Below, piece by piece: positions 1 through 64,000 of a DNA stretch of 64,000 bases (its first letter is position 1; the number at the start of each line of letters is the position of its first letter). A model generated the notes under the pieces. It was not told the origin of the DNA and ran no database searches. It saw nothing but the letters and a program-made list of their open reading frames with translations. Both the position numbers and the translations under genes were made by a program. The stretch is from an uncultured Phycisphaerales bacterium (GTDB lineage: Bacteria > Planctomycetota > Phycisphaerae > Phycisphaerales > UBA1924): the NCBI GenBank assembly GCA_937871915.1, contig CALMPG010000103.1, forward strand, positions 1 to 64,000. Reading direction: 5' to 3'.

Positions 1-1859
1 TTGGCTGTGGGCGCGGGCGGGGTGGGGGCGGCGGGCTTGGCGGGAGCGGGGGCGGGCCTGGCCGGGGCCGCGGCTCCGTCGCCCGCGGTGATGCGGAGGA
101 CCTCTTCGACGCTGGTGATGCCGTCCACGGCCTTGCGGATGGCCACGTGCTGCATGGTGGGGACGTTGCGCTTGCGCATCGCGGCTTTGAGGCCGTTGAG
201 ATTGCCGGCGACGATGAGGTCGCGCTCCTCCTTGCCGAAGAGGCAGACCTCGTAGACGCCCTCCTGACCGAAGTAGCCGCTCCCCTGGCAGACGGGGCAG
301 GCCTCGGGCTTGTTCTTGACGAGGACCTGGCCGCCCTTCTTGAAGAGTTGCTGAACCTTGTCGGGCAGGCCGAGTTTCTTGAGCATGTCCGGGGCGGGCG
401 GGTAGGCGACGCGGCAGTTGGTGCAGAGTTTGCGGAGGAGTTTTCCGGCGACGACGCCGTGGAGACACTCGCCCGCGGCCCGCTGCTCGCCCACCTGCTT
501 GACCCACGCCGCGACGGCCGTGAGGGCGTCGGGGGCGTTGAAGGAGATGTAGACGCGGGTGCGCTCGTGGTCGGCGCGGCTGACTTCCTTGGCGGTGGCC
601 GCGTCGGGGAGGTCGGAGACGCCCACGACCTGCGGATCGCGGCGCATGATGGAGCGGACGAGGGTGGAGAACTCGGGGCCGGAGGAGCCCGCGGGAAGGT
701 TGCCGCCCTCGGCCTGGGCGTCGAACTTGTTGGCGCGGACGCCCTCGAGGTTGGCCTGCGGGTCCATCTCGACGGTCTGGACGTTGTTGATGTAGGCGTC
801 GTGCTTCTTGAGGATGGAGTAGAGCAGGGTGGTGCGCCCGGAATCGCGCGGGGCGGCGACGATGACCACGCCCTTGCCGTCGTCCACGATGGCCTTGAGT
901 TCCTCGAGCTGCATGGGGAGCATGCCGAGTTCCTCGACCTTCTTGTTCACGGCGATGTCCGGGTCGATGAGGAGGGAGACGCGCATGCCGCCCTGGGCGC
1001 CCCAGCAGGTGACGCGGATGGTGTGCTTGACGGAGGTGCCGCCGATCTCCTCGATCTGGCAGAGGCCCTGGAGCTTGCGGCGGCGGTCGGCCACGTCGAG
1101 ACCGGCGCAGGCCTTGAAGAAGTCCATGATCCGGGCCGCGCTGGGGGCGGGCATGGGGCCACCCTCGGCCGATTGGAAGACCCCGTCGATCATGTGCTTG
1201 ACGACGTACGCGCCGTCGGCGCTTCCGGCGGGGGCGAAGTCGATCTGGGCGGCCCGGGATCGGAGGGCCTCGGAGTAGAGCTTCTCGGCGGCGACGCGCA
1301 CCTCCATCTCGGGGGTCTCGACGAGCGGCGCGGCGACGGTCTTGGTGAACTTGCCCTTGTCGTCCTGGCCGCGGATGGCGAACTTGATCTCGGCGGGGCC
1401 CTTGACGGCCTTGGCCTTCTTCTTGTCGTCGCGCTTGAAGAAGGTGGCCCAGGTGATGTGGTGGCGCTCGGGGACGCGGTCGTCCTTGTTGGCGATGTGG
1501 ACGAAGGCGTAGAGGTCGGCGGCGAGCACGAGCAGGGCGACGCCGAAGCCGATCCAGAACCCGCCGAGGCTGCCGGGCATGAGCGAGCCGATGAAGAGCA
1601 TGGCCGCGACGGCGATGAAGCCCGCCGCCATGTGCGCGATGTTCCAGGCCCGCCGGGGGAGGAAGAACTGGGCGCAGTGCTTGTCGTAGACCTTGGAGAT
1701 GACCCAGGCCCACGGGAGGATGATCACGAGCATCACCAGCGGGGCGTAGATACTCACGAGGTACGCCGGCTCCTTCTGGGCGAGGGTCAGCCCCCCCAGC
1801 GCATCCGTCCAGGCGAGGGTCGTGAAGGAAGAGGCGATCGAAAGATCAAGGGTGGGCAT
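1..1859 (-). CDS. Membrane-anchored GspE/PilB-like ATPase, degenerate (partial)
   Basis: Type II secretion / type IV pilus assembly ATPase homologue; its C-terminus lies beyond the left edge (619 residues visible). Three hydrophobic segments lie near residues 33-55, 75-95 and 100-122, which is unusual because GspE/PilB proteins are cytosolic. The ATPase domain covers about 180-600. The Walker A position reads APRDSGRT (336-343), with the first Gly, the fourth residue and the Lys replaced. In the Walker B region the Glu is Asp416 and the Arg of GEIRD is Pro418. The zinc tetracysteine is intact (C479, C482, C521, C524), and the C-terminal VDGITSVEEVLRIT segment is typical of the family. A Pro/Ala-rich tail follows. 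It may be a regulatory or structural paralogue. The start is the ATG at 1859. The family call is firm; lost ATPase activity is inferred. Confidence 0.85.
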   Translation of the reverse strand, partial: MPTLDLSIASSFTTLAWTDALGGLTLAQKEPAYLVSIYAPLVMLVIILPWAWVISKVYDKHCAQFFLPRRAWNIAHMAAGFIAVAAMLFIGSLMPGSLGGFWIGFGVALLVLAADLYAFVHIANKDDRVPERHHITWATFFKRDDKKKAKAVKGPAEIKFAIRGQDDKGKFTKTVAAPLVETPEMEVRVAAEKLYSEALRSRAAQIDFAPAGSADGAYVVKHMIDGVFQSAEGGPMPAPSAARIMDFFKACAGLDVADRRRKLQGLCQIEEIGGTSVKHTIRVTCWGAQGGMRVSLLIDPDIAVNKKVEELGMLPMQLEELKAIVDDGKGVVIVAAPRDSGRTTLLYSILKKHDAYINNVQTVEMDPQANLEGVRANKFDAQAEGGNLPAGSSGPEFSTLVRSIMRRDPQVVGVSDLPDAATAKEVSRADHERTRVYISFNAPDALTAVAAWVKQVGEQRAAGECLHGVVAGKLLRKLCTNCRVAYPPAPDMLKKLGLPDKVQQLFKKGGQVLVKNKPEACPVCQGSGYFGQEGVYEVCLFGKEERDLIVAGNLNGLKAAMRKRNVPTMQHVAIRKAVDGITSVEEVLRITAGDGAAAPARPAPAPAKPAAPTPPAPTA

Positions 1860-2054
1860 GCCGTCTCCAAAGGGCAGTTCCGGCGGGAGGCTCACCGGCC
1901 GCCCGGGGTGAACCAAGGGCGAACCGGCGGCGGGGGGTGCCGGGAAGGAATGGGTAGGGTATCAACCTCTCCGCGTTTGGGGCGAACGGGGTTGCAGGAT
2001 GGGGATGCCTGTGCGGCGGTTGTCCGGGAGGGCGGGGAGAGCGACGGGCGCATG

Positions 2055-2094
2055 AAAAAAGCCCAAGGCCCGGATGGTGGGAGGGCCGTGGGCT
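2055..2094 (-). terminator. Rho-independent terminator
   Basis: Read on the minus strand, AGCCCACGGCCC pairs with GGGCCTTGGGCT (one mismatch) and is followed by six T. It lies about 30 bases downstream of the fibronectin-like gene and should end that transcript before the ATPase gene. Confidence 0.8.
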
Positions 2095-2123
2095 GTGGGG
2101 ATGGGTGTCGGGCCGAGCGAAAC

Positions 2124-2852
2124 TCAGGCGGCCATCTTCAGGTCCGGGCCCATGCTCGAGTCGGCGACGAACATTCCGCCGCCGCCGCCGATGCCGAGGG
2201 TGACGTTGAAGACGTTGCTGGCCGGGCCGTTGAGGTTGCCGCGCACGCCCTGCACGACGTACTGGAGATTCGCGGGGTTGGCCGGGAGGCTCGAGTCGGT
2301 GAAGGAGGAGAAGCCGCGCTTGCCCGCGTGGGTCGGCTTGGCGGTGCCGACGATGGTGAAGCCGGTCTCGGCGTTCATCTTGCGCCGCACGAGGTAGAGC
2401 ACGCCGGAGGTGGAGTCGTCGAAGCCCGCCGTCGCCGGGCTGGCCTTCCACTCGACGCTCAGCGTGCCCATGGCGTTGATGCCGGCCGGCAGCTCGCCGG
2501 GCTGGGGGGGGGGGATGGCGGGGACGGGGGTGGCCGGGGGCGGGATCTGCGCGGCGGCGAAGACGTTGGGGTTGTTCGTGCTCTCGGCGTAGTGGCGGAT
2601 GATCTTCACCGCATCGCCGACGAGGTTGAGCATGGTCTTGATGTCGTTGTCGGCCTGCGTGGTGGCGGCCTTGGAGGCCTCGCGTGCGGCGAGGGCCTCC
2701 TTGTAGGACCGGCGGGCGGTGGTGGTGGCGGTGGTGATGGCCGTGCACTGCGCGGCCGTGAGGCCGATCGCGGTGGGCGTGGCGGCCCAGACGGGCGCGT
2801 GCTGCTCGGCGAACTCGATCTGCTCGACCTTCTTGTCTGGTACAACGGGCAT
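2124..2852 (-). CDS. Hypothetical protein with fibronectin III-like C-terminus
   Basis: A 242-residue protein of a type common in planctomycetes but without a known function. The N-terminal half (MPVVPDKKVEQIEF onward) is rich in Ala/Thr/Lys and probably helical. A Pro-rich linker (about 115-130) leads to a beta-rich C-terminal half resembling a fibronectin type III fold (VEWKAS ... YLVRRK ... QYVVQGVRG). A Gly run precedes the end. No signal peptide is visible. I chose the ATG at 2852, not the upstream in-frame ATG at 2912, because AGGAGG lies eight bases before it. It has its own downstream terminator, so it is probably monocistronic. The function is unknown; the FN3 assignment rests on pattern only. 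Confidence 0.75.
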   Translation of the reverse strand: MPVVPDKKVEQIEFAEQHAPVWAATPTAIGLTAAQCTAITTATTTARRSYKEALAAREASKAATTQADNDIKTMLNLVGDAVKIIRHYAESTNNPNVFAAAQIPPPATPVPAIPPPQPGELPAGINAMGTLSVEWKASPATAGFDDSTSGVLYLVRRKMNAETGFTIVGTAKPTHAGKRGFSSFTDSSLPANPANLQYVVQGVRGNLNGPASNVFNVTLGIGGGGGMFVADSSMGPDLKMAA

Positions 2853-3082
2853 TATTCGATCCTCCTGCTTCTTGGGGGCGGTTGCGACCGGGCCGGTGCC
2901 GTCCATCGGCACCGCGAGTGTTTTCGTCCTTCCCGCGACTCCGCGTTACCCCGCCCCAGAGAAAACTCCAATCGTGCGGCATTCTGGTGCGTTCATTCCC
3001 AACTATGGGGCGAGTCTCGCCGCGCGGCGGTCGCACGGGCAGCCGCCTGCGCGACGCGAACCCGAGTTCGACTGACTCGTTC

Positions 3083-3111
3083 TTGACAGTCGCAGCGGGT
3101 TCCTGTAGTCT
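3083..3111 (+). promoter_or_regulatory. Sigma-70-type promoter, possibly giving a leaderless mRNA
   Basis: A perfect -35 hexamer TTGACA (3083-3088) is followed after exactly 17 bases by TAGTCT (3106-3111). The expected transcription start, six to eight bases downstream, falls on the GTG at 3118, so the lipoprotein message may lack a leader. Confidence 0.55.
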
Positions 3112-3117
3112 CAACTC

Positions 3118-4134
3118 GTGCCGAGGCCTTTCCAGCGAATGGTGACGTTGATGGCTCTGGCGGCTTTCTTTGCTGCCAAAGTCTGCTCATTGGTGGCCTG
3201 TGAGGAAAAACCGCCCCCGCGCCCGTCATCCTTCTTCGTTCGTGAAGCCGCGGTCAAAGGCGACTCCGGACTTCTGGCGCTCGACATTGACCGGGTCGGT
3301 GCGAGACTCAGGATGCACATTACCTGGGGAGCGCTGGCGCGAGCAGAAGTCCTCCTGGTTCAGATCGTCAGAAGCGACGAGCCTATACCCCAGACAAGTG
3401 ACATGACGAAGGTCATAGGCGCGGTTCTTGCTCAGCGTTGCGGCCCGGGAGCAGGCGAGGCCACACTGGAGATCGATGATGATGCATGCGTACGAGTCTT
3501 CGGCGCTAGCTACGGAGTCGGCCTCGAACTGGCGCAGACGTACTTCGTTACCATAGGTCCGGAGTCGCGGAGGGGAGAGGTTCAGGCCCAGTTTGGCGAT
3601 GTCCCGGCGTACCTTGATGCGGCCGTTGCGCCCTCGGCGCTCTCGATGGTGACGGATGAACCTACCGCCAAGGAGAAATGGGTTACGGGGCCCGTCCCGA
3701 ACTGGCTTCTCAAGGCATCCGGCATGGATGTTCGAGTATTCCGAGGAACGCACACTCCCTTGGCCGACAGGATTTTCCTGTGGAGAATGGCCGTCGGGCG
3801 GTGGACTGGAAACCCTTTGGAAATCAGGCCGGACGTTCTCCAACTACACGGAAGCAGGGGGCGGGTGGCCCCACCATCGAGCGCACGGCGACGTGCCACT
3901 GCCTTGCGGTTCCTCCGCAAGGCAGTGCGGTCTTGCGGGGGGCGTGGGCCGTGGCGGGGCTCTGCATCGGCGGACTCCCTGCGTAGAGAATCATATGGCT
4001 GGCCGCCGTTTGATGGATGTTTGCCGGGCTACTCGAATGCGGGCCACATCGCCCACGCACGCCAATCGCCGGGGGGCCAGTCGCAGGCCAATCCGGCCTC
4101 CTTCCTCCACCATCCGTCCCAACCCTCGGGCTGA
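3118..4134 (+). CDS. Putative lipoprotein with foreign C-terminal tail
   Basis: No family is recognised. The start is GTG 3118; an in-frame ATG at 3139 is an alternative. The first 28 residues form a lipoprotein signal with lipobox LVAC, so the product is probably membrane-attached outside the cytoplasm. Residues about 30-240 look like genuine coding sequence, with lower GC than the neighbours. After roughly residue 245 the frame runs through the REP-like palindrome (3881-3932) and then antisense to the RAYT gene, becoming Arg/Ser/Pro-rich. I infer that insertion of the REP/RAYT element replaced the native 3' end. The N-terminal part is likely real. The tail may be a by-product, so the gene may be a truncated pseudogene. 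Confidence 0.5.
   Translation: MPRPFQRMVTLMALAAFFAAKVCSLVACEEKPPPRPSSFFVREAAVKGDSGLLALDIDRVGARLRMHITWGALARAEVLLVQIVRSDEPIPQTSDMTKVIGAVLAQRCGPGAGEATLEIDDDACVRVFGASYGVGLELAQTYFVTIGPESRRGEVQAQFGDVPAYLDAAVAPSALSMVTDEPTAKEKWVTGPVPNWLLKASGMDVRVFRGTHTPLADRIFLWRMAVGRWTGNPLEIRPDVLQLHGSRGRVAPPSSARRRATALRFLRKAVRSCGGRGPWRGSASADSLRRESYGWPPFDGCLPGYSNAGHIAHARQSPGGQSQANPASFLHHPSQPSG
3881..3932 (+). repeat. REP-like palindrome, left copy
   Basis: Contains a perfect hairpin: CACTGCCTTGCGG (3897-3909), loop TTCCT, and the exact complement (3915-3927). The whole segment is repeated in inverted orientation at 4787-4840, on the other side of the RAYT gene. This is the arrangement expected for REP sequences mobilised by a RAYT. 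Confidence 0.8.
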
Positions 4135-4722
4135 TCGCGCGATTGGCTCCACGTGCGGATATCTCGATACCGCTCGTGCCGGGCCGTCCAGAACTTCGCG
4201 CTCGACCACTCCCAGTCTGTCGGCTTCTCGACCAGTTCCCTCTCGACGGGGTTGCGGTGGATGAAGCGAATCTCCTTCTCCAACTCGGCGTCGTCGCGCA
4301 CGTTGCGGTCGAATCCGCCGCCGGGCTGCCAGAAGTGGAGATCGCCCCGTTGATCGCGGAGGCGGGAGAGGATCGGGGCCCGCGTCTTCTGCCAGCGATT
4401 GAGGATGCGCTTGCCGACGGAGGTCTTCAGTCCGGCCGCGATGGGGGCCCACTCCACTCCGTGCATCGGGCGCACCATCAGGTGGATGTGCTCGGGCATG
4501 ACGACCCGGGCGATGAGCTCGAATTCGCCCTTGGCGCGGGCGCGGCGGAGGGATTCGATGAAGACCTGTTTGAGCGCGGGGGTGCCCAAGAGTGGGAGAC
4601 GCTGGTAGCAGGAGAAGGTGAGGAAACGGGGGGAGTATCCGACCTCGCGGCGGCGGAGGCGCTTGCGGTGGGGGGGAGGACGGTCGAGCCGGGGCGGGGT
4701 GCGGGTGATCGGGGTCGGTCAC
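4029..4722 (-). CDS. REP-associated tyrosine transposase (RAYT), probably inactive
   Basis: Y1 HUH-family transposase of the REP-associated group. The HUH motif is seen as VVMPEHIHLMV, and the WQPGGGFDRN and FIHRNPVERELV ... DWEWSSA blocks are typical. The conserved N-terminal segment (GYSPRFLTFSCYQRLPLL) lies upstream of the first in-frame start, a TTG at 4589. Its frame has no ATG/GTG, but a GTG at 4722 opens the adjacent frame and could join it across a run of seven G (4670-4676), giving about 231 residues. This suggests a one-base frameshift, or a sequencing error in the homopolymer. In the helix where relatives carry the catalytic Tyr (YIxxNP), this protein has Phe. It is flanked by inverted REP-like palindromes. 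The family is certain; activity is doubtful. Confidence 0.8.
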
Positions 4723-4786
4723 CGTGGGAGTCTACCGCAAGCCGCGTCTCCGGCAAAGCCCCCCGCACGGCCCGCGCTCTCCTCGG

Positions 4787-4840
4787 GACCGCACTGCCTT
4801 TGCGGAGGAACCGCCAAGGCAGTGGCACTTCGCCGTGCGC
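4787..4840 (-). repeat. REP-like palindrome, right copy
   Basis: Inverted copy of 3881-3932. The hairpin CACTGCCTTTGCGG / CCGCCAAGGCAGTG (4792-4824) has the loop AGGAA and one extra base in each arm. It lies just beyond the 5' end of the RAYT gene. Confidence 0.8.
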
Positions 4841-4953
4841 CCGGAGGAGCGACGGCACGATCCCCCGTTGGCGCGGCGGGAGCGGGGTTTTTCTCGGCCC
4901 CGGCCATCATCGTCGGGGCCCGTTCAGTGTCGAGTATGACCGCCAAACTCTCC

Positions 4954-5163
4954 AAGCCGCCCGGCTTGAAGCGGAAGCCGCCCGCCTTGCTCACCAAGCT
5001 GCCCGCCTTGAAGAGGAAGCCGACCGCCTTGGAGGGCAAGGTGCCCGGCTTGCTGAGGAAGGCGCCCACCTTGGTCTCCAAGCTGCCCGCCTTGATGAGG
5101 AACGTGCCCGGCTTGAAGAGCAGGCCGCTCGGATTGGCGGGCACCCCGCCCGGCTTCACGATC
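4954..5163 (+). repeat. Ten-unit 21-bp tandem repeat
   Basis: Ten imperfect 21-base units in register, most starting AAG and carrying a CCCGCCTTG-like core at fixed positions; an eleventh partial unit follows. Because 21 is a multiple of three, all frames give seven-residue repeats: KLPALKR-like on the plus strand, ARLEEEA-like in another plus frame, and KAGSLVS-like on the minus strand within an open frame 4719-5195. The plus frame beginning at 4936 and the minus frame both have G or C at nearly every third codon position, so the coding strand cannot be settled. No good ribosome binding site precedes either. Confidence 0.85.
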
Positions 5164-5192
5164 ACCCCGGGCGGGGTGGGAGGGACCTGCCG

Positions 5193-5340
5193 CACAGTCG
5201 CACAGAGGCGGACAAGAACGAAGAAGGAACTCGGAGAGATCAGAGGGAGCGGAGGGAATCAGAGAAGATTCTCTCTGAGTGCTCCGATTCCTCCGATCCC
5301 TCCGGGTTCTTCTTCTCCGTGCCTCTGTGTCTCTGTGGTG
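5193..5340. repeat. Long imperfect inverted repeat (MITE-like)
   Basis: Two arms of roughly 46 bases (inner limits about 5220-5315) are imperfect complements, from GAAGAAGGAACTCGGAG to CCGGGTTCTTCTTC. Outer parts CACAGTCGCACAGAGGCGG and GCCTCTGTGTCTCTGTG extend the match. It lies directly downstream of pilT on the minus strand. It could form a large hairpin in the pilT transcript, or be a non-autonomous element. Nothing else is seen between 4840 and 5354 apart from this and the 21-bp repeat. Confidence 0.65.
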
Positions 5341-5354
5341 AATCTTCCGGGCTC

Positions 5355-6515
5355 TTACCCGAGCTTCTTGAGCCGCATCTGCAAATCGTCCACGTTCGGG
5401 CTGGCCTCCAGGGCGACGCGCATGTGGATCATCTCGTCCTCGACGAGCTTCACCAGCGAGTCGTTGAAGTCGATCATGCCGATCTGCTTGGCCTCGATGG
5501 CGTTGAGGTATTCGCGCAGCTCGCCCTCGCGGCCGTCGAGGATGTGCTTGCGGACGACGGCGTTGTTGATCATGATCTCCAGCGCGGGGATGCGGTGGAT
5601 CTTCTCGTGGAGCGTCGGGAGGAGCTTCTGGTACACGAAGGCCCGCATCTGGTAGGCGAGGATGCGGCGGACCTGCTCGACCTCCTCCTGCTCGAAGAGG
5701 CCGTAGATGCGGCTGAAGGTCTGCGTGGTCGAGGAGGAGTGGATGGTTCCGTAGACGAGGTGGCCGGTCTCGGCCGCGTGGAGCGCGGCCTCGAAGGTCT
5801 CCTTGTCGCGCATCTCGCCGACGAGCACGATGTCCGGGTTCTCGCGGACCAGGGCGCGGAGGGCGATCTTGAAGTCGAGGCAGTCGATGCCGATCTCGCG
5901 CTGGTTGATGGTGGCCTTGCGGTCGGTGAAGATGTACTCGATCGGGTCCTCGATCGTCACGATGTGCACGGGCTTGCGCTCGTTGACGTAGTCGAGCATG
6001 GCGGCGATGGTCGTGGTCTTGCCCGAGCCGGTGACGCCGCAGAGGAGGACGATGCCCTGGGGCTGCATGGCGATCTCGGCCATGATCTCGGGGAGGTAGA
6101 GCTGCTCGAACTTGCGGATGTCCGAGGAGATGCGCCGGGCGGCGACGGAGAGCTTGCCGCGGGCCTGGAAGAGGTTGACGCGGAAGCGGGTGTTGTCGTC
6201 GTAGTCGTAGGCGAAGTCCACCGAGCCGAAGTGGTGGAGGTCCTTGAGCTGCTCCTCGTTGAGGATGTGCCTGGCGATGGACATGAACTCGTCGGCGGTC
6301 ACGGGCGTGGTGTCGAGGGGCTTGAGCGCGCCGCGCAGGCGGATCTTGGGCTTCTGCCCCGTCTTCATGATGAGGTCGGAGGCCTCGAACTTGATGGTCG
6401 CCTTGAGGAAGTCGCCGAACCGCGTGGCGTGCGGGTCGTGCTTGGCGTCCGGGTCGAGGGTGACGTGGCCGGTGTGGGTCGCGGAGTTGGATTCGGCGTC
6501 GGAGTTGAGGCTCAT
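5355..6515 (-). CDS. pilT: Type IV pilus retraction ATPase PilT/PilU family
   Basis: A 386-residue hexameric secretion ATPase that powers pilus retraction at the inner face of the cytoplasmic membrane. It has an N-terminal PAS-like region (about 33-130) and then the RecA-like core. Walker A is GVTGSGKTT (160-168), the Asp box VTIEDPIEY lies near 187-195, Walker B is GEMRDKET (233-240), and the His box HAAETGHLVYGTIHS lies at 246-260. All catalytic motifs are intact, unlike in the GspE-like protein at 1-1859. The first 30 residues are an extra polar extension. QREIGI replaces the usual QREVG. PilT and PilU cannot be separated without a tree. The start is ATG 6515. A long inverted repeat lies just after the stop. 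Confidence 0.92.
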   Translation of the reverse strand: MSLNSDAESNSATHTGHVTLDPDAKHDPHATRFGDFLKATIKFEASDLIMKTGQKPKIRLRGALKPLDTTPVTADEFMSIARHILNEEQLKDLHHFGSVDFAYDYDDNTRFRVNLFQARGKLSVAARRISSDIRKFEQLYLPEIMAEIAMQPQGIVLLCGVTGSGKTTTIAAMLDYVNERKPVHIVTIEDPIEYIFTDRKATINQREIGIDCLDFKIALRALVRENPDIVLVGEMRDKETFEAALHAAETGHLVYGTIHSSSTTQTFSRIYGLFEQEEVEQVRRILAYQMRAFVYQKLLPTLHEKIHRIPALEIMINNAVVRKHILDGREGELREYLNAIEAKQIGMIDFNDSLVKLVEDEMIHMRVALEASPNVDDLQMRLKKLG

Positions 6516-6595
6516 GGGGAGTTCTGTGGTGGAGGGGGTATGGAGGACGGGAGCAAAGGGCGTGGGGGTACGTTATGCCGTTCGGCCGCCTCTGC

Positions 6596-8344
6596 TCAGG
6601 GCGAAGGACTTGCCGCGGGATCCGGGGCGATCGGATTGGGGGCAGGGGCGGGGGGTGGGGCTGCGGGGGGTTGGCCGCTTCGGATGGACTGCTTGATCGG
6701 TTCCAGGTCCCACACGGCGATGAACTCGGTGTTCCTGAACCGTTGTCCGGCGATGTTGACAAGCCATGGCGGTGGCGGGGAGCCTTGCCAGTTGACCCAC
6801 GCCCAACGGCCCTGCTCGTCCGGGCGGGTCTGGATGCAGGCCTTGTCGAGATACGTGCAGGCGACCATGGCGCCGTCGGGACCGGCGAAGCCCGGGAGGC
6901 CCGTCGGGCCCTGGGCGGATGTCAGCAGACCGTCGGGGGACTTCCAGATGTACTCCGGCGGGCCCGGGGTGATGGCGCCGGTGCGGGTGTCGAGCGTGGC
7001 CGTGCTGCGGGCTCCGGCGTTCGTCTGGATGAAGAGCGGGAGGGAGACGCCGTCGCGCTCCGGCCATGGATTCATGGAGCACTTGCCCGGGTGCACCGTG
7101 TCGATTGATCGCACCTCTCGCGGCGTGATCCAGAAGATGCGAAACGTGCTTTTGGGTGCGAACCGGTTCCGTGCCCCGAGGGTCTGGAGGACGGCGGTCC
7201 ACGCGGGCGAGTCGCCCGTGGGTTCGGCCTGCCACAGGCTCAACGAGAGCGACCCGAGCAGGGCGGGCGCATCGAGCGTCACCGGGACCTCGAACAGCAG
7301 GGATCGCTTGCCGGTCTCGGCGTCGAGGGACCAGCCCCGGATCACGACGTTCGGTGTCGGCCGTTCGGGCGGCAGCGCGCCGGGTCCCCAGGGTTGGCCG
7401 TCGGCGCGGGCGAGCTCGGCGATGAGCACCTCGTGCGGGTTCTGGAGGAGCGGCACCACCCAGCACCTGCCCGATCTCGGCACGGGCCAGGAGTAGGCCC
7501 GCGGCGGCGACGAGCGAAGATCGACGGCGGAGATCCGCGGAGGTTCGTCCCACGTTGAGGCCCCGGCGATGCACCACGTTCCGTCTGGGGTGAACCGGTA
7601 GTCCGCGTACCCGCCTACGAGCCCGTCGATCCGAGCGATCTCGCGGGCCGTGGGAAGTTCGTACAGGGTCAGCCGGTGCGCATCGGGGTGCGCGGCGTTC
7701 TCGCATCTCTGCAACCGAGGGATGAACAGGGCGTGGGCCAAAAACCCGCTCAGCAGCGGGCTGGGCCACGCCTCCCAGGGGTTCGCCCACGCCGGTGCCG
7801 GCGGCACCGGTTCGAGCGTCTGATTGAGCACCGCCGCGGCCCCGCCGCAGATGATTAGGAACGCCACGATCGGCCCGATCATCCGGCGGGCCCGGGAGCG
7901 AGACTGGCGGGGCGGGCGGGTGGACGTCGGGGTTGCACACTCGGGGCAGACGGCCTGAAGACCGCAAGGCGCAGTGCGGACGGCCGGGTCCGTGCCGGGC
8001 GGAGTCAGGTCGTAGCCGCACCGGCGGCAGAGCCAACGCCCGACCATGCCCGCGTGCAGGCGGGAGGAGCGGTTTTTCCACGCCCGGTGAACGACCCATC
8101 CGAAGGCGAGCATCATGCAGAGGATCGCCAGGTCCGGCGCGTGCCAGCGCAGGTTCGACACGCTCCAGAATCGCGAGTAAAAATCCACGACCACCATCCG
8201 GTCGCCGGCGGGGGTGAACTCGACCACGGGCCACGAGATAGACCCGTCGTTCTGACCCAACAGGGGAAGCCGAATCGCCGGCTGCAACGCGACGGGGCCG
8301 GGCGCGGCCGCGGTGGCCGGAAGGGAGGGCGGGGCGTCGGGCAT
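6596..8344 (-). CDS. Membrane protein with zinc ribbon and beta-propeller-like domain
   Basis: 582 residues, no named family. A hydrophobic segment near 68-86 is followed by a cytosolic loop with a zinc ribbon, [11 protein letters not shown] ... CPEC (about 106-136). A second transmembrane segment lies near 155-175. The C-terminal 380 residues contain repeated YRFTPDGTW- and DLRSS-type strands suggestive of a WD40/beta-propeller fold, ending in a Pro/Ala tail. The zinc ribbon resembles that of the five tandem genes at 13562-16209, so this may be a larger member of the same planctomycete group. The gene stands between pilT and a divergent glycosyltransferase. The domain reading is by eye; the function is unknown. 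Confidence 0.7.
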
Positions 8345-8450
8345 GTGGCTAGTACCCGCGGGGCGATCGGTGGTTGCCGGGACCGCGGTGCGGGCGCGAA
8401 TCGAAGAACCGCGTTACCATCCCGGCCTGTCCGAGGACATTGGCCAATCC

Positions 8451-9152
8451 ATGCGACTCTCCATCGTCATCCCGGTGTACAACGAGGCCGCGACCATCGA
8501 GCGGCTCCTCGAGGCGGTGTCGGCCGTGGACCTGGGCGCGATCGAGAAAGAGATCATCTGCGTGGACGATGCGTCCACGGACGGGACCGACGGCGCGCTG
8601 GCGAGGGTCGCGGAGCGGTTCGGCCTCAAACGCTCGCGGCACGAGAAGAACCGGGGCAAGGGGGCCGCGCTTCGGACCGGGTTTGCCATGGCGACGGGGG
8701 ATTTGGTGATCGTGCAGGACGCGGACCTGGAGTACGACCCGAAGGAGTATCCGCGGCTGCTGCGGCCGATCCTGGATGGGAAGGCGGATGTGGTGTTCGG
8801 CTCGCGGTTCATCGGCGGGGAGAGCCACCGCGTGCTGTACTTCTGGCACTCGGTGGGGAACAAGGCGCTCACGCTGCTGTCCAACGCCGTGACGAACCTG
8901 AACCTGACGGACATGGAGGTGTGCTACAAGGTCTTCAAGCGCGAGGTGATCCAGCGGATCACGATCCGCGAGGACCGCTTCGGCTTCGAGCCGGAGATCA
9001 CGGCGAAGGTGGCGCGGCTGCGTCCGGCCGTGCGCATCCACGAGGTGGGCATCTCGTACTCGGGGCGGACGTACGAGGAGGGGAAGAAGATCGGGTGGAG
9101 GGACGGGGTGCGGGCCCTGTGGTGCATCGTGAAGTACGGGGTGCTGGGGTGA
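8451..9152 (+). CDS. GT2 glycosyltransferase, polyprenyl-phosphate mannose synthase-like
   Basis: A 233-residue family 2 glycosyltransferase of the dolichol-phosphate mannose synthase group, transferring a sugar from a nucleotide donor to a polyprenyl phosphate. It opens with [12 protein letters not shown]. The nucleotide-binding VDDAS (38-42) and the metal-binding DAD (90-92, in [10 protein letters not shown]) are present, as are the [12 protein letters not shown] and DMEVCYKVF segments of this subfamily. There is no C-terminal membrane domain, so it should act at the cytoplasmic face. The start is ATG 8451, where the fold begins; the open frame extends upstream to 8313 but that part is not conserved-looking. 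The sugar specificity cannot be told. Confidence 0.88.
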
Positions 9153-9211
9153 GCAAGCAGCCCGACCGTCAGGGAGGGCATCGTGTCGGGCCCGCGATTC
9201 GGGCGCCAACG

Positions 9212-9239
9212 AAAAACGCCCGGCGAAGCCGCCGGGCGT
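9212..9239 (-). terminator. Rho-independent terminator
   Basis: On the minus strand ACGCCCGGCG-GCTT-CGCCGGGCGT is a perfect ten-base stem followed by a T run. It ends the sigma factor transcript and also separates it from the convergent glycosyltransferase gene. Confidence 0.88.
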
Positions 9240-9265
9240 GTGGGGAACCGGGTTGATCGAACGCG

Positions 9266-10450
9266 TCAGTTGAGGGCGACGAGCTCTTCGTAGTCCTCGC
9301 GGGGCGAGGAGGGGGACTGGGCCATCGACGGGATACCGGGGCCGACGATCTGGCCCGGCTGGCCGGGAACCGCGGGGAGGCCCGCGATTTCGCCCTCGGC
9401 GCCCGGCACTTCCGGGGGCTTGACGCCGAGGAACTTCTGCTCGAGTTCGACGCGGATCTTCTCCATCGCCTTGTTCTGGATCTGCCGGACGCGTTCCTTG
9501 GTGACGCCGATGATCTGGCCGACCTGCTCGAGGGTCATGGGCTTCTCGCCGTCGGTGGTCTCGAGGCCGAAGCGATGCTCGATGACGGTGCGCTCGACGT
9601 CGGTGAGGTCGGCGCGGTTCTCGAGAACGATGCGCTTGACCTCCTCGGCGGCGTCCTTCTCGAAGTCGGCCCGCTTGGTCTCGAGGTAGTTGGAACGCTC
9701 GAGCTTGGGGTCGAAATCGGTCGGGAAGCGCTGGCGGTACTTGCTGAGCTTCATGCCCTGGCGGCTGAAGGCCTTGAGGATGGCGCGGCAGGCGTAGGTG
9801 GAGAACTTGTAGCCGCGCCCGGCGTCGAACTTGTCCACGGCGCGGAGCAGGGCCATGTTGCCCTCGCTGACCAGATCGGCGAAGTCCACCTCGCTCATGC
9901 GGGTGCGCTTGGCCATCGCGAGGACGAGGGCGAGGTTGGTCTCGGCGATCTGCTCGCGGACGCGCTCGGCGATGCGGTACCACTTGAGCATCATCTCGGC
10001 CTGATCGGTCGTGGGCTTTCGGGACTCGGAGCCCCAGACCTGCTTCTGGAGTTCGCTCACGCGGAAGCGGGCGTAGTTGAACTTGTGGAAGAGGACCTTT
10101 TCCTGGGCGCCCGTGAGGATCACCTGCTGGGTGCTCTTGACGGTGCGATGCTTGCCCGGGGACAGGTCGTCCATCACCGGGTGGTACCAGGAGGTGTCGG
10201 GCTTGGCGATGTCGCCGCCGGCGTTGTAGATGATCTCCTCGGCCGTCGGCTCACGGAAGGCCGTGGAGTCGATGTAGTCGATGGGGTTGCTGGGATTGAC
10301 AAGGGTGGCGAGGAGTTTCTCGTCTTCCTTGGAGAGCGAGCGGCGGGTGCGGGGCGCGCTGCCGCGCCCGGCTTGGTCGGCCGTGATCTGCACGCGCGTC
10401 TTGCGCCGGTGCTGCTCGAGGGGGCTGAGGGTGTGCTTCATGTGTACCAT
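9266..10450 (-). CDS. Sigma-70 family RNA polymerase sigma factor, divergent
   Basis: 394 residues. A region 1.2-like segment (about 110-140) is followed by sigma region 2 (DLVSEGNMALLRAVDKFDAGRGYKFSTYA, ending about 220) and a sigma region 4 helix-turn-helix (MTLEQVGQIIGVTKERVRQIQ, about 305-325). The two tryptophans that normally follow FSTYAT in region 2.3 and help melt the promoter are replaced by Cys221 and Arg222. Between regions 2 and 4 there is only a charged linker of about 50 residues and no recognisable region 3. A Pro/Gly-rich tail follows 345. The start is ATG 10450, with AGGAAG a few bases upstream (a second Met follows three codons later). It is therefore unlikely to be the housekeeping factor; I infer an alternative sigma. 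The terminator lies at 9212-9239. Confidence 0.88.
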   Translation of the reverse strand: MVHMKHTLSPLEQHRRKTRVQITADQAGRGSAPRTRRSLSKEDEKLLATLVNPSNPIDYIDSTAFREPTAEEIIYNAGGDIAKPDTSWYHPVMDDLSPGKHRTVKSTQQVILTGAQEKVLFHKFNYARFRVSELQKQVWGSESRKPTTDQAEMMLKWYRIAERVREQIAETNLALVLAMAKRTRMSEVDFADLVSEGNMALLRAVDKFDAGRGYKFSTYACRAILKAFSRQGMKLSKYRQRFPTDFDPKLERSNYLETKRADFEKDAAEEVKRIVLENRADLTDVERTVIEHRFGLETTDGEKPMTLEQVGQIIGVTKERVRQIQNKAMEKIRVELEQKFLGVKPPEVPGAEGEIAGLPAVPGQPGQIVGPGIPSMAQSPSSPREDYEELVALN

Positions 10451-11403
10451 CGATCTTCCTAGCGGGCTCAAAGCCCCGTTTGGTCCGCCTGTTCCGGGCC
10501 GCCAAACCTGGCTGGTCAGGGCGGGTGACTCGTCGTGGAGCCGCCTGTCATGGCCGGCGGGGCGACCTACATCGGTTCGCCTCGCATGAACGCCGCACTG
10601 CATAACGCGCCGTCCTCGGCGGAACTGAGCCGTGGCGTCCTGCCAACAGCACCCGAACGAGTCCGAAACGCGCTCTTCAGCGCTCGTGACCGTCTCCTTT
10701 GCTCCACCTACGCCGGGATCCATCCAGGCGTTCGGTGTTTGGGATGTGCCAGCGGGTTATCCGACCGCCGCGTACCCATTCAATCTACCACACATTCACC
10801 GCAAGAAACCGTTGAACCGGAATGCTTCCGGAGAGAATCTCAGAGCGTTGATGGCCGGAGGCGGCCGACCGAAGTCCGATAGGCATAGGTTTAGGTAAAA
10901 ACCCTGAATATTGATGACAAGCGATATGCTGTTGTACGTCCGAGCCTGAGAAACGTTGCCCAATTCTCCAACCCGCCAGCTCATGTCGATTACCCCAAAA
11001 TCTGGGGGATTAGACCGCCAGCCATCCTTGGTGCGAGCAACGAATCCTCGTGCCCCCATCCTGAGGGCCGGCCACCTACTTCCAGACCCACACCTCGCAT
11101 CCCTGCGAGAGCCCCGCCGCGAGGGCGAGGAATTGGCTGGTATGTCCGTCACAGCGCAACACGCGGAATGGACGCGTTGCACGGCTTGGCGTAGGCTCGC
11201 TGAAAGGGTCAAACGGGGCAAGGTGCTCCGCCTGACCAATGCGAGGGGCGAAGATACCTGATCCGCGGAACATTTGCAACCAACCCGGTCGTCGGCCTGG
11301 AAAAAGGCGAAGTTCTCAAGATAACACCAGTCGATCGCCGGAGATTCCCCCTGTTTCGGCGACGAACGAGCCATTCCCGATCGCGGGCCAAAAGGAGATC
11401 CCC
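10451..11403. other. 950-bp spacer without recognised gene
   Basis: Lower in GC than its surroundings and carrying only weak overlapping open frames on both strands (for example 10956-11261 plus, 10796-11374 minus) without recognisable motifs or good ribosome binding sites. It must hold the promoters of the divergent sigma factor and sodA genes. I could not pick either with confidence. It may be a decayed gene or an insertion remnant. Confidence 0.5.
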
Positions 11404-12039
11404 ATGCCGTTTACGCTGCCCGATCTGCCGTATTCCTTCGACGCCTTGATGCCGTACATCGACGCCAGGACCATGGAAATCCATCACGACAAGCACCACA
11501 AGGCCTATGTGGACAACGCCAACAAGGCCCTCGATGGGACGAAGTGGGCGAACATGGATCCGGTCGAGGTGATCAAGCACCTCGGGGACCTTCCCGACGA
11601 CAAGCGCACGGCGGTGCGCAACAACGCGGGCGGGCACGTCAACCACTCCATGTTCTGGAAGATCATGGCCCCCGCGAGCAAGGGGGGCGGCGGGGAGCCG
11701 ACGGGCGATCTGGCCAAGGCGATCAACGCCGCGTACGGGACCATCGCGCATTTCAAGGAAGAGTTTGCCAAGGCCGCGGCGACCCGGTTCGGTTCGGGCT
11801 GGGCGTGGCTGTGCGTGAAGGCGGATGGGAGCGGCGTGCAGATCTGCTCGACGCCGAACCAGGACAGCCCGTTCATGGGCGAGAAGATCGCGGGGTGCGG
11901 CGGGAAGCCGATCCTCGGGCTGGACGTGTGGGAGCACGCGTACTACCTGCACTATCAGAACCGCCGGCCGGACTATGTCTCGGCGTGGTGGAACGTGGTG
12001 AACTGGGCCGAGGTGGCGAAGAACTACGCGGCCAGGTGA
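11404..12039 (+). CDS. sodA: Superoxide dismutase, Mn type
   Basis: A 211-residue Fe/Mn superoxide dismutase that disproportionates superoxide to oxygen and hydrogen peroxide. Metal ligands are His27 (in EIHHDKHH), His81 ([10 protein letters not shown]), Asp174 and His178 (DVWEHAYYL). The NQDSP segment near 152-156 and the GG before NH favour manganese over iron, though cambialistic use cannot be excluded. There is no signal peptide, so it is cytosolic. The start is ATG 11404 with AAGGAG seven bases upstream. It is followed directly by a strong terminator, so it is monocistronic. It sits a few kilobases from the respiratory operon but is not part of it. Confidence 0.95.
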
Positions 12040-12059
12040 TCGGACTGAAGTGAAGGACC

Positions 12060-12090
12060 AAAGCCCGGGCGCGTGCGCCCGGGCTTTTTT
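12060..12090 (+). terminator. Rho-independent terminator after sodA
   Basis: A perfect 13-base palindrome, AAAGCCCGGGCGC / GCGCCCGGGCTTT with a two-base loop, ends in six T. It begins 20 bases after the sodA stop codon. Confidence 0.92.
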
Positions 12091-12133
12091 CGTTCGCTAC
12101 CGTTTGAGCGTGGCAAGGACGAAAGGACGACCA

Positions 12134-13555
12134 ATGGGCAAGTGGCTGGCGCTGTCGTGGGTGCTCGTGCTGATCGCGACGCTGGTGGGGATGCAGGGCG
12201 CGCTGTTCGGGACGCGCGGGCTGCCCGCGACTGTGCAGCGGTGGTTCGGGGGCGCGCCGGCGCCGCTGCGGAGGGTTGCGCCGACGCCGATGGAGGCGCA
12301 GCCCGCGGCCAAGGCCGAGCCGAAGGCCGGCGCGAAGATGGTCCAGCCCGAGAGCCTGGAGCAGGGCTTCATCGTGATGGTGACGGACAAGACGCGGATC
12401 GCCAACGCCTCGAGCCCGATCTACATGCCCTCGAGCCACAACGGGTGGAATCCGGCGGACCCGAAGATGCAGTTGCAGGCGCAATCGGACCAGAAGTGGC
12501 GGATCGTGTGGGAGAAGCCGACGCTGGACTCGCGGATCGCGTTCAAGTTTGCGCGCGGGGCGTGGGAGAGGGTGGAGACGGACAAGGACTTCAAGGACAT
12601 CGACAACCGGATGCTCCCGATGGTGGATGTGTCCGGGCTCAAGCCGGGGGAGAAGCCGGTGATCGAACTGACGATCGAGGCTTGGCGCGACCAGATGCCC
12701 GGAGCCAACGTCGCCGATGCCAACGACCGCTATCGCACGATCAATGTCGGCGCGGGAACGCTCAAGCGGCTGGAGGTGGTCGGGGGCGGCGGGCCGGGGG
12801 CGCGGACGCTCAATCGTGATCTGCTGGTGTGGCTGCCGCCGGGGTATGAGGAGCCGGAGAATCGGACCAGGACGTACCCGGTGCTGTACCTGATGGACGG
12901 GCAGAACCTGTTCGACAAACATGGGGCGATCCCGGCGGAGTGGGGGGTGGATGAGACGGCCGCGGCGTTGATCGCGGCGGGAAAGATCGAGCCGATCATC
13001 GTGGTGGGCGTGCCGAACGCGGGGGCGAAGCGGTCGCAGGAGTACACGCCGTTTGCGATGATCGACGGCGTGCGGCCGGGCGGGACGGAGTTCATTGCGT
13101 TCCTGATGAACGAGGCGATGCCGCGCGTTCAGCGGGCGTTTCGCGTCAAGAGCGATCCGGACAACACCGCGATCGGCGGGTCGTCGCTGGGCGCGGTGAT
13201 CGCGCTGGAGGCGGCGACGGAGCATCCTGGCGTGTTCGGCAAGGTGATCTGCGAGAGCATGCCGATGACGACCAAGGAGCGGGCGGCGTTCAAGCACTTC
13301 GCGGCCAAGAAGAACTGGCCGCGCCGGATCGCGATGGGGATGGGCGGGAAGGAGTACGGGAAGGACGACAAGCACGAGGCGCAGAACCGGCAACTGGCGG
13401 GGACGGCCGCGGCGTTCAAGGAGTTGATGGCGGGCAAGGGCCTCGCGAGCGACCGGTTCCGGCTGATCGTGGATGAGGGGGCGCCGCACGATGAGACGGC
13501 GTGGGCGAAGCGGTTGGGCGGGGAGTTGGAGTTTTTGTTTCCGGCGAAGAAGTAG
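12134..13555 (+). CDS. Esterase (alpha/beta hydrolase) with carbohydrate-binding-like N-domain
   Basis: 473 residues. An N-terminal hydrophobic segment (3-25) serves as signal peptide or anchor, and a Pro/Ala linker follows. Residues about 78-185 look like a starch/glycogen-binding type beta domain (SSHNGWNPADPKMQL ... WRIVWEKPT). The catalytic part (about 210-470) is a putative esterase of the Esterase-D/Fes type, with YPVLYLMDGQNLFD at 248-261, nucleophile Ser351 in GGSSLG and a likely catalytic His in GAPHDETAW near 451. It probably acts in the periplasm on an ester of a sugar or siderophore; the substrate is unknown. The start is ATG 12134 with AAAGGA upstream, beyond the sodA terminator. 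It lies just before the zinc-ribbon gene array. Confidence 0.8.
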   Translation: MGKWLALSWVLVLIATLVGMQGALFGTRGLPATVQRWFGGAPAPLRRVAPTPMEAQPAAKAEPKAGAKMVQPESLEQGFIVMVTDKTRIANASSPIYMPSSHNGWNPADPKMQLQAQSDQKWRIVWEKPTLDSRIAFKFARGAWERVETDKDFKDIDNRMLPMVDVSGLKPGEKPVIELTIEAWRDQMPGANVADANDRYRTINVGAGTLKRLEVVGGGGPGARTLNRDLLVWLPPGYEEPENRTRTYPVLYLMDGQNLFDKHGAIPAEWGVDETAAALIAAGKIEPIIVVGVPNAGAKRSQEYTPFAMIDGVRPGGTEFIAFLMNEAMPRVQRAFRVKSDPDNTAIGGSSLGAVIALEAATEHPGVFGKVICESMPMTTKERAAFKHFAAKKNWPRRIAMGMGGKEYGKDDKHEAQNRQLAGTAAAFKELMAGKGLASDRFRLIVDEGAPHDETAWAKRLGGELEFLFPAKK

Positions 13556-13561
13556 AGGAGC

Positions 13562-14089
13562 ATGCTTAGTCAGGCCGAGCGAGAGCGCAGGTATGCGATG
13601 CTCAGCGCCGATCAGCGGTGGGCGCTGGCGCGTCGGCACAAGCCAGCGCAACTGATCCACGCCGTTGCGGCGTTCATCCTCTTTGTTGTTGCGTCGGCGG
13701 TCTGGATCCCAGTGTTGTCTACCGTGCTGGAGGTATTCGGACGCGCGTTCCCCATGATTCCGTCCGTTTTGCGACATGCGCTTCCAGAGTGGTTGAGCCT
13801 CGTTCTGGTTTGCATGCTTGTGTTCGGCCCCCAGGTGGCCGGGTTGGTTTATTGCGCCCGAGCAAGCCAAAAGTTCTGTGCGATGAAAGAGGTCGGTCGA
13901 ACTGCGTGCGACGTGTGCGGGTACTCGCTCATGGGACTGCCTGAGGTCCGCGGTATGGTCCGATGCCCAGAATGTGGGCTGGAAATCGACCTCTCCGCGT
14001 ACGGAACGCATCCGGACGACCTGATCGATGCCCCGGCCGATGACGCGGCGTTTGAGACCGAGGATCGCGGAGTCGATCGACGCGGTTGA
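13562..14089 (+). CDS. Membrane zinc-ribbon protein, array member 1
   Basis: 175 residues. Two transmembrane helices (about 30-57 and 76-100) are followed by a cytosolic zinc ribbon CDVCGYSLMGLPEV ... RCPECG (about 119-142) and an acidic tail. It starts six bases after the esterase stop and leads a row of five genes with the same plan. No catalytic motif is visible. The CGYSL/CPEC pattern recurs in many planctomycete proteins without assigned function. Confidence 0.8.
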   Translation: MLSQAERERRYAMLSADQRWALARRHKPAQLIHAVAAFILFVVASAVWIPVLSTVLEVFGRAFPMIPSVLRHALPEWLSLVLVCMLVFGPQVAGLVYCARASQKFCAMKEVGRTACDVCGYSLMGLPEVRGMVRCPECGLEIDLSAYGTHPDDLIDAPADDAAFETEDRGVDRRG

Positions 14090-14117
14090 CCGGGCGTCGT
14101 CCTGATAGACTGTCCAC

Positions 14118-14627
14118 GTGCGATCGCCGCTCTGGAAGTCCTATCGGGCGTTTCCCGAACTCGATGAGTTCAGCGATGCGCGGTGCCGGGCCTTCATGAA
14201 GGCGGCGGCGAACGGGGCGAATCCGCTGGCCACGATTGACGTGCTGCTGCTCTTCGGGATGCTGTTCTTTCCCGGAAGTTGCATCGGCGGAGTTGCCATG
14301 CTGTTGGTCGCCCAGGCGATCCTCGGGGATGCGGGGCAGAGCGCGTGGAAGATGTTCGTCGGCGTGTTGTTGTTGTCGATCGGGCTGGGCGCGCCGTGCA
14401 TGGCCGCGCTGGCCCTGAGCGATGCGTGGCAGCGGAGACTGCTGCGGAAGCAGATCAAGGGACTGGGTTGTACGGTGTGCGGGTACTCGCTCTTGGGACT
14501 TCGGCCGGTGGCGGGGGCGGTGACGTGCCCGGAGTGCGGGACGCGGCACACGCTCACGGACCTTGGGATCACCGACGAGACCTTGCTCACCCTTACGCCC
14601 GACGCGGGGGGGCCACTGCCGGGATGA
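14118..14627 (+). CDS. Membrane zinc-ribbon protein, array member 2
   Basis: 169 residues from a GTG start. A short N-terminal cytosolic segment with AFPELDEFSD resembles that of members 4 and 5. Two hydrophobic helices follow (about 40-66 and 78-100), then the zinc ribbon CTVCGYSLLGLRPV ... CPECG (about 118-141). It ends in a polar Thr/Leu-rich tail. The spacing to the preceding gene is 28 bases. The function is unknown. Confidence 0.8.
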   Translation: MRSPLWKSYRAFPELDEFSDARCRAFMKAAANGANPLATIDVLLLFGMLFFPGSCIGGVAMLLVAQAILGDAGQSAWKMFVGVLLLSIGLGAPCMAALALSDAWQRRLLRKQIKGLGCTVCGYSLLGLRPVAGAVTCPECGTRHTLTDLGITDETLLTLTPDAGGPLPG

Positions 14628-14639
14628 CAACAATCCCCC

Positions 14640-15107
14640 ATGCCTTGGCCTTGGCCGCCGCTGCACCGGGTGTTTCGCGCCTTCGACCACTTGTCGGAGC
14701 AAGAAGCGGCGCGGGAGTGCTCGCGGATGCTGCGCCGGGACCGTCTGGCGATGCTGCTCGACGCCGGGACGTTCGGGATGTGCGCGATGATCGCGATGTC
14801 GCTGGGGACGTGCCTGGCGAGCGCGGGGGTGTTGTCGATTCTCGGCGGTCGGGACCCGGGATGGGTGGAGGGGGCGATAGTGGTGGGCGGATGCACGGCG
14901 GTGGTGGTTGTTTCGTACCTTGCCGCCGCGTGGCGATTCCAAAGGCTTGCGGCCGGAACGCTGGCGCACCGGCTGGGGCCGGCGAACGACCGGGTGTGGA
15001 ACTTGTGCTCGAAGTGTTCGTATCCGCTGACCGGTCTACCGGTAGAAGGGGGGCGGGTGGTGTGTCCGGAGTGCGGAGAGTCGCATCCGTGGATGGACGG
15101 ATATTGA
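14640..15107 (+). CDS. Membrane zinc-ribbon protein, array member 3
   Basis: 155 residues. The N-terminal segment contains HRVFRAFDHLSEQEAARE, followed by two hydrophobic helices (about 42-66 and 76-98). The zinc ribbon is CSKCSYPLTGLPVE ... CPECG (about 124-147), with Ser in place of the usual Gly after the second Cys. It starts 12 bases after member 2, suggesting co-transcription. The function is unknown. Confidence 0.8.
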   Translation: MPWPWPPLHRVFRAFDHLSEQEAARECSRMLRRDRLAMLLDAGTFGMCAMIAMSLGTCLASAGVLSILGGRDPGWVEGAIVVGGCTAVVVVSYLAAAWRFQRLAAGTLAHRLGPANDRVWNLCSKCSYPLTGLPVEGGRVVCPECGESHPWMDGY

Positions 15108-15119
15108 GGAGCCGAGCGC

Positions 15120-15629
15120 GTGGCGTGGCCGTGGAGACATCCCTTCAAGAAGTTCCCGCAGTTCGAGCATCTGCCGGAGGCGGAGGCGCGCGTGGCGGCG
15201 TCGAGGATGGTGCGTGATATCCACGGCCATCTGATGTTCGAGGGCATCAGCGCCGGGGTGATCGCGACCGTGGTCGGGTGTGTTGTCCTGATCCCCGCGG
15301 CGATTCTGATTCGCATGGGGAACGGCATCCCGGGGGCGGGGCTGATCACTCCGGCGATGACCGTCTTGCCGGCCGCGCTTGTCGGGTACCTTTGGGGAAG
15401 CAGGCACCACAGGGACTTGCTTCGGGCGGCTCTGGAGACCCGGTTGACGAGCGACCCCCAGATTCTGGCCCGGCGGTGCGCCGAGTGCGAATACTCGCTC
15501 GTTGGATTGCCGATGAAGTCCGACCGCACGATCACCTGCCCGGAGTGCGGGCAGGGATGCGTGGTGCCGCCGCCATCCTCCGGCCCACCGGCCTCAACCT
15601 CGGGGGCCGCGGCTGGTACACCCGTCTGA
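15120..15629 (+). CDS. Membrane zinc-ribbon protein, array member 4
   Basis: 169 residues from a GTG start. The N-terminal KKFPQFEHLPEAEARVAASRM block matches that of member 3. Two hydrophobic helices (about 43-67 and 75-93) are followed by CAECEYSLVGLPMK ... CPECG (about 120-143) and a Pro/Ser/Ala tail. The ribbon has Glu where Gly is usual after CAEC. It starts 12 bases after member 3. The function is unknown. Confidence 0.8.
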   Translation: MAWPWRHPFKKFPQFEHLPEAEARVAASRMVRDIHGHLMFEGISAGVIATVVGCVVLIPAAILIRMGNGIPGAGLITPAMTVLPAALVGYLWGSRHHRDLLRAALETRLTSDPQILARRCAECEYSLVGLPMKSDRTITCPECGQGCVVPPPSSGPPASTSGAAAGTPV

Positions 15630-15645
15630 GCCCCGCTCATCTCCC

Positions 15646-16209
15646 ATGCGTCGCTTCTCCGCCATCTTCGCGATCCCCGAACTGGAGAAGTACTCCGACG
15701 ACGAGTTTGTCGTGCTCATGCGCAAAGCGCGGCTGCGACGGGGGGATGCGCTGTGGGTGATCCCCGCGCTCTGGGGCTTCGTGGGGGCGGTCGTGTGGGT
15801 TGGCGTGACGGCGGTCATGACGTTCGGGCTCAAGTCCACCGGGCTGAGCCTGACGGGCAACGGCATGGCGAGGTGGATCGGGCTCAACGTGTTCGTGGGG
15901 TTACTGGTGGCGGTGGCGGTCGGGGCGGCGGTGCGGTGGTGGATGCTGGTGCGGTCGATCCGGCGGCTGGTGAACAAGGCGGGGTGCCCGTACTGCGAGT
16001 TCTCGATGGTGGGGTTGCGGGTGAGCGCGGGGTGGGTGCGGTGCCCGGAGTGCGGGGAGCGGGTGTATATCTTCGACGAGAACCTGACGGAGGAGGACCT
16101 GATGACCGACGCGGAGCGATACACCCCGCCGCCGGGGATCGGGGCGGGGGAGATGGGTGCGTACATCAAGCCCGAGCGGATCCGCAGGATCGAGGCGCGC
16201 CGGCGGTGA
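15646..16209 (+). CDS. Membrane zinc-ribbon protein, array member 5
   Basis: 187 residues. It opens with a short basic segment and IPELEKYSDDEFVVLMRKA, again like the other members. Two transmembrane helices (about 37-60 and 78-105) are followed by CPYCEFSMVGLRVS ... CPECGERVYIF (about 118-145). A longer polar C-terminal tail ends in Arg-rich ERIRRIEARRR. It is the last gene of the array and is convergent with the cyanophycinase gene 18 bases away. The function is unknown. Confidence 0.8.
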   Translation: MRRFSAIFAIPELEKYSDDEFVVLMRKARLRRGDALWVIPALWGFVGAVVWVGVTAVMTFGLKSTGLSLTGNGMARWIGLNVFVGLLVAVAVGAAVRWWMLVRSIRRLVNKAGCPYCEFSMVGLRVSAGWVRCPECGERVYIFDENLTEEDLMTDAERYTPPPGIGAGEMGAYIKPERIRRIEARRR

Positions 16210-16227
16210 AACGGGCGGGCGCGGGGG

Positions 16228-17388
16228 TCAGTTCGCGGGCTTGACGATCACCCGGAGATTCGCGAAGCAGGGAGTGCGGCCGGGGACGCCGACGTAGACG
16301 TTGGATCGGTCGTCGGCGATGAACGTGAGCGATGTGCGCCCGTCGGTGAGGGTGACATGTGCGGAGCGGCCGCCGCCGGAGGCGATGCGGCCGAGCGCCT
16401 TGCGAATGGTCGCGGATTCCCAGACGTCGGAAACGGTCTCCGCAGCTTCGAGGATGCCCTGTGTGCGCACATCCGTGCCGGGCGCGGCGGCGTGAATCCT
16501 GCGCCCTTCGGCGAGGTCGCCCGATGCGAGGATGGAGATGCGCAGGTCGGCAGCGTCGGGGGTGAACGCGCCGGGAGCGGTTGCGTCGATGAGCCAGACG
16601 GCGAACTCATCGCCGAGGGCCTCGATGTCGCCGGTGGAGCGATCGACGATGATCCCGCAGTTTTCGCTCACCGCATAGCCGCGCCGGATCCCCGTGTCGC
16701 GCATGGCGTCGATGAGGCGGCCGAGGCGGCCGCGCTGGATGAAGTGCTGGTCGGTGAGGCCGTGCGTGAAGAAGCCCATTCCGGGAGCCGTGGTCACGTG
16801 GCGAGAGTCCTGATTGTCGGGGTCGGAGTTCTTTGCTGTCCGGGCCGAGGGCGAGCGGCCGCCGGTGATCATGGGGTCGGACATCATGGCCGCGCCGGCG
16901 GAGGTTCCGCCGATGACTCCGTTCTTGTCGTTGAGGACGGAGAGGCACGCGGCGTAGCAGGCGGTTTGGCGGGCGGGATCGGGGCGGAGGACCTTGGTGA
17001 TGCGGGACTGATCGCCGCCGGTGAACCAGAGTCCGCCGCAGGAGCGGATCTGGGCGGCGATGGCGGGGTCCTCGGCCTTGTCGGCGTCGTTTTGGGTGAG
17101 CGGGATGACGATGACTGGGCGCGTGGCGGAATACTTCCGCCAGCGCTGGGCGGTGCTCTCGCCAGCCTTGATGCCATCGCCGCTGGCGAGGGGGATGATG
17201 CCGATGGGGCCGTCGGCGCAGAGGGACTCGAATCGGTTGAAAATGGGGGCGTTCTCGTCCTTGAGGCCGCCGCCGACGATGACGAGGTGGCCGGTGGCAC
17301 GGTTGGGCTCGTAGCCCGAGGAGCGGATGGTGGAGGAGCATCCGGGAAGAAGCGTGAGCAGAAGCAGTAGGAAAAGGGAGCGGGTCAC
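16228..17388 (-). CDS. cphB: Exported cyanophycinase (peptidase S51) lipoprotein
   Basis: 386 residues. Cyanophycinase cleaves the storage polymer multi-L-arginyl-poly-L-aspartate to beta-Asp-Arg dipeptides. It begins with a signal peptide and lipobox LPGC (Cys17), so it acts outside the cytoplasm, as extracellular CphE-type enzymes do. S51 motifs are present: VIVGGG (36-41), FTGGDQ (122-127) and the nucleophile Ser164 in GGTSAGAA. The last 120 residues form an extra beta-rich domain. The GTG start at 17388 overlaps the stop of the isoaspartyl peptidase gene (GTGA), indicating translational coupling with the enzyme that would hydrolyse its product. Family confidence is high. The substrate is inferred; other S51 peptidases act on Asp dipeptides. 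Confidence 0.85.
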   Translation of the reverse strand: MTRSLFLLLLLTLLPGCSSTIRSSGYEPNRATGHLVIVGGGLKDENAPIFNRFESLCADGPIGIIPLASGDGIKAGESTAQRWRKYSATRPVIVIPLTQNDADKAEDPAIAAQIRSCGGLWFTGGDQSRITKVLRPDPARQTACYAACLSVLNDKNGVIGGTSAGAAMMSDPMITGGRSPSARTAKNSDPDNQDSRHVTTAPGMGFFTHGLTDQHFIQRGRLGRLIDAMRDTGIRRGYAVSENCGIIVDRSTGDIEALGDEFAVWLIDATAPGAFTPDAADLRISILASGDLAEGRRIHAAAPGTDVRTQGILEAAETVSDVWESATIRKALGRIASGGGRSAHVTLTDGRTSLTFIADDRSNVYVGVPGRTPCFANLRVIVKPAN

Positions 17389-18410
17389 TTGGCGGCCTCC
17401 GTGATGGTCTCGGGTTTGTCCCAGATGGATACGTCGAATCGGCCGCGGGAGTCGGCCGCGCCGCGGAACATGCCCTCGGAGTTGTAAATCATGGCGATCT
17501 CGCCGGTGCGGGAGATGACGATGACGCCGCCGTCGTCGGGCTTGAGGCGGTGGTTGACGACGGTGTCGGCGGCGCCGGCGGCGGAGCGGTTCATCTCGAC
17601 GAGGAGGGCGATCTGGCGGGCGACGCCGTGGCGGATGAACTCCTCGCCGGTGCCGGTGCAGGAGATGGCGGCGTGTGCGTCGGCGTAGTTGCCCGCGCCG
17701 ATGATGGGCGTGTCGCCGACGCGCCCCCAGCGTTTGCAGGTGAGGCCGCCGGTGCTTGTGGCCGCGGCGAGGTTGCCGTGGGAATCGAGGGCGACGGCGC
17801 CGACGGTGCCGTAGGTGGAGCGGGGGTCGGCGGGGGTCTGGGATTGCTTGTCGAGTTCGGCGCGGCGTTCCTTCCAGTACTCGCGACGCTGGGGCGTGTC
17901 GAAGAAGGTGTTGTCCACGCGATCGACGCCCATCTTGGTGGCGAACTGTTCCGCGCCGTCGCCCGTGAGGAGGACGTGCGGGGAGCGATCCATCACGAGG
18001 CGGGCGAGGCCGACGGGGCTGCGGACGGTCTTGACGCCCGCGACCGCGCCGCACTTCAATGTTGCACCGTCCATGATGGAGGCGTCGAGTTCGTGCGTGC
18101 CGTCGTAGGTGAAGACCGCGCCCTTGCCGGCGTTGAAGAGGGGATTCTCTTCGAGGGTGTTGACGACCTTCTGCACGGCGTCGAGGGCGGTGCCGCCGCG
18201 GGCGAGTTCGTTGCGACCGATTTCCAGTGCGGCGGCGAGGGAGCGGGCGTACTCGGCACGCTCCTCGGGCGGGGCGACTTTGTCGAGGACGCCTGCGCCG
18301 CCGTGGATGGCGATGGCCCAGTCACCTTTGGGCGCGGCGGTCGGCGTTGCGGAGCAGCCTTGGAGGGCGAAGAGGGAGAGGAGGAGGAGCGGGATGAGGA
18401 GTTCGCGCAT
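17385..18410 (-). CDS. iaaA: Isoaspartyl peptidase / L-asparaginase, lipoprotein form
   Basis: A 341-residue Ntn-hydrolase of the type 2 asparaginase family, which hydrolyses beta-aspartyl dipeptides and asparagine. The signal peptide carries lipobox LQGC (Cys19), whereas most relatives are cytosolic. AIHGGAG (34-40) and the self-cleavage site before Thr202 (in STYGTVGAVALD) mark the alpha and beta chains. It precedes and overlaps the cyanophycinase gene by four bases. Together the two could turn exported cyanophycin into free Asp and Arg. No ribosome binding site is seen. A hairpin with a T run ends two bases before the ATG, so expression may depend on read-through or a promoter inside that region. 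Confidence 0.9.
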   Translation of the reverse strand: MRELLIPLLLLSLFALQGCSATPTAAPKGDWAIAIHGGAGVLDKVAPPEERAEYARSLAAALEIGRNELARGGTALDAVQKVVNTLEENPLFNAGKGAVFTYDGTHELDASIMDGATLKCGAVAGVKTVRSPVGLARLVMDRSPHVLLTGDGAEQFATKMGVDRVDNTFFDTPQRREYWKERRAELDKQSQTPADPRSTYGTVGAVALDSHGNLAAATSTGGLTCKRWGRVGDTPIIGAGNYADAHAAISCTGTGEEFIRHGVARQIALLVEMNRSAAGAADTVVNHRLKPDDGGVIVISRTGEIAMIYNSEGMFRGAADSRGRFDVSIWDKPETITEAAK

Positions 18411-18411
18411 G

Positions 18412-18437
18412 AAAACACTCCGGGGTTGCCGGAGTGT
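18412..18437 (-). terminator. Hairpin with T tract: terminator or attenuator
   Basis: On the minus strand ACACTCCGG-CAACC-CCGGAGTGT is a perfect nine-base stem followed by TTTT. It lies 55 bases after the DUF1501 stop and only two bases before the iaaA start codon. It should end the DUF1800/DUF1501 transcript, but its position could also attenuate iaaA. Confidence 0.75.
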
Positions 18438-18492
18438 AGTGGAAACTGCGGGTGGTTGTGCGATCTACCTTTCGCTTACGCGAGAGGCTCCC

Positions 18493-19803
18493 TCAAGCCT
18501 TCTTGATGATGTCCACCGGGCGGTACGATGCCTCGAGGATCTTCTTGCTGTCGGCCTTCATCCAGCCCTCGAGGACGCCCGCGTAGACGGAGCGGAAGTC
18601 GATCTGGTACTTCAGGTCGCCCGCGTCGAGGTCGGTGAGCGAGGGGTGGTTGCCCACGACGCCGGGCCGGACCATCGGGCCGATGACGAACATCGGGGCG
18701 GCCGCGCCGTGGTCCGTGCCGCCGGAGGCGTTTTGCTGCACGCGCCGGCCGAACTCGGAGAAGGAGACGGTGAGGACGCGCGAGTCGTTGCCCTGCTTCT
18801 TGAGGTCGTCGTAGAAGGCCTTGATGGAGGAGCCGACCTGGGTGAGGAGTTGGGCCTGGCGGCCGTTCTCGCCACCCTGGCCGGCGTGGGTGTCGAAGCC
18901 GCCGAGGGTGACGTAGTAGACGCGGGTCTTGAGCCCGGCGCGGATCATGCTCGCGACCATCTGGAGCTGGCGGGCCAGGTCGCTGTTGGGGTACTGGGCG
19001 AGGGGGCGCTGCGCGACGGCCTTGCGGATCTGGTCGCTGGCGATCTGGGCGTCCATGGACGTGCGCATCAGGAAGCCGGCGGTGGAGTTCGGGTCGGTCG
19101 CGCCCGTGACGCCGCGCTCGTTGATTTCCTTGTACGCGGGGATCAGGCTCTTCTCGACGCCGCCGCCGAGCCACTGGAAGAGCTCGCTGGACTCGAAGCC
19201 GATGGGCTTGGACATCTGGCCCTGCATGGCCAGCGGGGCCTCCTTGCCGATGGCGATGCCCGCCAAGGGCTCGGGGGTGGCCTTGCCGGAGGCGTCGAAG
19301 CCGCAGCAGTCGTTGTCGAAATAGCGGCCGAGCCAGCCGTTGCCGGTGGCGGTGGTGTCGGCGGTCTGCCAGATGTCCATGCTCTTGAAGTGCGAGCGGT
19401 TGGGGTTGGGGTAGCCCACGCCCTGCACGATCGAGAGCATGCCGTTGTCGTAGAGGTCCTTGAAGCCGCCCAGGCTGGGGTGGAGGCCGACGGTGGCGTC
19501 CTTGGAGAGCTTGAGGACCTTGTTCTCGGGGATGCCGATGGCGGGGCGGGCCTTGTAGTAGTTGCCGTCGCGGTAGGGGACGACGGTGTTCAGGCCGTCG
19601 TTGCCGCCGCCGAGCTGCACGATGACCAGCACGTGGTCCTCGGGCATGCCGGGGGTGCTGGTGAGGCCGAAACCGGGGAGGAGCGCGGCGGCGGACTTCT
19701 GAACGAAGTACGGCACCGTGGACGCGGCGGAGGCCATGACCAGGCCGCGGGCCATGAACGAGCGGCGGGTGAACGGATTGAAGTTCTCGAGATCAAAGGC
19801 CAT
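18493..19803 (-). CDS. DUF1501 family Tat-exported protein
   Basis: 436 residues of the DUF1501 family (sulfatase/alkaline phosphatase-like fold), abundant in planctomycetes and of unknown activity. A twin-arginine signal, NPFTRRSFMARG (9-20), is followed by a hydrophobic stretch to about 45. Family blocks include VIVQLGGGNDGLNTVVPY, NRSHFKSMDIWQT, TLGGFDTHAGQ and SFSEFGRRVQQNASGGTDHGAAAPMF cut at typical positions along the chain. I chose ATG 19803 because GAGGAA lies just upstream; the in-frame start at 19914 would hide the Tat motif internally. It is encoded 107 bases after the DUF1800 gene, the usual pairing in this phylum, and both end at the hairpin 18412-18437. Confidence 0.92.
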   Translation of the reverse strand: MAFDLENFNPFTRRSFMARGLVMASAASTVPYFVQKSAAALLPGFGLTSTPGMPEDHVLVIVQLGGGNDGLNTVVPYRDGNYYKARPAIGIPENKVLKLSKDATVGLHPSLGGFKDLYDNGMLSIVQGVGYPNPNRSHFKSMDIWQTADTTATGNGWLGRYFDNDCCGFDASGKATPEPLAGIAIGKEAPLAMQGQMSKPIGFESSELFQWLGGGVEKSLIPAYKEINERGVTGATDPNSTAGFLMRTSMDAQIASDQIRKAVAQRPLAQYPNSDLARQLQMVASMIRAGLKTRVYYVTLGGFDTHAGQGGENGRQAQLLTQVGSSIKAFYDDLKKQGNDSRVLTVSFSEFGRRVQQNASGGTDHGAAAPMFVIGPMVRPGVVGNHPSLTDLDAGDLKYQIDFRSVYAGVLEGWMKADSKKILEASYRPVDIIKKA

Positions 19804-19910
19804 GGGGAGTTCCTCGGACGGTCGGGGCCTCGGGGCGGAGAAATCGGGACTGGGTCGGAGACGGTGGGGGCTTGGCTTGATCTGGGGGATGTCTGTTCCA
19901 GATCGGAGTT

Positions 19911-21518
19911 TCAACAGAGCTGGTATTCGGGCATGGCGGTGACGAGCAGGAACATCTGTGTGAGTGTGTCGCTCGTGACATTCGTGCCGCTCCGGCGGAG
20001 GATGTCTACGAGGATCGCGCGGTTATGGGGCTCGGAGCGGCCGATGGCGAAGCGGAGGACGCCGTCGGCGATCTCCTCGGGCGGCGAGGAGGAGGAGAGG
20101 CCCATCTGGTCCAGGAGCGGCATGGGGTCGAAGGTTTCCTGCTTGGCCAGGGGGTCGAATCCGGAGGGTGTACGCCCCGTGAGCAGGAAGCACAGGATGT
20201 TCTGGCGGATGTACATGGTGGCGGTGTTGATCCACGATCGGCCGCCGTCCCAGCCCTTTACGCTCGGGGGGAAGAAGATGTTCTGCCCCATCATGTTCAT
20301 GGCGTCGGCGAGGACGCCCAGGTCGCGGGCGGGGGTGTTGAGGGAGCGGACGCCGCCGACCACCAGTTGGGTGGGGGACTTGATCTGCTCGTTCATGATC
20401 CGGGGCTGGTAGAAATGCTCGCTGAGGAAGAGGCGGCGGAGGAGGGGCTTGACCTCGTAGCGGGAGGAGATGAAGGTGGACTCGAGGGAGGTGAGGACGC
20501 CGGCGGCGGCCGCGTCCAGGGGCTTGTTGCCGGTGGGATAGTCCAGCACGAAGTAGCGGTAGAGCTTGCGGGTCATGTGGCGGGCGCAGGCGGGCCGGGC
20601 GAGGATGGCCTTGACGAACTCGTCGCCGTCGAGGGCGCCGCGGGCGCCGAGGATCTGCTTGACGCCGGAGTCGTGGTTGGTGCGCTTGAAGACGAACTCG
20701 TCGTCGTCGAAGGTGTAGCCGGTGAGGGCCCGGGCGCCCTCTTTGATGTCCTTCTCGGTGTAGTTGCCCACGCCGAGGGAGAAGAGCTCCATGATCTCTC
20801 GGGCGAGGTTCTCGTTGGGCTTGTCCTTGCGGGAGTCGTCGTTGTTGAGGTACTTGAGCATCGCGGGGTCGCGGATGATCTCGAACATCAGCTTGGCGTA
20901 GCTCCCCACCGCGTGCTTGCGGAAGAGCTGGTTCTGCACGAACATGTGGTACGAGTCTTCGATCGTCCGGTAGGACGTGGCGAAGTGGCCGTGCCAGAAG
21001 AGGGTCATCTTCTCTTCGAGCGGGCGCGGCGTCTCGATCATGCGCTTGAGCCACCAGTGCTGGATGTCGCGCATCTGCCGGCGGTCGTCCCGCTCGGCCT
21101 CCTGGCGCCGGGCCCGGAGGCGGGTGACGGCCTCCTCGTCGCCCTTTCGGCGGGCCATGGCGATCTCGCCGCGCTCCTCGCCGGAGACGGGGCGCATGAT
21201 ATCGTGATCGAAGGCGGTGGCCTTGACCTCGTCGAAGGGGATCTTGTCGGGGTTGAGGAGGTGCTCGACGCTCTTCTCGGGGCCCCAACTGACGAGGGTG
21301 GCGATCTGGGCGGGCGATCCGCCGAAGCCGGCGCGATTGAGCAGGTGGCGGGCGTGGTCGTAGCCCCAGTCCTTGGACTTGATGGGGGCGAGAGAGGCGA
21401 AGGAACGCCACTGGGCGCCGATGGGCGGGGCGGACTGCTCCGGCGGGTCGGACGCGCTCGGGGGCGGTGGGGGGGTGTTGGAGTCGGGCTGGGAGGCCGT
21501 CGAAGCGGATGGCTGCAT
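19911..21518 (-). CDS. DUF1800 family protein
   Basis: 535 residues of the DUF1800 family. The opening 35 residues are Ser/Pro-rich and low complexity. The family signature begins with DHARHLLNRAGFGGSP (about 54-69). WHGHFATS, NENLAREIMELFSLG, GARALTGYTF and the C-terminal SVKGWDGG segments are also present. No clear signal peptide is seen. DUF1800 and DUF1501 genes are regularly adjacent in planctomycetes and other bacteria and probably act together, but no biochemical role is established. It lies downstream of ctaA on the same strand, with about 100 bases between them. Confidence 0.9.
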   Translation of the reverse strand: MQPSASTASQPDSNTPPPPPSASDPPEQSAPPIGAQWRSFASLAPIKSKDWGYDHARHLLNRAGFGGSPAQIATLVSWGPEKSVEHLLNPDKIPFDEVKATAFDHDIMRPVSGEERGEIAMARRKGDEEAVTRLRARRQEAERDDRRQMRDIQHWWLKRMIETPRPLEEKMTLFWHGHFATSYRTIEDSYHMFVQNQLFRKHAVGSYAKLMFEIIRDPAMLKYLNNDDSRKDKPNENLAREIMELFSLGVGNYTEKDIKEGARALTGYTFDDDEFVFKRTNHDSGVKQILGARGALDGDEFVKAILARPACARHMTRKLYRYFVLDYPTGNKPLDAAAAGVLTSLESTFISSRYEVKPLLRRLFLSEHFYQPRIMNEQIKSPTQLVVGGVRSLNTPARDLGVLADAMNMMGQNIFFPPSVKGWDGGRSWINTATMYIRQNILCFLLTGRTPSGFDPLAKQETFDPMPLLDQMGLSSSSPPEEIADGVLRFAIGRSEPHNRAILVDILRRSGTNVTSDTLTQMFLLVTAMPEYQLC

Positions 21519-21622
21519 GGCGCGGGCTCCGGAGCGGGAGTGTACGAACGGTTCTTCGGTTCAACGAAGCCCGAACGCCCGCTATTGCAGGGGAAAAAAC
21601 CCGCCGCCCGCGCCGCGGTTTT

Positions 21623-23044
21623 TCACGCGGGCGAGGGGGCCACGAGGGGGGGACGGGCAAGCCGCTTGGCCCAGACGAATGCCGCGCCGGCCAGGGCGAG
21701 GTACAGGGCCCCGTTGGAGTGGTGGAGGGTGCGGATGGCGGCCTGGGAGATGGTCGCGGCGGTGGGGGCCTCGCCCGCGGCTCCGAAAGCGATCCACCCG
21801 AGCAGGAACTGGATGGTGGCGACGACGGCCAGCGCGATGCCGATCATGGCCACGCGCGGCCCGACGAGCGATCGGCGGATCGGGGGCGAGGCGAGGGTGA
21901 ACCCGGCGATCACGGCGAGCACGAGCACGATGACGGCGAGGCCGATGTGGGCGAACAGGGCGTGGTTGGAGCGCATGTGGCGGTACATCGCGCCGAAGAC
22001 GAGTTGCAGCAGGGAGGCGTGCAACGTGGCGGTGCAGAGGAGCTTGGCCCGCCGGGAGACGCGCGGCTCGACGACCGACTGGCCGGGCGCGAGGGCGCGG
22101 AAGTGATCGGACAGGACCACCGCGAGGGCGACGATGGTCGCGACGGTGATCTGGGCGAGGACGCCGTGGCACGCGGCGAGGATCGTGCCGACCTTGCTCG
22201 CGCCGTCCACTTTCTCGGCGCTGAGGAGCGTCTCGATCTGCACGCGCATGCCGCCGAGGACGCCCTGGAGGCCGACGAGGATCAGCACGATCCAGGCCAG
22301 GACCCTCACCCATCGGCGACGCTCGACGAGCATCGTGAACACGAGGAGCACGATCGCGCTCAGGCCGACGAACGCTCCGAACAAGCGGTGGGCGTGCTCG
22401 ACGAAGACCTGCGCGTAGCTCTTGCCTCCCCCCTGCATGCCCGCCTGCACGTGGGCTCCGAGGGGATAGAGGAACATGTTCGAGCCGTAGGTGTTGGGCC
22501 AGTCGGGGACGGCCATGCCGGACTGGGTGCTCGTGACGAGGCCGCCGATGACGATCAGCGGTGCGACGGCCGCGCTGGTGACCAGGGCGAAGCGGGCGAG
22601 CCAGTGCGCGGCGGGCTGGTCGGAGGTGGAAGATCGGGCGAGGAGGCGGCCGATGCCGCCCCCCGCGAGGCCAATGACCACCGAGAGGCCGAGGAATCCG
22701 AGCACCAGCAATGGGGCGTTGGGGACGAGACCCCCGGACACCCCGGACGCGTTGGCCGAGGGAGCGAGGCGGCTCCCAAAGAACACGAGTCCGGCCAGAC
22801 CGGAGACGAGACCGGATCCCAGGCCGACGACCAGGGCTCGCCGGCGCGAGAGGTTGGCGGTGAAGACCGCGATCGCGATGAGCCATGCGACCAGAATCAC
22901 CGGGATGGCGGTCTGCTCGGGGAGGCCGAACCAGGGGAGGTGGGTGATGAGCCACACCGAGGCCATGACCGTGGTGGCCGCGAACCCACCGACGAGGGAA
23001 GGGGCGAGGAAGGAACCGCGATCTCGGGTCAGGTCCGCGTGCAT
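21623..23044 (-). CDS. ctaA: Heme A synthase (CtaA/COX15 family) with extra N-terminal membrane domain
   Basis: 473 residues. It converts heme O to heme A for the caa3 oxidase encoded divergently at 33.9-38.4 kb. The CtaA core starts near residue 155, with GGLVTSTQSGMAVPDWPNTYG, FVEHAHRLFGAFVG, QGVLGGMRV, HGVLAQ, THASL-type His helices and TLHHSNGALY. The conserved His residues of both four-helix halves are present. About 150 residues and four hydrophobic helices precede this core, which is longer than the usual 300-360 residues. The start could be ATG 23044 or 23068; neither has a strong ribosome binding site. An A/T-rich stem at 21594-21623 overlaps the stop and may act as a weak terminator. 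Heme O synthase (ctaB) is not in the window. Confidence 0.88.
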   Translation of the reverse strand: MHADLTRDRGSFLAPSLVGGFAATTVMASVWLITHLPWFGLPEQTAIPVILVAWLIAIAVFTANLSRRRALVVGLGSGLVSGLAGLVFFGSRLAPSANASGVSGGLVPNAPLLVLGFLGLSVVIGLAGGGIGRLLARSSTSDQPAAHWLARFALVTSAAVAPLIVIGGLVTSTQSGMAVPDWPNTYGSNMFLYPLGAHVQAGMQGGGKSYAQVFVEHAHRLFGAFVGLSAIVLLVFTMLVERRRWVRVLAWIVLILVGLQGVLGGMRVQIETLLSAEKVDGASKVGTILAACHGVLAQITVATIVALAVVLSDHFRALAPGQSVVEPRVSRRAKLLCTATLHASLLQLVFGAMYRHMRSNHALFAHIGLAVIVLVLAVIAGFTLASPPIRRSLVGPRVAMIGIALAVVATIQFLLGWIAFGAAGEAPTAATISQAAIRTLHHSNGALYLALAGAAFVWAKRLARPPLVAPSPA

Positions 23045-23285
23045 GGGGGAACCCCTGTGTCGGTACATTTGCTGCGACTCAGTCTCATTTGACCACCGGC
23101 AGGACTCCAAACTTGACAGAGTAGGTGTGACGATGCGACGATTGCGGCCTGACCGCAATATTTTTCCCTGGGGAGGAATTGCCTCCGATCACGGGACAGT
23201 CCGTTGGAGGTTATGAGGTTACGGTCGCGACGATCGCACACCCCTGGTCTTTTCCCCGGGCATCGACCAGAAGCGAGGAGTTAGA
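23045..23285. promoter_or_regulatory. Divergent control region between ctaA and act/cox operon
   Basis: 240 bases that must carry both promoters. TTGACA occurs at 23114-23119 on the plus strand but lacks a convincing -10 at 17 bases. A palindrome TTGCGG-CCTGA-CCGCAA (23142-23158), followed by TATTTTT, could be an operator or a small hairpin. GGAG (about 23275-23280) precedes the GTG start of actA. Confidence 0.45.
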
Positions 23286-24206
23286 GTGTCGACCATCTTC
23301 CCGAAGTGGATGAACCAGCTTCCCACCCTGCTGGCGGGAGGTGCGCTGAGCACGCTCGCGCTGGGAGTGGGGGGCATGTGGTACTACGCCACGCCGAAGT
23401 TTTTCCGCGCCGGCTACATGCCCGCGCAGCCGCACCTATCCGAGCAGGCCGAGGCCCGCATCGTCAAGACCGCGCGGGCCGCGGTCCGGGCGCCGGAGAT
23501 TCCCGGGAGCACGTTCCCGGGATTCAGCCACCAGATCCACGCGGGCAAGCTCGGCATGGACTGCCGCTATTGCCACAGCCAGGTGGAGAACTCGGCGGAG
23601 GCGAACATCCCGTCGGTGAGCACGTGCATGGGGTGCCACGCCGACGGGCACGTGAACGACGAGATGTACGCGAAGAAGTTCCGGGTGCAGTTCATCCGCG
23701 ATGCGTGGGAGGCCGGGGCGCGGTTCGACGAGATCGACGCGCTGAAGAAGGCCGGCAAGTTCGAGGAGGCCGACGCGAAGATGCGGGCGTATCAGGAGGA
23801 GAGCCTGTCGGTGGTCGAGGGGGGGGCCTCGATCCCGTGGCGGCGCATCCACAAGCTGCCCGACTACGTGCGGAACTTTCCGCACAACGTGCACATCAAC
23901 GCGGGGGTGAGCTGCTACTCGTGCCACGGGGCGATCAACGAGATGCCGGTGGTGCACCAGGTGCAGCCGCTGAGCATGTCGTGGTGCCTGGAGTGCCACG
24001 CGGACCCGGCGCCGCACCTGGTGCCGCGCGAGAAGGTCACGGACCTGTATTGGGTGCAGAAGCGGCTGGGCGAGGGCAACGGCCCGTACACGGCCGGCGG
24101 CGATCCGCTGGACGTGGGGTCGGAGGGCGGGGTGGCACTGCTCAAGAAGCTGGAAATGAAGAAGCTCCACCTGCTCCCGCAGAACTGCGGGGCGTGCCAC
24201 TACTGA
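23286..24206 (+). CDS. actA: Alternative complex III subunit ActA, pentaheme cytochrome c
   Basis: A 306-residue membrane-bound multiheme cytochrome c that carries electrons within alternative complex III, the menaquinol:electron-acceptor oxidoreductase that replaces bc1. One hydrophobic N-terminal anchor (about 12-33) leads to a periplasmic domain with five CxxCH sites: CRYCH (93-97), CMGCH (114-118), CYSCH (210-214), CLECH (234-238) and CGACH (301-305). This matches the usual pentaheme form. The start is GTG 23286 with GAGGAG upstream. It is the first gene of the operon. A 7-base tandem repeat fills the spacer to actB. Confidence 0.93.
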   Translation: MSTIFPKWMNQLPTLLAGGALSTLALGVGGMWYYATPKFFRAGYMPAQPHLSEQAEARIVKTARAAVRAPEIPGSTFPGFSHQIHAGKLGMDCRYCHSQVENSAEANIPSVSTCMGCHADGHVNDEMYAKKFRVQFIRDAWEAGARFDEIDALKKAGKFEEADAKMRAYQEESLSVVEGGASIPWRRIHKLPDYVRNFPHNVHINAGVSCYSCHGAINEMPVVHQVQPLSMSWCLECHADPAPHLVPREKVTDLYWVQKRLGEGNGPYTAGGDPLDVGSEGGVALLKKLEMKKLHLLPQNCGACHY

Positions 24207-24209
24207 GCA

Positions 24210-24237
24210 GTGCCGAGTACCAAGTGCCGAGTGCCGA
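24210..24237 (+). repeat. Four 7-base tandem units in actA-actB spacer
   Basis: GTGCCGA, GTACCAA, GTGCCGA, GTGCCGA in succession, starting four bases after the actA stop. Comparable 14- and 9-base repeats lie in other spacers of the same operon. Confidence 0.75.
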
Positions 24238-24262
24238 GACAGAGCAGAAGACAGGAAACCCG

Positions 24263-27200
24263 ATGAGCCTTGATCAATGCCATTCGACAGTCGGTGAGCT
24301 CCCGGTGAAGAAGCCGCGGGCGTTCGCCAGCACGCAGATCGGGACCGACGGGGGCGCCTACTTTCGCGGCCTCGAGGACGCGGCGGACACGCCGGAGTTC
24401 CGCGACTGGCTCGAGAAGGAGATGCCGACCGACGCGTCGCGCCTGCTCGAGAGTTCCCGCCGGTCGTTCCTGAAGTTGATGGGCGCCTCGGTGGCCCTCG
24501 CGGGCGCGGCGACGCTTCCGGGGTGCCGCCGGCCCGATCACAAGATCTACTCGTACTCGCGCGCTGTGCCGGAGGATGTGGTGCCGGGCAAGTCGCAGTA
24601 CTACGCGACGAGTCTGTGCCTGCCGGGCGGGGCGGTCGAGGGAATTCTGGTCGAGACGCACGAGGGCCGCCCGACGAAGATCGAGGGCAACCCGCTGCAC
24701 GCGGGGAACAACGGCAAGTCCAGCGCGTGGGCCCAGGCGAGCATCCTGAGCCTGTACGACCCGGATCGGCTCAAGGACCCGACGTTCACGGGCGTGGCGG
24801 GCGAGCCGGCGGACACGCCGCGCTCGTGGCTGGACTTCGCGTCGTGGTCGAGGACGCACTTCGAGGGGATGCGGGCGAGCGGAGGGGAGGGCCTCGCGTT
24901 CGTGGTGGACAAGAAGCGGTCGGCGTCGCGCGAGGCGATGAAGGCCCGGGTGAAGAAGGAGTTCCCGAAGGCGGCGTGGATCGCGTGGGACCCGACCGGC
25001 GGGGACGAGATCGTTCTTGGCGCGAAGACGGCGTTCGGCAGGCCGATGCGCGAGGTGCTGCACCTGGACCAGGCCGACGTGATCGTCTCGCTGGACCGCG
25101 ATATTCTGCTCGACGATCCGGCGATGCTGCGGAACACGCGCGGCTTCGCCTCGCGGCGATCGCCGATGACGACGACCGACTCGATGAACCGGCTGTACGT
25201 CGTCGAGTCGTCGCTGACGCTGACGGGATCGAAGGCGGACCACCGGCTTGCGGTGGCGCCGAGCCTGATTCCGTATGTCGCGGCCGCGATCGCGTCGAAG
25301 GTGGCCGGCGTCGGGGCCCATCACGGGGCGATCAAGGTGGTCGTCGAGCGGATGGGCCCGGAGATGGCCGGGAAGCTCGGGGCGGAGATGGCGGCCGAGG
25401 CGACGAGGTTCGTGGAGGAGGTCGCCAAGGACCTCGTGCTCGACGAGAAGGGGCAGAGCCGGCAGGGACGCGTTGTCGTGGTCGCCGGTCCGTCGCAGCC
25501 CGCGGCGGTGCACGCGCTCTGCCACGCGATGAACTCGGTGCTCGGGGCGGTGGGGAGCACGGTTTCGTATCGCCCGATGGGCGAGGACGAGGCGGCCTCC
25601 GGCGTGGCCGGCTTGAAGACCGTCGTGGATGCTCTGAACGCCGGGTCGATCGACACGCTCGTGTGCATCAATGTGAACCCGGCGTACGACGCGCCGGGGG
25701 ATCTGGGGTTCGGGGACGCGATGGTGAAGGCGGCCAACCGCGTGACGCTGTCGCTGGACAACGACGAGACGATCGCCCTTGGCACGTGGCGGCTGCCCGC
25801 GGCCCACGCGCTCGAGTCGTGGGGCGATCTGGAGTCCGTCGAGGGCGTGCACTCGCCGATGCAGCCGATGATCGCGCCGCTCTACGGCGGCAGGAGCGAT
25901 CTGGAAGTGCTCGCGATGATCTGCGGCGACGATCCGGCGACCGCCGACGGCCACGAGATTGTTCGGGCCACGTGGAAGTCCCGCGCCGGCTTCGCAGGCG
26001 GCGACTTCGAGAAGGCGTGGCGGCGCGCCCTGAACGACGGCGTGTTCATGGTCGAGGAAAAGAGTCCGGCGCCGAAGATCGACGGCGAAGCGGTTTCCGC
26101 GGCCCTGGGCGGGTGGAAGCCGACGCGCCCGAGCGACGACGCGATGGACGTGGTGTTCACGATGGGCCCGACAGGCGACGGTCGATTCGCAAACAACGCC
26201 TGGCTCAACGAGCTCCCCGATCCGATCACCAAGGTGGTCTGGGACAACGTGGCGATGGTCTCCAAGGCGACCTCGAAGAAGTTCGGCCTCGATCAGGACG
26301 ACGAGACCGACAAGAAGCGCTACGCCCACGTGATCAAGGTCACCGTCGGCGGCCAGAGCGTGGCGGCGGCCGCGTGGGTCATGCCGGGCATCGCCGACAA
26401 CACGGTCGTGCTGCGCTATGGCTACGGGCGGAAGAGCGTCGGTCGCGTCGGCGAGGAGACCGGGCACAACGTGTATCCGATCGCGGGCGTGGGCGGCTCG
26501 TCGCGCCGGTTCGCCTCGGGCGCGAGGGTTGAGCGCCCCACCGACGGCGAGCGTGCCTACCAGATCGTGACGACCCAGCACCACGGATCGATGGAGGGTC
26601 GCAAGATCATCCGGGAGGTGGACCTGCCCGCGTGGCAGCACTTCGGCGACGATCCCTTCCGCGGCATGGCGCCGGAAGATCGGGCCACCGCCAACACCGA
26701 TTCATACGGCCAGAAGCGCGCCCTGAACTTCGCCGAGCGGCTGGGCGAGCTCTCCCACACACCGGCGAACGTGAACGCGTACGTCAACCCGCAGCGCGGC
26801 ACGAAGTTGCCGGGAGAAATCGCGGGCACGCAGGCCGACAACGGGAGCGCGGCGTACGTGACCGGATCGACCGACGCGTCCGGCCGGGCGCGCCCGGTGG
26901 ACTTTGCCACGCGGCCGCAGTGGGGGATGTCGATCGATCTGTCCTCGTGCACGGGGTGCTCGGCCTGCACCATCGCCTGCCAGGCGGAGAACAACATCCC
27001 CGTCGTGGGCAAGACCGAGGTGAACAAGGGGCGCGAGATGCACTGGATCCGGGTGGATCGGTATTTCTCGGGGCACGGCGGGCGCGGCGACAAGTCGTTG
27101 AGCGCGGAGCACGTGTCGTTCCAGCCCGTGGCGTGCATCCACTGCGAGAACGCCCCGTGCGAGACGGTCTGCCCGGTGAACGCGACCGTGCACGGGCCGG

Positions 27201-27979
27201 AGGGCATCAACTACATGGTGTACAACCGGTGCATCGGCACCCGGTACTGCGCCAACAACTGCCCGTACAAGGTGCGCCGGTTCAACTTCTTCGACTACGG
27301 CGTGAAGAAGATCAACGGCGACTACATCGGCAAGGCGTCGATGGAGGCCGTGGGCGTGGGCCCGAAGAACGTGAACCTGATCCCGCCGCGCCTTCGCGAG
27401 CGGCTCGACGAGATCACCAAGCTGGGGATGAACCCGAACGTCACGATCCGGTCGCGCGGCGTGATGGAGAAGTGCAACTATTGCCTGCAGCGGATCAACG
27501 AGGCCCGTATCGAGGTCAAGCTCAAGAATCTCGAGGCGATCCCCGACGGGTTCTTCCAGGTGGCCTGCCAGCAGGCGTGCCCGGCCGACGCGATCACGTT
27601 CGGCGACATCTCCGACGATCAGACCAAGTATCCCGAGCCCGGGGGCGCCAGGCGCACCGGCAGCCGGGTGCGAGGCCTGCGGAATCACCAGCGGGCGTAC
27701 ATGCTGCTGGGGTATCTCAACACCCGTCCGCGCACGACCTACCTGGCCGGCATCCGCAATCCGAACCTGAACCTCATCAGCGCCGACCGAGACTTCCGGA
27801 TGCACAACCCGTTCGAGCATGGGCACGAGGCGGGCGAGCCCGGCGGCGGCGGGCCGGAGAACGGGGCGGCGGTCGAGCACGGCAGTGCGGCGATTCACAA
27901 TGTCTTCGATCCGGCCAAGGCCGGCAATGACGCGGGCTATCGGCTGAGCCTCGCGGTGATGGAGCGGACCCACGCATGA
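24263..27979 (+). CDS. actB: Alternative complex III subunit ActB, molybdopterin-like/iron-sulfur fusion
   Basis: A 1238-residue fusion of two modules known from ActB. The N-terminal part (to about 890) is a molybdopterin-oxidoreductase-like domain; in this family it lacks the cofactor. The C-terminal part is a four-cluster ferredoxin domain with [39 protein letters not shown] and CNYCLQR ... CQQACPAD. A twin-arginine motif [11 protein letters not shown] (64-74) directs Tat export. The iron-sulfur clusters pass electrons from the quinol site toward the ActA/ActE hemes. The start is ATG 24263; the open frame upstream overlaps actA out of frame. Its stop overlaps the actC start (ATGA). Confidence 0.94.
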
Positions 27980-29538
27980 GCGTAATTCACCCTGACGAGT
28001 TGAACGCGAAGCGCCTGACGGGCGTGCTCGGGCTGGACCGGCCGCAGGCCATCGATGCGCGGACCGGCGACGGCACGCTCATCGACGACCCGGCCAAGCG
28101 GGCCCCGCTGGTGCTCAACGGCCGGTCGTTCCACGACATCACGAACATCGTGTGCGGGTATGTCGAGGAGAAGCCGGGCGGCTGGTGGCTGGTGGCGCTG
28201 GGCCTGGCGGCGATGCTCGCCGGCATCGGCACGCTGATGATCGTCTACCTGCTCGTGACGGGCGTGGGCGTGTGGGGCCTGAACAACCGGGTGGACTGGG
28301 CCTGGGACATCACGAACTTCGTGTTCTGGATCGGCATCGGCCATGCCGGCACGCTGATCTCGGCGATCCTGTGCATTCTGAAGCAGAAGTGGCGGACGAG
28401 CATCAATCGCGCGGCGGAGGCGATGACGATCTTCGCCGTGATCTGCGCCGGCACGTTCCCGGGCATCCACGTGGGGCGGATCTGGTTCATCTGGATGGTG
28501 TTCCCGATCCCGAACTCCAACGGGATCTGGCCGAACTTCAAGAGCCCGCTGCTGTGGGACGTGTTCGCGGTGAGCACGTACTTCACGGTCTCGCTGCTGT
28601 TCTGGTACATGGGGATGATCCCGGACATGGCGACGCTTCGCGACCGCGCGGTGGGCCGCCTGCGGGCCTCGACGAGCGGGCCGACGGTGCTGCCGTTCCT
28701 GAGGCTGCGGGTCGACCAGCTGCGGGCGTGGATCTACGGGTTCCTCGCTCTGGGCTGGCGGTTTTCCAGCCGGCACTGGCGCGAGTACGAGAAGGCGTAT
28801 CTGCTGCTGGCGGGCGTGTCCACGCCGCTGGTGCTCTCGGTGCACTCGATCGTGTCGTTCGACTTCGCCACGTCCATCCTGCCCGGGTGGCACACGACGA
28901 TCTTCCCGCCGTACTTCGTGGCCGGGGCCATCTTCGGCGGCTTCGCGATGGTGCTGCTGCTGATGATCCCGGCCCGCGAGCTCTACCCGAACATGAAGGA
29001 CCTGATCACCCTTCGCCACCTGGAGAACATGGCGAAGATCCTGCTGGTGACGGGCTCGATGGTCGGCTTCTCCTACGCGATGGAGTTCTTCATCGCGTGG
29101 TACTCGGGCAACAGGTACGAGGCGGACGTGTTCGTGTTCAACCGCCTGGTGCCGCCGTTCCTGGCCGGGCCCGACGGGCGGTACGCGCCGTACTGGTGGG
29201 CGTACTGGACGATGATCTTCTGCAACGTCGTGTCGCCGCAGGTGTTCTGGTTCCGCGGGTGCCGGGTCAGCCCGCTGTGGATCTTCGTCGTGTCGTGCTT
29301 CATCACCGTCGGCATGTGGTTCGAGAGGTTCGTGATCATCGTGACGAGCCTGCACCGGGCCTTTCTCCCCGGGCAGTGGGGCATGTTCTACCCGACGCCG
29401 GTGGACATCCTCACCTTCGTGGGCACGTGCGGGATCTTCCTCTTCCTGTTCCTGCTGTTCCTGAAGTTCCTGCCCGCGTTCGCGATGAGCGAGATCAAGA
29501 ACGTGACGCCGGCGGCGTCGCCGCACGAGGACCACTGA
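27976..29538 (+). CDS. actC: Alternative complex III subunit ActC, NrfD-like membrane protein
   Basis: 520 residues with about ten hydrophobic helices, of the NrfD/PsrC family that binds the quinol. It begins at ATG 27976, overlapping the actB stop by four bases. Seen motifs include [23 protein letters not shown] cut after the first helix, [10 protein letters not shown], the FPGIHVGR loop and [11 protein letters not shown] in the middle, with [13 protein letters not shown] near the C-terminus; all are typical of ActC. It pairs with ActF, the second NrfD-like subunit. It lies in the cytoplasmic membrane. Confidence 0.94.
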
Positions 29539-29573
29539 GTTCGGAGTTTGCGGGGCGCGCGGGCGCCGAGTAG

Positions 29574-29600
29574 ATAGGACCCATCGGACCAACAGGACCT
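29574..29600 (+). repeat. Three 9-base tandem units in actC-actD spacer
   Basis: ATAGGACCC, ATCGGACCA, ACAGGACCT run in register just upstream of actD. A related, weaker pattern (AGGTCCCGC, GGGTCCAAG) is present in the coxC-coxD spacer near 37697-37714. Confidence 0.65.
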
Positions 29601-29609
29601 ATACCAAGC

Positions 29610-30179
29610 ATGGCCAAGGCACACAACACAATCTACAAGACCAGCGCGGGCGAGGTGGTGTACGGGATGATGGCGGAGTTCGCCACGCCCGCCGACACCT
29701 TCCACGCCGCGGAGAAGATCCGTGATTCCGGGTACAAGAAGTGGGACGTCTACTCCCCGTTCATGATCCACGGCATCGACGAGGCGATGGGGCTCAAGAA
29801 CAGCCGCCTGCCGCTGGCGGTGGGCCTGATCGGTCTGACCGGCGCGGCCGTCGGCTTCGGGTTCCAGTACTGGGTGGCGACGCGGGGATTCGGCACCGTC
29901 GTGCAGGGCAAGCCCCTTGGCGCCTGGCAGGCGTTCATCCCGGTGACGTTCGAGATCGGCGTGCTCTTCACGGCGTTCACGGCGCTCCTGGCCATGCTCG
30001 CCTTCAACCTGCTGCCGATGTGGTACCACCCGCTCATGAAGAAGGAGCGGTTCCTGCGCGTGAGCGACGATCGATTCGTCATCTGCATCGAGTCCCGCGA
30101 CCCCAACTTCGATTCCAAGAAGACCTGGTCGCTGCTGGAGGGGGCCAAGGGGTACAACGTGCAGCTGGTGGAAGAGTGA
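29610..30179 (+). CDS. actD: Alternative complex III subunit ActD (DUF3341)
   Basis: 189 residues. The N-terminal cytosolic half contains VYGMMAEFATPADTFHAAEKIRDSG and KWDVYSPFMIHGID, hallmark blocks of DUF3341. Two transmembrane helices (about 70-92 and 110-132) surround FGFQYW. A short cytosolic tail ends the protein. It is a membrane subunit of alternative complex III without a cofactor; its exact role is not established. The start is ATG 29610. The stop codon lies inside the first unit of a 14-base repeat that continues into the spacer. Confidence 0.93.
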   Translation: MAKAHNTIYKTSAGEVVYGMMAEFATPADTFHAAEKIRDSGYKKWDVYSPFMIHGIDEAMGLKNSRLPLAVGLIGLTGAAVGFGFQYWVATRGFGTVVQGKPLGAWQAFIPVTFEIGVLFTAFTALLAMLAFNLLPMWYHPLMKKERFLRVSDDRFVICIESRDPNFDSKKTWSLLEGAKGYNVQLVEE

Positions 30180-30213
30180 GCGGTGGAGAGTGAGAAGCGG
30201 CGAGTGAGAAGCG
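30174..30213 (+). repeat. 14-base repeat in actD-actE spacer
   Basis: Units begin GAGTGAG at 30174 (partial), 30188 and 30202, with GAGTGAGAAGCG in the last two. The first overlaps the actD stop. A related AGCGGAGAGTGAGA stretch occurs near 45328 downstream of gyrA. Confidence 0.65.
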
Positions 30214-30248
30214 AGAAGGTCGGAACCCGTTCGAGCCCGAATGACACG

Positions 30249-31076
30249 ATGAACATGCACGACACCACAACCCGAGTTCGGCACACGCTGGCGATGGCCG
30301 GCCTTGGCGTGCTCTGCCTGGCGGGCCTCTCGGCCTGCCAGGGGGAGCGCAGCGATGAGCCGCCCCACCAGTTCCTCCCGGACATGGACGACAGCCCCAA
30401 GTTCAAGCCGCAGACCGAGACCGAGTTCTTCGCCGACGGGCGGGCCATGCGGCCGCACGTGCCGGGGACGGTCGCGTTCGGCGATACCACGCGGGTCGAT
30501 GATCTCTCGCGGGCGAGGTACCTGCGGGCCTCGGCCGAGGTGTGGGACGGCCTGGACCCGGCGGGCACCCCGCTGGCCGAGGGCGAACCGGCGTACGCAA
30601 AGACCATCCCGGGCGGCGCGCTGGAGGTGTTCAAGGCCCGGCTCGACGACCACCACGAGCCCTACGCCGACGACGCCGACGCCATGAAGAAGATGATCAC
30701 CCGCGGCCAGGAGCGGTTCAACATCTATTGCTCGGTCTGCCACGGCTTCAAGGGCGAGGGGAGCGATCCGGCGAACTTCACCGGCGGGATCGTCGGCCGT
30801 CGCTGGAAGACGCCCGTGCCGAACTTCCACGATCCCAAGTATTCCGACAAGACGGTGAAGACCGGCCTGGACGGGTACGTGTTCAACGTGATCCGCCACG
30901 GCGTTCCCGACGCCGACCCGGCCAAGCCGCTCAAGATGCCCTCGTACGCGGACAAGGTGTCCGAGATCGACGCGTGGGCGATCGTGTCGTATGTCCGCAC
31001 GCTCCAGGCGGCGTGGACCGAGCAGACCCCCACCCCTCCCGCCACCTCTGGCGGCAACGCGGGAGGTGCAAAGTGA
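30249..31076 (+). CDS. actE: Alternative complex III subunit ActE, monoheme cytochrome c lipoprotein
   Basis: 275 residues. The signal peptide ends in lipobox LSAC (Cys30), so it is anchored to the outer face of the cytoplasmic membrane. One heme site CSVCH lies at 161-165, and a Met ligand is likely in KMPSYADKV. It delivers electrons from the ActA/ActB side to the oxidase. I chose ATG 30249 at the signal peptide; an in-frame start at 30183 would add 22 charged residues from the repeat region. The C-terminal tail is Thr/Pro/Gly-rich. The stop overlaps the actF start. Confidence 0.92.
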   Translation: MNMHDTTTRVRHTLAMAGLGVLCLAGLSACQGERSDEPPHQFLPDMDDSPKFKPQTETEFFADGRAMRPHVPGTVAFGDTTRVDDLSRARYLRASAEVWDGLDPAGTPLAEGEPAYAKTIPGGALEVFKARLDDHHEPYADDADAMKKMITRGQERFNIYCSVCHGFKGEGSDPANFTGGIVGRRWKTPVPNFHDPKYSDKTVKTGLDGYVFNVIRHGVPDADPAKPLKMPSYADKVSEIDAWAIVSYVRTLQAAWTEQTPTPPATSGGNAGGAK

Positions 31077-32383
31077 GCAGCATCGGCATGGGCAACGCCC
31101 ACTCGCATTCGGCGCCGGCGCACCACGAAGAGGCCCATATCGCCGCGCGGCGCGAGCTCGACCTGGCCAGGCTCAACCCCGGCCCGGGGTTCGCGTCGAT
31201 GGCCCGCAACGGCCTGTTCTTCGTCGGCCTGATCGGCATCCTCGTGGTCGCGTTCAGCGCGTTCACGGGGGGCGAGGGGGCCGGGAGGGTGGCCGCGCAG
31301 CAGCACGCGCTGGTGTCCTACCACATGGGGTTCCTCTATGCCCTTGGCCTCGCGCTCGGGGCGCTTGGCCTGCAGATGATTCTGCAGCAGTTCAACGCGG
31401 GGTGGTCGGCCACGGTGCGGCGCACGGCGGAGACCTTTTCCAGCCTGTTCTGGGTCGTCGTGATCCTGTTCCTGCCGATCGCGTATCTCGAACTCACGAC
31501 GACGCACGGGCTGGTGTTTCCGTGGATGGATCCGGCCCACCAGGACCAGGTGTACCACGAGAAGGCCGGGTTTCTCAACGAGAAGGCGTGGGCGATCCGC
31601 GCCGCGATCTACTTCATCATCTGGATGGTTCTGGGCACGCGCCTGTACCGTCTCTCGCGGAGGCAGGACGAGACGGGCGATCGCTGGCTGACGGCCAAGG
31701 CCCGCTTCATCAGCTCGTTCGGCCTGCTCATCTTCGCGCTGACGACCGCGTTCGCCTCGTTCGACTGGTTGATGTCGATGGACCACCACTGGTTCAGCAC
31801 GATGTTCGGCGTGTACTTCTTCGCCGGGGCCACGGTGAGCTGCCTGGCGGTGATATGCCTGATTCTGTGCTCGCTGCGGGCCTCCGGCCGGCTGGGCAGG
31901 CTGTTCACCGAGGAGCACCAGCACGACCTGGGCAAGCTGCTCTTCGCGTTCACCGTGTTCTGGGCGTACGTGACGTTCTGCCAGTACTTCCTGATCTGGT
32001 ACTCCAACGTCCCCGAGGAAGCGGCGTTCTACAATCTCCGCAACGACTCGAGCTACAAGAGCCTGTTCCAGCTCCTGTGCATCGGCCACTTCCTCGTGCC
32101 GTTTGTGATCCTGCTGGTCCGTCCGATCAAGCGGAGCGCGACGGGCCTGTGGATCGTGGCGCTGTGGATGGTGGTGATGCACGGGATCGATCTGGTGTAC
32201 ATCGCCCGCCCGATTGTCTCGGGCGTCGCTCCGGGCAACAACGTGTGGGTGGACATCGCGGGCGTGCTCGGCCCGACGTGCCTGTTCCTGGGGTTCGTGG
32301 TCTGGAAGATGGGGCGAGCGCCGCTCGTGCCCATCAAGGACCCGCGGCTCTCGGAGGTCCTCGCCCACAAGAACTACGTCTGA
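31073..32383 (+). CDS. actF: Alternative complex III subunit ActF, NrfD-like membrane protein
   Basis: 436 residues with about ten hydrophobic helices. It is the second NrfD-like subunit, structurally parallel to ActC. The N-terminus is His-rich (HSHSAPAHHEEAH). Family features include YHMGFLYALGLALG, the AFASFDWLMSMDHHWFSTMFGVYFF type helix split at residue 240, and YFLIWYSNVPEE near 300. The start is GTG 31073, overlapping the actE stop (GTGA) with GGGAGG upstream; an internal ATG lies five codons later. It completes the actABCDEF order. Confidence 0.92.
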   Translation: MSSIGMGNAHSHSAPAHHEEAHIAARRELDLARLNPGPGFASMARNGLFFVGLIGILVVAFSAFTGGEGAGRVAAQQHALVSYHMGFLYALGLALGALGLQMILQQFNAGWSATVRRTAETFSSLFWVVVILFLPIAYLELTTTHGLVFPWMDPAHQDQVYHEKAGFLNEKAWAIRAAIYFIIWMVLGTRLYRLSRRQDETGDRWLTAKARFISSFGLLIFALTTAFASFDWLMSMDHHWFSTMFGVYFFAGATVSCLAVICLILCSLRASGRLGRLFTEEHQHDLGKLLFAFTVFWAYVTFCQYFLIWYSNVPEEAAFYNLRNDSSYKSLFQLLCIGHFLVPFVILLVRPIKRSATGLWIVALWMVVMHGIDLVYIARPIVSGVAPGNNVWVDIAGVLGPTCLFLGFVVWKMGRAPLVPIKDPRLSEVLAHKNYV

Positions 32384-32419
32384 TCGTCGGCCACGAACCG
32401 CCCGTCAAGAGACCCGAAC

Positions 32420-32893
32420 ATGTCCGATCCCCATCTCAACGCCGCCGACCCGCACACGAGCGTGCATCCGCCCCACGCGCACCACGTCCACGAAACGTCG
32501 CCGATGCACGACGCCGTGGACCAGTGGCACGACCATTCCCACGACGAGCGTCCGCAGCACGCCCACACCGACGTGATCAACACCCGCCTGGTCCTGGCGG
32601 TGGGTCTTGCGCTCGCCGGCGTGATCGTCGTGGCGGTGGTCGTGGTGTACGGGTTCTACGTCCACTACAACACCCAGCGCTCGAGCGAGCGGGAACGCAC
32701 GAGCGCCTTCGGCTCCCCGCTCACGGACACCCGCATCGAAAAGGCCAGGGATCTCTCGATGCTCGCCACGGGCGGCTCGTACCAGGTGTCCACCGGCGAC
32801 GAGAACGCCAAGAAGACCATCACCATCGCCCCCATCGGACAGGCCATGGACAGGGTCGTTCGGGCCTACACCAGGGCGCCCGCACGCAAGTAG
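32420..32893 (+). CDS. His-rich single-TM protein in ACIII/oxidase operon
   Basis: 157 residues, no recognised family. The first 50 residues hold about a dozen His (HPPHAHHVHE, HDHSHDE), a possible metal-binding stretch. One transmembrane helix (about 56-82) follows. The outer C-terminal domain has TRIEKARDLSMLATGGSYQVS and ends IAPIGQAMDRVVRAYTR. Its place between actF and the SCO gene suggests a role in assembling the complex, perhaps copper handling, but that is inference. Confidence 0.75.
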   Translation: MSDPHLNAADPHTSVHPPHAHHVHETSPMHDAVDQWHDHSHDERPQHAHTDVINTRLVLAVGLALAGVIVVAVVVVYGFYVHYNTQRSSERERTSAFGSPLTDTRIEKARDLSMLATGGSYQVSTGDENAKKTITIAPIGQAMDRVVRAYTRAPARK

Positions 32894-32910
32894 CCCCGCA
32901 GCATTTCCGA

Positions 32911-33870
32911 ATGACCATCCGCCCGACCATCCTCGCGTTTCTCGCCCGCACGATCGCGGGCGTGGCGTGCTGCGCCGGTGCGCTCCTGGGCGGGGTCGCC
33001 GGCGGACAGGTGATCCCCAAGGACATGCCCGAGCCCGTGCGCGGCCTGGAGGTCGAGAACCACTCGGGCCGGCAGGTCCCGCTCGCGCTCCAGTTCACCG
33101 ACGAGGCAGGGAGAATGGTCGGCCTCGGAGACTACTTCGACCGTCCGGCCGCGAACGGCAAGGCGAAGAAGCCGCTGGTCGTGCAGATGCTGTACTACCG
33201 CTGCCCGATCCTGTGCCCGACGGTGCTCAGGAAGTTCACCGAGACGATCCAGAGGATCGACTTTACGGTCGGGCGCGACTTCGACGTGGTGCTGGCAAGC
33301 GTCGACGCCCGCGACACCCCGGCCGACGCGACGGCCCAGAAGGCCGCGCAGGTGATCGCGTACAACCGCCCCGGCGAGGACGTCCGCGACGGGTGGCACT
33401 TCTTGACCTCCAAGGGGGACAGCCCGCGAAGGCTCGCCGACGCGCTGGGCTTTCCGTACCGCTACATCCCCGAGTCGGGCGAGTATGCCCACGGGGCGTG
33501 CCTGTTCGTGCTCACTCCCGAGGGGAAGATCTCGCGGTACTTCACGGGCCTGAACTATCCCTCCTCGGATGTGCGGCTGGCGCTGCTGGAGGCCTCGGGC
33601 GGGAAGATCGGGACGGTCTTCGACGCCTTCACCCTATGGTGCTACCACTTCGACCCGAGCACGGGCAAGTACACGCTCGCGGCCATGCGGGTGATGCGTG
33701 CCGGGGGCGCGGCCTCGGTGCTGTTCATCGGCGGGGTGATCCTCGCCATGTGGCGCTTCGAGGTCCGCAAGAAGCGCAGGTTGAAGGCGGCCGCCCTCGA
33801 GTCGGCCGCGCCGTCCGATTCTCCCAGTCTCCCCGGTGGCCCGGCCACGCTCACAGGATCGATGTCATGA
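32911..33870 (+). CDS. sco: SCO1/SenC-family copper chaperone
   Basis: A 319-residue thioredoxin-fold protein needed to build the CuA centre of cytochrome oxidase subunit II. A signal peptide or anchor lies at 8-32. The copper ligands are Cys98 and Cys102 (CPILC) and probably His194 (EYAHGACLFV). The C-terminus has an additional transmembrane helix (about 268-286) and a basic tail, which is less common. It sits directly before coxB, its client, and the stop overlaps the coxB start (ATGA). The start is ATG 32911. Confidence 0.92.
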   Translation: MTIRPTILAFLARTIAGVACCAGALLGGVAGGQVIPKDMPEPVRGLEVENHSGRQVPLALQFTDEAGRMVGLGDYFDRPAANGKAKKPLVVQMLYYRCPILCPTVLRKFTETIQRIDFTVGRDFDVVLASVDARDTPADATAQKAAQVIAYNRPGEDVRDGWHFLTSKGDSPRRLADALGFPYRYIPESGEYAHGACLFVLTPEGKISRYFTGLNYPSSDVRLALLEASGGKIGTVFDAFTLWCYHFDPSTGKYTLAAMRVMRAGGAASVLFIGGVILAMWRFEVRKKRRLKAAALESAAPSDSPSLPGGPATLTGSMS

Positions 33871-35021
33871 CCATGATCGCGGACATTCCCATCACGCTGG
33901 CGCAGGAGGGGCTGAAGAAGTACTTCTTCTTCAGCACCGGCGCGTCCAGCCAGGCGACCGAGACCGAGAACCTGTTCATGTACATCATCTGGGTGAACAT
34001 CCTCAGCTTCGCCATGCTCATGGCGCTGCTGGGGTGGTTCATCCTGAAGTACCGGCGCTCCAAGCAGACGGCGAACTACCAGGTGAGCCCGGCCCACCAC
34101 ACGCCGCTGGAACTGGCCTGGTCGATCATCCCGCTGCTGATCATGGTGCCGATCTTCTACTACGGGTTCACCGGATACGCCGACAAGCTGGCGGCGCCGG
34201 CGGACGCGGAGGAGATCATGGTGACGGGGGAGAAGTGGAAGTGGAGCGTCACCTACGCCAACGGGGCCGAGCCGCAGGGCGACCCGGTCTACCTGACGGA
34301 GACGAGGATCCCGTCGGTGGAGTTCGTGGTGCCGGTGCACCGGCCGGTGAAGCTGATCATGAACTCCCGGGACGTGATCCACGCGTTCTACATCCCGGAC
34401 TTCCGGACGAAGATGGACGTGATCCCCAACCGGTACACGTCGATGTGGTTCTATCCCGAGAAAGAGACCAACGAGCGGGACAGGACGACCGGGCGGTTGC
34501 GCGACCCGAGCCAGGCGGAGAACCCGCCGCACAAGGTGTTCTGCGCGGAGTATTGCGGGCAGAACCACTCGGAGATGATGGCGCAGCTTCGGGTGGTGTC
34601 CCAGGAGGCCTACCGCGAGACCATCCGCAAGTGGACCGACTACCGGCAGGACGTGACGATCCTCAAGGTGGGCCAGCTTGTGTACAACCGCAAGGGGTGC
34701 AACGCGTGCCATTCGGTGGATGGGACCGCCTCGACGGGCCCGACGTGGAAGAACATGTTCGGGGCAAGGCACGAGTACACCAACGGGACGACCGACACGG
34801 TGACCGAGAACACCCTCCGCGACGACATCCTGTACTCCCAGAAGCGTATTCTGAAGGGATATCCCACCAGCATGCCCATCTTCGCCGGGCAGATCTCGCC
34901 GCTGGAGATGGATGCGCTCGTGCTCTACATCAAGTCGCTCTCCGACGCGCACGAGGCCGAGGCCGTGGCGCCGGGGTCCAAGACCGTCGGTGAGTATCGC
35001 AGCGAGCAGAAGCCCAAGTAG
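33867..35021 (+). CDS. coxB: Cytochrome c oxidase subunit II fused to cytochrome c (caa3 type)
   Basis: 384 residues. Two transmembrane helices (about 37-61 and 82-101) precede the cupredoxin domain. The CuA ligands are His172 (IHAFYIP), Cys226, Cys230, His234 and Met237 in [15 protein letters not shown]-terminal cytochrome c domain carries CNACH (278-282) and a likely axial Met in YPTSMPIF. The fusion makes this a caa3 oxidase, receiving electrons directly from alternative complex III or a c-type carrier. The start is ATG 33867, overlapping the SCO stop. Confidence 0.95.
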
Positions 35022-35109
35022 CCCGTTCCGTTCATTCGACCGTTCGACATCTCCGTCCGCGTCCGAGGCTCCCCCCCGTTTCGTTCCCTCCGTTTGGAGG
35101 CCACACACC

Positions 35110-36942
35110 ATGTCACACGCAGCGCATGACCACCACGCCTCGTATCTGGCCTACAAGGGGAGCCCCGACGACCCCTTCTGGTCGGTGAAGCTCCCCCGCA
35201 CGATCTGGGACTGGGCCAGCACGATCGATCACAAGAAGATCGGCGTGATGTACCTGGTCGCGATCCTGTTCATGTTCTTCCTCGGCGGCATGGCGGCGAT
35301 CGCCGTCCGCACCGAGCTGTGGGCCCCCACGAAGGTCCAGACCATCAACGACGCGACCGGCGAGGTCATCGTCGGCGCGGTGCCCGCGGGCGTGAAGAGC
35401 CACACCGAGGTCCGGGGCAACTGGATCGGCCACCGCATGGGCGAGGGCGAGAACCTCGCCAAGAGCAACGAGCTCTACAACCGCACCATGACCCTCCACG
35501 GCGTCATCATGGTGTTCCTGGTGATCGTCCCCTCCGTCCCCGCCTCGCTGGGCAACTTCCTGCTCCCGCTCATGCTCGGGGCCAAGGACGTCGCCTTCCC
35601 GCGCCTGAACCTCGCCTCGTGGTACGTCTACCTCGTCGGCTCGGTCTTCGCCATCATCGCCATCATCCAGGGAGGGGTCGACACCGGCTGGACGTTCTAC
35701 ACGCCCTATTCGACGACCACCGACGATGGCTTCCTGCGTGTGACATGGATGGTCACCGGGGCCTTCATCCTCGGCTTCTCGTCGATCTTCACCGGCCTGA
35801 ACTTCGTCGTCACCGTGCACAAGCTCCGGGCCCCGGGCATGGGGTGGTTCGACATGCCCCTGTTCGTGTGGGGCATCTACGGCGCGGCGGTGATCCAGGT
35901 GCTCGCCACGCCCGTCATCGGCATCACGCTGCTGCTGATGATCTTCGAGCGAACGTTCCACGTGGGCATCTTCGACCCGCGCCTGGGCGGCGATCCCGTG
36001 CTCTTCCAGCACTTCTTCTGGTTCTACTCCCACCCCGTGGTGTACGTGATGATCCTCCCGGGCATGGCCCTGATGAACGAGATGATCGCCACGGGCGCCC
36101 GCAAGCCGATCTTCGGCTACCGGGCCGTGGCGTTCAGCTCGCTGGCCATCGCCGGCATCTCGTTCATCGTGTGGGGCCACCACCTGTTCACCTCCGAGGG
36201 CGAGGTGGCCGCGATCGTGTTCAGCGCCCTGACGTTCCTCGTGGCGATCCCCTCGGCCGTAAAGGTCTTCAACTGGCTGGCGACGCTCTACAAGGGCTCG
36301 ATCTGCCTGAACACGTGGAATCTCTACGCGCTCGCGTTCCTGTTCCTGTTCTCGATCGGCGGGCTGACGGGCCTGTTCCTGGGCTCGCTGGCGGTGGACC
36401 TGCACCTGCACGACACGTACTTCGTCGTGTCGCACTTCCACTACGTGATGATGGGCGGCACGATCATCGCGTTCGTCGGCGGCATCCACTTCTGGTGGCC
36501 CAAGATGTTCGGCAAGATGTACAACGAGGTGGGCGGCACCATCGGCTTCGTGCTGGTGTTCATCGGGTTCAATCTGACGTTCTTCCCGCAGTTCGTGATG
36601 GGCAGCCAGGGCATGCCGCGTCGCTATGCCAACTACGTCTCCGAGTACCAGCTCTACCACCAGCTCTCGACGATCGGGGCGTACACGCTTCTGGCGGGGT
36701 TCCTGACGCACCTGGTGAACTTCCTGTACTCGCTGGCGGCGGGCCCGAAGGCCGCGCCGAATCCGTGGGGCAGCCTGACGCTGGACTGGACCAACACCTC
36801 CAGCCCGCCCATCGAGCACAACTTCGAGCACGAGCCGGTGGTGGTCCACGGGCCGTACGACTACGACAACGTTCTTCCCCCGCAGACGCGTCCGGGCGAC
36901 TACATCCTTCCCAAGCCTGCGGACGTGGCGACCGGGCACTGA
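35110..36942 (+). CDS. coxA: Cytochrome c oxidase subunit I, type A2
   Basis: 610 residues with about twelve helices; the site of oxygen reduction. Heme and copper ligands are His130 (TLHGVIMVF), His308 (SHPVVY), His357-358 (WGHHLF) and the two His of [12 protein letters not shown]. The helix VI motif reads YSHPVVY (306-312) in place of GHPEVY. The proton-channel Glu is therefore absent, and a Tyr-Ser pair replaces it, which defines subfamily A2. An extended loop (about 75-120) separates helices I and II. The start is ATG 35110; the open frame upstream overlaps coxB. A His-rich N-terminus (SHAAHDHHA) is present. Confidence 0.95.
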
Positions 36943-36993
36943 GTTCACCCAACAGACGCAGGGTTCGCCGGGCGGACCCATCGAGAAAGCACG

Positions 36994-37686
36994 ATGGCAT
37001 CAATTCCAGCACATCCGACATCACCGGCCGAGGACCTCTCGCGACCCCCGCACGAGCGGTACCAGGCCGCGTCGCACTTCAAGGACCGCGAGCACGAGTT
37101 CGACTCGGTCAAGATGGGCGTGTGGCTCTTCCTCGCCACGGAGATCCTGCTCTTCTCGGGCATGTTCTGCGCGTACTTCATCTTCCGCCTGCTGCACCCG
37201 GAGGCGTTCATCGCCGGCTCGCACCTGCTGGAGGTGAAGTGGGGGCTGATCAACACGATCGTGCTGCTGCTCTCCTCGTACACCGTCGCGTCGGGGGTGC
37301 GACACGCCCAGACGGGCAACCTCAAGTGGCTGAAGATCAACATCGCGCTGACGTTTCTGGCGGGCGCGGCGTTCCTGGGCATCAAGTTCTACTTCGAGTA
37401 CTGGCACAAGATCCAGGTGGGGGAACTGCCCGGCAAGTTCTTCTTCTATCCCTACGCCCGCAGCGAGTACGAGCCGCTGTGGTGGGGCGTGTACTGGGTC
37501 GCCACGGGCATCCACGCCAGCCACGTGATCGTCGGCATGGGCCTGTTCGCCTGGCTCTTCCTCCGCGCGAGGCGCGGCGAGTTCGGCCCGGGCCACTACA
37601 ACGCCGTCGAGGGCGTCGGTCTGTACTGGCACATCGTTGACATCGTGTGGATCTTCCTGTTCCCGCTGCTGTACCTGATCCACTGA
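36994..37686 (+). CDS. coxC: Cytochrome c oxidase subunit III
   Basis: 230 residues with five to six helices, of the short bacterial form. Seen features are [23 protein letters not shown] across the first helix (split by my reading at residue 50), [20 protein letters not shown] and a C-terminal [20 protein letters not shown]. It stabilises subunit I in the membrane. It lies 51 bases after coxA and 56 before coxD; the latter spacer has a weak 9-base repeat. Confidence 0.94.
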
Positions 37687-37742
37687 CCAAGTCCGTAGGT
37701 CCCGCGGGTCCAAGAGGGACCTGTTTCACTCCGAGCCTTCCC

Positions 37743-38417
37743 ATGAGCCACGCCACCGAGTTCGATGAATACGGGCACAAGGACCACGGGCACGTCATCG
37801 TGTCCCTGTTCACCCTGCGCTTCGTGCTGGTCGCCCTGCTCTTCTTCACGCTCGCCACCTCCGGCGCGGCGTGGGTCGAGGAGTTGATCGCCTCCACGTT
37901 CCACGTCGAGATCCCGCAGTGGGTGAACGCGGCCGTCGCGCTCTCCATCGCCGTGGTCAAGACGGCGCTCGTGGTGATGTTCTTCATGCAGCTCAAGTAC
38001 GACAACCCCATGAACACGATCATCTTCTTGTTCACGATCCTCACGGTCTTCACGTTCCTCGGTCTCACCGGCCTGGACCTGGGCAACCGCGCCACGATCG
38101 ATCGCATCAAGAACCAGTACGCCCACGACGGCGGCGACCTGTCCGCGGGCGGACCGGTGTTCAGTTCCGACGTGGTGCCGGGCGAGTCGATCGTCGAGCG
38201 GGCCAAGCGCATCGCCAAGGCCAACGGCACCTACGACCCGAGCCACGAGCACCACCACGAGGAGGGCGTGGACATCACCGACGCCGGGTACCTCCCCGAG
38301 AAGCCCAGGACGGGCTCTTCCAGCAACATCAGCCGCCCGATCGATCGGCCGACCATGGGCGGTCTTGCCCCCGCCCACGGCGGGGCGCCCAAGGGCGAGC
38401 CCGCCCGGGGCCACTGA
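37743..38417 (+). CDS. coxD: Cytochrome c oxidase subunit IV-like, long C-terminus
   Basis: 224 residues. Three hydrophobic helices (about 20-42, 55-80 and 92-110) resemble prokaryotic cytochrome oxidase subunit IV, including the segment AVVKTALVVMFFMQLKY. The remaining 110 residues are polar, with a His cluster (HEHHHEEG near 175) and low-complexity Gly/Pro/Ala at the end; this tail is far longer than usual subunit IV (about 100 residues in all). Placement after coxC supports the assignment. The start is ATG 37743. Confidence 0.85.
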   Translation: MSHATEFDEYGHKDHGHVIVSLFTLRFVLVALLFFTLATSGAAWVEELIASTFHVEIPQWVNAAVALSIAVVKTALVVMFFMQLKYDNPMNTIIFLFTILTVFTFLGLTGLDLGNRATIDRIKNQYAHDGGDLSAGGPVFSSDVVPGESIVERAKRIAKANGTYDPSHEHHHEEGVDITDAGYLPEKPRTGSSSNISRPIDRPTMGGLAPAHGGAPKGEPARGH

Positions 38418-38451
38418 CCGTTGCGTGGCGTTGGGCATCCGAGAGCGAGTC

Positions 38452-39300
38452 ATGACCAGAGGCCGCGCCATCGCCTGGCTGCTCACACTCGCCTCGGCGG
38501 GGGTGTTCGGTGCATCGATCATGCCGATGGTGCGGCGGATCGAGGACTACAACGCGTCGGCCGGGTTTCTGAGCCTGCACGCCGAGCCGATCGGGTCGCG
38601 TCAGATCAGGGTTGAGGGTTTCCCGCCCGCGACGCTCACCGACGACCGGATGCCCGACCGCTCCAGCGCGGTGCGGCTGGACTTCGGCGGCGCCTCCACG
38701 CTGATCCCTGTGCGGGCCCCCGCGGGCAACCTGCCCAACCTGTCCGCGTACGACGAGTGGCTCAAGGTGCTGGCGATCTACCAGGTCGTCCGCGGGCCCG
38801 ATGGGGAGCAATACCGCAAGGACGGCTCGGAGCGGCTGATCATCGTCGTCCGCCGGACGCCCGAGGGGTTCGACCCCGACGGGATGGGCGAGGTCCGCCG
38901 GATCGAGTGGGTGTTCGACTTCCTGGAGCTCAAGAAGGACGGCACGGTGGACCGGTTCGTCCGGCGCTGGCCGCGCTCGCCGCGGGCCGAGGCCCGTCTG
39001 AGGCGCGAGGCCCGGGGCGAGGAGGGAGACGCGGCGACGATCGCCAGCGCCAAGGCCCTTGCCGCGATCGAGCCTCTCAAGGACCGGACGCTGGAGCACT
39101 TCGCGGCGATGCACGTGATCCCGAAGTTGAACATGCCGCAGTACAAGTTCAACGACACGGCGTTCCGGATCGAGGTGCTGGGGTGGACGCTCCCGGCGGC
39201 GATGGGCTCGGCGCTGGTGTTCACCGGGGCGGTGGTGTTCGCGCTGGCCCCGAGACGGCGGGTGCGGGATGGGGCGGCGGTCGGTGCGCCGGGCCGGTAG
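38452..39300 (+). CDS. Hypothetical two-TM protein at end of oxidase operon
   Basis: 282 residues, unrecognised. A signal-like helix (about 8-26) and a second helix near the C-terminus (about 245-268) enclose a 215-residue domain, most likely periplasmic, with SLHAEPIGSRQIRVEGFPP and RRIEWVFDFLELKKDG. A basic tail follows. It lies 34 bases downstream of coxD and is the last plus-strand gene before a convergent terminator. It may be an oxidase-associated protein, but nothing in the sequence proves it. The start is ATG 38452. Confidence 0.7.
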   Translation: MTRGRAIAWLLTLASAGVFGASIMPMVRRIEDYNASAGFLSLHAEPIGSRQIRVEGFPPATLTDDRMPDRSSAVRLDFGGASTLIPVRAPAGNLPNLSAYDEWLKVLAIYQVVRGPDGEQYRKDGSERLIIVVRRTPEGFDPDGMGEVRRIEWVFDFLELKKDGTVDRFVRRWPRSPRAEARLRREARGEEGDAATIASAKALAAIEPLKDRTLEHFAAMHVIPKLNMPQYKFNDTAFRIEVLGWTLPAAMGSALVFTGAVVFALAPRRRVRDGAAVGAPGR

Positions 39301-39350
39301 TTGGGTAGACCGTCCGGGAGTGTCCGGCGTCGGCCCCTCTGCGGCGCAAG

Positions 39351-39377
39351 AAAAAACGCCCCGGTCTCCCGGGGCGT
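39351..39377 (-). terminator. Rho-independent terminator
   Basis: On the minus strand ACGCCCCGG-GAGA-CCGGGGCGT is a perfect nine-base stem followed by a T run. It ends the OmpA-like gene transcript and may also serve the convergent oxidase operon. Confidence 0.88.
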
Positions 39378-39403
39378 TCGTGCTTCGTCGAGTTCTGTCC
39401 GGA

Positions 39404-40300
39404 TCACTTCATGAAGTCGTCGCCCTTGGTCGGATTGGCGATCGGGGCCGGCCGGGTCGTCGTGGGCATGACCGTGGTGGCGTTCTTCATGGCGCCGATC
39501 GAGCGGTAGGGCTTGGTCAGGAAGATCTCCACGCGCCGGTTCTGCGGGGTGTTGCCACGGGCCGTGTTGGGAACCAGCGGGTCGAACTCGCCGCGTCCGG
39601 CGGCCTCGCCGCGCTCGGCGGCAAAGGAGTTGTTGACCAGCTCGCGGAGCACCGAGATGGCCCGGTGGCAGGAGAGGTGCCAGTTGGTGGGGTGCTCGCG
39701 GATGGCGTTGCGGATGGGCTGCGAGTCGGTGTGGCCGACGATCTTGACGTCGTAGATCTGGGCGGTGGAGTTGAGGATCTGGGCGAACTGGGCGATGGTG
39801 GACTTGGCGCTCGAGCTGAGCGTGTCCTTGCCGGAGTCGAACGTCACGTCGGACTTGAAGCGGATCATGCCGCGGGCCGCGTCGTACTCGAGCAGGTCGG
39901 GGTGCTGCGAGGCCAGCGCGGCCAGGGCCCGGTCGGTATCGCTGTCGAGGGCGATGTTGCCGAACTGGAGCGAGGCCATCTTGGTCTCCCACTCGCGCAT
40001 CTTCGCTTCCATGTCGCCGCGCCCGGCGCGAAGGTCGTTGACCAGCGCCTGGAGCTCGGCCATGGCCCGCTCGCGTGCGGACAGGCCGTCCTGGAGCTGC
40101 TGGTTGAGCGTGTGCAGCGAGTTGAGGTCCTGCACGAGTTTGGTGTTCTGCTCCTGCAGCGAGCGATTCGCCATGAGCAGCGCGTTGTTCGATCCAGCGC
40201 ACCCGCCGAGGGTCAGGCCCAGCAGGCCGATCGTGCCCGCCAGAACAAACAGTTTCGCGCGCCCGATCGTGCACGCCACGTGGTTTACGATGCTCTTCAT
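39404..40300 (-). CDS. OmpA/MotB-domain lipoprotein
   Basis: 298 residues. The signal peptide ends in lipobox LGGC near residue 34. A coiled-coil of heptad type (about 45-115, RSLQEQNTKLVQDLNSLHTL) leads to a C-terminal OmpA-like peptidoglycan-binding domain with IVGHTDSQPI and NRRVEIFL. Such proteins tether the envelope to peptidoglycan. The coiled-coil plus OmpA plan is like Pal/MotB-type proteins, without a Tol or Mot neighbour here. A Thr/Pro-rich tail follows the domain. I chose ATG 40300, with GGGAGA upstream; the in-frame start at 40369 would precede the signal. A terminator lies about 25 bases downstream. Confidence 0.88.
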   Translation of the reverse strand: MKSIVNHVACTIGRAKLFVLAGTIGLLGLTLGGCAGSNNALLMANRSLQEQNTKLVQDLNSLHTLNQQLQDGLSARERAMAELQALVNDLRAGRGDMEAKMREWETKMASLQFGNIALDSDTDRALAALASQHPDLLEYDAARGMIRFKSDVTFDSGKDTLSSSAKSTIAQFAQILNSTAQIYDVKIVGHTDSQPIRNAIREHPTNWHLSCHRAISVLRELVNNSFAAERGEAAGRGEFDPLVPNTARGNTPQNRRVEIFLTKPYRSIGAMKNATTVMPTTTRPAPIANPTKGDDFMK

Positions 40301-40446
40301 CCGAGGTTCTCCCATATCCATTGGGTGTGTCGAGGCTCCATCCGCAATATGTGGGACAGGATACACCATCCGCAGGTGCTTTGCGGCGGGGCGGGGTCAA
40401 TCATCTAGGGGGCAAAGGTGTTTATCGGCGCGCGCCGGCAACCGAC

Positions 40447-41838
40447 ATGATTCAACCGACAGGACAACTCGTGCGGATCGACGCCCTTGGCGTGGCCGAC
40501 GCGGCCAGAGAGGTCCGGGGAGAGGGCCAGCGCGGGGTGTCGGTTCTCATAGAACTGGCGCCACACGGCTGGCCGCGGGCCCGTGTAATTGCTGTCGGTT
40601 CAGCGGCCGCGGTCGATGGCCACGAGGCGGCCGGGTTGCCGAGTTTGGTCCGGCTGGCGAGGCCCGGCTCGGTGCTCATCCCGGGGCTGGTCAACGCCCA
40701 CACCCACCTGGACCTCACGCACATCGGGACGCGCCCGCACGACCCGGAGGCGGGATTTGTGCCGTGGATCGAGATGATCCGGCGGCACCGGCTGGGGACT
40801 CGCGAGGAGATCGCGGCCTCGGTTTCGCTCGGGGCGAGCTTGTCGCTGCGGGCGGGGGTGGTGGCGGTTGGGGATATCGCCGGGGCGGTGGGGGGGCGGG
40901 CGAGTCTGAGCGGGTATGAGGCGCTGGCCGCGACGGCGCTGGCGGGGGTGTCGTTCATGGAGTTCTTCGCCCTCGGCGCGGGAGAGGAGCGGGGGCTGGC
41001 GGGCGTGCGGGAGGCGATCGGGCGGGCCGAGGCTCGGGGGCTTTTTCGGCAGCCCCCGCCGCGGGTCCGGTTCGGGATCCAGCCGCACTCGCCCTACAGC
41101 GTCGGCCCGGCGGCGTTCATCGCGGCGGCAGAGATGCTCGCGGGCCGGGGGCCGATGTGCACCCACCTCGCCGAGTCCGCCGAGGAGCGAGCGCTTGTCG
41201 AGGGAGCAAGCGGCCCGCTCCGCCGAATGCTGGAGGGGTTCGGGTTGTGGACCGACAACCTCGATCGGGTGTTCGGGCGTCCGGTGTCGCCGGTGGAGCA
41301 TGTTCGCGACTGCGCCCTTGGCCGGGTGTCGCTCTTTGCCCACGTCAACGATGCTCGCGACGCCGACCTCGGACTGCTCGCCGATGCCGGGGCGAGCGTT
41401 GCCTATTGCCCGCGGGCATCCGCGTATTTCGGGGCCGAGCGACACTTCGGGGCGCACCGGTTCCGGGAGATGCTGCAGTCTGGCGTCAACGTGGCCCTTG
41501 GGACCGACTCGATCGTGAACCTGCCCGCGGACGCGCCGACAAGCGGCATGAGCATTCTCGACGAGATGCGGTTCCTGCACCGGTACGACGGGACCGACGC
41601 GAGGATGCTGCTGGAAATGGGCACGCTCAACGGCGCGCGAGCGCTCGGGCTGCCGGAGGAGGCGTTCGAGATCTGCGAGGGGGCCACGATCGCGGGGGTT
41701 GTGTGCGTTCCTATCGAGGATGGACCGGGCGGCGGGCGGTCTTTGGCCGAGGCGGCGATACGCTCGGGAGCCCCGCCGGAGTTGCTGGTTCACGATCGGA
41801 GCCCGCCGGCGGCTCGCGGGTGGGACGCATCCGCGTAG
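40447..41838 (+). CDS. Amidohydrolase, TRZ/ATZ-type deaminase family
   Basis: A 463-residue metal-dependent hydrolase of the cytosine/guanine deaminase group. Metal ligands are His85 and His87 (NAHTHLDLT), a His in QPHSPYSV near 213, THLAES near 238 and Asp in LGTDSIVNLP near 357. The first 70 residues and the C-terminal part form the flanking beta sandwich. In bacteria using the futalosine menaquinone route a relative deaminates aminodeoxyfutalosine. That is possible here, as the respiratory chain implies menaquinol, but the substrate cannot be read from motifs. The start is ATG 40447. Confidence 0.82.
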   Translation: MIQPTGQLVRIDALGVADAAREVRGEGQRGVSVLIELAPHGWPRARVIAVGSAAAVDGHEAAGLPSLVRLARPGSVLIPGLVNAHTHLDLTHIGTRPHDPEAGFVPWIEMIRRHRLGTREEIAASVSLGASLSLRAGVVAVGDIAGAVGGRASLSGYEALAATALAGVSFMEFFALGAGEERGLAGVREAIGRAEARGLFRQPPPRVRFGIQPHSPYSVGPAAFIAAAEMLAGRGPMCTHLAESAEERALVEGASGPLRRMLEGFGLWTDNLDRVFGRPVSPVEHVRDCALGRVSLFAHVNDARDADLGLLADAGASVAYCPRASAYFGAERHFGAHRFREMLQSGVNVALGTDSIVNLPADAPTSGMSILDEMRFLHRYDGTDARMLLEMGTLNGARALGLPEEAFEICEGATIAGVVCVPIEDGPGGGRSLAEAAIRSGAPPELLVHDRSPPAARGWDASA

Positions 41839-41878
41839 CCTCTGGCACGCGAGATCCGTGATCGACGCACGACCTGCC

Positions 41879-42640
41879 ATGGCAAGACGCACGACCCAAC
41901 CCGAGCCCAGTCGCGAGCTGATCGGTCCTCGGTGGACGCGAGAGCGTTTCGCCGGCGGGGCGACCGCGCTCGCCCGGCGCCTGCTCGGTCGCGTGCTGGT
42001 GCGGGTGCTCAACGATGGGACGGTTCTGGCCGGGCGGATCGTGGAGACCGAGGCGTATCTGGGCGTGAGGGACGCGGCGTCGCACGCGTATCGCGGCCGG
42101 CGCACCGCCCGCAACGAGGCGATGTACGCCGGGCCGGGGACGGCGTACGTGTACTTCACGTATGGGATGCACTACTGCATGAACGTGGTGTGCGGGCGCG
42201 AGGGCGCGCCGGCCGCGGTGCTGCTGCGTGCGCTGGAGCCGCTCGAGGGGCTCGAGACGATGCGGGCGTTGCGTTGGGTGCACCCGGGCAAGGCCGGGCG
42301 CGCGGTGCGGCATGCGTCGGACCGGATGCTCTGTTCCGGCCCGGCGCGCTTGTGCCAGGCGATGGCGATCGGGCGTGGGCTCAACGGCATGGACCTGACC
42401 GACCAGGGCGCGCTGTACATCGCCGAGCCGGGCGCGTCCGCTCCGAATCGGCTCGGGCCGGTGCTTCGGGCCCCCCGCATCGGCATCGGATACGCGGGAG
42501 AGTGGGCCCACGCCCCCTTGCGGTTCCTGCTCGCGGACTCCCACCATGTGAGCCGGCCCGCCCCGAAAAGGAGTTCCCCAAACCCCCGAATCGGTTCGGG
42601 AAGGCGGGTCGGGGCTGGCCCCCGGCGAACACGGGGATAA
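41879..42640 (+). CDS. mpg: DNA-3-methyladenine glycosylase (AAG/MPG family)
   Basis: A 253-residue base-excision repair enzyme removing alkylated purines. The catalytic Glu58 is in RIVETEAYLG. DAASHAYRGRT, NEAMYAGPGTAYVYFTYGMHYC split at residue 92, and the C-terminal PRIGIGYAGEW all match the family. A Ser/Arg/Pro tail of about 25 residues follows the fold. ATG 41879 is chosen at the start of the conserved part; a GTG seven codons upstream is possible. It begins 40 bases after the amidohydrolase stop. Together with nth at 63 kb it is one of two base-excision repair genes in the window. Confidence 0.92.
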   Translation: MARRTTQPEPSRELIGPRWTRERFAGGATALARRLLGRVLVRVLNDGTVLAGRIVETEAYLGVRDAASHAYRGRRTARNEAMYAGPGTAYVYFTYGMHYCMNVVCGREGAPAAVLLRALEPLEGLETMRALRWVHPGKAGRAVRHASDRMLCSGPARLCQAMAIGRGLNGMDLTDQGALYIAEPGASAPNRLGPVLRAPRIGIGYAGEWAHAPLRFLLADSHHVSRPAPKRSSPNPRIGSGRRVGAGPRRTRG

Positions 42641-42736
42641 GATTCACTCCCGCGCAAGGGCTTGGTCGATGCCGCCTCGTTGGATGGGGCGGCGGGCCGA
42701 GGGCGTGGAAGTTTGTTCGATCAGGAGTGATCGTTC

Positions 42737-43189
42737 GTGAAGAGCGGAAGCAGCCTTGATTGGCCGACGATTCGTTCCCGGGCGGCCCGTTTCCCCGACG
42801 AGGCGTTCGAGTTCGTGCGCGAGGGCGTCGGGCATTGCGTGCAGATGCAGCACGGCCCCGGCGAGCCCCGCGTTCGCACCGGTTCGTCCGACTCGCGCCC
42901 GCACCTCCAGCCCGGCGATGTCCCGCTGTCGCCGGCGGTGGATGAGAGCCGCCACATCACCGGCCAGCAACTCTGCGCGGGCCTGCGGGACTTCGCGGTT
43001 CGGCGTTACGGCCTGCTCGCGGGCACGGTGCTGGCCCGCTGGGGCGTCCGGACCACCGACGACTTCGGCACCATCGTGTACGCCCTGATCGACCGCGAGG
43101 AACTCCGGGCCAGCAGCCGCGACACGATCGAGGACTTCAAGGGCGTGTACGACTTCGCCGAGGCGTTCGGTGCTCTGACGCTCGGCTGA
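42737..43189 (+). CDS. Minf_1886 family protein
   Basis: A 150-residue protein of the small Minf_1886 family, function unknown. The helical pattern RFPDEAFEFVREGVGHCV near the N-terminus and GQQLCAGLRDFAVRRYGLLAGTVL cut about residue 90 are typical, as is the closing YDFAEAFGALTLG. There is no signal peptide or membrane segment. The start is GTG 42737 with AGGAG nine bases upstream. It stands alone between mpg and an AI-2E family transporter. Confidence 0.8.
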   Translation: MKSGSSLDWPTIRSRAARFPDEAFEFVREGVGHCVQMQHGPGEPRVRTGSSDSRPHLQPGDVPLSPAVDESRHITGQQLCAGLRDFAVRRYGLLAGTVLARWGVRTTDDFGTIVYALIDREELRASSRDTIEDFKGVYDFAEAFGALTLG

Positions 43190-43268
43190 GCCCCCGTCCC
43201 CCCATCCCCCCGTCCCCCCGGCCCCCGCCCGGCGTGCAAAGCCCGGGCGCGCCCAGTACCATCCGGCC

Positions 43269-44621
43269 ATGCCGGACCCAGCCCCCAACCCGATCGCCCC
43301 CCGGGAAACCTCGCCCGCCAACTTGCACCTGTGGCAGTTCCAGTGGGTGCGCGACCTCGTGATCGTCGCGAGCATCGTGGGTGTGGTGTATCTGGGGTAC
43401 CAGATCCGGCTGGTGACCGTGCCGATGCTGCTGGCGCTGGCGCTGGCGTACCTGTTCGAGCCGCTCGTCCGCTGGCTGAGGCAGAAGAACATCTGCTCGC
43501 GTCGCGTGGCGGCCGGAGGCATCATCGTGGCCTCCGCGCTGCTCTTTGTCGTGCCGCTGACCATCGGGGGGGGCTTCGCGCTCGTGCAGGGGGCCCGGGC
43601 CGGGGCGGAGATCGCGTCGAGCGTCTCCAAGGTGCAGAAATCGCTGGAGTCGCCGACGGACGACGCTCTTCGGGCGGCCGTTCCCGAGGGGGCGTGGCTG
43701 CGCATCCGCGACGCCCTGGCGGCCCGGCCGAAGGCCGCCGATCCGGCCGGCGAGGTTTCTCCCGCCGCTCGCCCCGCGGAGCCCATGAGCGTTCGCATCT
43801 TCGATCGTCCCGAGATGCGGGAGCTCGGCCAGCGCGCCGTCGCCTTCCTCGGCCAGCACGCGGCGGAACTCTCGAGCGCGCTGGGGCGCAACGTGGCGAG
43901 TTCCGGCGCGTCCGCGGCGCGGGCCGCGTTCACCACGGCGACCACGGTGGGCACGGTCGTCTTCCAGGGCATCCTGACGGCCATGTTCTTCTACTTCATG
44001 TCCACCGGGTGGGAGCGTGTTCTGCACTTCTGGGAATCGTTCATTCCCCAGACCCAGCGGGGGCGGGCGATCGAGATCCTGGGCAAGATGGACCGGGCCA
44101 TCGCCGGCTTTGTTCGCGGACGGGTGACCATCTGCCTGATCCTCTCCGTCTACTTTACGATCGCGTACTGGCTCGCCGGCGTGCCCATGGCCCTGCTGCT
44201 CGGGCCGATCGTCGGGATGCTGTGCATCGTGCCGTACATGCAGATGCTCGGCGTGCCCGTGGCCACGCTGCTCATGTGGCTCGGCGGCGTGCACGGGCCG
44301 ATCGTGGCGCCGGAACTCTGCTCGGAGAGCGGCGGCTTGTGGTGGTTTCTGCTCGCCCCGATCGTCATCCACGTTGTCGCCAACGCGATGGACGACTACG
44401 CCCTCACGCCCAGCATCCAGGGCAAGCACACCGAGCTCGCGCTTCCGGCGATTGTCTTCGCTTCGATCGCGGGCGGGGCCCTGGCCGGGATCTATGGGCT
44501 GCTGCTGGCGATCCCGGTGGCCGCGTGCCTGCGGATCCTCATGAAAGAGGTGTTCTGGCCCCGCCTGCAGGCCTGGGTTCGCGGCGAGGCGAAGGACGTC
44601 CTGCCCATCGGCAAGGAGTAG
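43269..44621 (+). CDS. AI-2E family transporter (PerM-like)
   Basis: A 450-residue polytopic membrane protein of the AI-2E exporter/PerM family. Two N-terminal helices (about 25-70) are followed by one near 80-105. A soluble insertion (about 110-225) carries coiled and Ala/Pro-rich sequence. A cluster of helices from 235 onward contains GRVTICLILSVYFTI, GPIVGMLCIVPYMQM and the C-terminal LLLAIPVAACLRI. The family includes quorum-signal exporters and sodium/proton antiporters, so the substrate is not known. The C-terminus ends KDVLPIGKE in the cytosol. The start is ATG 43269. Confidence 0.88.
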   Translation: MPDPAPNPIAPRETSPANLHLWQFQWVRDLVIVASIVGVVYLGYQIRLVTVPMLLALALAYLFEPLVRWLRQKNICSRRVAAGGIIVASALLFVVPLTIGGGFALVQGARAGAEIASSVSKVQKSLESPTDDALRAAVPEGAWLRIRDALAARPKAADPAGEVSPAARPAEPMSVRIFDRPEMRELGQRAVAFLGQHAAELSSALGRNVASSGASAARAAFTTATTVGTVVFQGILTAMFFYFMSTGWERVLHFWESFIPQTQRGRAIEILGKMDRAIAGFVRGRVTICLILSVYFTIAYWLAGVPMALLLGPIVGMLCIVPYMQMLGVPVATLLMWLGGVHGPIVAPELCSESGGLWWFLLAPIVIHVVANAMDDYALTPSIQGKHTELALPAIVFASIAGGALAGIYGLLLAIPVAACLRILMKEVFWPRLQAWVRGEAKDVLPIGKE

Positions 44622-44697
44622 CGGCCCTGGGCGACATCATGTTGCGGGATCGGCCCGGCCCTGTCGCGTAGCCCGGAAGGGGGACAGGAGCCTTGCC

Positions 44698-44892
44698 ATG
44701 CGTTCACTTCGAGCGGTTCGGACAATGGTCATTGTTCTGGGCGCGGCCGGGATCGGGCTTGCACTGACGGGATGCGGCTACCACGGGATTGCCTACGGCG
44801 GGCACGGATACCACGGCTATGGCGGCCACCATGGCGGTTGGGGCTCCTCGTGCGGTCCGAGATTTCACTCGGGCGGGCGGGGCCATCGGTGA
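44698..44892 (+). CDS. Small Gly/His-rich lipoprotein
   Basis: 64 residues. The signal peptide with lipobox LTGC (Cys26) is followed by a mature part almost wholly Gly, His, Tyr and Ser (GGHGYHGYGGHHGGWG). CAGGAG lies nine bases before the ATG, supporting real translation. The His content suggests metal binding, but that is a guess. It is short and monocistronic in appearance. Confidence 0.65.
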   Translation: MRSLRAVRTMVIVLGAAGIGLALTGCGYHGIAYGGHGYHGYGGHHGGWGSSCGPRFHSGGRGHR

Positions 44893-44937
44893 GCCCCGCC
44901 GAGGGCTCGGTACCGGGCTCGGGGCGGCCCGGCGCGG

Positions 44938-45306
44938 TCAGGCCGATCCGGTGCCGTCGGCCCCGTCGAGTTGCACGCGGGCCAGGGCCGTCATCGTGTC
45001 CGGAGAGACCTGGAAGACCTTGTCCAGCCCGGTGAGCAGCAGGACCGACCAGACCTCGTCCTGGAGCGCGGCCAGCACCAGCTGCTTGGGAGGCGCGGCC
45101 TCGGCGAGGAGCTTGCGCAGGCGCAGCAACGCGGCGATCTGCGACGAGTTCATGTACGACACGCCCCCGAAGTTGAGCACCACGTGGGGGAGTTTGTCGG
45201 GGGGCGTCTTCTTGAGCTGACCGAAGACGGCCGACAACTCCTCGGAGAGCTCGGGCTCGTCGGCGAGGTCGCAGAGGAAGATGCCTTCGGACCATTCGGT
45301 TGGCAT
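44938..45306 (-). CDS. STAS-domain protein (anti-sigma factor antagonist-like)
   Basis: A 122-residue single STAS domain, as in SpoIIAA/RsbV. The segment HVVLNFGGVSYMNSSQIAALLRLRK (cut here at 20 by position 41-65) contains the Ser pair 54-55, where the phosphorylated Ser of SpoIIAA lies. KQLVLAALQDEVWSVLLLTGL resembles the second half of the fold. Such proteins respond to a partner kinase and release a sigma factor or other target. No anti-sigma kinase is adjacent. It lies just downstream of gyrA on the same strand, 56 bases apart. The start is ATG 45306, without a clear ribosome binding site. Confidence 0.82.
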   Translation of the reverse strand: MPTEWSEGIFLCDLADEPELSEELSAVFGQLKKTPPDKLPHVVLNFGGVSYMNSSQIAALLRLRKLLAEAAPPKQLVLAALQDEVWSVLLLTGLDKVFQVSPDTMTALARVQLDGADGTGSA

Positions 45307-45362
45307 GGGTGGTGGGGGGGGAACGGGAAGCGGAGAGTGAGAGGTGAACAGAGAAAGAGGGC

Positions 45363-48251
<2,889 letters not shown>

Positions 48252-48638
48252 CCGTGCGAATCTCCGTCGTTGGCGGCCGCGGAAGGGGCGAAAACAGGGG
48301 GCCGGAAGCCCCGCTCCGGGGGCTGTTTTTGGGTCGGCAATGGTAGGCAAAACGGACGCGACATGCGACGCAAATCAGAGATGGAGAACACGCTGTTTTC
48401 CCGCATGTTTTGCGTGTTTTTGGGCCGGCTGTCGGGTGGGGTCCGGGGGCTCTGTTTTCATGGTGTTTCGCGATGACGGACAGGGAGAATGTTCGTGCCC
48501 GGGCAGGGGCGAGGGAGATTGCTCATTTTGGCGTGCGCCGACGCATCGCCGACGCCGGGGCTTGCCTTTGGGCGGAGAAACGCGCACAATGATCCGGGTC
48601 GGAGCATCGGGTCGAGGCGAACCAAAGCGAGGCAGCCC
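48252..48638. other. Divergent spacer between gyrA and dockerin protein gene
   Basis: 387 bases that must hold both promoters. No convincing -35/-10 pair, hairpin or repeat was picked out by eye. Open frames crossing it read in from the neighbours and show no motif. Confidence 0.5.
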
Positions 48639-49520
48639 ATGATTGTGTTGTGCGTGAGGAGCGGCGGACCTGCGATCGCGGCGATGCTGATGGCGGGCGC
48701 AATGGCGCTGGGGGCGGTAGGTCGGAACGCCCGTGCCGATGTCACCGTGTTCGACAACGGGCAGTTCGTGACTGGCGTGGGGACAGGTGTGAACGCCGGG
48801 GCCGAAGTGAGCCAGGCGGAGAGTTCGGTGATCAGCATCAGCTTCAACGCCAATGCCGCGACGGCCTCCGGAGGCCCTATCCGTCTCGCCGACGATTTCA
48901 CCGTCAGCGGGGCCCCGGGTGGAGGTCTCCACCTGTCGAGCATGACCTTCTATGGCGTGCAGACCAGTTCGGCGACGACCAACGTGCAGTTCGGCGCGTT
49001 CTATGTGGCGATCTACGACGGGCGGCCCTCCGCCGGAGGAGCCCTCATCGGCGGGGACTTCACCACCAATCGACTGGTCTCCAGCGCGTGGTCGGGGGCC
49101 TATCGCCTCGGCAGCAGCGGCACGCCCAGCGCGTTGCGACCGATCACACGTCTGACGGTTGACATGTCGTGGGCGCCGAAGCTCGCGAACGGCACGTATT
49201 GGATGGTCGTTTCGGCCGTGGGCGATACCGCCATCACCGCGAGCCCCAACCCCCAGTCGATCTTCGTCACGCCGCACCCGGCCAACGCGAACGCACAGCA
49301 GTACTACAACAGTTCCTGGTTCGATATCTGGGATCTGCCGTTCAACATCCAAGCGTTCTGTCCCGGCGACTTCAACCGTTCGCACGGCCTGGCCGTCCAG
49401 GACATCTTCGACTTCTTGAACGCCTGGTTCGCCGGCAATCCCGATGCGGATTTCAACGGCAATGGGCTGGCCGTGCAGGATATCTTCGACTTCCTGAATG
49501 CCTGGTTTGCTGGATGTTGA
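48639..49520 (+). CDS. Secreted protein with tandem GC-type dockerin tail (1)
   Basis: 293 residues. A signal peptide (about 8-33, ending ARA) is followed by a beta-rich domain with TVFDNGQFVTG, RLADDFTVSG and FYVAIYDG, typical of planctomycete surface proteins. The C-terminus repeats the 15-residue block AVQDIFDFLNAWFAG twice, each preceded by DFN, and ends in Gly-Cys. This matches the GC-type dockerin anchor of Phycisphaerales. The two blocks are identical in protein but differ in codons, showing selection on the protein. The start is ATG 48639 at the signal. The ligand or partner is unknown. Confidence 0.85.
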   Translation: MIVLCVRSGGPAIAAMLMAGAMALGAVGRNARADVTVFDNGQFVTGVGTGVNAGAEVSQAESSVISISFNANAATASGGPIRLADDFTVSGAPGGGLHLSSMTFYGVQTSSATTNVQFGAFYVAIYDGRPSAGGALIGGDFTTNRLVSSAWSGAYRLGSSGTPSALRPITRLTVDMSWAPKLANGTYWMVVSAVGDTAITASPNPQSIFVTPHPANANAQQYYNSSWFDIWDLPFNIQAFCPGDFNRSHGLAVQDIFDFLNAWFAGNPDADFNGNGLAVQDIFDFLNAWFAGC

Positions 49521-49559
49521 GCGGCGACGGGGGGCGCTCGCCGTCGCTAGCATTCGCGG

Positions 49560-51122
49560 ATGTCCACAGGTTCCGACAAACTCGCCGCGCAGATTCTCAT
49601 TGTCGATGACGAGACGGAGCACGCGGAGGTCATGGCCGAGGCCCTGAAGCGGGCCGCGGGGGGCGGGCACGTCTGCACCATCGTGCATTCGGTTCCCGGG
49701 GCACTCGACGAGCTCCGCCACGGCCAGTTCGACGTGGTCGTGACCGACCTGCGGATGCCCAACTCGGCGGGCAAGGACGGCGTTGCGCCCGACGGGGCGG
49801 ACGCGGGGCTCGTGGTCCTCGAGCACGCCCGCAAGGCCCAGCCGCAGGCCGAGACGATCATGGTGACCGCCCACGGGGACGTCGCCACGGCCCGGGCCGC
49901 GTTCAAGTACGGGGCCTACGACTTCATCGAGAAGCCGCTCGACCTGCCGGTGTTCCGCGAACTGGTGAACCGCGCGGCGGAGACGGTGCTGCTCCGGCAC
50001 GAGGCCACGGCGGGGATCGACCCCGCGGGCCGCAACGGCGCGGCCGGGCTGGCCGAACTCGTCCAGCACGACGGCTTCGAGGGCATCGTCGCGGGCTCGG
50101 AGCCGATGAAGCGGATCCTGGCGACTGTGCGGGCGGTGGCCCCGTCGAACATTCCGGTGCTCATCACCGGCGAGAGCGGCACGGGCAAGGAACTCATTGC
50201 GCAGGCGATCCACCGCAACTCGCCCCGCACCAAGAATCGGTTCGTGGCCTTCAACTGCGCCGGCCAGAGCGAGACGCTGCTCGAGGACGCCCTGTTCGGG
50301 CACGTCCGCGGGGCGTTCACTGGGGCGGACAAGGAACGCGAGGGCGTGTTCGAGTACGCCAGCGGCGGAACCGTGCCCGCGAGCGGCTCGCCGGTGTGGA
50401 CCAAGGGCGGCACGCTGTTCCTCGATGAGATCGGCGACATGCCCCTCACCATGCAGGCCAAGTTGCTCCGCACGCTGGAGAACGCCGAGGTCGTGCGGCT
50501 GGGCTCGAACGACTCGCGCAAGGTCGATGTCCGCTTTGTGAGCGCGACGAACAAGGACCTGCAGAAGGCCGTCGAGGCCGGGTCGTTCCGGCAGGACCTG
50601 TACTACCGCATCAAGGGCGCGCACATCCATCTGCCCGCCCTCCGCGAGCGGCGCGAGGATATCCCCCGCATCGCCCGCCACGCCATCGCCCGCTTCGCCT
50701 CGCAGTCTCTCGGCCCGACGGCCACCCCCCCGGATATCAGCGATGCCGCGATGATGCGCCTCACGGCGTACTCCTGGCCCGGCAACGTCCGGCAGTTGCT
50801 CAACGTCATCCAGAACATGGTGGTGATGTCCATCGGCGAGGGGACCCAGACGGGCGCCGGGCCGGCCACGCTCGACGTCCGCCACATCCCCGACGACGTC
50901 CGCACGGCCGACGGCCCCGAGGCCGACGCCCCGGACACCAGCGACGCCTCCGGGGCCGCGGGGACGGTCTCGCTGGCGGGGACGAGCCTGGAACTCATCG
51001 AGAAGCGGGCTATCCGCGAGACCCTCCGGCTGACGGCGGGCAACCGCGAGCAGGCCGCGAAACTCCTCGGCATCGGCGAGCGGACGCTCTACCGCAAGCT
51101 CAAGGAATACGGGCTTCGGTAA
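49560..51122 (+). CDS. Sigma-54-dependent response regulator (NtrC family)
   Basis: 520 residues. The receiver domain (about 10-135) has Asp16-Asp17, phospho-acceptor Asp63 and Lys125; the loop after Asp63 is longer than usual. The AAA+ domain (about 175-420) has Walker A GESGTGKE (204-211), the sigma-54 contact GAFTGA (251-256) and Walker B FLDE (287-290). Between EYASGG and TLFLDE there is a 14-residue insertion, TVPASGSPVWTKGG (271-284). A C-terminal Fis-type helix-turn-helix (NREQAAKLLGIGERTLYRKL) binds DNA. It would activate sigma-54 promoters. No sensor kinase lies nearby. It sits between two dockerin-tailed secreted protein genes, starting 40 bases after the first. Confidence 0.93.
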   Translation: MSTGSDKLAAQILIVDDETEHAEVMAEALKRAAGGGHVCTIVHSVPGALDELRHGQFDVVVTDLRMPNSAGKDGVAPDGADAGLVVLEHARKAQPQAETIMVTAHGDVATARAAFKYGAYDFIEKPLDLPVFRELVNRAAETVLLRHEATAGIDPAGRNGAAGLAELVQHDGFEGIVAGSEPMKRILATVRAVAPSNIPVLITGESGTGKELIAQAIHRNSPRTKNRFVAFNCAGQSETLLEDALFGHVRGAFTGADKEREGVFEYASGGTVPASGSPVWTKGGTLFLDEIGDMPLTMQAKLLRTLENAEVVRLGSNDSRKVDVRFVSATNKDLQKAVEAGSFRQDLYYRIKGAHIHLPALRERREDIPRIARHAIARFASQSLGPTATPPDISDAAMMRLTAYSWPGNVRQLLNVIQNMVVMSIGEGTQTGAGPATLDVRHIPDDVRTADGPEADAPDTSDASGAAGTVSLAGTSLELIEKRAIRETLRLTAGNREQAAKLLGIGERTLYRKLKEYGLR

Positions 51123-51283
51123 GGCCCGGCCGGGGCGGAACGCACCGCCCGTGTGAAAGTGGGCAACTCTCGGATTTCCGGTGAACCTGGTCGCTGGTAT
51201 TCGTGTGGCGTAAGTGTTGTCCTGATGTACACTTACGTCGCGGCGGCCCGATTCTCGCGTGGGCTCGTCCGGGAGGCGTTCTC

Positions 51284-52699
51284 GTGTCGATGTGTTCCCA
51301 ACGGGCGTTTTGCTCCGCGCTGGTCGCGGCGGCGATGGTCTCGCCATTGGCTCGCGCCGACACGATCATCCCCGGCGGGAACATCATCAACCAGACATGG
51401 ACGACCGCCGGCAGTCCGTACATCGTGCAGGGCGACATCGCCGTCCCGGCCGGCGCGTTCCTGACCATCCAGCCGGGCGTGACGGTGCTGGTCGCCACCA
51501 GCGATGCGCTCGCCGCCGGCTTCGACAGCGCGAGAGTCGAGATCAATGTCAAGGGAACGCTCACGGTCGCCGGGACGCCCGCATCGCCGGTCACGTTCCA
51601 GGCCCAGACGGGGATCGTGGCCGGGTCGTGGTGGGGGATCTACGCCGATCCGACCGCGACGAGCGTGAACATCTCCGGCGCGGTGATCCGGCACGCGATC
51701 AACGGCGTGAACTCCAACGCGCCCGGCGCGGTGTTGCAGGTGACGGCGACGACGATTGTGGCGTGCCAGTCGTCCGGCATCGCCGTCAACGCCGGATCCC
51801 CGACGCTCTCGCGCCTGACGATCTCCGGGTGCGCGGTCGGCGTGAGCGTGGGGGGCTCGGCGACCGCGACGATCCAGAACTCCACGATGTTCCTCAACAA
51901 CACCGCGGGCGTCCAGGTGGACAGCGCGGCGGGAACCACGACCATCGTCGGGTGCACGCTCGACATGAACGCGACCTACGGCGTGCGCACCACGGGCAAC
52001 GGCGCCGTCGGCGTGCACAACACCATCGTCGTCCGCGGCGCGGGATGGGGCGTGTATCGCGGCGGGGTGGGCACTGTCACCATCACATACTGCGACCTGT
52101 GGTCGAACGCCACGGCCAACGTCTTCAACGTCGTGGCCGGAACCGGCACGATCTCCGCCGATCCGCTGCTGGCCGCGCTGGGCGACGCCCACATCCTGCC
52201 CGGCTCGCCGTGCATCGACGCGGGGACCGGGGCGTTCTGCGTGGCCCCCGACCTGTTCGGCACGAGCCGGCCCGTCGATGGAGACGGCGTCGGCGTGGCC
52301 CAGTGCGACATCGGGGCCCACGAGTTCGGCGGGTGCGCCTCCACGGCCATCACCTCCGCCTCCGGGGGCCTGAGCGTCGGCGCGGGCCACCCGTTCTCGC
52401 TGAGCGTCACCGCCACCGGCACCGGGCTGACCTACCAGTGGCGGCTCAACACGAACAACCTTGTCAACGCCCGCGGGCTCACGGGGGCGACGGGGCCCAC
52501 GCTGCAGATCGACGCGGCGGGGAGCTACGACACCGGGACGTACGACTGCGTCGTCTCCGGGTCCTGCGGCTCCCAGACCAGCGCGCCCGCCGTGGTCACC
52601 GTCGAGCCCGTGTGCGCGGCGGACTTCGACGGGAGCGGCACGCTCGCCGTCGCGGACATCTTCACGTTTCTCAACGCGTGGTTCGCGGGGTGTCCATAG
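51284..52699 (+). CDS. Secreted beta-helix protein with GC-type dockerin tail (2)
   Basis: 471 residues. After a signal peptide (ending ARADTIIPGG) comes a right-handed parallel beta-helix (about 50-330) built of repeated short strands such as GTLTVAGTPASPVTF and GVHNTIVV. PGSPCIDAGTG and DIGAHEFGG mark the end of this domain, as in many planctomycete proteins. An immunoglobulin-like domain (about 350-440) and one dockerin block, ADFDGSGTLAVADIFTFLNAWFAGC near the end (read in two parts), follow. I prefer GTG 51284, with GGGAGG seven bases upstream; ATG 51290 is close. The ligand is unknown. Confidence 0.85.
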   Translation: MSMCSQRAFCSALVAAAMVSPLARADTIIPGGNIINQTWTTAGSPYIVQGDIAVPAGAFLTIQPGVTVLVATSDALAAGFDSARVEINVKGTLTVAGTPASPVTFQAQTGIVAGSWWGIYADPTATSVNISGAVIRHAINGVNSNAPGAVLQVTATTIVACQSSGIAVNAGSPTLSRLTISGCAVGVSVGGSATATIQNSTMFLNNTAGVQVDSAAGTTTIVGCTLDMNATYGVRTTGNGAVGVHNTIVVRGAGWGVYRGGVGTVTITYCDLWSNATANVFNVVAGTGTISADPLLAALGDAHILPGSPCIDAGTGAFCVAPDLFGTSRPVDGDGVGVAQCDIGAHEFGGCASTAITSASGGLSVGAGHPFSLSVTATGTGLTYQWRLNTNNLVNARGLTGATGPTLQIDAAGSYDTGTYDCVVSGSCGSQTSAPAVVTVEPVCAADFDGSGTLAVADIFTFLNAWFAGCP

Positions 52700-52701
52700 G
52701 C

Positions 52702-52884
52702 TCAGGACTTGGTTCGCAGGGGGATCAGCCACGCCAGCGCGATGGTCGTGCAGACCGCCCCCGCGACCGGCCAGAACCACTGGTTGGTGAGCGGGATGAT
52801 GAACATCGCCACGACGCCCGCCGCGGCGAGCAGGATCAGGATCGACACGATGACCGAGGGGGTCGTGGGGGGTGGGTCGTGCAT
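52702..52884 (-). CDS. Small two-TM membrane protein
   Basis: 60 residues. A Pro-rich N-terminus (MHDPPPTTP) is followed by two hydrophobic helices (about 10-28 and 35-55) with NQWFWPVAG between them. It lies 15 bases after the next small gene, downstream of pdhC, in the same direction. The family is unknown. Length and strand context suggest it is real, but it is the weakest of the pdh-linked genes. Confidence 0.55.
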   Translation of the reverse strand: MHDPPPTTPSVIVSILILLAAAGVVAMFIIPLTNQWFWPVAGAVCTTIALAWLIPLRTKS

Positions 52885-52899
52885 CCGGAGAGGGCCCCT

Positions 52900-53103
52900 T
52901 CAGGCTTTGCGACACAGGCCCGAAGCCGCGAAGAGCAGCATCACGAGCACCCCGAGAATGATGCCACCTGCAAGCGGCTGGTGTGAACCCAAGAGTGGCG
53001 AGTGATCCCAGTCCCGAGAAGCGAGTGCTATCCCGAAGCCTATTCCCGCCAGCGGGCCCACCAGCAAGCCGAGTAGTATGGCCGTCCTCCGGTGCGTGGT
53101 CAT
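52900..53103 (-). CDS. Small two-TM membrane protein
   Basis: 67 residues. Two hydrophobic helices (about 8-27 and 44-62) enclose a short polar loop DWDHSPLLGSHQP. It begins three bases after the pdhC stop, so it is probably translated from the pdhC message. No family was recognised. Confidence 0.6.
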   Translation of the reverse strand: MTTHRRTAILLGLLVGPLAGIGFGIALASRDWDHSPLLGSHQPLAGGIILGVLVMLLFAASGLCRKA

Positions 53104-53106
53104 AGT

Positions 53107-54528
53107 TCACACCAGCAGCGTCGCCGGCTTCTCGAGCAGTTCCCTCACCGTCGCCAGATACTGCGCGGCCATGGCCCCATCGACGATCCGGTGATCGCTG
53201 GACATGGTCATCTGCATGACATGGCCGACGCCGATGGTCTTGGCCCCGGTCTTCGGGTCGGTCTTGACGACGGGCTGCTCGACGGCCGCGCCGACGGCGA
53301 GGATGGCCACGTTGGGCGGATTGATGATCGCCGTGAAGTGCTCGACGCCGAACATGCCGAGGTTGGAGATGGTGAATGTGGAGTCGGACATTTCCTCGAT
53401 GGAGAGGCCCTTGGCGCGGGCCTTCTCGCCCAGGCGCTTGGTGTCGGCGGAGATCTGCCGCAAGCCGAGGCGGTCGGCCTGGCGCAGGGTGGCGACCACG
53501 AGCCCGCCGCCCTCGCCCTTGTCGTTGAGGGGCAGGGCGATGGCGACGCCGATGTTGATGTCCGGGAGCAGGTCGATCGACGGATTACCGTTCGAGCCCG
53601 CGTCGTTCCAGCGCGAGTTCACGTGCGGGTGCTGGTGCATCGCGATGGCGCACGCCCGCACGAGGAAGTCGTTGACGCTGAGTTTCACCCCTTGCGAGGC
53701 GAGTTGCTCGTTGAGTTGGGCTCGCAGGGCCAGCAGCGCATCCATCCGCGCGGCGACCGTGACCTGGTAGTGGGGGATTGTCGCCTTCGACTGCACCAGC
53801 CGCTTGGCGATCGTGGCACGCATGTTCGAGAGCGCGATCGTCCGCGACTGGAGCGGCGAGCCGCTCGGCGGAAGGGCCACGCCGGGCACGCCGCCCGCGG
53901 AGAGGTTGGAGATCTTCGCGGGTTCCTGGGTACCCCGACGCTCCGCGGCGGGGGCTTGGTGGGGCGAGTCCGTGCCACCGCCACGGAGTGGCGGGGTACC
54001 CGAACCAATTGCCGCCTCCACGTCCTTTCGCACGATGCGTCCGCTCGGGCCGCTCCCGTGCACGCCGTGCAGGTCCACGCCGGACTCTCCGGCGATCTTC
54101 CGGGCCAGCGGCGAGGCGAACACCCGCTCGCCATTGGCCGCGGGTGGGTGGGCGGGGGCCGACTTGGCGGGGGCCGCGCTGGCGGTCGAAGACGAGCCGG
54201 ACGAGGCGGCCGCCGCCGGCTTGGCCGGGGCGGGCTTGGACGACTCGGTTTTCTCGGCCGCGGCTGGGGCCTTTGTCCCGACCGACTCACCGGCTTCGGC
54301 GAGGGTCATGATGATCGTGCCGACCTTGACCGTCGCCCCCTCGGCCACGGCCAGGTCGGAGACGGTGCCGTCGTCGAAGGTCTGGAGTTCCATGGTCGCC
54401 TTGTCGGTCTCGATGTCGGCGATGACGTCGCCGCTCTTGACTCTCTGCCCGGGCTTGACGGCCCAGCGCACGACGGTGCCCTGCTCCATGGTGTCGGAGA
54501 GGCGGGGCATCTTGACTTCGATCGCCAT
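53107..54528 (-). CDS. pdhC: Pyruvate dehydrogenase E2, dihydrolipoamide acetyltransferase
   Basis: 473 residues. It transfers the acetyl group to coenzyme A in the pyruvate dehydrogenase complex. One lipoyl domain (1-80) has the lipoylated Lys43 in ETDKATME. An Ala/Pro/Ser linker leads to the E3/E1-binding domain (about 140-180, ASPLARKIAGESGVDL). The catalytic domain (about 240-473) ends with the active-site His in SSDHRIVDGAMAAQYL. The start is ATG 54528 with AGGAG upstream. It lies 14 bases after the sulfotransferase gene, which separates it from pdhB. No lipoamide dehydrogenase gene is in the window. Confidence 0.95.
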   Translation of the reverse strand: MAIEVKMPRLSDTMEQGTVVRWAVKPGQRVKSGDVIADIETDKATMELQTFDDGTVSDLAVAEGATVKVGTIIMTLAEAGESVGTKAPAAAEKTESSKPAPAKPAAAASSGSSSTASAAPAKSAPAHPPAANGERVFASPLARKIAGESGVDLHGVHGSGPSGRIVRKDVEAAIGSGTPPLRGGGTDSPHQAPAAERRGTQEPAKISNLSAGGVPGVALPPSGSPLQSRTIALSNMRATIAKRLVQSKATIPHYQVTVAARMDALLALRAQLNEQLASQGVKLSVNDFLVRACAIAMHQHPHVNSRWNDAGSNGNPSIDLLPDINIGVAIALPLNDKGEGGGLVVATLRQADRLGLRQISADTKRLGEKARAKGLSIEEMSDSTFTISNLGMFGVEHFTAIINPPNVAILAVGAAVEQPVVKTDPKTGAKTIGVGHVMQMTMSSDHRIVDGAMAAQYLATVRELLEKPATLLV

Positions 54529-54542
54529 CGAGAACTCCTGCA

Positions 54543-55469
54543 TCACGACCGGGCGGGAATCCCGGCCGATTCGGTGGACATGGTAGGGGACGCCGCGCGG
54601 GTGGCCACTCCCCGCACGGGGGACCGGAACCGGTGGATCGACCGGCGCACCGATGACTCGGACCACGCCTCCCGGGCCCGTCGATACAGGTCCACGTCGG
54701 CGGCGAAGCGTGCGAGGACCAGGTCGCGCAGGCGATCGGTGTACAGGCCCGCGGCCCGCGGGCGGATGTCCGCCGCGTACAGATCCGTGCTGGACCGCTT
54801 CGAGAGCACCTCGGGCGGATCCGCGGCGGGATCCTCCGAGTAGGGCGTGAGGTTGACCGAGTCCGGCCCGACCGGCCCGTGTCCGAGCGATTCGCCGATG
54901 AGCCCGAGCGTGTCCGTGAGGCGCTCGATCGGCGCGATGAGGTAGTCGTTGCGGAGTCGGAGGAACGATGCCTGCGGCCGCCAGTGCGAGTCGAGCGCCT
55001 CATCGGGCGCCGCGGTGAGATGCTCGACGAACTCCGCGAACGAGACGCCCGTGGTGCCGCCGGCCCGGGCCGCTTCGACTCGCGCGGCGAGTTCGTTCGC
55101 CGGAAGGAACAGGTCGCGTCGGTACACCGCCGCGAACTTCTCCGTGTACGCCGAGGCGATGCGATCGAGCGGGTGGCGGACCGCGGCGAACGCGAGCCCG
55201 CCGAGAGACCCTCGCGCCCGCTCGGCACGATCCTCGATGAGAGCCAGGGCCCACCGCTCGCGGCAGCGGCTGTGGATGTCCGGGGGACTCGGCCCGTCGA
55301 GAATCCCGGGCTCGGCGATCGAGAGGAACCACCGCTTGCCCGTGCTGCACCCGACCTTGGGGATCGCGCAGTACAGCAGGCCCGACGCGGGGTCGAGGAG
55401 GTGGGCGTCGGCGGGAAAGTGGTAGTTCTCCACCTTCTGCCGGGGCGTGATCTCCGCGTGATCCATCAT
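54543..55469 (-). CDS. PAPS-dependent sulfotransferase
   Basis: 308 residues of the carbohydrate sulfotransferase type (Sulfotransfer_2). The 5'-phosphosulfate loop reads AIPKVGCSTGKRWFL (35-49), and the 3'-phosphate site AVRHPLDRIASAYTEKF lies near 112-128. It moves sulfate from PAPS to an acceptor, probably a sugar chain. No signal peptide or membrane helix is evident, although many relatives are Golgi or membrane proteins. It is wedged between pdhB (5 bases) and pdhC (14 bases), an unexpected neighbour for central carbon genes. The start is ATG 55469. Confidence 0.85.
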   Translation of the reverse strand: MMDHAEITPRQKVENYHFPADAHLLDPASGLLYCAIPKVGCSTGKRWFLSIAEPGILDGPSPPDIHSRCRERWALALIEDRAERARGSLGGLAFAAVRHPLDRIASAYTEKFAAVYRRDLFLPANELAARVEAARAGGTTGVSFAEFVEHLTAAPDEALDSHWRPQASFLRLRNDYLIAPIERLTDTLGLIGESLGHGPVGPDSVNLTPYSEDPAADPPEVLSKRSSTDLYAADIRPRAAGLYTDRLRDLVLARFAADVDLYRRAREAWSESSVRRSIHRFRSPVRGVATRAASPTMSTESAGIPARS

Positions 55470-55474
55470 GGGCG

Positions 55475-56521
55475 CTAGCGGGAAGGCAGAGCGGAACGCA
55501 CGGCCGCGATGATCTTCCCCTTGTGGGGCAGGTACTCGGCCTCGAGGTTCTTGGCGTAGGGCGTGGGCACATCGTCGGTGTTCACGCGGACGGGCTGGTG
55601 GTCGAGGTAGTCGAAGCCCCGCTCGCAGACCTGCGTGATCACCTCGCTGGCGACGCTGGCGAAGGGCCAGCACTGGTCCACCACAACGATCCGGTTGGTC
55701 CGCTTGATGGACTCGAGGACCGAGTCGATGTCGAGCGGGCGGACGGTGCGCATGTCCAGCACGTCGCAGGCGATCCCCTCTTTGGCGAGTTCGTCGGCCG
55801 TTTCAATACAGAAGTTCACCGGGCGGCCGAAGGAGACGAGCGTGATGTCCGAGTCGCGCTCGCCCGACCACGTGCCGCGCCGCAGCGCGGCCTGGCCGAA
55901 GGGAATCGCGTAGTCGCCCTCGGGCACCGCGCCCTTGTCCGAGAGCATGCGCTCGGACTCGAGGTGGAAGACGGGGTCCTCATCGCGGATGGCGGTGGTG
56001 AGCAGGCCCTTGGCGTCGGCCGGGCAGGAGGGGATCGCGATCTTCACGCCGGGCACGGTGGCGAACATCGACTCGATCGTCCACGAGTGCGTGGAACCGA
56101 GCTGTCCGCCCGCGCCGTTGTTGCCGCGGAACGTCACCGGGCAGCCCCACTGGCCGCCGGACATGTAGAGCATCTTGGGGACGTTATTGAGGAGCTGGTC
56201 GGCGGCGACCAGCGAGAACGACCACGACATGAACTCGATGATGGGCCGCAGGCCGTACATCGCCGCGCCGACGGCGAGGCCGGAAAAGCCGTTCTCGCTG
56301 ATGGGGGCGTCGATGATGCGGTGGGGGCCGAACTCGTCGAGCATGCCCTGCGAGACCTTGTACGCGCCGTTGTACTCGGCGACCTCCTCGCCCAGGAGGA
56401 ACAAGCGGGGGTCGCGGCGCATCTCCTGGCTCATCGCCTCGCGAAGGGCCTCGCGAAAGGCGATCTCGCGCGTGCCTTCGGGGATCACATGGCTGGTGGT
56501 GGGGTCGAGGGTGAGGGGCAT
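55475..56521 (-). CDS. pdhB: Pyruvate dehydrogenase E1 component, beta subunit
   Basis: 348 residues. With PdhA it forms the thiamine-diphosphate-dependent E1 that decarboxylates pyruvate. Typical segments are FLLGEEVAEYNGAYKVSQG (about 40-58), RIIDAPISENGFSGLAVGAA, EFMSWSFSLVAADQ and the closing TPYAKNLE. The length matches the family. pdhA is not adjacent: a plus-strand zinc-ribbon gene and a small gene lie between. The start is ATG 56521; the first residues MPLTLDPTTSHVIPEGTREI are ordinary for the subunit. Confidence 0.95.
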   Translation of the reverse strand: MPLTLDPTTSHVIPEGTREIAFREALREAMSQEMRRDPRLFLLGEEVAEYNGAYKVSQGMLDEFGPHRIIDAPISENGFSGLAVGAAMYGLRPIIEFMSWSFSLVAADQLLNNVPKMLYMSGGQWGCPVTFRGNNGAGGQLGSTHSWTIESMFATVPGVKIAIPSCPADAKGLLTTAIRDEDPVFHLESERMLSDKGAVPEGDYAIPFGQAALRRGTWSGERDSDITLVSFGRPVNFCIETADELAKEGIACDVLDMRTVRPLDIDSVLESIKRTNRIVVVDQCWPFASVASEVITQVCERGFDYLDHQPVRVNTDDVPTPYAKNLEAEYLPHKGKIIAAVRSALPSR

Positions 56522-56668
56522 GTTTGGGGTTGGTCAGGTGTGGGGGTGTGAAACGGGAACTGTAGGGGGTTCGACCCGATCGGGATGGGAAAGCCAAGGC
56601 GCGGTATGCTCCGAGGCGGGGGAGGTGGGACCCGGCGGGGGCATGTCGGTTGTCCGGAGGGTTGGCAC

Positions 56669-57487
56669 ATGGCGGCCGAGTCGGCGTCGAAGACCTGCGT
56701 GGTGTGCGGCCAGGACGTCGCGGGAAAGCCGCGCGTCAAGGATGCCGCCGGTCGCTACATGTGCGCCGGCGCGTGCCACGAGAAGGCGGCCGCGGCGGCG
56801 AAGCAGCGGGCCGGCGGCGGCACGCCCGCCCCGCCCCCGAAGGCGCCCCCGGTCGCCAGGCCGATGGGTGACGGCAATGTGCTGGGCGGGCTGATCGCCG
56901 CGTCGCCGATGCTCAACTCGGCGATGTGCACGGAGTGCGGCAACCCGATGCCGGGCGGGGCGGTGCTGTGCACGCGCTGCGGGTTCAACACGCAGACGGG
57001 CAAGTCGCTGCGGACGGCGGTGATCCGCGACAAGCAGGCGAAGGAGCCGAAGGCCGCGTCGGGCAAGTACCACAACAAGTACGCCTCCGGAGAGGCGGGG
57101 CCCTCGTTCTGGAAACTCCTGCTCGTCGAGACGCTGATCCTCAGCGCCGTGGCGTGCCTGCCGCTGGTCGGGGCGGAGGGGTTCTTGGTGTCGTTGATCG
57201 TGCTCGCGGTCGCGAGCCTGATCGCGTGGATCGGCGGGACCGTCGCGGCGTTTAAGAACGGTCAGACGATCTGGGGCGTGTGCGGCGTGTGCATGATCGT
57301 GCCGCTGGTGAACTTCGTCGCCGGGCTCGGCTTCCTGGTGTTCAACCTGCTCTTCAACGAGGACAAGTACAGCCGCTCGCTCTACCTGGCCACATTCATC
57401 GCCAGTTTCGTCTTCGGCGCGGCCATCGGCATCGCGATCGCCACGGGCCAGACCTTCGATCTGTTCGGACGAACCCTCGGGGGTTGA
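56669..57487 (+). CDS. Zinc-ribbon membrane protein
   Basis: 272 residues. The N-terminus has CVVCGQD ... CAGACHEKA (about 10-39), a treble-clef-like Cys set. A Pro/Ala linker and a second Cys set, CTECGNPMPGGAVLCTRCG (about 90-108), follow. After a Lys-rich stretch, four hydrophobic helices (about 150-265) form the membrane part. It recalls the other Cys-ribbon membrane proteins in this window but has two ribbons on the N-terminal side of the helices rather than one after them. It is the only plus-strand gene in the pdh region. The function is unknown. Confidence 0.75.
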   Translation: MAAESASKTCVVCGQDVAGKPRVKDAAGRYMCAGACHEKAAAAAKQRAGGGTPAPPPKAPPVARPMGDGNVLGGLIAASPMLNSAMCTECGNPMPGGAVLCTRCGFNTQTGKSLRTAVIRDKQAKEPKAASGKYHNKYASGEAGPSFWKLLLVETLILSAVACLPLVGAEGFLVSLIVLAVASLIAWIGGTVAAFKNGQTIWGVCGVCMIVPLVNFVAGLGFLVFNLLFNEDKYSRSLYLATFIASFVFGAAIGIAIATGQTFDLFGRTLGG

Positions 57488-57490
57488 GCC

Positions 57491-57637
57491 CTACCGGCGC
57501 CGGTTGGCGAAGTAGCGCACGCCGAAGTACACGATCGCCAGCGCGAGGCCGAAGCCGAGCGGGATGGCGCAGCAGTAGAAGCCCACGAAGGTGGAGAATG
57601 TGCCCTGCTGGGCGAGGGTGTTGGTCGCGCCGATCAT
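57491..57637 (-). CDS. Small single-TM protein downstream of pdhA
   Basis: 48 residues beginning MIGATNTLAQQG. One strongly hydrophobic helix (about 13-40, FVGFYCCAIPLGFGLALAIV) is followed by YFANRRR. It lies 35 bases after pdhA on the same strand and ends against the convergent zinc-ribbon gene. There is no good ribosome binding site. The hydrophobic-plus-basic layout is typical of small membrane subunits, but existence is inferred. Confidence 0.5.
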   Translation of the reverse strand: MIGATNTLAQQGTFSTFVGFYCCAIPLGFGLALAIVYFGVRYFANRRR

Positions 57638-57672
57638 GCGTTGCTTGCTCGTGCCGCGTGCCCTGCCGGACG

Positions 57673-58851
57673 CTACAGCAGCGGGTTCTTCGCCCCGTGC
57701 GCATACTCCCGCGTCGGGCTCAGGTTCTTCATCGGGTTGGCGTACACGTCCGTGTACAACTCGGAGATGTCCGGGATGGGCGACTCCTCCGCGAACTTGA
57801 TCGCCCGGGCCACCGCCTCCTTCACCTCCCGCTGCATGGCGATGAACTGCTCCTCGCTCAGGCTCTTGCGCTCGTTCATGCAATACAGCGCGAGCTGGTC
57901 GATCGAGTCCTTCTGCTTCACCGCTTCGACCTCGTCCTTGGTCCGGTACTTCTGCGGGTCCGACATCGAGTGGCCCTGGTAGCGGTAGGTGTGCAGGTCC
58001 ACGAAGCCGGGGCGCTGCTTGTCGCGGCACTCCTCGGCGAAGGGCCGGAACTTGTCGTAGAGCCGCAGGATGTCCAGCCCCTCGTCCTCCTCGATGCGGA
58101 GCGACTCGATGCCGTACGCCGCGCCCTTGGCCCGCAGATCGTGGGCCATCGTCGTGCCCCGCTCGATGGAGGTTCCCATGGAGTACCGGTTGTTCTCGAC
58201 GATGTAGATCACCGGCAGGTCCCAGAGCCCCGCGAGGTTCATCGCCTCGTGCAGCACGCCCTGGTTCAGCGCGCCGTCGCCGAGATAGCACAGGCAGACC
58301 TTCTTCTTCGCCGGGATGTTCTCGCCCGGGTCCGCCGGCGTGCCGTCGGGGCGTGTCACGGCCTTCTTGAGCACCTCCCACTCGTAGCGCGCCGCGAACG
58401 CCAGGCCCGCCCCGAGGGCCGTCTGGGCCCCGACGATCCCGTGCCCGCCGAAGAGCCAGTTCGGCCGGTCGAACATGTGCATCGACCCGCCCTTGCCCTT
58501 GGCGCACCCGGTGCTCTTGCCGAACATCTCGGCCATGCACGCGCCCGGGTCCATACCGCGGGCGAGGGCGTGCCCGTGGTCGCGATAGGCCGTGATCACC
58601 GGATCGTCGGCGTTGACGGCGTTGATGGTGCCCACGGCGCACGCCTCCTGCCCGATGTACAGGTGGCAGAACCCACCGATCTTGGCCTGCTGGTAGGCCT
58701 GGGCGCAGCGGATCTCGAACTCGCGGATGAGCATCATGTCCTTGAGCCAGCCGTGGATGGTGGGCGAGGGGAGCTTGCTCGACAGGCCGCGGTGGGCGAC
58801 CGGTTTGGTGGTTGACTCGGGTGATTCCGAAGCCTTGGTGGCTGAGGCCAT
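57673..58851 (-). CDS. pdhA: Pyruvate dehydrogenase E1 component, alpha subunit
   Basis: 392 residues. The thiamine-diphosphate motif runs from GDGALNQGVLHEAMNL (near 228) to ENNRYSMGT. GFCHLYIGQEACAVGTINAV, YRDHGHALARG, KGKGGSMHMFD and GHGIVGAQ are typical E1 alpha blocks. The regulatory-loop-like segment TYRYQGHSMSDPQKYRT is near 308-324. About 30 low-complexity residues precede the fold. The start is ATG 58851; the frame is open upstream to 59166, but that overlaps the protease gene on the same strand. No strong ribosome binding site is seen. Confidence 0.95.
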   Translation of the reverse strand: MASATKASESPESTTKPVAHRGLSSKLPSPTIHGWLKDMMLIREFEIRCAQAYQQAKIGGFCHLYIGQEACAVGTINAVNADDPVITAYRDHGHALARGMDPGACMAEMFGKSTGCAKGKGGSMHMFDRPNWLFGGHGIVGAQTALGAGLAFAARYEWEVLKKAVTRPDGTPADPGENIPAKKKVCLCYLGDGALNQGVLHEAMNLAGLWDLPVIYIVENNRYSMGTSIERGTTMAHDLRAKGAAYGIESLRIEEDEGLDILRLYDKFRPFAEECRDKQRPGFVDLHTYRYQGHSMSDPQKYRTKDEVEAVKQKDSIDQLALYCMNERKSLSEEQFIAMQREVKEAVARAIKFAEESPIPDISELYTDVYANPMKNLSPTREYAHGAKNPLL

Positions 58852-58929
58852 GGGCGGTCCTTGCGGGGTCGAGAGTGCGTGGAGCGGGCGTGACGGGCCG
58901 CTCGCGGGCGTTCGCCCAATGGTAGGAAG

Positions 58930-58960
58930 AAAAACGCCCGCCGGTGCGCGGCGGGCGTTT
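58930..58960 (-). terminator. Rho-independent terminator after ctpA
   Basis: On the minus strand ACGCCCGCCG-CGCAC-CGGCGGGCGT is a perfect ten-base stem followed by a T run. It separates the S41 protease gene from pdhA. Confidence 0.9.
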
Positions 58961-58993
58961 GGAAACTGCTCGGACTCGGTCGGGACGGTTCGT

Positions 58994-61303
58994 TCAGCGG
59001 CGGGGCTGCGGGTCCGGGATCCGGGCCTGCACCTGGGTCTTGGCGACCGACTGGGCCTGGAGCACCGCCAGGGCGGCCTGGAGCTGCAGATCGAGCCCGT
59101 CGTCGAGGAGTTTCTGCGGGTCCGGGTGCGGCTTGTCGGCGTCGGTGACGACGTTGCCCTTGGCATCGATCGGGAGGACGTCGGCGTCGGTGCGGAGTTT
59201 GAGGGCCTCGGACTGGCTCTCGAGCAGCTCGTCGATTTTCAGGTGGGGCTCCACGCCCCAGACCGTCGAGCCGGGCTTGCGGTGGAGGATGTGGCCGTCG
59301 GGGAGCTTGTAGTACTGCGTGGTGAGCTTCATCTTCGCGCCCTTCATCGGGTCGTTGGTGAGCGGCCAGACGTTCTGCACGCTCCCTTTGCCGTAGGAGC
59401 GTTGGCCGATGACCACCGCCCTGATCTCGCCCTTGTCGGCGTAGTGGCGGATGGCCCCGGAGACGATCTCGCTGGCCGAGGCCGAGCCCTCGTTGATGAG
59501 GCAGACCACCGGCGTGTCCTCGAGCAGAGACAGGCCCGGGGAGGCGGACTTCACCTCGCCCGGCACGGCGCCCTCGGTGGAGACGATGGTGCCGTGGTCG
59601 ATGAACACGTTCGCCACGCCCACGGCCTCGGTGAGCAGGCCGCCCGGGTTGAAGCGCAGGTCGAGGATCAGCCCGTTGAGGGGGCCGCTCGCCTGCATGC
59701 CCCGCACGGCCGCACGCAGGTCGTCGGTGGTGTTGTCGGTGAACTGCAGCAGGCGGATATACCCGATGCGGTTGATCGGGTCGATCATCCAGTCCCAGTC
59801 GTCCTCCTTGGCCCCGGTGCGCCGCCAGCCCTTGACGCTCGCGAGGGGGATGATCTGGCGCTGCAGGTGGAAGTCGACGTCCCGCGTGATCGGCTTGCCG
59901 TCCGGGTCGGTCTGCTCGGTCTTGCGCTCCATCGTGATGGTGACGTCGGTGTCCACGGGGCCGGTGATCAGGTCAACGGCCTGGTTGAGCGAGATGCCCA
60001 CGGCCGACTTGCCGTCGATCTTCTTGATCATGTCGCCCGCGAGCACGCCGGCCCGCTGGGCGGGCGTGCCCTCCAGCGGCGTGACGACCTTGATCATCTG
60101 CGACTCGTCGTCGATCTGGATCTGCACGCCCACGCCTCGGAAGTTCCCCTCGGTCATGCGGTTGAAGCGGGCGATCTCATCGGGCCAGATGATGGCGGAG
60201 AAATCGTCGAGGCGCGACATGCCGCCGTTGCCGAACTCGTGCATGACCACGGTGTCGCCGAGGGCGATGGTCTTCCTGCTCGTGTCGAGCGCCTCGGCCA
60301 TGAACGACGAGAGCGACTTGTCCGTGGCGATCATGCCCGGGGTCTTGAGCCGGTCCGTCCAGCCGTCGAGGAACGCCAGGAACTCGTCGGACTTCTCCTT
60401 GTCGCCCAGGGCGGGGAACGCCGTCTTCAGGTCCGTGGTCGTCACCAGCGTGCGCAGCGAGTCGATGCCGCTGAGCAGGATGTCCTTGAGCGTGATGCGG
60501 GGGTTGGCGTCGGGGCGCGTGTCGATCTGCTGGCGGGCCGAGGCCCGCAACGCGTTGAACACCATCCCCGGCTCCACGCCCTGGAGCCGGTCGTGGAAAT
60601 CCTCGCCCAGCCCGTTGTACGGCGGCAGGGCCGGCTTCTTCTCCTTGAGCCGCTCGTCGTTGCGGAGCTTCCAGAACTCCTCGGGCGCGTACGTGCGGAT
60701 CATGTTCAGCCGCAGACCCAGCCGCTTGGTGTCGGGCTTGTAGGTGCCCTCCTCCTCCAGAAGCAGGTGCAGCCGGTAGAACAGCTCGTTGGCCTTGAAC
60801 CAGTTTCCGTTCTTCTCGTTCTCGCGGGCCGCCCTGTCGGCCTTGGCGATCAGGTCCTTGATCTTCGGATCGGCCTTGAACGAGTCCTTCGCCTGGGGCT
60901 TGGCCACCAGGTACATCTCCACGGCGACCTTGACGGCCTCGCTCAGCGCATCCGGCCCGTCCTTGGCCAGTTGCTCGTCGAGTTTCTTGTTGAGTTCATC
61001 GAGTTTCTTCGTCCGAAGATCCTCGCGCTTGGCGAGGTTCTTCTCCAGCGACTCGGCGTTGGCCCGCAGCGCGGCCAGCCCCGGGGAATCGCCCGCGGGC
61101 ACGCTCCGCAGTTGCGTGAGCATGTCCTCGATGTTGCCGGTGTGGGCGTCGGTCCAGGTGCGGATCGACAGCCCGTCGAGCGTCGTCACCTGTGCCGGCG
61201 CGGGCGCCTCGGGCGGGGGGGCCGCCACCGCCATCGCCGCCACGCTCAGGGCACATCCGGTGAACGCGGTCAGCAGGCGAAGCCGGGCCAGACAAATGTT
61301 CAT
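58994..61303 (-). CDS. ctpA: S41 family carboxyl-terminal processing protease with PDZ domain
   Basis: 769 residues. A signal peptide (about 5-28) leads to a long helical N-terminal region (about 50-340). A PDZ domain (about 385-460, FRGVGVQIQIDDE ... VLAGDMIKKIDG) and the S41 catalytic domain (about 510-680) follow. The Ser nucleophile is within 607-611 (NEGSASASEIVSG), and Lys639 (SYGKGSVQ) is its partner. It cleaves proteins near their C-termini in the periplasm. It is much longer than standard CtpA (about 400), closer to Prc/tail-specific protease. The start is ATG 61303 with AGGAG upstream; the in-frame start at 61537 would put the signal inside. Confidence 0.93.
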   Translation of the reverse strand: MNICLARLRLLTAFTGCALSVAAMAVAAPPPEAPAPAQVTTLDGLSIRTWTDAHTGNIEDMLTQLRSVPAGDSPGLAALRANAESLEKNLAKREDLRTKKLDELNKKLDEQLAKDGPDALSEAVKVAVEMYLVAKPQAKDSFKADPKIKDLIAKADRAARENEKNGNWFKANELFYRLHLLLEEEGTYKPDTKRLGLRLNMIRTYAPEEFWKLRNDERLKEKKPALPPYNGLGEDFHDRLQGVEPGMVFNALRASARQQIDTRPDANPRITLKDILLSGIDSLRTLVTTTDLKTAFPALGDKEKSDEFLAFLDGWTDRLKTPGMIATDKSLSSFMAEALDTSRKTIALGDTVVMHEFGNGGMSRLDDFSAIIWPDEIARFNRMTEGNFRGVGVQIQIDDESQMIKVVTPLEGTPAQRAGVLAGDMIKKIDGKSAVGISLNQAVDLITGPVDTDVTITMERKTEQTDPDGKPITRDVDFHLQRQIIPLASVKGWRRTGAKEDDWDWMIDPINRIGYIRLLQFTDNTTDDLRAAVRGMQASGPLNGLILDLRFNPGGLLTEAVGVANVFIDHGTIVSTEGAVPGEVKSASPGLSLLEDTPVVCLINEGSASASEIVSGAIRHYADKGEIRAVVIGQRSYGKGSVQNVWPLTNDPMKGAKMKLTTQYYKLPDGHILHRKPGSTVWGVEPHLKIDELLESQSEALKLRTDADVLPIDAKGNVVTDADKPHPDPQKLLDDGLDLQLQAALAVLQAQSVAKTQVQARIPDPQPRR

Positions 61304-61615
61304 GGAAACTCCTGTATGTCGCGGCCGGCATGGCCGCCGCAGAGGGTACGAGCAAACGTCCGAGTACGTTCCGGATTCCCGCGCCCGCGAGGCTCTCTCG
61401 ACACGGGAACATCGACGGGAGACGCTGGGATCGACCAACTGGGGCCTCGAGGCACACGGTTGTACAGCCAGCTCACCCAAATGTGGCCCCCAAAGGCCCC
61501 CCGCCCCGCACAATCGGTGCAACGGCCCGTCAGTCACGGATACCGGGCCTGTGGCTTGGCCGTCCCGTCACCACCATCATTTGGACGCGGGACGGGCAGG
61601 AATCCGCCAGAGTTT
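61304..61615. other. 312-bp spacer upstream of ctpA
   Basis: Holds the ctpA promoter, which I could not locate. An imperfect CGTACTCGGACG / GCTCGTACC repeat lies near 61345-61380. No gene is supported here. Confidence 0.4.
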
Positions 61616-62890
61616 TCAGGCGTCGTTGCGTTTTCGGGTAACTCTGGCCGCGCGGAACAAGGCGATCCCGCCCGCGGCCAGCGCCAGGGCCGCCACAACG
61701 CCGACCGTCACCATGCTCGCACCGCGATCCCCGACCAGCCCGCATCCGACAGCCCCCAGCCCGGCCAGCCCGCACACCGGCCCGGCCGAGTATCCGATCC
61801 CGATAAGCGCCTCGTGCGTCCCGCCGGCGTCCACGCCGGAGGAGCCGACTTCCATCGCGTAGTACAGCGCGGCCGCGTACACGATCCCCACGCCCGCGCC
61901 GAACCCCACCAGCCCGGCGAGGAACAGCCACAGCCCGATCCCGGCGGGAGCAAACACGGGCACCAGCACCACCCACACGAACGAGCCGAGCAGAAGGAGC
62001 GAGCCGGCGATGGGCGTTCCCCATCGCCCGTGCCAGGCGTGCCGGCGCTCCATGACCAGGAACGTGAGCACGCGGGCCGAGTACCACGTCGCCGCCGCCG
62101 GGGTCTGCCATTCCAGCCGCACGCCGAGGTTCGCGAGGGCCGTGGGCATGTAGGGCGAGAGCGTGCTGTTGAACATGAACGATACGGGAAGCATGACGCG
62201 AAGGAACGTCAGGAGCTGCCGGTACACCACCGGCCGGTGGTGCTCCTCGTGCCTGTGGGCCGAGGGCGAGGCGTCCAAGCGGAAGACGACGGCGATGCCG
62301 AGAAGGTGGATCCCCGCGAGAGAGGCGATGACCTCCAGCGGATGCATTTCGACAAACACCGCCATCGCGAACATCGTCGCCACGATCGCCGACGACCACA
62401 CGACGTTGAACCGCCCCGTCGCCGATCGGAGTTGCCGATCCGACCGGCCGCCCGCCAGGAACGCCTCCACGATCGGCCACATCATCCCCGACAGCGGGCT
62501 GTACACGGCGACCACGAGCCAGATCGTCCACGCCGAGTTGCTCCCGGGGGCAATCAGATCCACCCCCAGCGGCACCAGGCAAACCGTGGCCATCATGACC
62601 ATCATCGAGACAAGGATGCCGCGCGGCGTGACGCCCAGCAGACGAAGCCGACGCTGAGCCGGTCCCGCGCCCATGGCCCCCGGGATGTACGCGACGCCGA
62701 AGAGCAGGGCCAGGGCGAAGTTCTGCCCGGTGGTGAACTGGTAGCGGGAGATCGCCAGGAAGAATATCCCGCCGTAGATGATCCCAGACCCGATCGAGTT
62801 CAGGAACGTGAAGGCCAGCACCGCCCACAGGGGCGAGGCATGGGCGACCCCGGGCTTCGGGGAAGGAGTTTGTGTGGGGGAGAGGCTCAA
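61616..62890 (-). CDS. MFS-type transporter
   Basis: 424 residues with about twelve hydrophobic helices and no soluble domain. The first helix holds WAVLAFTFLNSIGSGIIYGG (about 22-41), and the loop GAGPAQRRLRLLGVTPRG after helix 2 has the basic character of the MFS signature. A His-rich loop, SAHRHEEHH, lies midway near 214. The substrate is unknown. The start is ATG 62890. It lies alone between the tRNA and ctpA, with no obvious partner. Confidence 0.78.
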   Translation of the reverse strand: MSLSPTQTPSPKPGVAHASPLWAVLAFTFLNSIGSGIIYGGIFFLAISRYQFTTGQNFALALLFGVAYIPGAMGAGPAQRRLRLLGVTPRGILVSMMVMMATVCLVPLGVDLIAPGSNSAWTIWLVVAVYSPLSGMMWPIVEAFLAGGRSDRQLRSATGRFNVVWSSAIVATMFAMAVFVEMHPLEVIASLAGIHLLGIAVVFRLDASPSAHRHEEHHRPVVYRQLLTFLRVMLPVSFMFNSTLSPYMPTALANLGVRLEWQTPAAATWYSARVLTFLVMERRHAWHGRWGTPIAGSLLLLGSFVWVVLVPVFAPAGIGLWLFLAGLVGFGAGVGIVYAAALYYAMEVGSSGVDAGGTHEALIGIGYSAGPVCGLAGLGAVGCGLVGDRGASMVTVGVVAALALAAGGIALFRAARVTRKRNDA

Positions 62891-62954
62891 GGCGTTGCTT
62901 CGGAGAGGGGGCGATCGTAGTCTTCCGGCGCGGGAATCCAGCCCGCGTCCCTGA

Positions 62955-63028
62955 GTGGTCGTAGCTCAACTGGATAGAGCGTCGGCCTCCGAAGCCGAAG
63001 GTTGTGGGTTCGACTCCCGCCGACCATA
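62955..63028 (+). tRNA. tRNA-Arg (anticodon CCG)
   Basis: 74 bases that fold as a full cloverleaf. The acceptor is GTGGTCG / CGACCAT (G-T at the end), the D stem GCTC / GAGC, and the anticodon stem TCGGC / GCCGA with loop CTCCGAA (anticodon CCG). The T stem is GTGGG / CCCGC with loop TTCGACT, and the discriminator base is A. CCA is not encoded. It reads CGG Arg codons. Confidence 0.95.
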
Positions 63029-63041
63029 TTGCCAGTACGAG

Positions 63042-63065
63042 CCCTCCGCGCGAGCGGAGGGTTTT
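63042..63065 (+). terminator. Rho-independent terminator after tRNA-Arg
   Basis: CCCTCCGC-GCGA-GCGGAGGG is a perfect eight-base stem with a four-base loop followed by TTTT, 13 bases after the tRNA. It overlaps the zone between the tRNA and the convergent nth gene. Confidence 0.82.
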
Positions 63066-63086
63066 CGTTTCTGGAAGGCTGGCCGC

Positions 63087-63893
63087 TCAGGCTCCCCGCG
63101 ACTTCTTCGGAGTTGCCGGTTTCGTCCTTCGCTCGCGCGAAGGGCTCGTAGAAGCCGACACCCGCAACTCGCACGCCACGCCGTATTTCGCACAAATCGG
63201 ATGCGAAGAGCACGCCGCGCCCCGGGCCTTGCACGCCCGTCGCCCGTGCCAGATGAGCGCGTGCGACATGGCGCACCACGACTCTCGCGGGAACAGGGCC
63301 ATCAGCCGGCGCTCGATCCGGGCCACGTTCGCCGCGTGTGGGGCCAGCCCGAACCGCTTGCTCAGGCGCTCGATGTGGGTGTCCACGACAAACCCGACGT
63401 TGATCCCGTAGGCGTTGCCGAGCACCACGTTGGCCGTCTTGCGGGCCACGCCGTGGAGCGACAGGAGCTCGGCCATCGTCCGTGGAACCGTGTCCCCGAA
63501 CCGCTCGTGGACCTCCTTCATCGCCAGGTGCACCGCCTTGGCCTTGTTGCGAAAGAACCCCGTGGACTTGATGTACGGCTCGATCTCCCCCGGCGTGGCC
63601 CTCGCGTAGTCCGCGGGCGTCGGGAACCGCTCGAACAGCGCGGGCGTCGCCTTGTTCACGCCCACATCCGTCGTCTGGGCCGACAGGATCGTCGCAACGA
63701 GCAGTTCGTGCGGCGAGGTGTAGTTCAACTCGCAGTGTGCCGTGGGATACTCCGCGAGCAGGGCCTCCATCAGCGCGCCCGCGCGCCGTCTCTCCGCCGC
63801 CGAGACCCTGGGCAGATCGAACGGGATGTCCTCGCCGAGTGTCGGCGTTGCGGCGGGGTCTTTCGGCTTCGATCGTTTCTTTGACACGTCCAT
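63087..63893 (-). CDS. nth: Endonuclease III (DNA glycosylase/AP lyase)
   Basis: A 268-residue base-excision repair enzyme for oxidised pyrimidines. The helix-hairpin-helix holds catalytic Lys152 in LSLHGVARKTANVVL, and Asp171 is in FVVDTHIERLS. The C-terminal cluster loop has Cys221, Cys228, Cys234 and Cys241, a spacing of x6, x5, x6, whereas the usual [4Fe-4S] pattern is x6, x2, x5. A Lys/Pro-rich extension of about 30 residues precedes the fold. I chose ATG 63893; the frame is open to 63998 but that part is Gly/Arg-rich. It is convergent with tRNA-Arg. Confidence 0.92.
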   Translation of the reverse strand: MDVSKKRSKPKDPAATPTLGEDIPFDLPRVSAAERRRAGALMEALLAEYPTAHCELNYTSPHELLVATILSAQTTDVGVNKATPALFERFPTPADYARATPGEIEPYIKSTGFFRNKAKAVHLAMKEVHERFGDTVPRTMAELLSLHGVARKTANVVLGNAYGINVGFVVDTHIERLSKRFGLAPHAANVARIERRLMALFPRESWCAMSHALIWHGRRACKARGAACSSHPICAKYGVACELRVSASTSPSRERRTKPATPKKSRGA

Positions 63894-64000
63894 CACCCCC
63901 CGCGCCGCCGGAGCGCCGGCTCGGGATACGCCGGCCGCCCGTCTGCCTCGGAGACCCCAGGCGGCCCCTCGCCCGGCCCGCCTCCCCCAGCCGCCCACGC

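Follow-up and report, generated by a model that had tools for sequence, protein, structure and literature searches.

A five-gene array of predicted membrane zinc-ribbon proteins beside a superoxide dismutase gene in an uncultured Phycisphaerales bacterium

The array and its neighbouring genes

The window analysed here is a 64,000-nucleotide stretch of one contig from an uncultured Phycisphaerales bacterium, and five adjacent ORFs, R1 to R5, occupy positions 13562-16209 of its forward strand (Table 1). The first-pass annotation had described five adjacent paralogous genes, each coding for two helices and a CPECG ribbon and spaced by 12-28 bases. ORFs, alignment and hydrophobic segments bear this out: the intergenic gaps are 28, 12, 12 and 16 bases, two hydrophobic segments lie N-terminal to the ribbon in all five proteins, and the ribbons share the pattern C-x2-C-x-[YF]-[SP]-[LM]-x-GL ... 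CPECG. The proteins align at C116, C119, G125, L126 and CPECG, with 25-29% identity to R1. Codon-position GC is coding-like in R2-R5 (GC3 0.81-0.94) and weaker in R1 (0.70). An F-PEL-D/E start, also ascribed to the array, is present in two of the five genes, R2 (FPELDEF) and R5 (IPELEKY); R4 has FPQFEHL, and R1 and R3 are without the motif. R2, and with a variant motif R5, thus belong to what we define here as the RAFPELD-2TM-ribbon family, while R1, R3 and R4 share its transmembrane (TM) helices and ribbon only, not the RAFPELD N-terminal motif.

Related ribbons had been suggested for two further proteins of the window. The suggestion holds for the 582-aa protein and fails for the membrane protein at 56585-57487, which was set aside as a family member for its different zinc-ribbon type; the family profile matched neither. 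A protein elsewhere in the genome that is similar to the latter also bears a GL-type ribbon.

An esterase gene ends 6 bases before R1, and the ribbon-gene transcript therefore probably begins upstream of the array, with the esterase leading. The esterase ORF is open from 12050, a start lying before the intrinsic terminator that follows the superoxide dismutase (SOD) gene, and its true start is probably the ATG at 12134. Given this terminator, and the strong ones that come after SOD in about half of the relatives examined, SOD probably forms a transcript of its own; co-transcription of SOD with the ribbon unit is weakened accordingly, although the neighbourhood is conserved. The divergent sigma-70 factor is a neighbour of SOD in many related loci too. 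At the other end, the peptidase S51-like gene forms the convergent boundary of the array and also adjoins the single ribbon gene in the same-genus genome G001, and an asparaginase-like orthologue is kept beside the ribbon gene in same-genus genomes (L129, L130). The cyanophycinase-like and isoaspartyl peptidase/asparaginase-like genes are themselves adjacent (16228-18410), and a role of this pair in cyanophycin breakdown is possible.

Table 1 Features of the window and of related loci
Feature	Position	Strand	Details
Protein outside the array	6596..8344	−	582 aa; related ribbon CRRCGYDL...CPEC
Sigma-70 family factor	9269..10723	−	Pfam Sigma70_r2 4e-13, r4 9e-14; divergent from SOD
Fe/Mn superoxide dismutase	11404..12039	+	Pfam Sod_Fe_C 4.9e-40, Sod_Fe_N 1.5e-30; 11404 the likely true start
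Intrinsic terminator	12060..12087	+	Perfect 12-bp stem and T run, directly after SOD
Membrane-anchored esterase (PF00756)	12134..13555	+	Pfam Esterase 1.9e-26
R1	13562..14089	+	175 aa; two TM helices; ribbon CDVCGYSLMGLPEVRGMVRCPECG; without PEL motif
R2	14118..14627	+	GTG start; 169 aa; N-terminus YRAFPELDEFSDARC; two TM helices; ribbon CTVCGYSLLGL...CPECG; SOD-locus type
R3	14640..15107	+	155 aa; two TM helices; ribbon CSKCSYPLTGL...CPECG
R4	15120..15629	+	GTG start; 169 aa; two TM helices; ribbon CAECEYSLVGL...CPECG
R5	15646..16209	+	187 aa; two TM helices; ribbon CPYCEFSMVGL...CPECG; conserved long tail
Peptidase S51/cyanophycinase-like protein	16228..17358	−	Peptidase_S51 2.7e-4, just under cut-off
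Isoaspartyl peptidase/asparaginase-like protein	17385..18410	−	Named from sequence alone
DUF1501 protein	18493..19914	−	Pfam 4.8e-25; conserved locus neighbour
DUF1800 protein	19911..21518	−	Pfam 6.9e-109; conserved locus neighbour
Alternative Complex III genes	23286..31076	+	Multihaem cytochrome, NrfD 1.5e-20, ActD 1.5e-56, cytochrome c (Pfam); flank the locus
Membrane protein, different ribbon type	56585..57487		CTECG...CTRCG
Protein similar to the 56585-57487 product	L068 2740-3768		GL-type ribbon
Long class	L094 3238-5211 and about 35 more loci among L232-L290		Some adjoin 3-hydroxybutyryl-CoA dehydrogenase
SOD-locus ribbon protein	L132 6072-6683		Two tandem ribbons
Ribbon copies lacking a cysteine	L291 5001-5474, L228 5001-5495		Minus one of the four cysteines
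Anchored proteins with GAGAGDTGGANAIGE	L240 4744-5001, L262 1515-1841, L286 4369-5004, L224 3490-4977, others
Second ribbon family	L063 4473-7115 (contig C80), L066 2047-3575 (C173); also L062, L074, L065, L072		Tandem arrays

Predicted topology, fold and known relatives

Lysine and arginine outnumber aspartate and glutamate at the N-terminus (8.1 vs 4.5) and in the linker between TM2 and the ribbon (5.5 vs 1.4), with 1.7 vs 1.7 in the outer loop. Because the positive charges fall at these two places and not in the outer loop, the N-terminus and the ribbon are predicted to lie in the cytosol with a TM hairpin between them. An AlphaFold2 model of R2, built on an 88-row alignment, consists of a helical hairpin and a ribbon (mean pLDDT 85, ribbon 91-95) whose strands are predicted at residues 134-136 and 143-145. 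With CxxC...CPEC in five of five proteins, the array members are predicted to adopt the zinc ribbon fold of two cysteine knuckles and a beta hairpin, and the ribbons would be expected to bind zinc. The four ribbon cysteines are retained in 99-100% of the 88 aligned members, and an N-terminal cysteine, Cys23, is kept in 76 (86%) though it lies outside the search pattern. Across the alignment columns, the two cytosolic ends show the lowest entropy (1.8 and 1.6 bits), and the highest values, 3.1-3.4, fall in the helices and loop; the RAFPELD positions had in part been chosen by the search itself, whereas the ribbon formed no part of that scan.

No Pfam or NCBIfam model reaches its curated cut-off for the array proteins, and PHROG and PADLOC gave no match of weight, the only one being a weak PADLOC match of R4 to a Cas12f zinc ribbon (E 0.004); a defence or phage origin was rejected on these grounds. 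With no fitting family in the four libraries, the first-pass statement that the array has no assigned role stands. A fold search of R2 and the fused long form described below against the PDB returned nothing significant, a result that excludes no family, and its middling Z-scores belonged to generic helical hairpins and repeats. Our literature search found no title or abstract describing the ribbon family, an absence made weak by its open-access scope.

Classical zinc ribbons (DUF1610 6ydh; the RPA12/TFIIS type; Pfam DZR, Zn_Ribbon_1 and Zn_ribbon_4) likewise have two CxxC/CPxC knuckles and a small beta hairpin, but the array ribbon hangs from a TM hairpin, carries the specific signature C-x-YSLxGL and scores below the Pfam cut-offs. 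A four-Cys ribbon with a variable tail is also shared with Ruc (Rv0991c), which we take to be a member of the FmdB-type family (TIGR02605; R2 15.8 and R4 14.2 bits against a cut-off of 31.3, which neither reaches). In Ruc the ribbon is N-terminal, the variable C-terminus is largely disordered and the TM hairpin of the array proteins is absent.

The spacing CxxCGY...CPxCG is similar to that of the rubredoxin-like domain of rubrerythrin (PF21349), to which 8 of 37 ribbon proteins are weakly similar (best 2.4e-5; R2 scores 13.5 against 26.5 bits). A rubredoxin-like iron site that transfers electrons to a stress-related oxidoreductase is nevertheless very improbable, since the best solved whole-ribbon relative by sequence is the DUF1610 zinc ribbon 6ydh (E 7.5e-4), the highest structural probability in a Foldseek search with R2 went to an RNA polymerase I zinc ribbon (subunit entry 7ob9_I, prob 0.80, E 1.3, non-significant), and a redox partner gene is absent directly beside the array. 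The array proteins also differ from rubrerythrin in being membrane-anchored and in lacking its four-helix di-iron domain.

Ancestry of the array and spread of the family

We placed the five proteins in a tree of 36 rows (LG+C20, careful search), in which long branches make exact placements soft. R1-R5 as a single clade is rejected at a cost of 53 log units (AU p=0.0056), and with it a recent tandem amplification of all five; R1-R4 as one clade is not rejected (AU p=0.30). R5 clusters with same-locus orthologues of several other genera (support 100/100), R3 and R4 are sisters (99/88), R1 stands apart, and the position of R2, amid the SOD-locus type, lacks strong support. Only the R3-R4 pair looks like a local duplication, and on this tree the array is most readily understood as an old assemblage that includes one such duplication, not a single recent burst. 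Local gene amplification, as first proposed, is therefore not supported as one event, given the rejected clade and the R5 orthologues in other genera, and looks likely for R3 and R4 alone; by the refuting condition first set for it, independent origins of the five, the proposal fails in part.

The array ribbon recurs about 40-80 times in this 4.2-Mb genome, and the five array genes are real paralogues, not chance. A profile built from the five genes gave 38 matches at E<=1e-3 and 77 at E<=10, R1-R5 included, and the CPECG DNA pattern occurred 79 times vs 0 for the reversed control. C-x2-C, GL and CPEC are common to 45 ribbon segments of the genome, partly by construction of the search. We extended the pattern count across the phylum, in 195 genomes. 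Most of the Phycisphaerales families sampled have about 10-118 CPECG sites per genome, with 5-8 in a few members; one family of the order has 4-7. Elsewhere in the phylum there are 0-14 sites, usually 2-7. Low counts are a baseline and not family members, as the pattern also catches unrelated CPECG proteins. The superfamily is unnamed and expanded in Phycisphaerales.

A search for RAFPELDxF in genomes representing 84,980 species, with matches confirmed, yielded 75 loci. Nearly all lie in planctomycete assemblies, most of which bear Phycisphaerales or Phycisphaeraceae in their titles; one carries the title Leptolyngbya and is probably a mislabelled record. The loci fall into two classes, short proteins (~165 aa) and long fused proteins (~660 aa). 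The latter have the N-terminus, hairpin and ribbon of the short type followed by a third TM helix C-terminal to the ribbon, which agrees with cytosolic ends, and a helical C-terminal domain of ~450 aa that had no Pfam match and ends in LPxDPxxGxPxxYR...LYSxGxDGxDD. One SOD-locus protein carries two tandem ribbons (Table 1).

Loci of the short class show a recurrent gene order of divergent sigma-70 factor, SOD, an optional membrane-anchored protein or esterase, the ribbon gene or genes, DUF1501 and DUF1800, and often continue with CtaA and a cytochrome. Where a locus had 3 kb of sequence on its upstream side, SOD or the esterase was encoded there in 18 of 31 short vs 0 of 31 long loci (p=2e-7, kinship ignored). 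Ribbon genes were found 3' of the esterase in 9 of 43 relatives; their abundance in the genome would predict 2-3% (p 3e-7 to 9e-6, kinship ignored). Many relatives encode, between SOD and the ribbon gene, a small anchored protein that bears GAGAGDTGGANAIGE; this motif also opens many esterases and was found in 85-aa, 200-aa and full-esterase forms. Ribbon copies at the site range from 0 to 5, even within the relatives of one family, with one in same-genus G001 (an R5 orthologue) and two in G002.

Such variation in copy number, together with strong divergence and the loss of a ribbon cysteine at two loci (L291, L228), would suit a weakly useful family that expands by birth and death and has no role particular to the locus. 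We regard this as improbable, because near-complete retention of the four cysteines, the conserved N-terminal motif and synteny across many genera argue for selection. An equally improbable alternative is that the array encodes assembly or accessory subunits of a nearby envelope or respiratory complex, with a purely structural ribbon: the locus flanks Alternative Complex III, CtaA lies there in other genomes, and variable copy number could mean lineage-specific subunits, but 0-5 copies at the site within one family ill suits an essential subunit, and the ribbon module is elsewhere fused to other domains.

Candidate roles of the array

Oxidation sensing is the leading rival explanation, albeit an unlikely one, because of the fifth cysteine (Cys23) and the position near SOD and respiratory genes. 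Oxidants from respiration or lost SOD activity would oxidise the Cys4 site and the fifth cysteine, release zinc and change the hairpin, which would then signal or start a protective activity. SOD adjoins the short type in many genera, Alternative Complex III or CtaA genes lie near, Cys23 is conserved though outside the search pattern, and there is a precedent in the zinc-ribbon protein Ruc, which turns into a chaperone upon oxidation (PMC7448276). Against such thiol/zinc redox sensors, the fused long type has the same cysteine set and no SOD neighbour in its 31 loci, in about half of the loci, this one included, a terminator stands between SOD and the ribbon unit, and R1, R4 and R5 lack Cys23. 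CPECG ribbons, furthermore, are usually structural.

The reading we favour, tentatively, is that the array encodes membrane-anchored Cys4 zinc-ribbon adaptors whose constant cytosolic face docks a shared partner. Each protein would span the membrane as a hairpin whose two ends both lie in the cytosol; the constant face, comprising the ribbon and, in the R2 type, the RAFPELD...SDxxC start, would most likely dock the shared cytosolic partner, and the variable membrane part and tail would pair with locus-specific partners. For this array the latter would probably be the membrane-anchored esterase or anchor protein co-encoded beside SOD. We base an adaptor or receptor family with a shared partner on the constant cytosolic ends, the variable membrane part and the tens of copies. 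The profile and pattern counts, which show a large family and no one-off, the recurrent unit with a GAGAGDTGGANAIGE anchor or esterase upstream, and the combination of charge bias, four-Cys retention and a confident R2 hairpin-ribbon model all point the same way. Against adaptors, the esterase of the window lacks the GAGAG motif, and linkage is confined to the counts given above, 9 of 43 for the esterase loci and 18 of 31 for ribbon loci of the short type.

The array had been taken to suggest interchangeable sensor parts, a claim that we do not uphold, as its tails and helices are merely divergent. Variable sensor parts mounted on a constant ribbon are a more plausible reading of a second ribbon family of this genome, which forms tandem arrays. 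Its N-terminus (MKPHPKLRKTIKW...) and helix-ribbon end are constant, and its outer loop is hypervariable, at 17-68 aa. The start MKPHPKLRKTIKWGGAAVTVLLVVVWIGSGW has 21 matches in this genome but occurs once in G001 and is absent from G002. Across 13 second-family genes, this start shows 73% amino acid and 80% DNA identity, with identical codons at 74% vs 40% expected; identity is 52% (amino acid) at the helix-ribbon end and near random in the outer loop (19% amino acid, 47% DNA). Five of the genes stand in tandem on contig C80, some with overlaps of 4 bases. A constant N-terminus and ribbon around a hypervariable loop fits many receptors feeding one reader.

On a broader and unlikely view, adaptors of this kind would belong to an order-wide signalling or quality-control system, in which each genome would encode membrane receptors, from dozens to about a hundred, that combine the same cytosolic Cys4 ribbon and one cytosolic reader with fast-diversifying outer parts, the SOD-side array being its oxidative-stress branch. 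The libraries searched contain no name, model or role for this family, which genomes throughout an environmental bacterial order carry in tens of copies. The array links one of its branches to a conserved locus of superoxide dismutase and respiratory genes, and offers a handle for functional tests. If many receptors do share one cytosolic reader, the family would represent an unrecognised layout of bacterial signalling.
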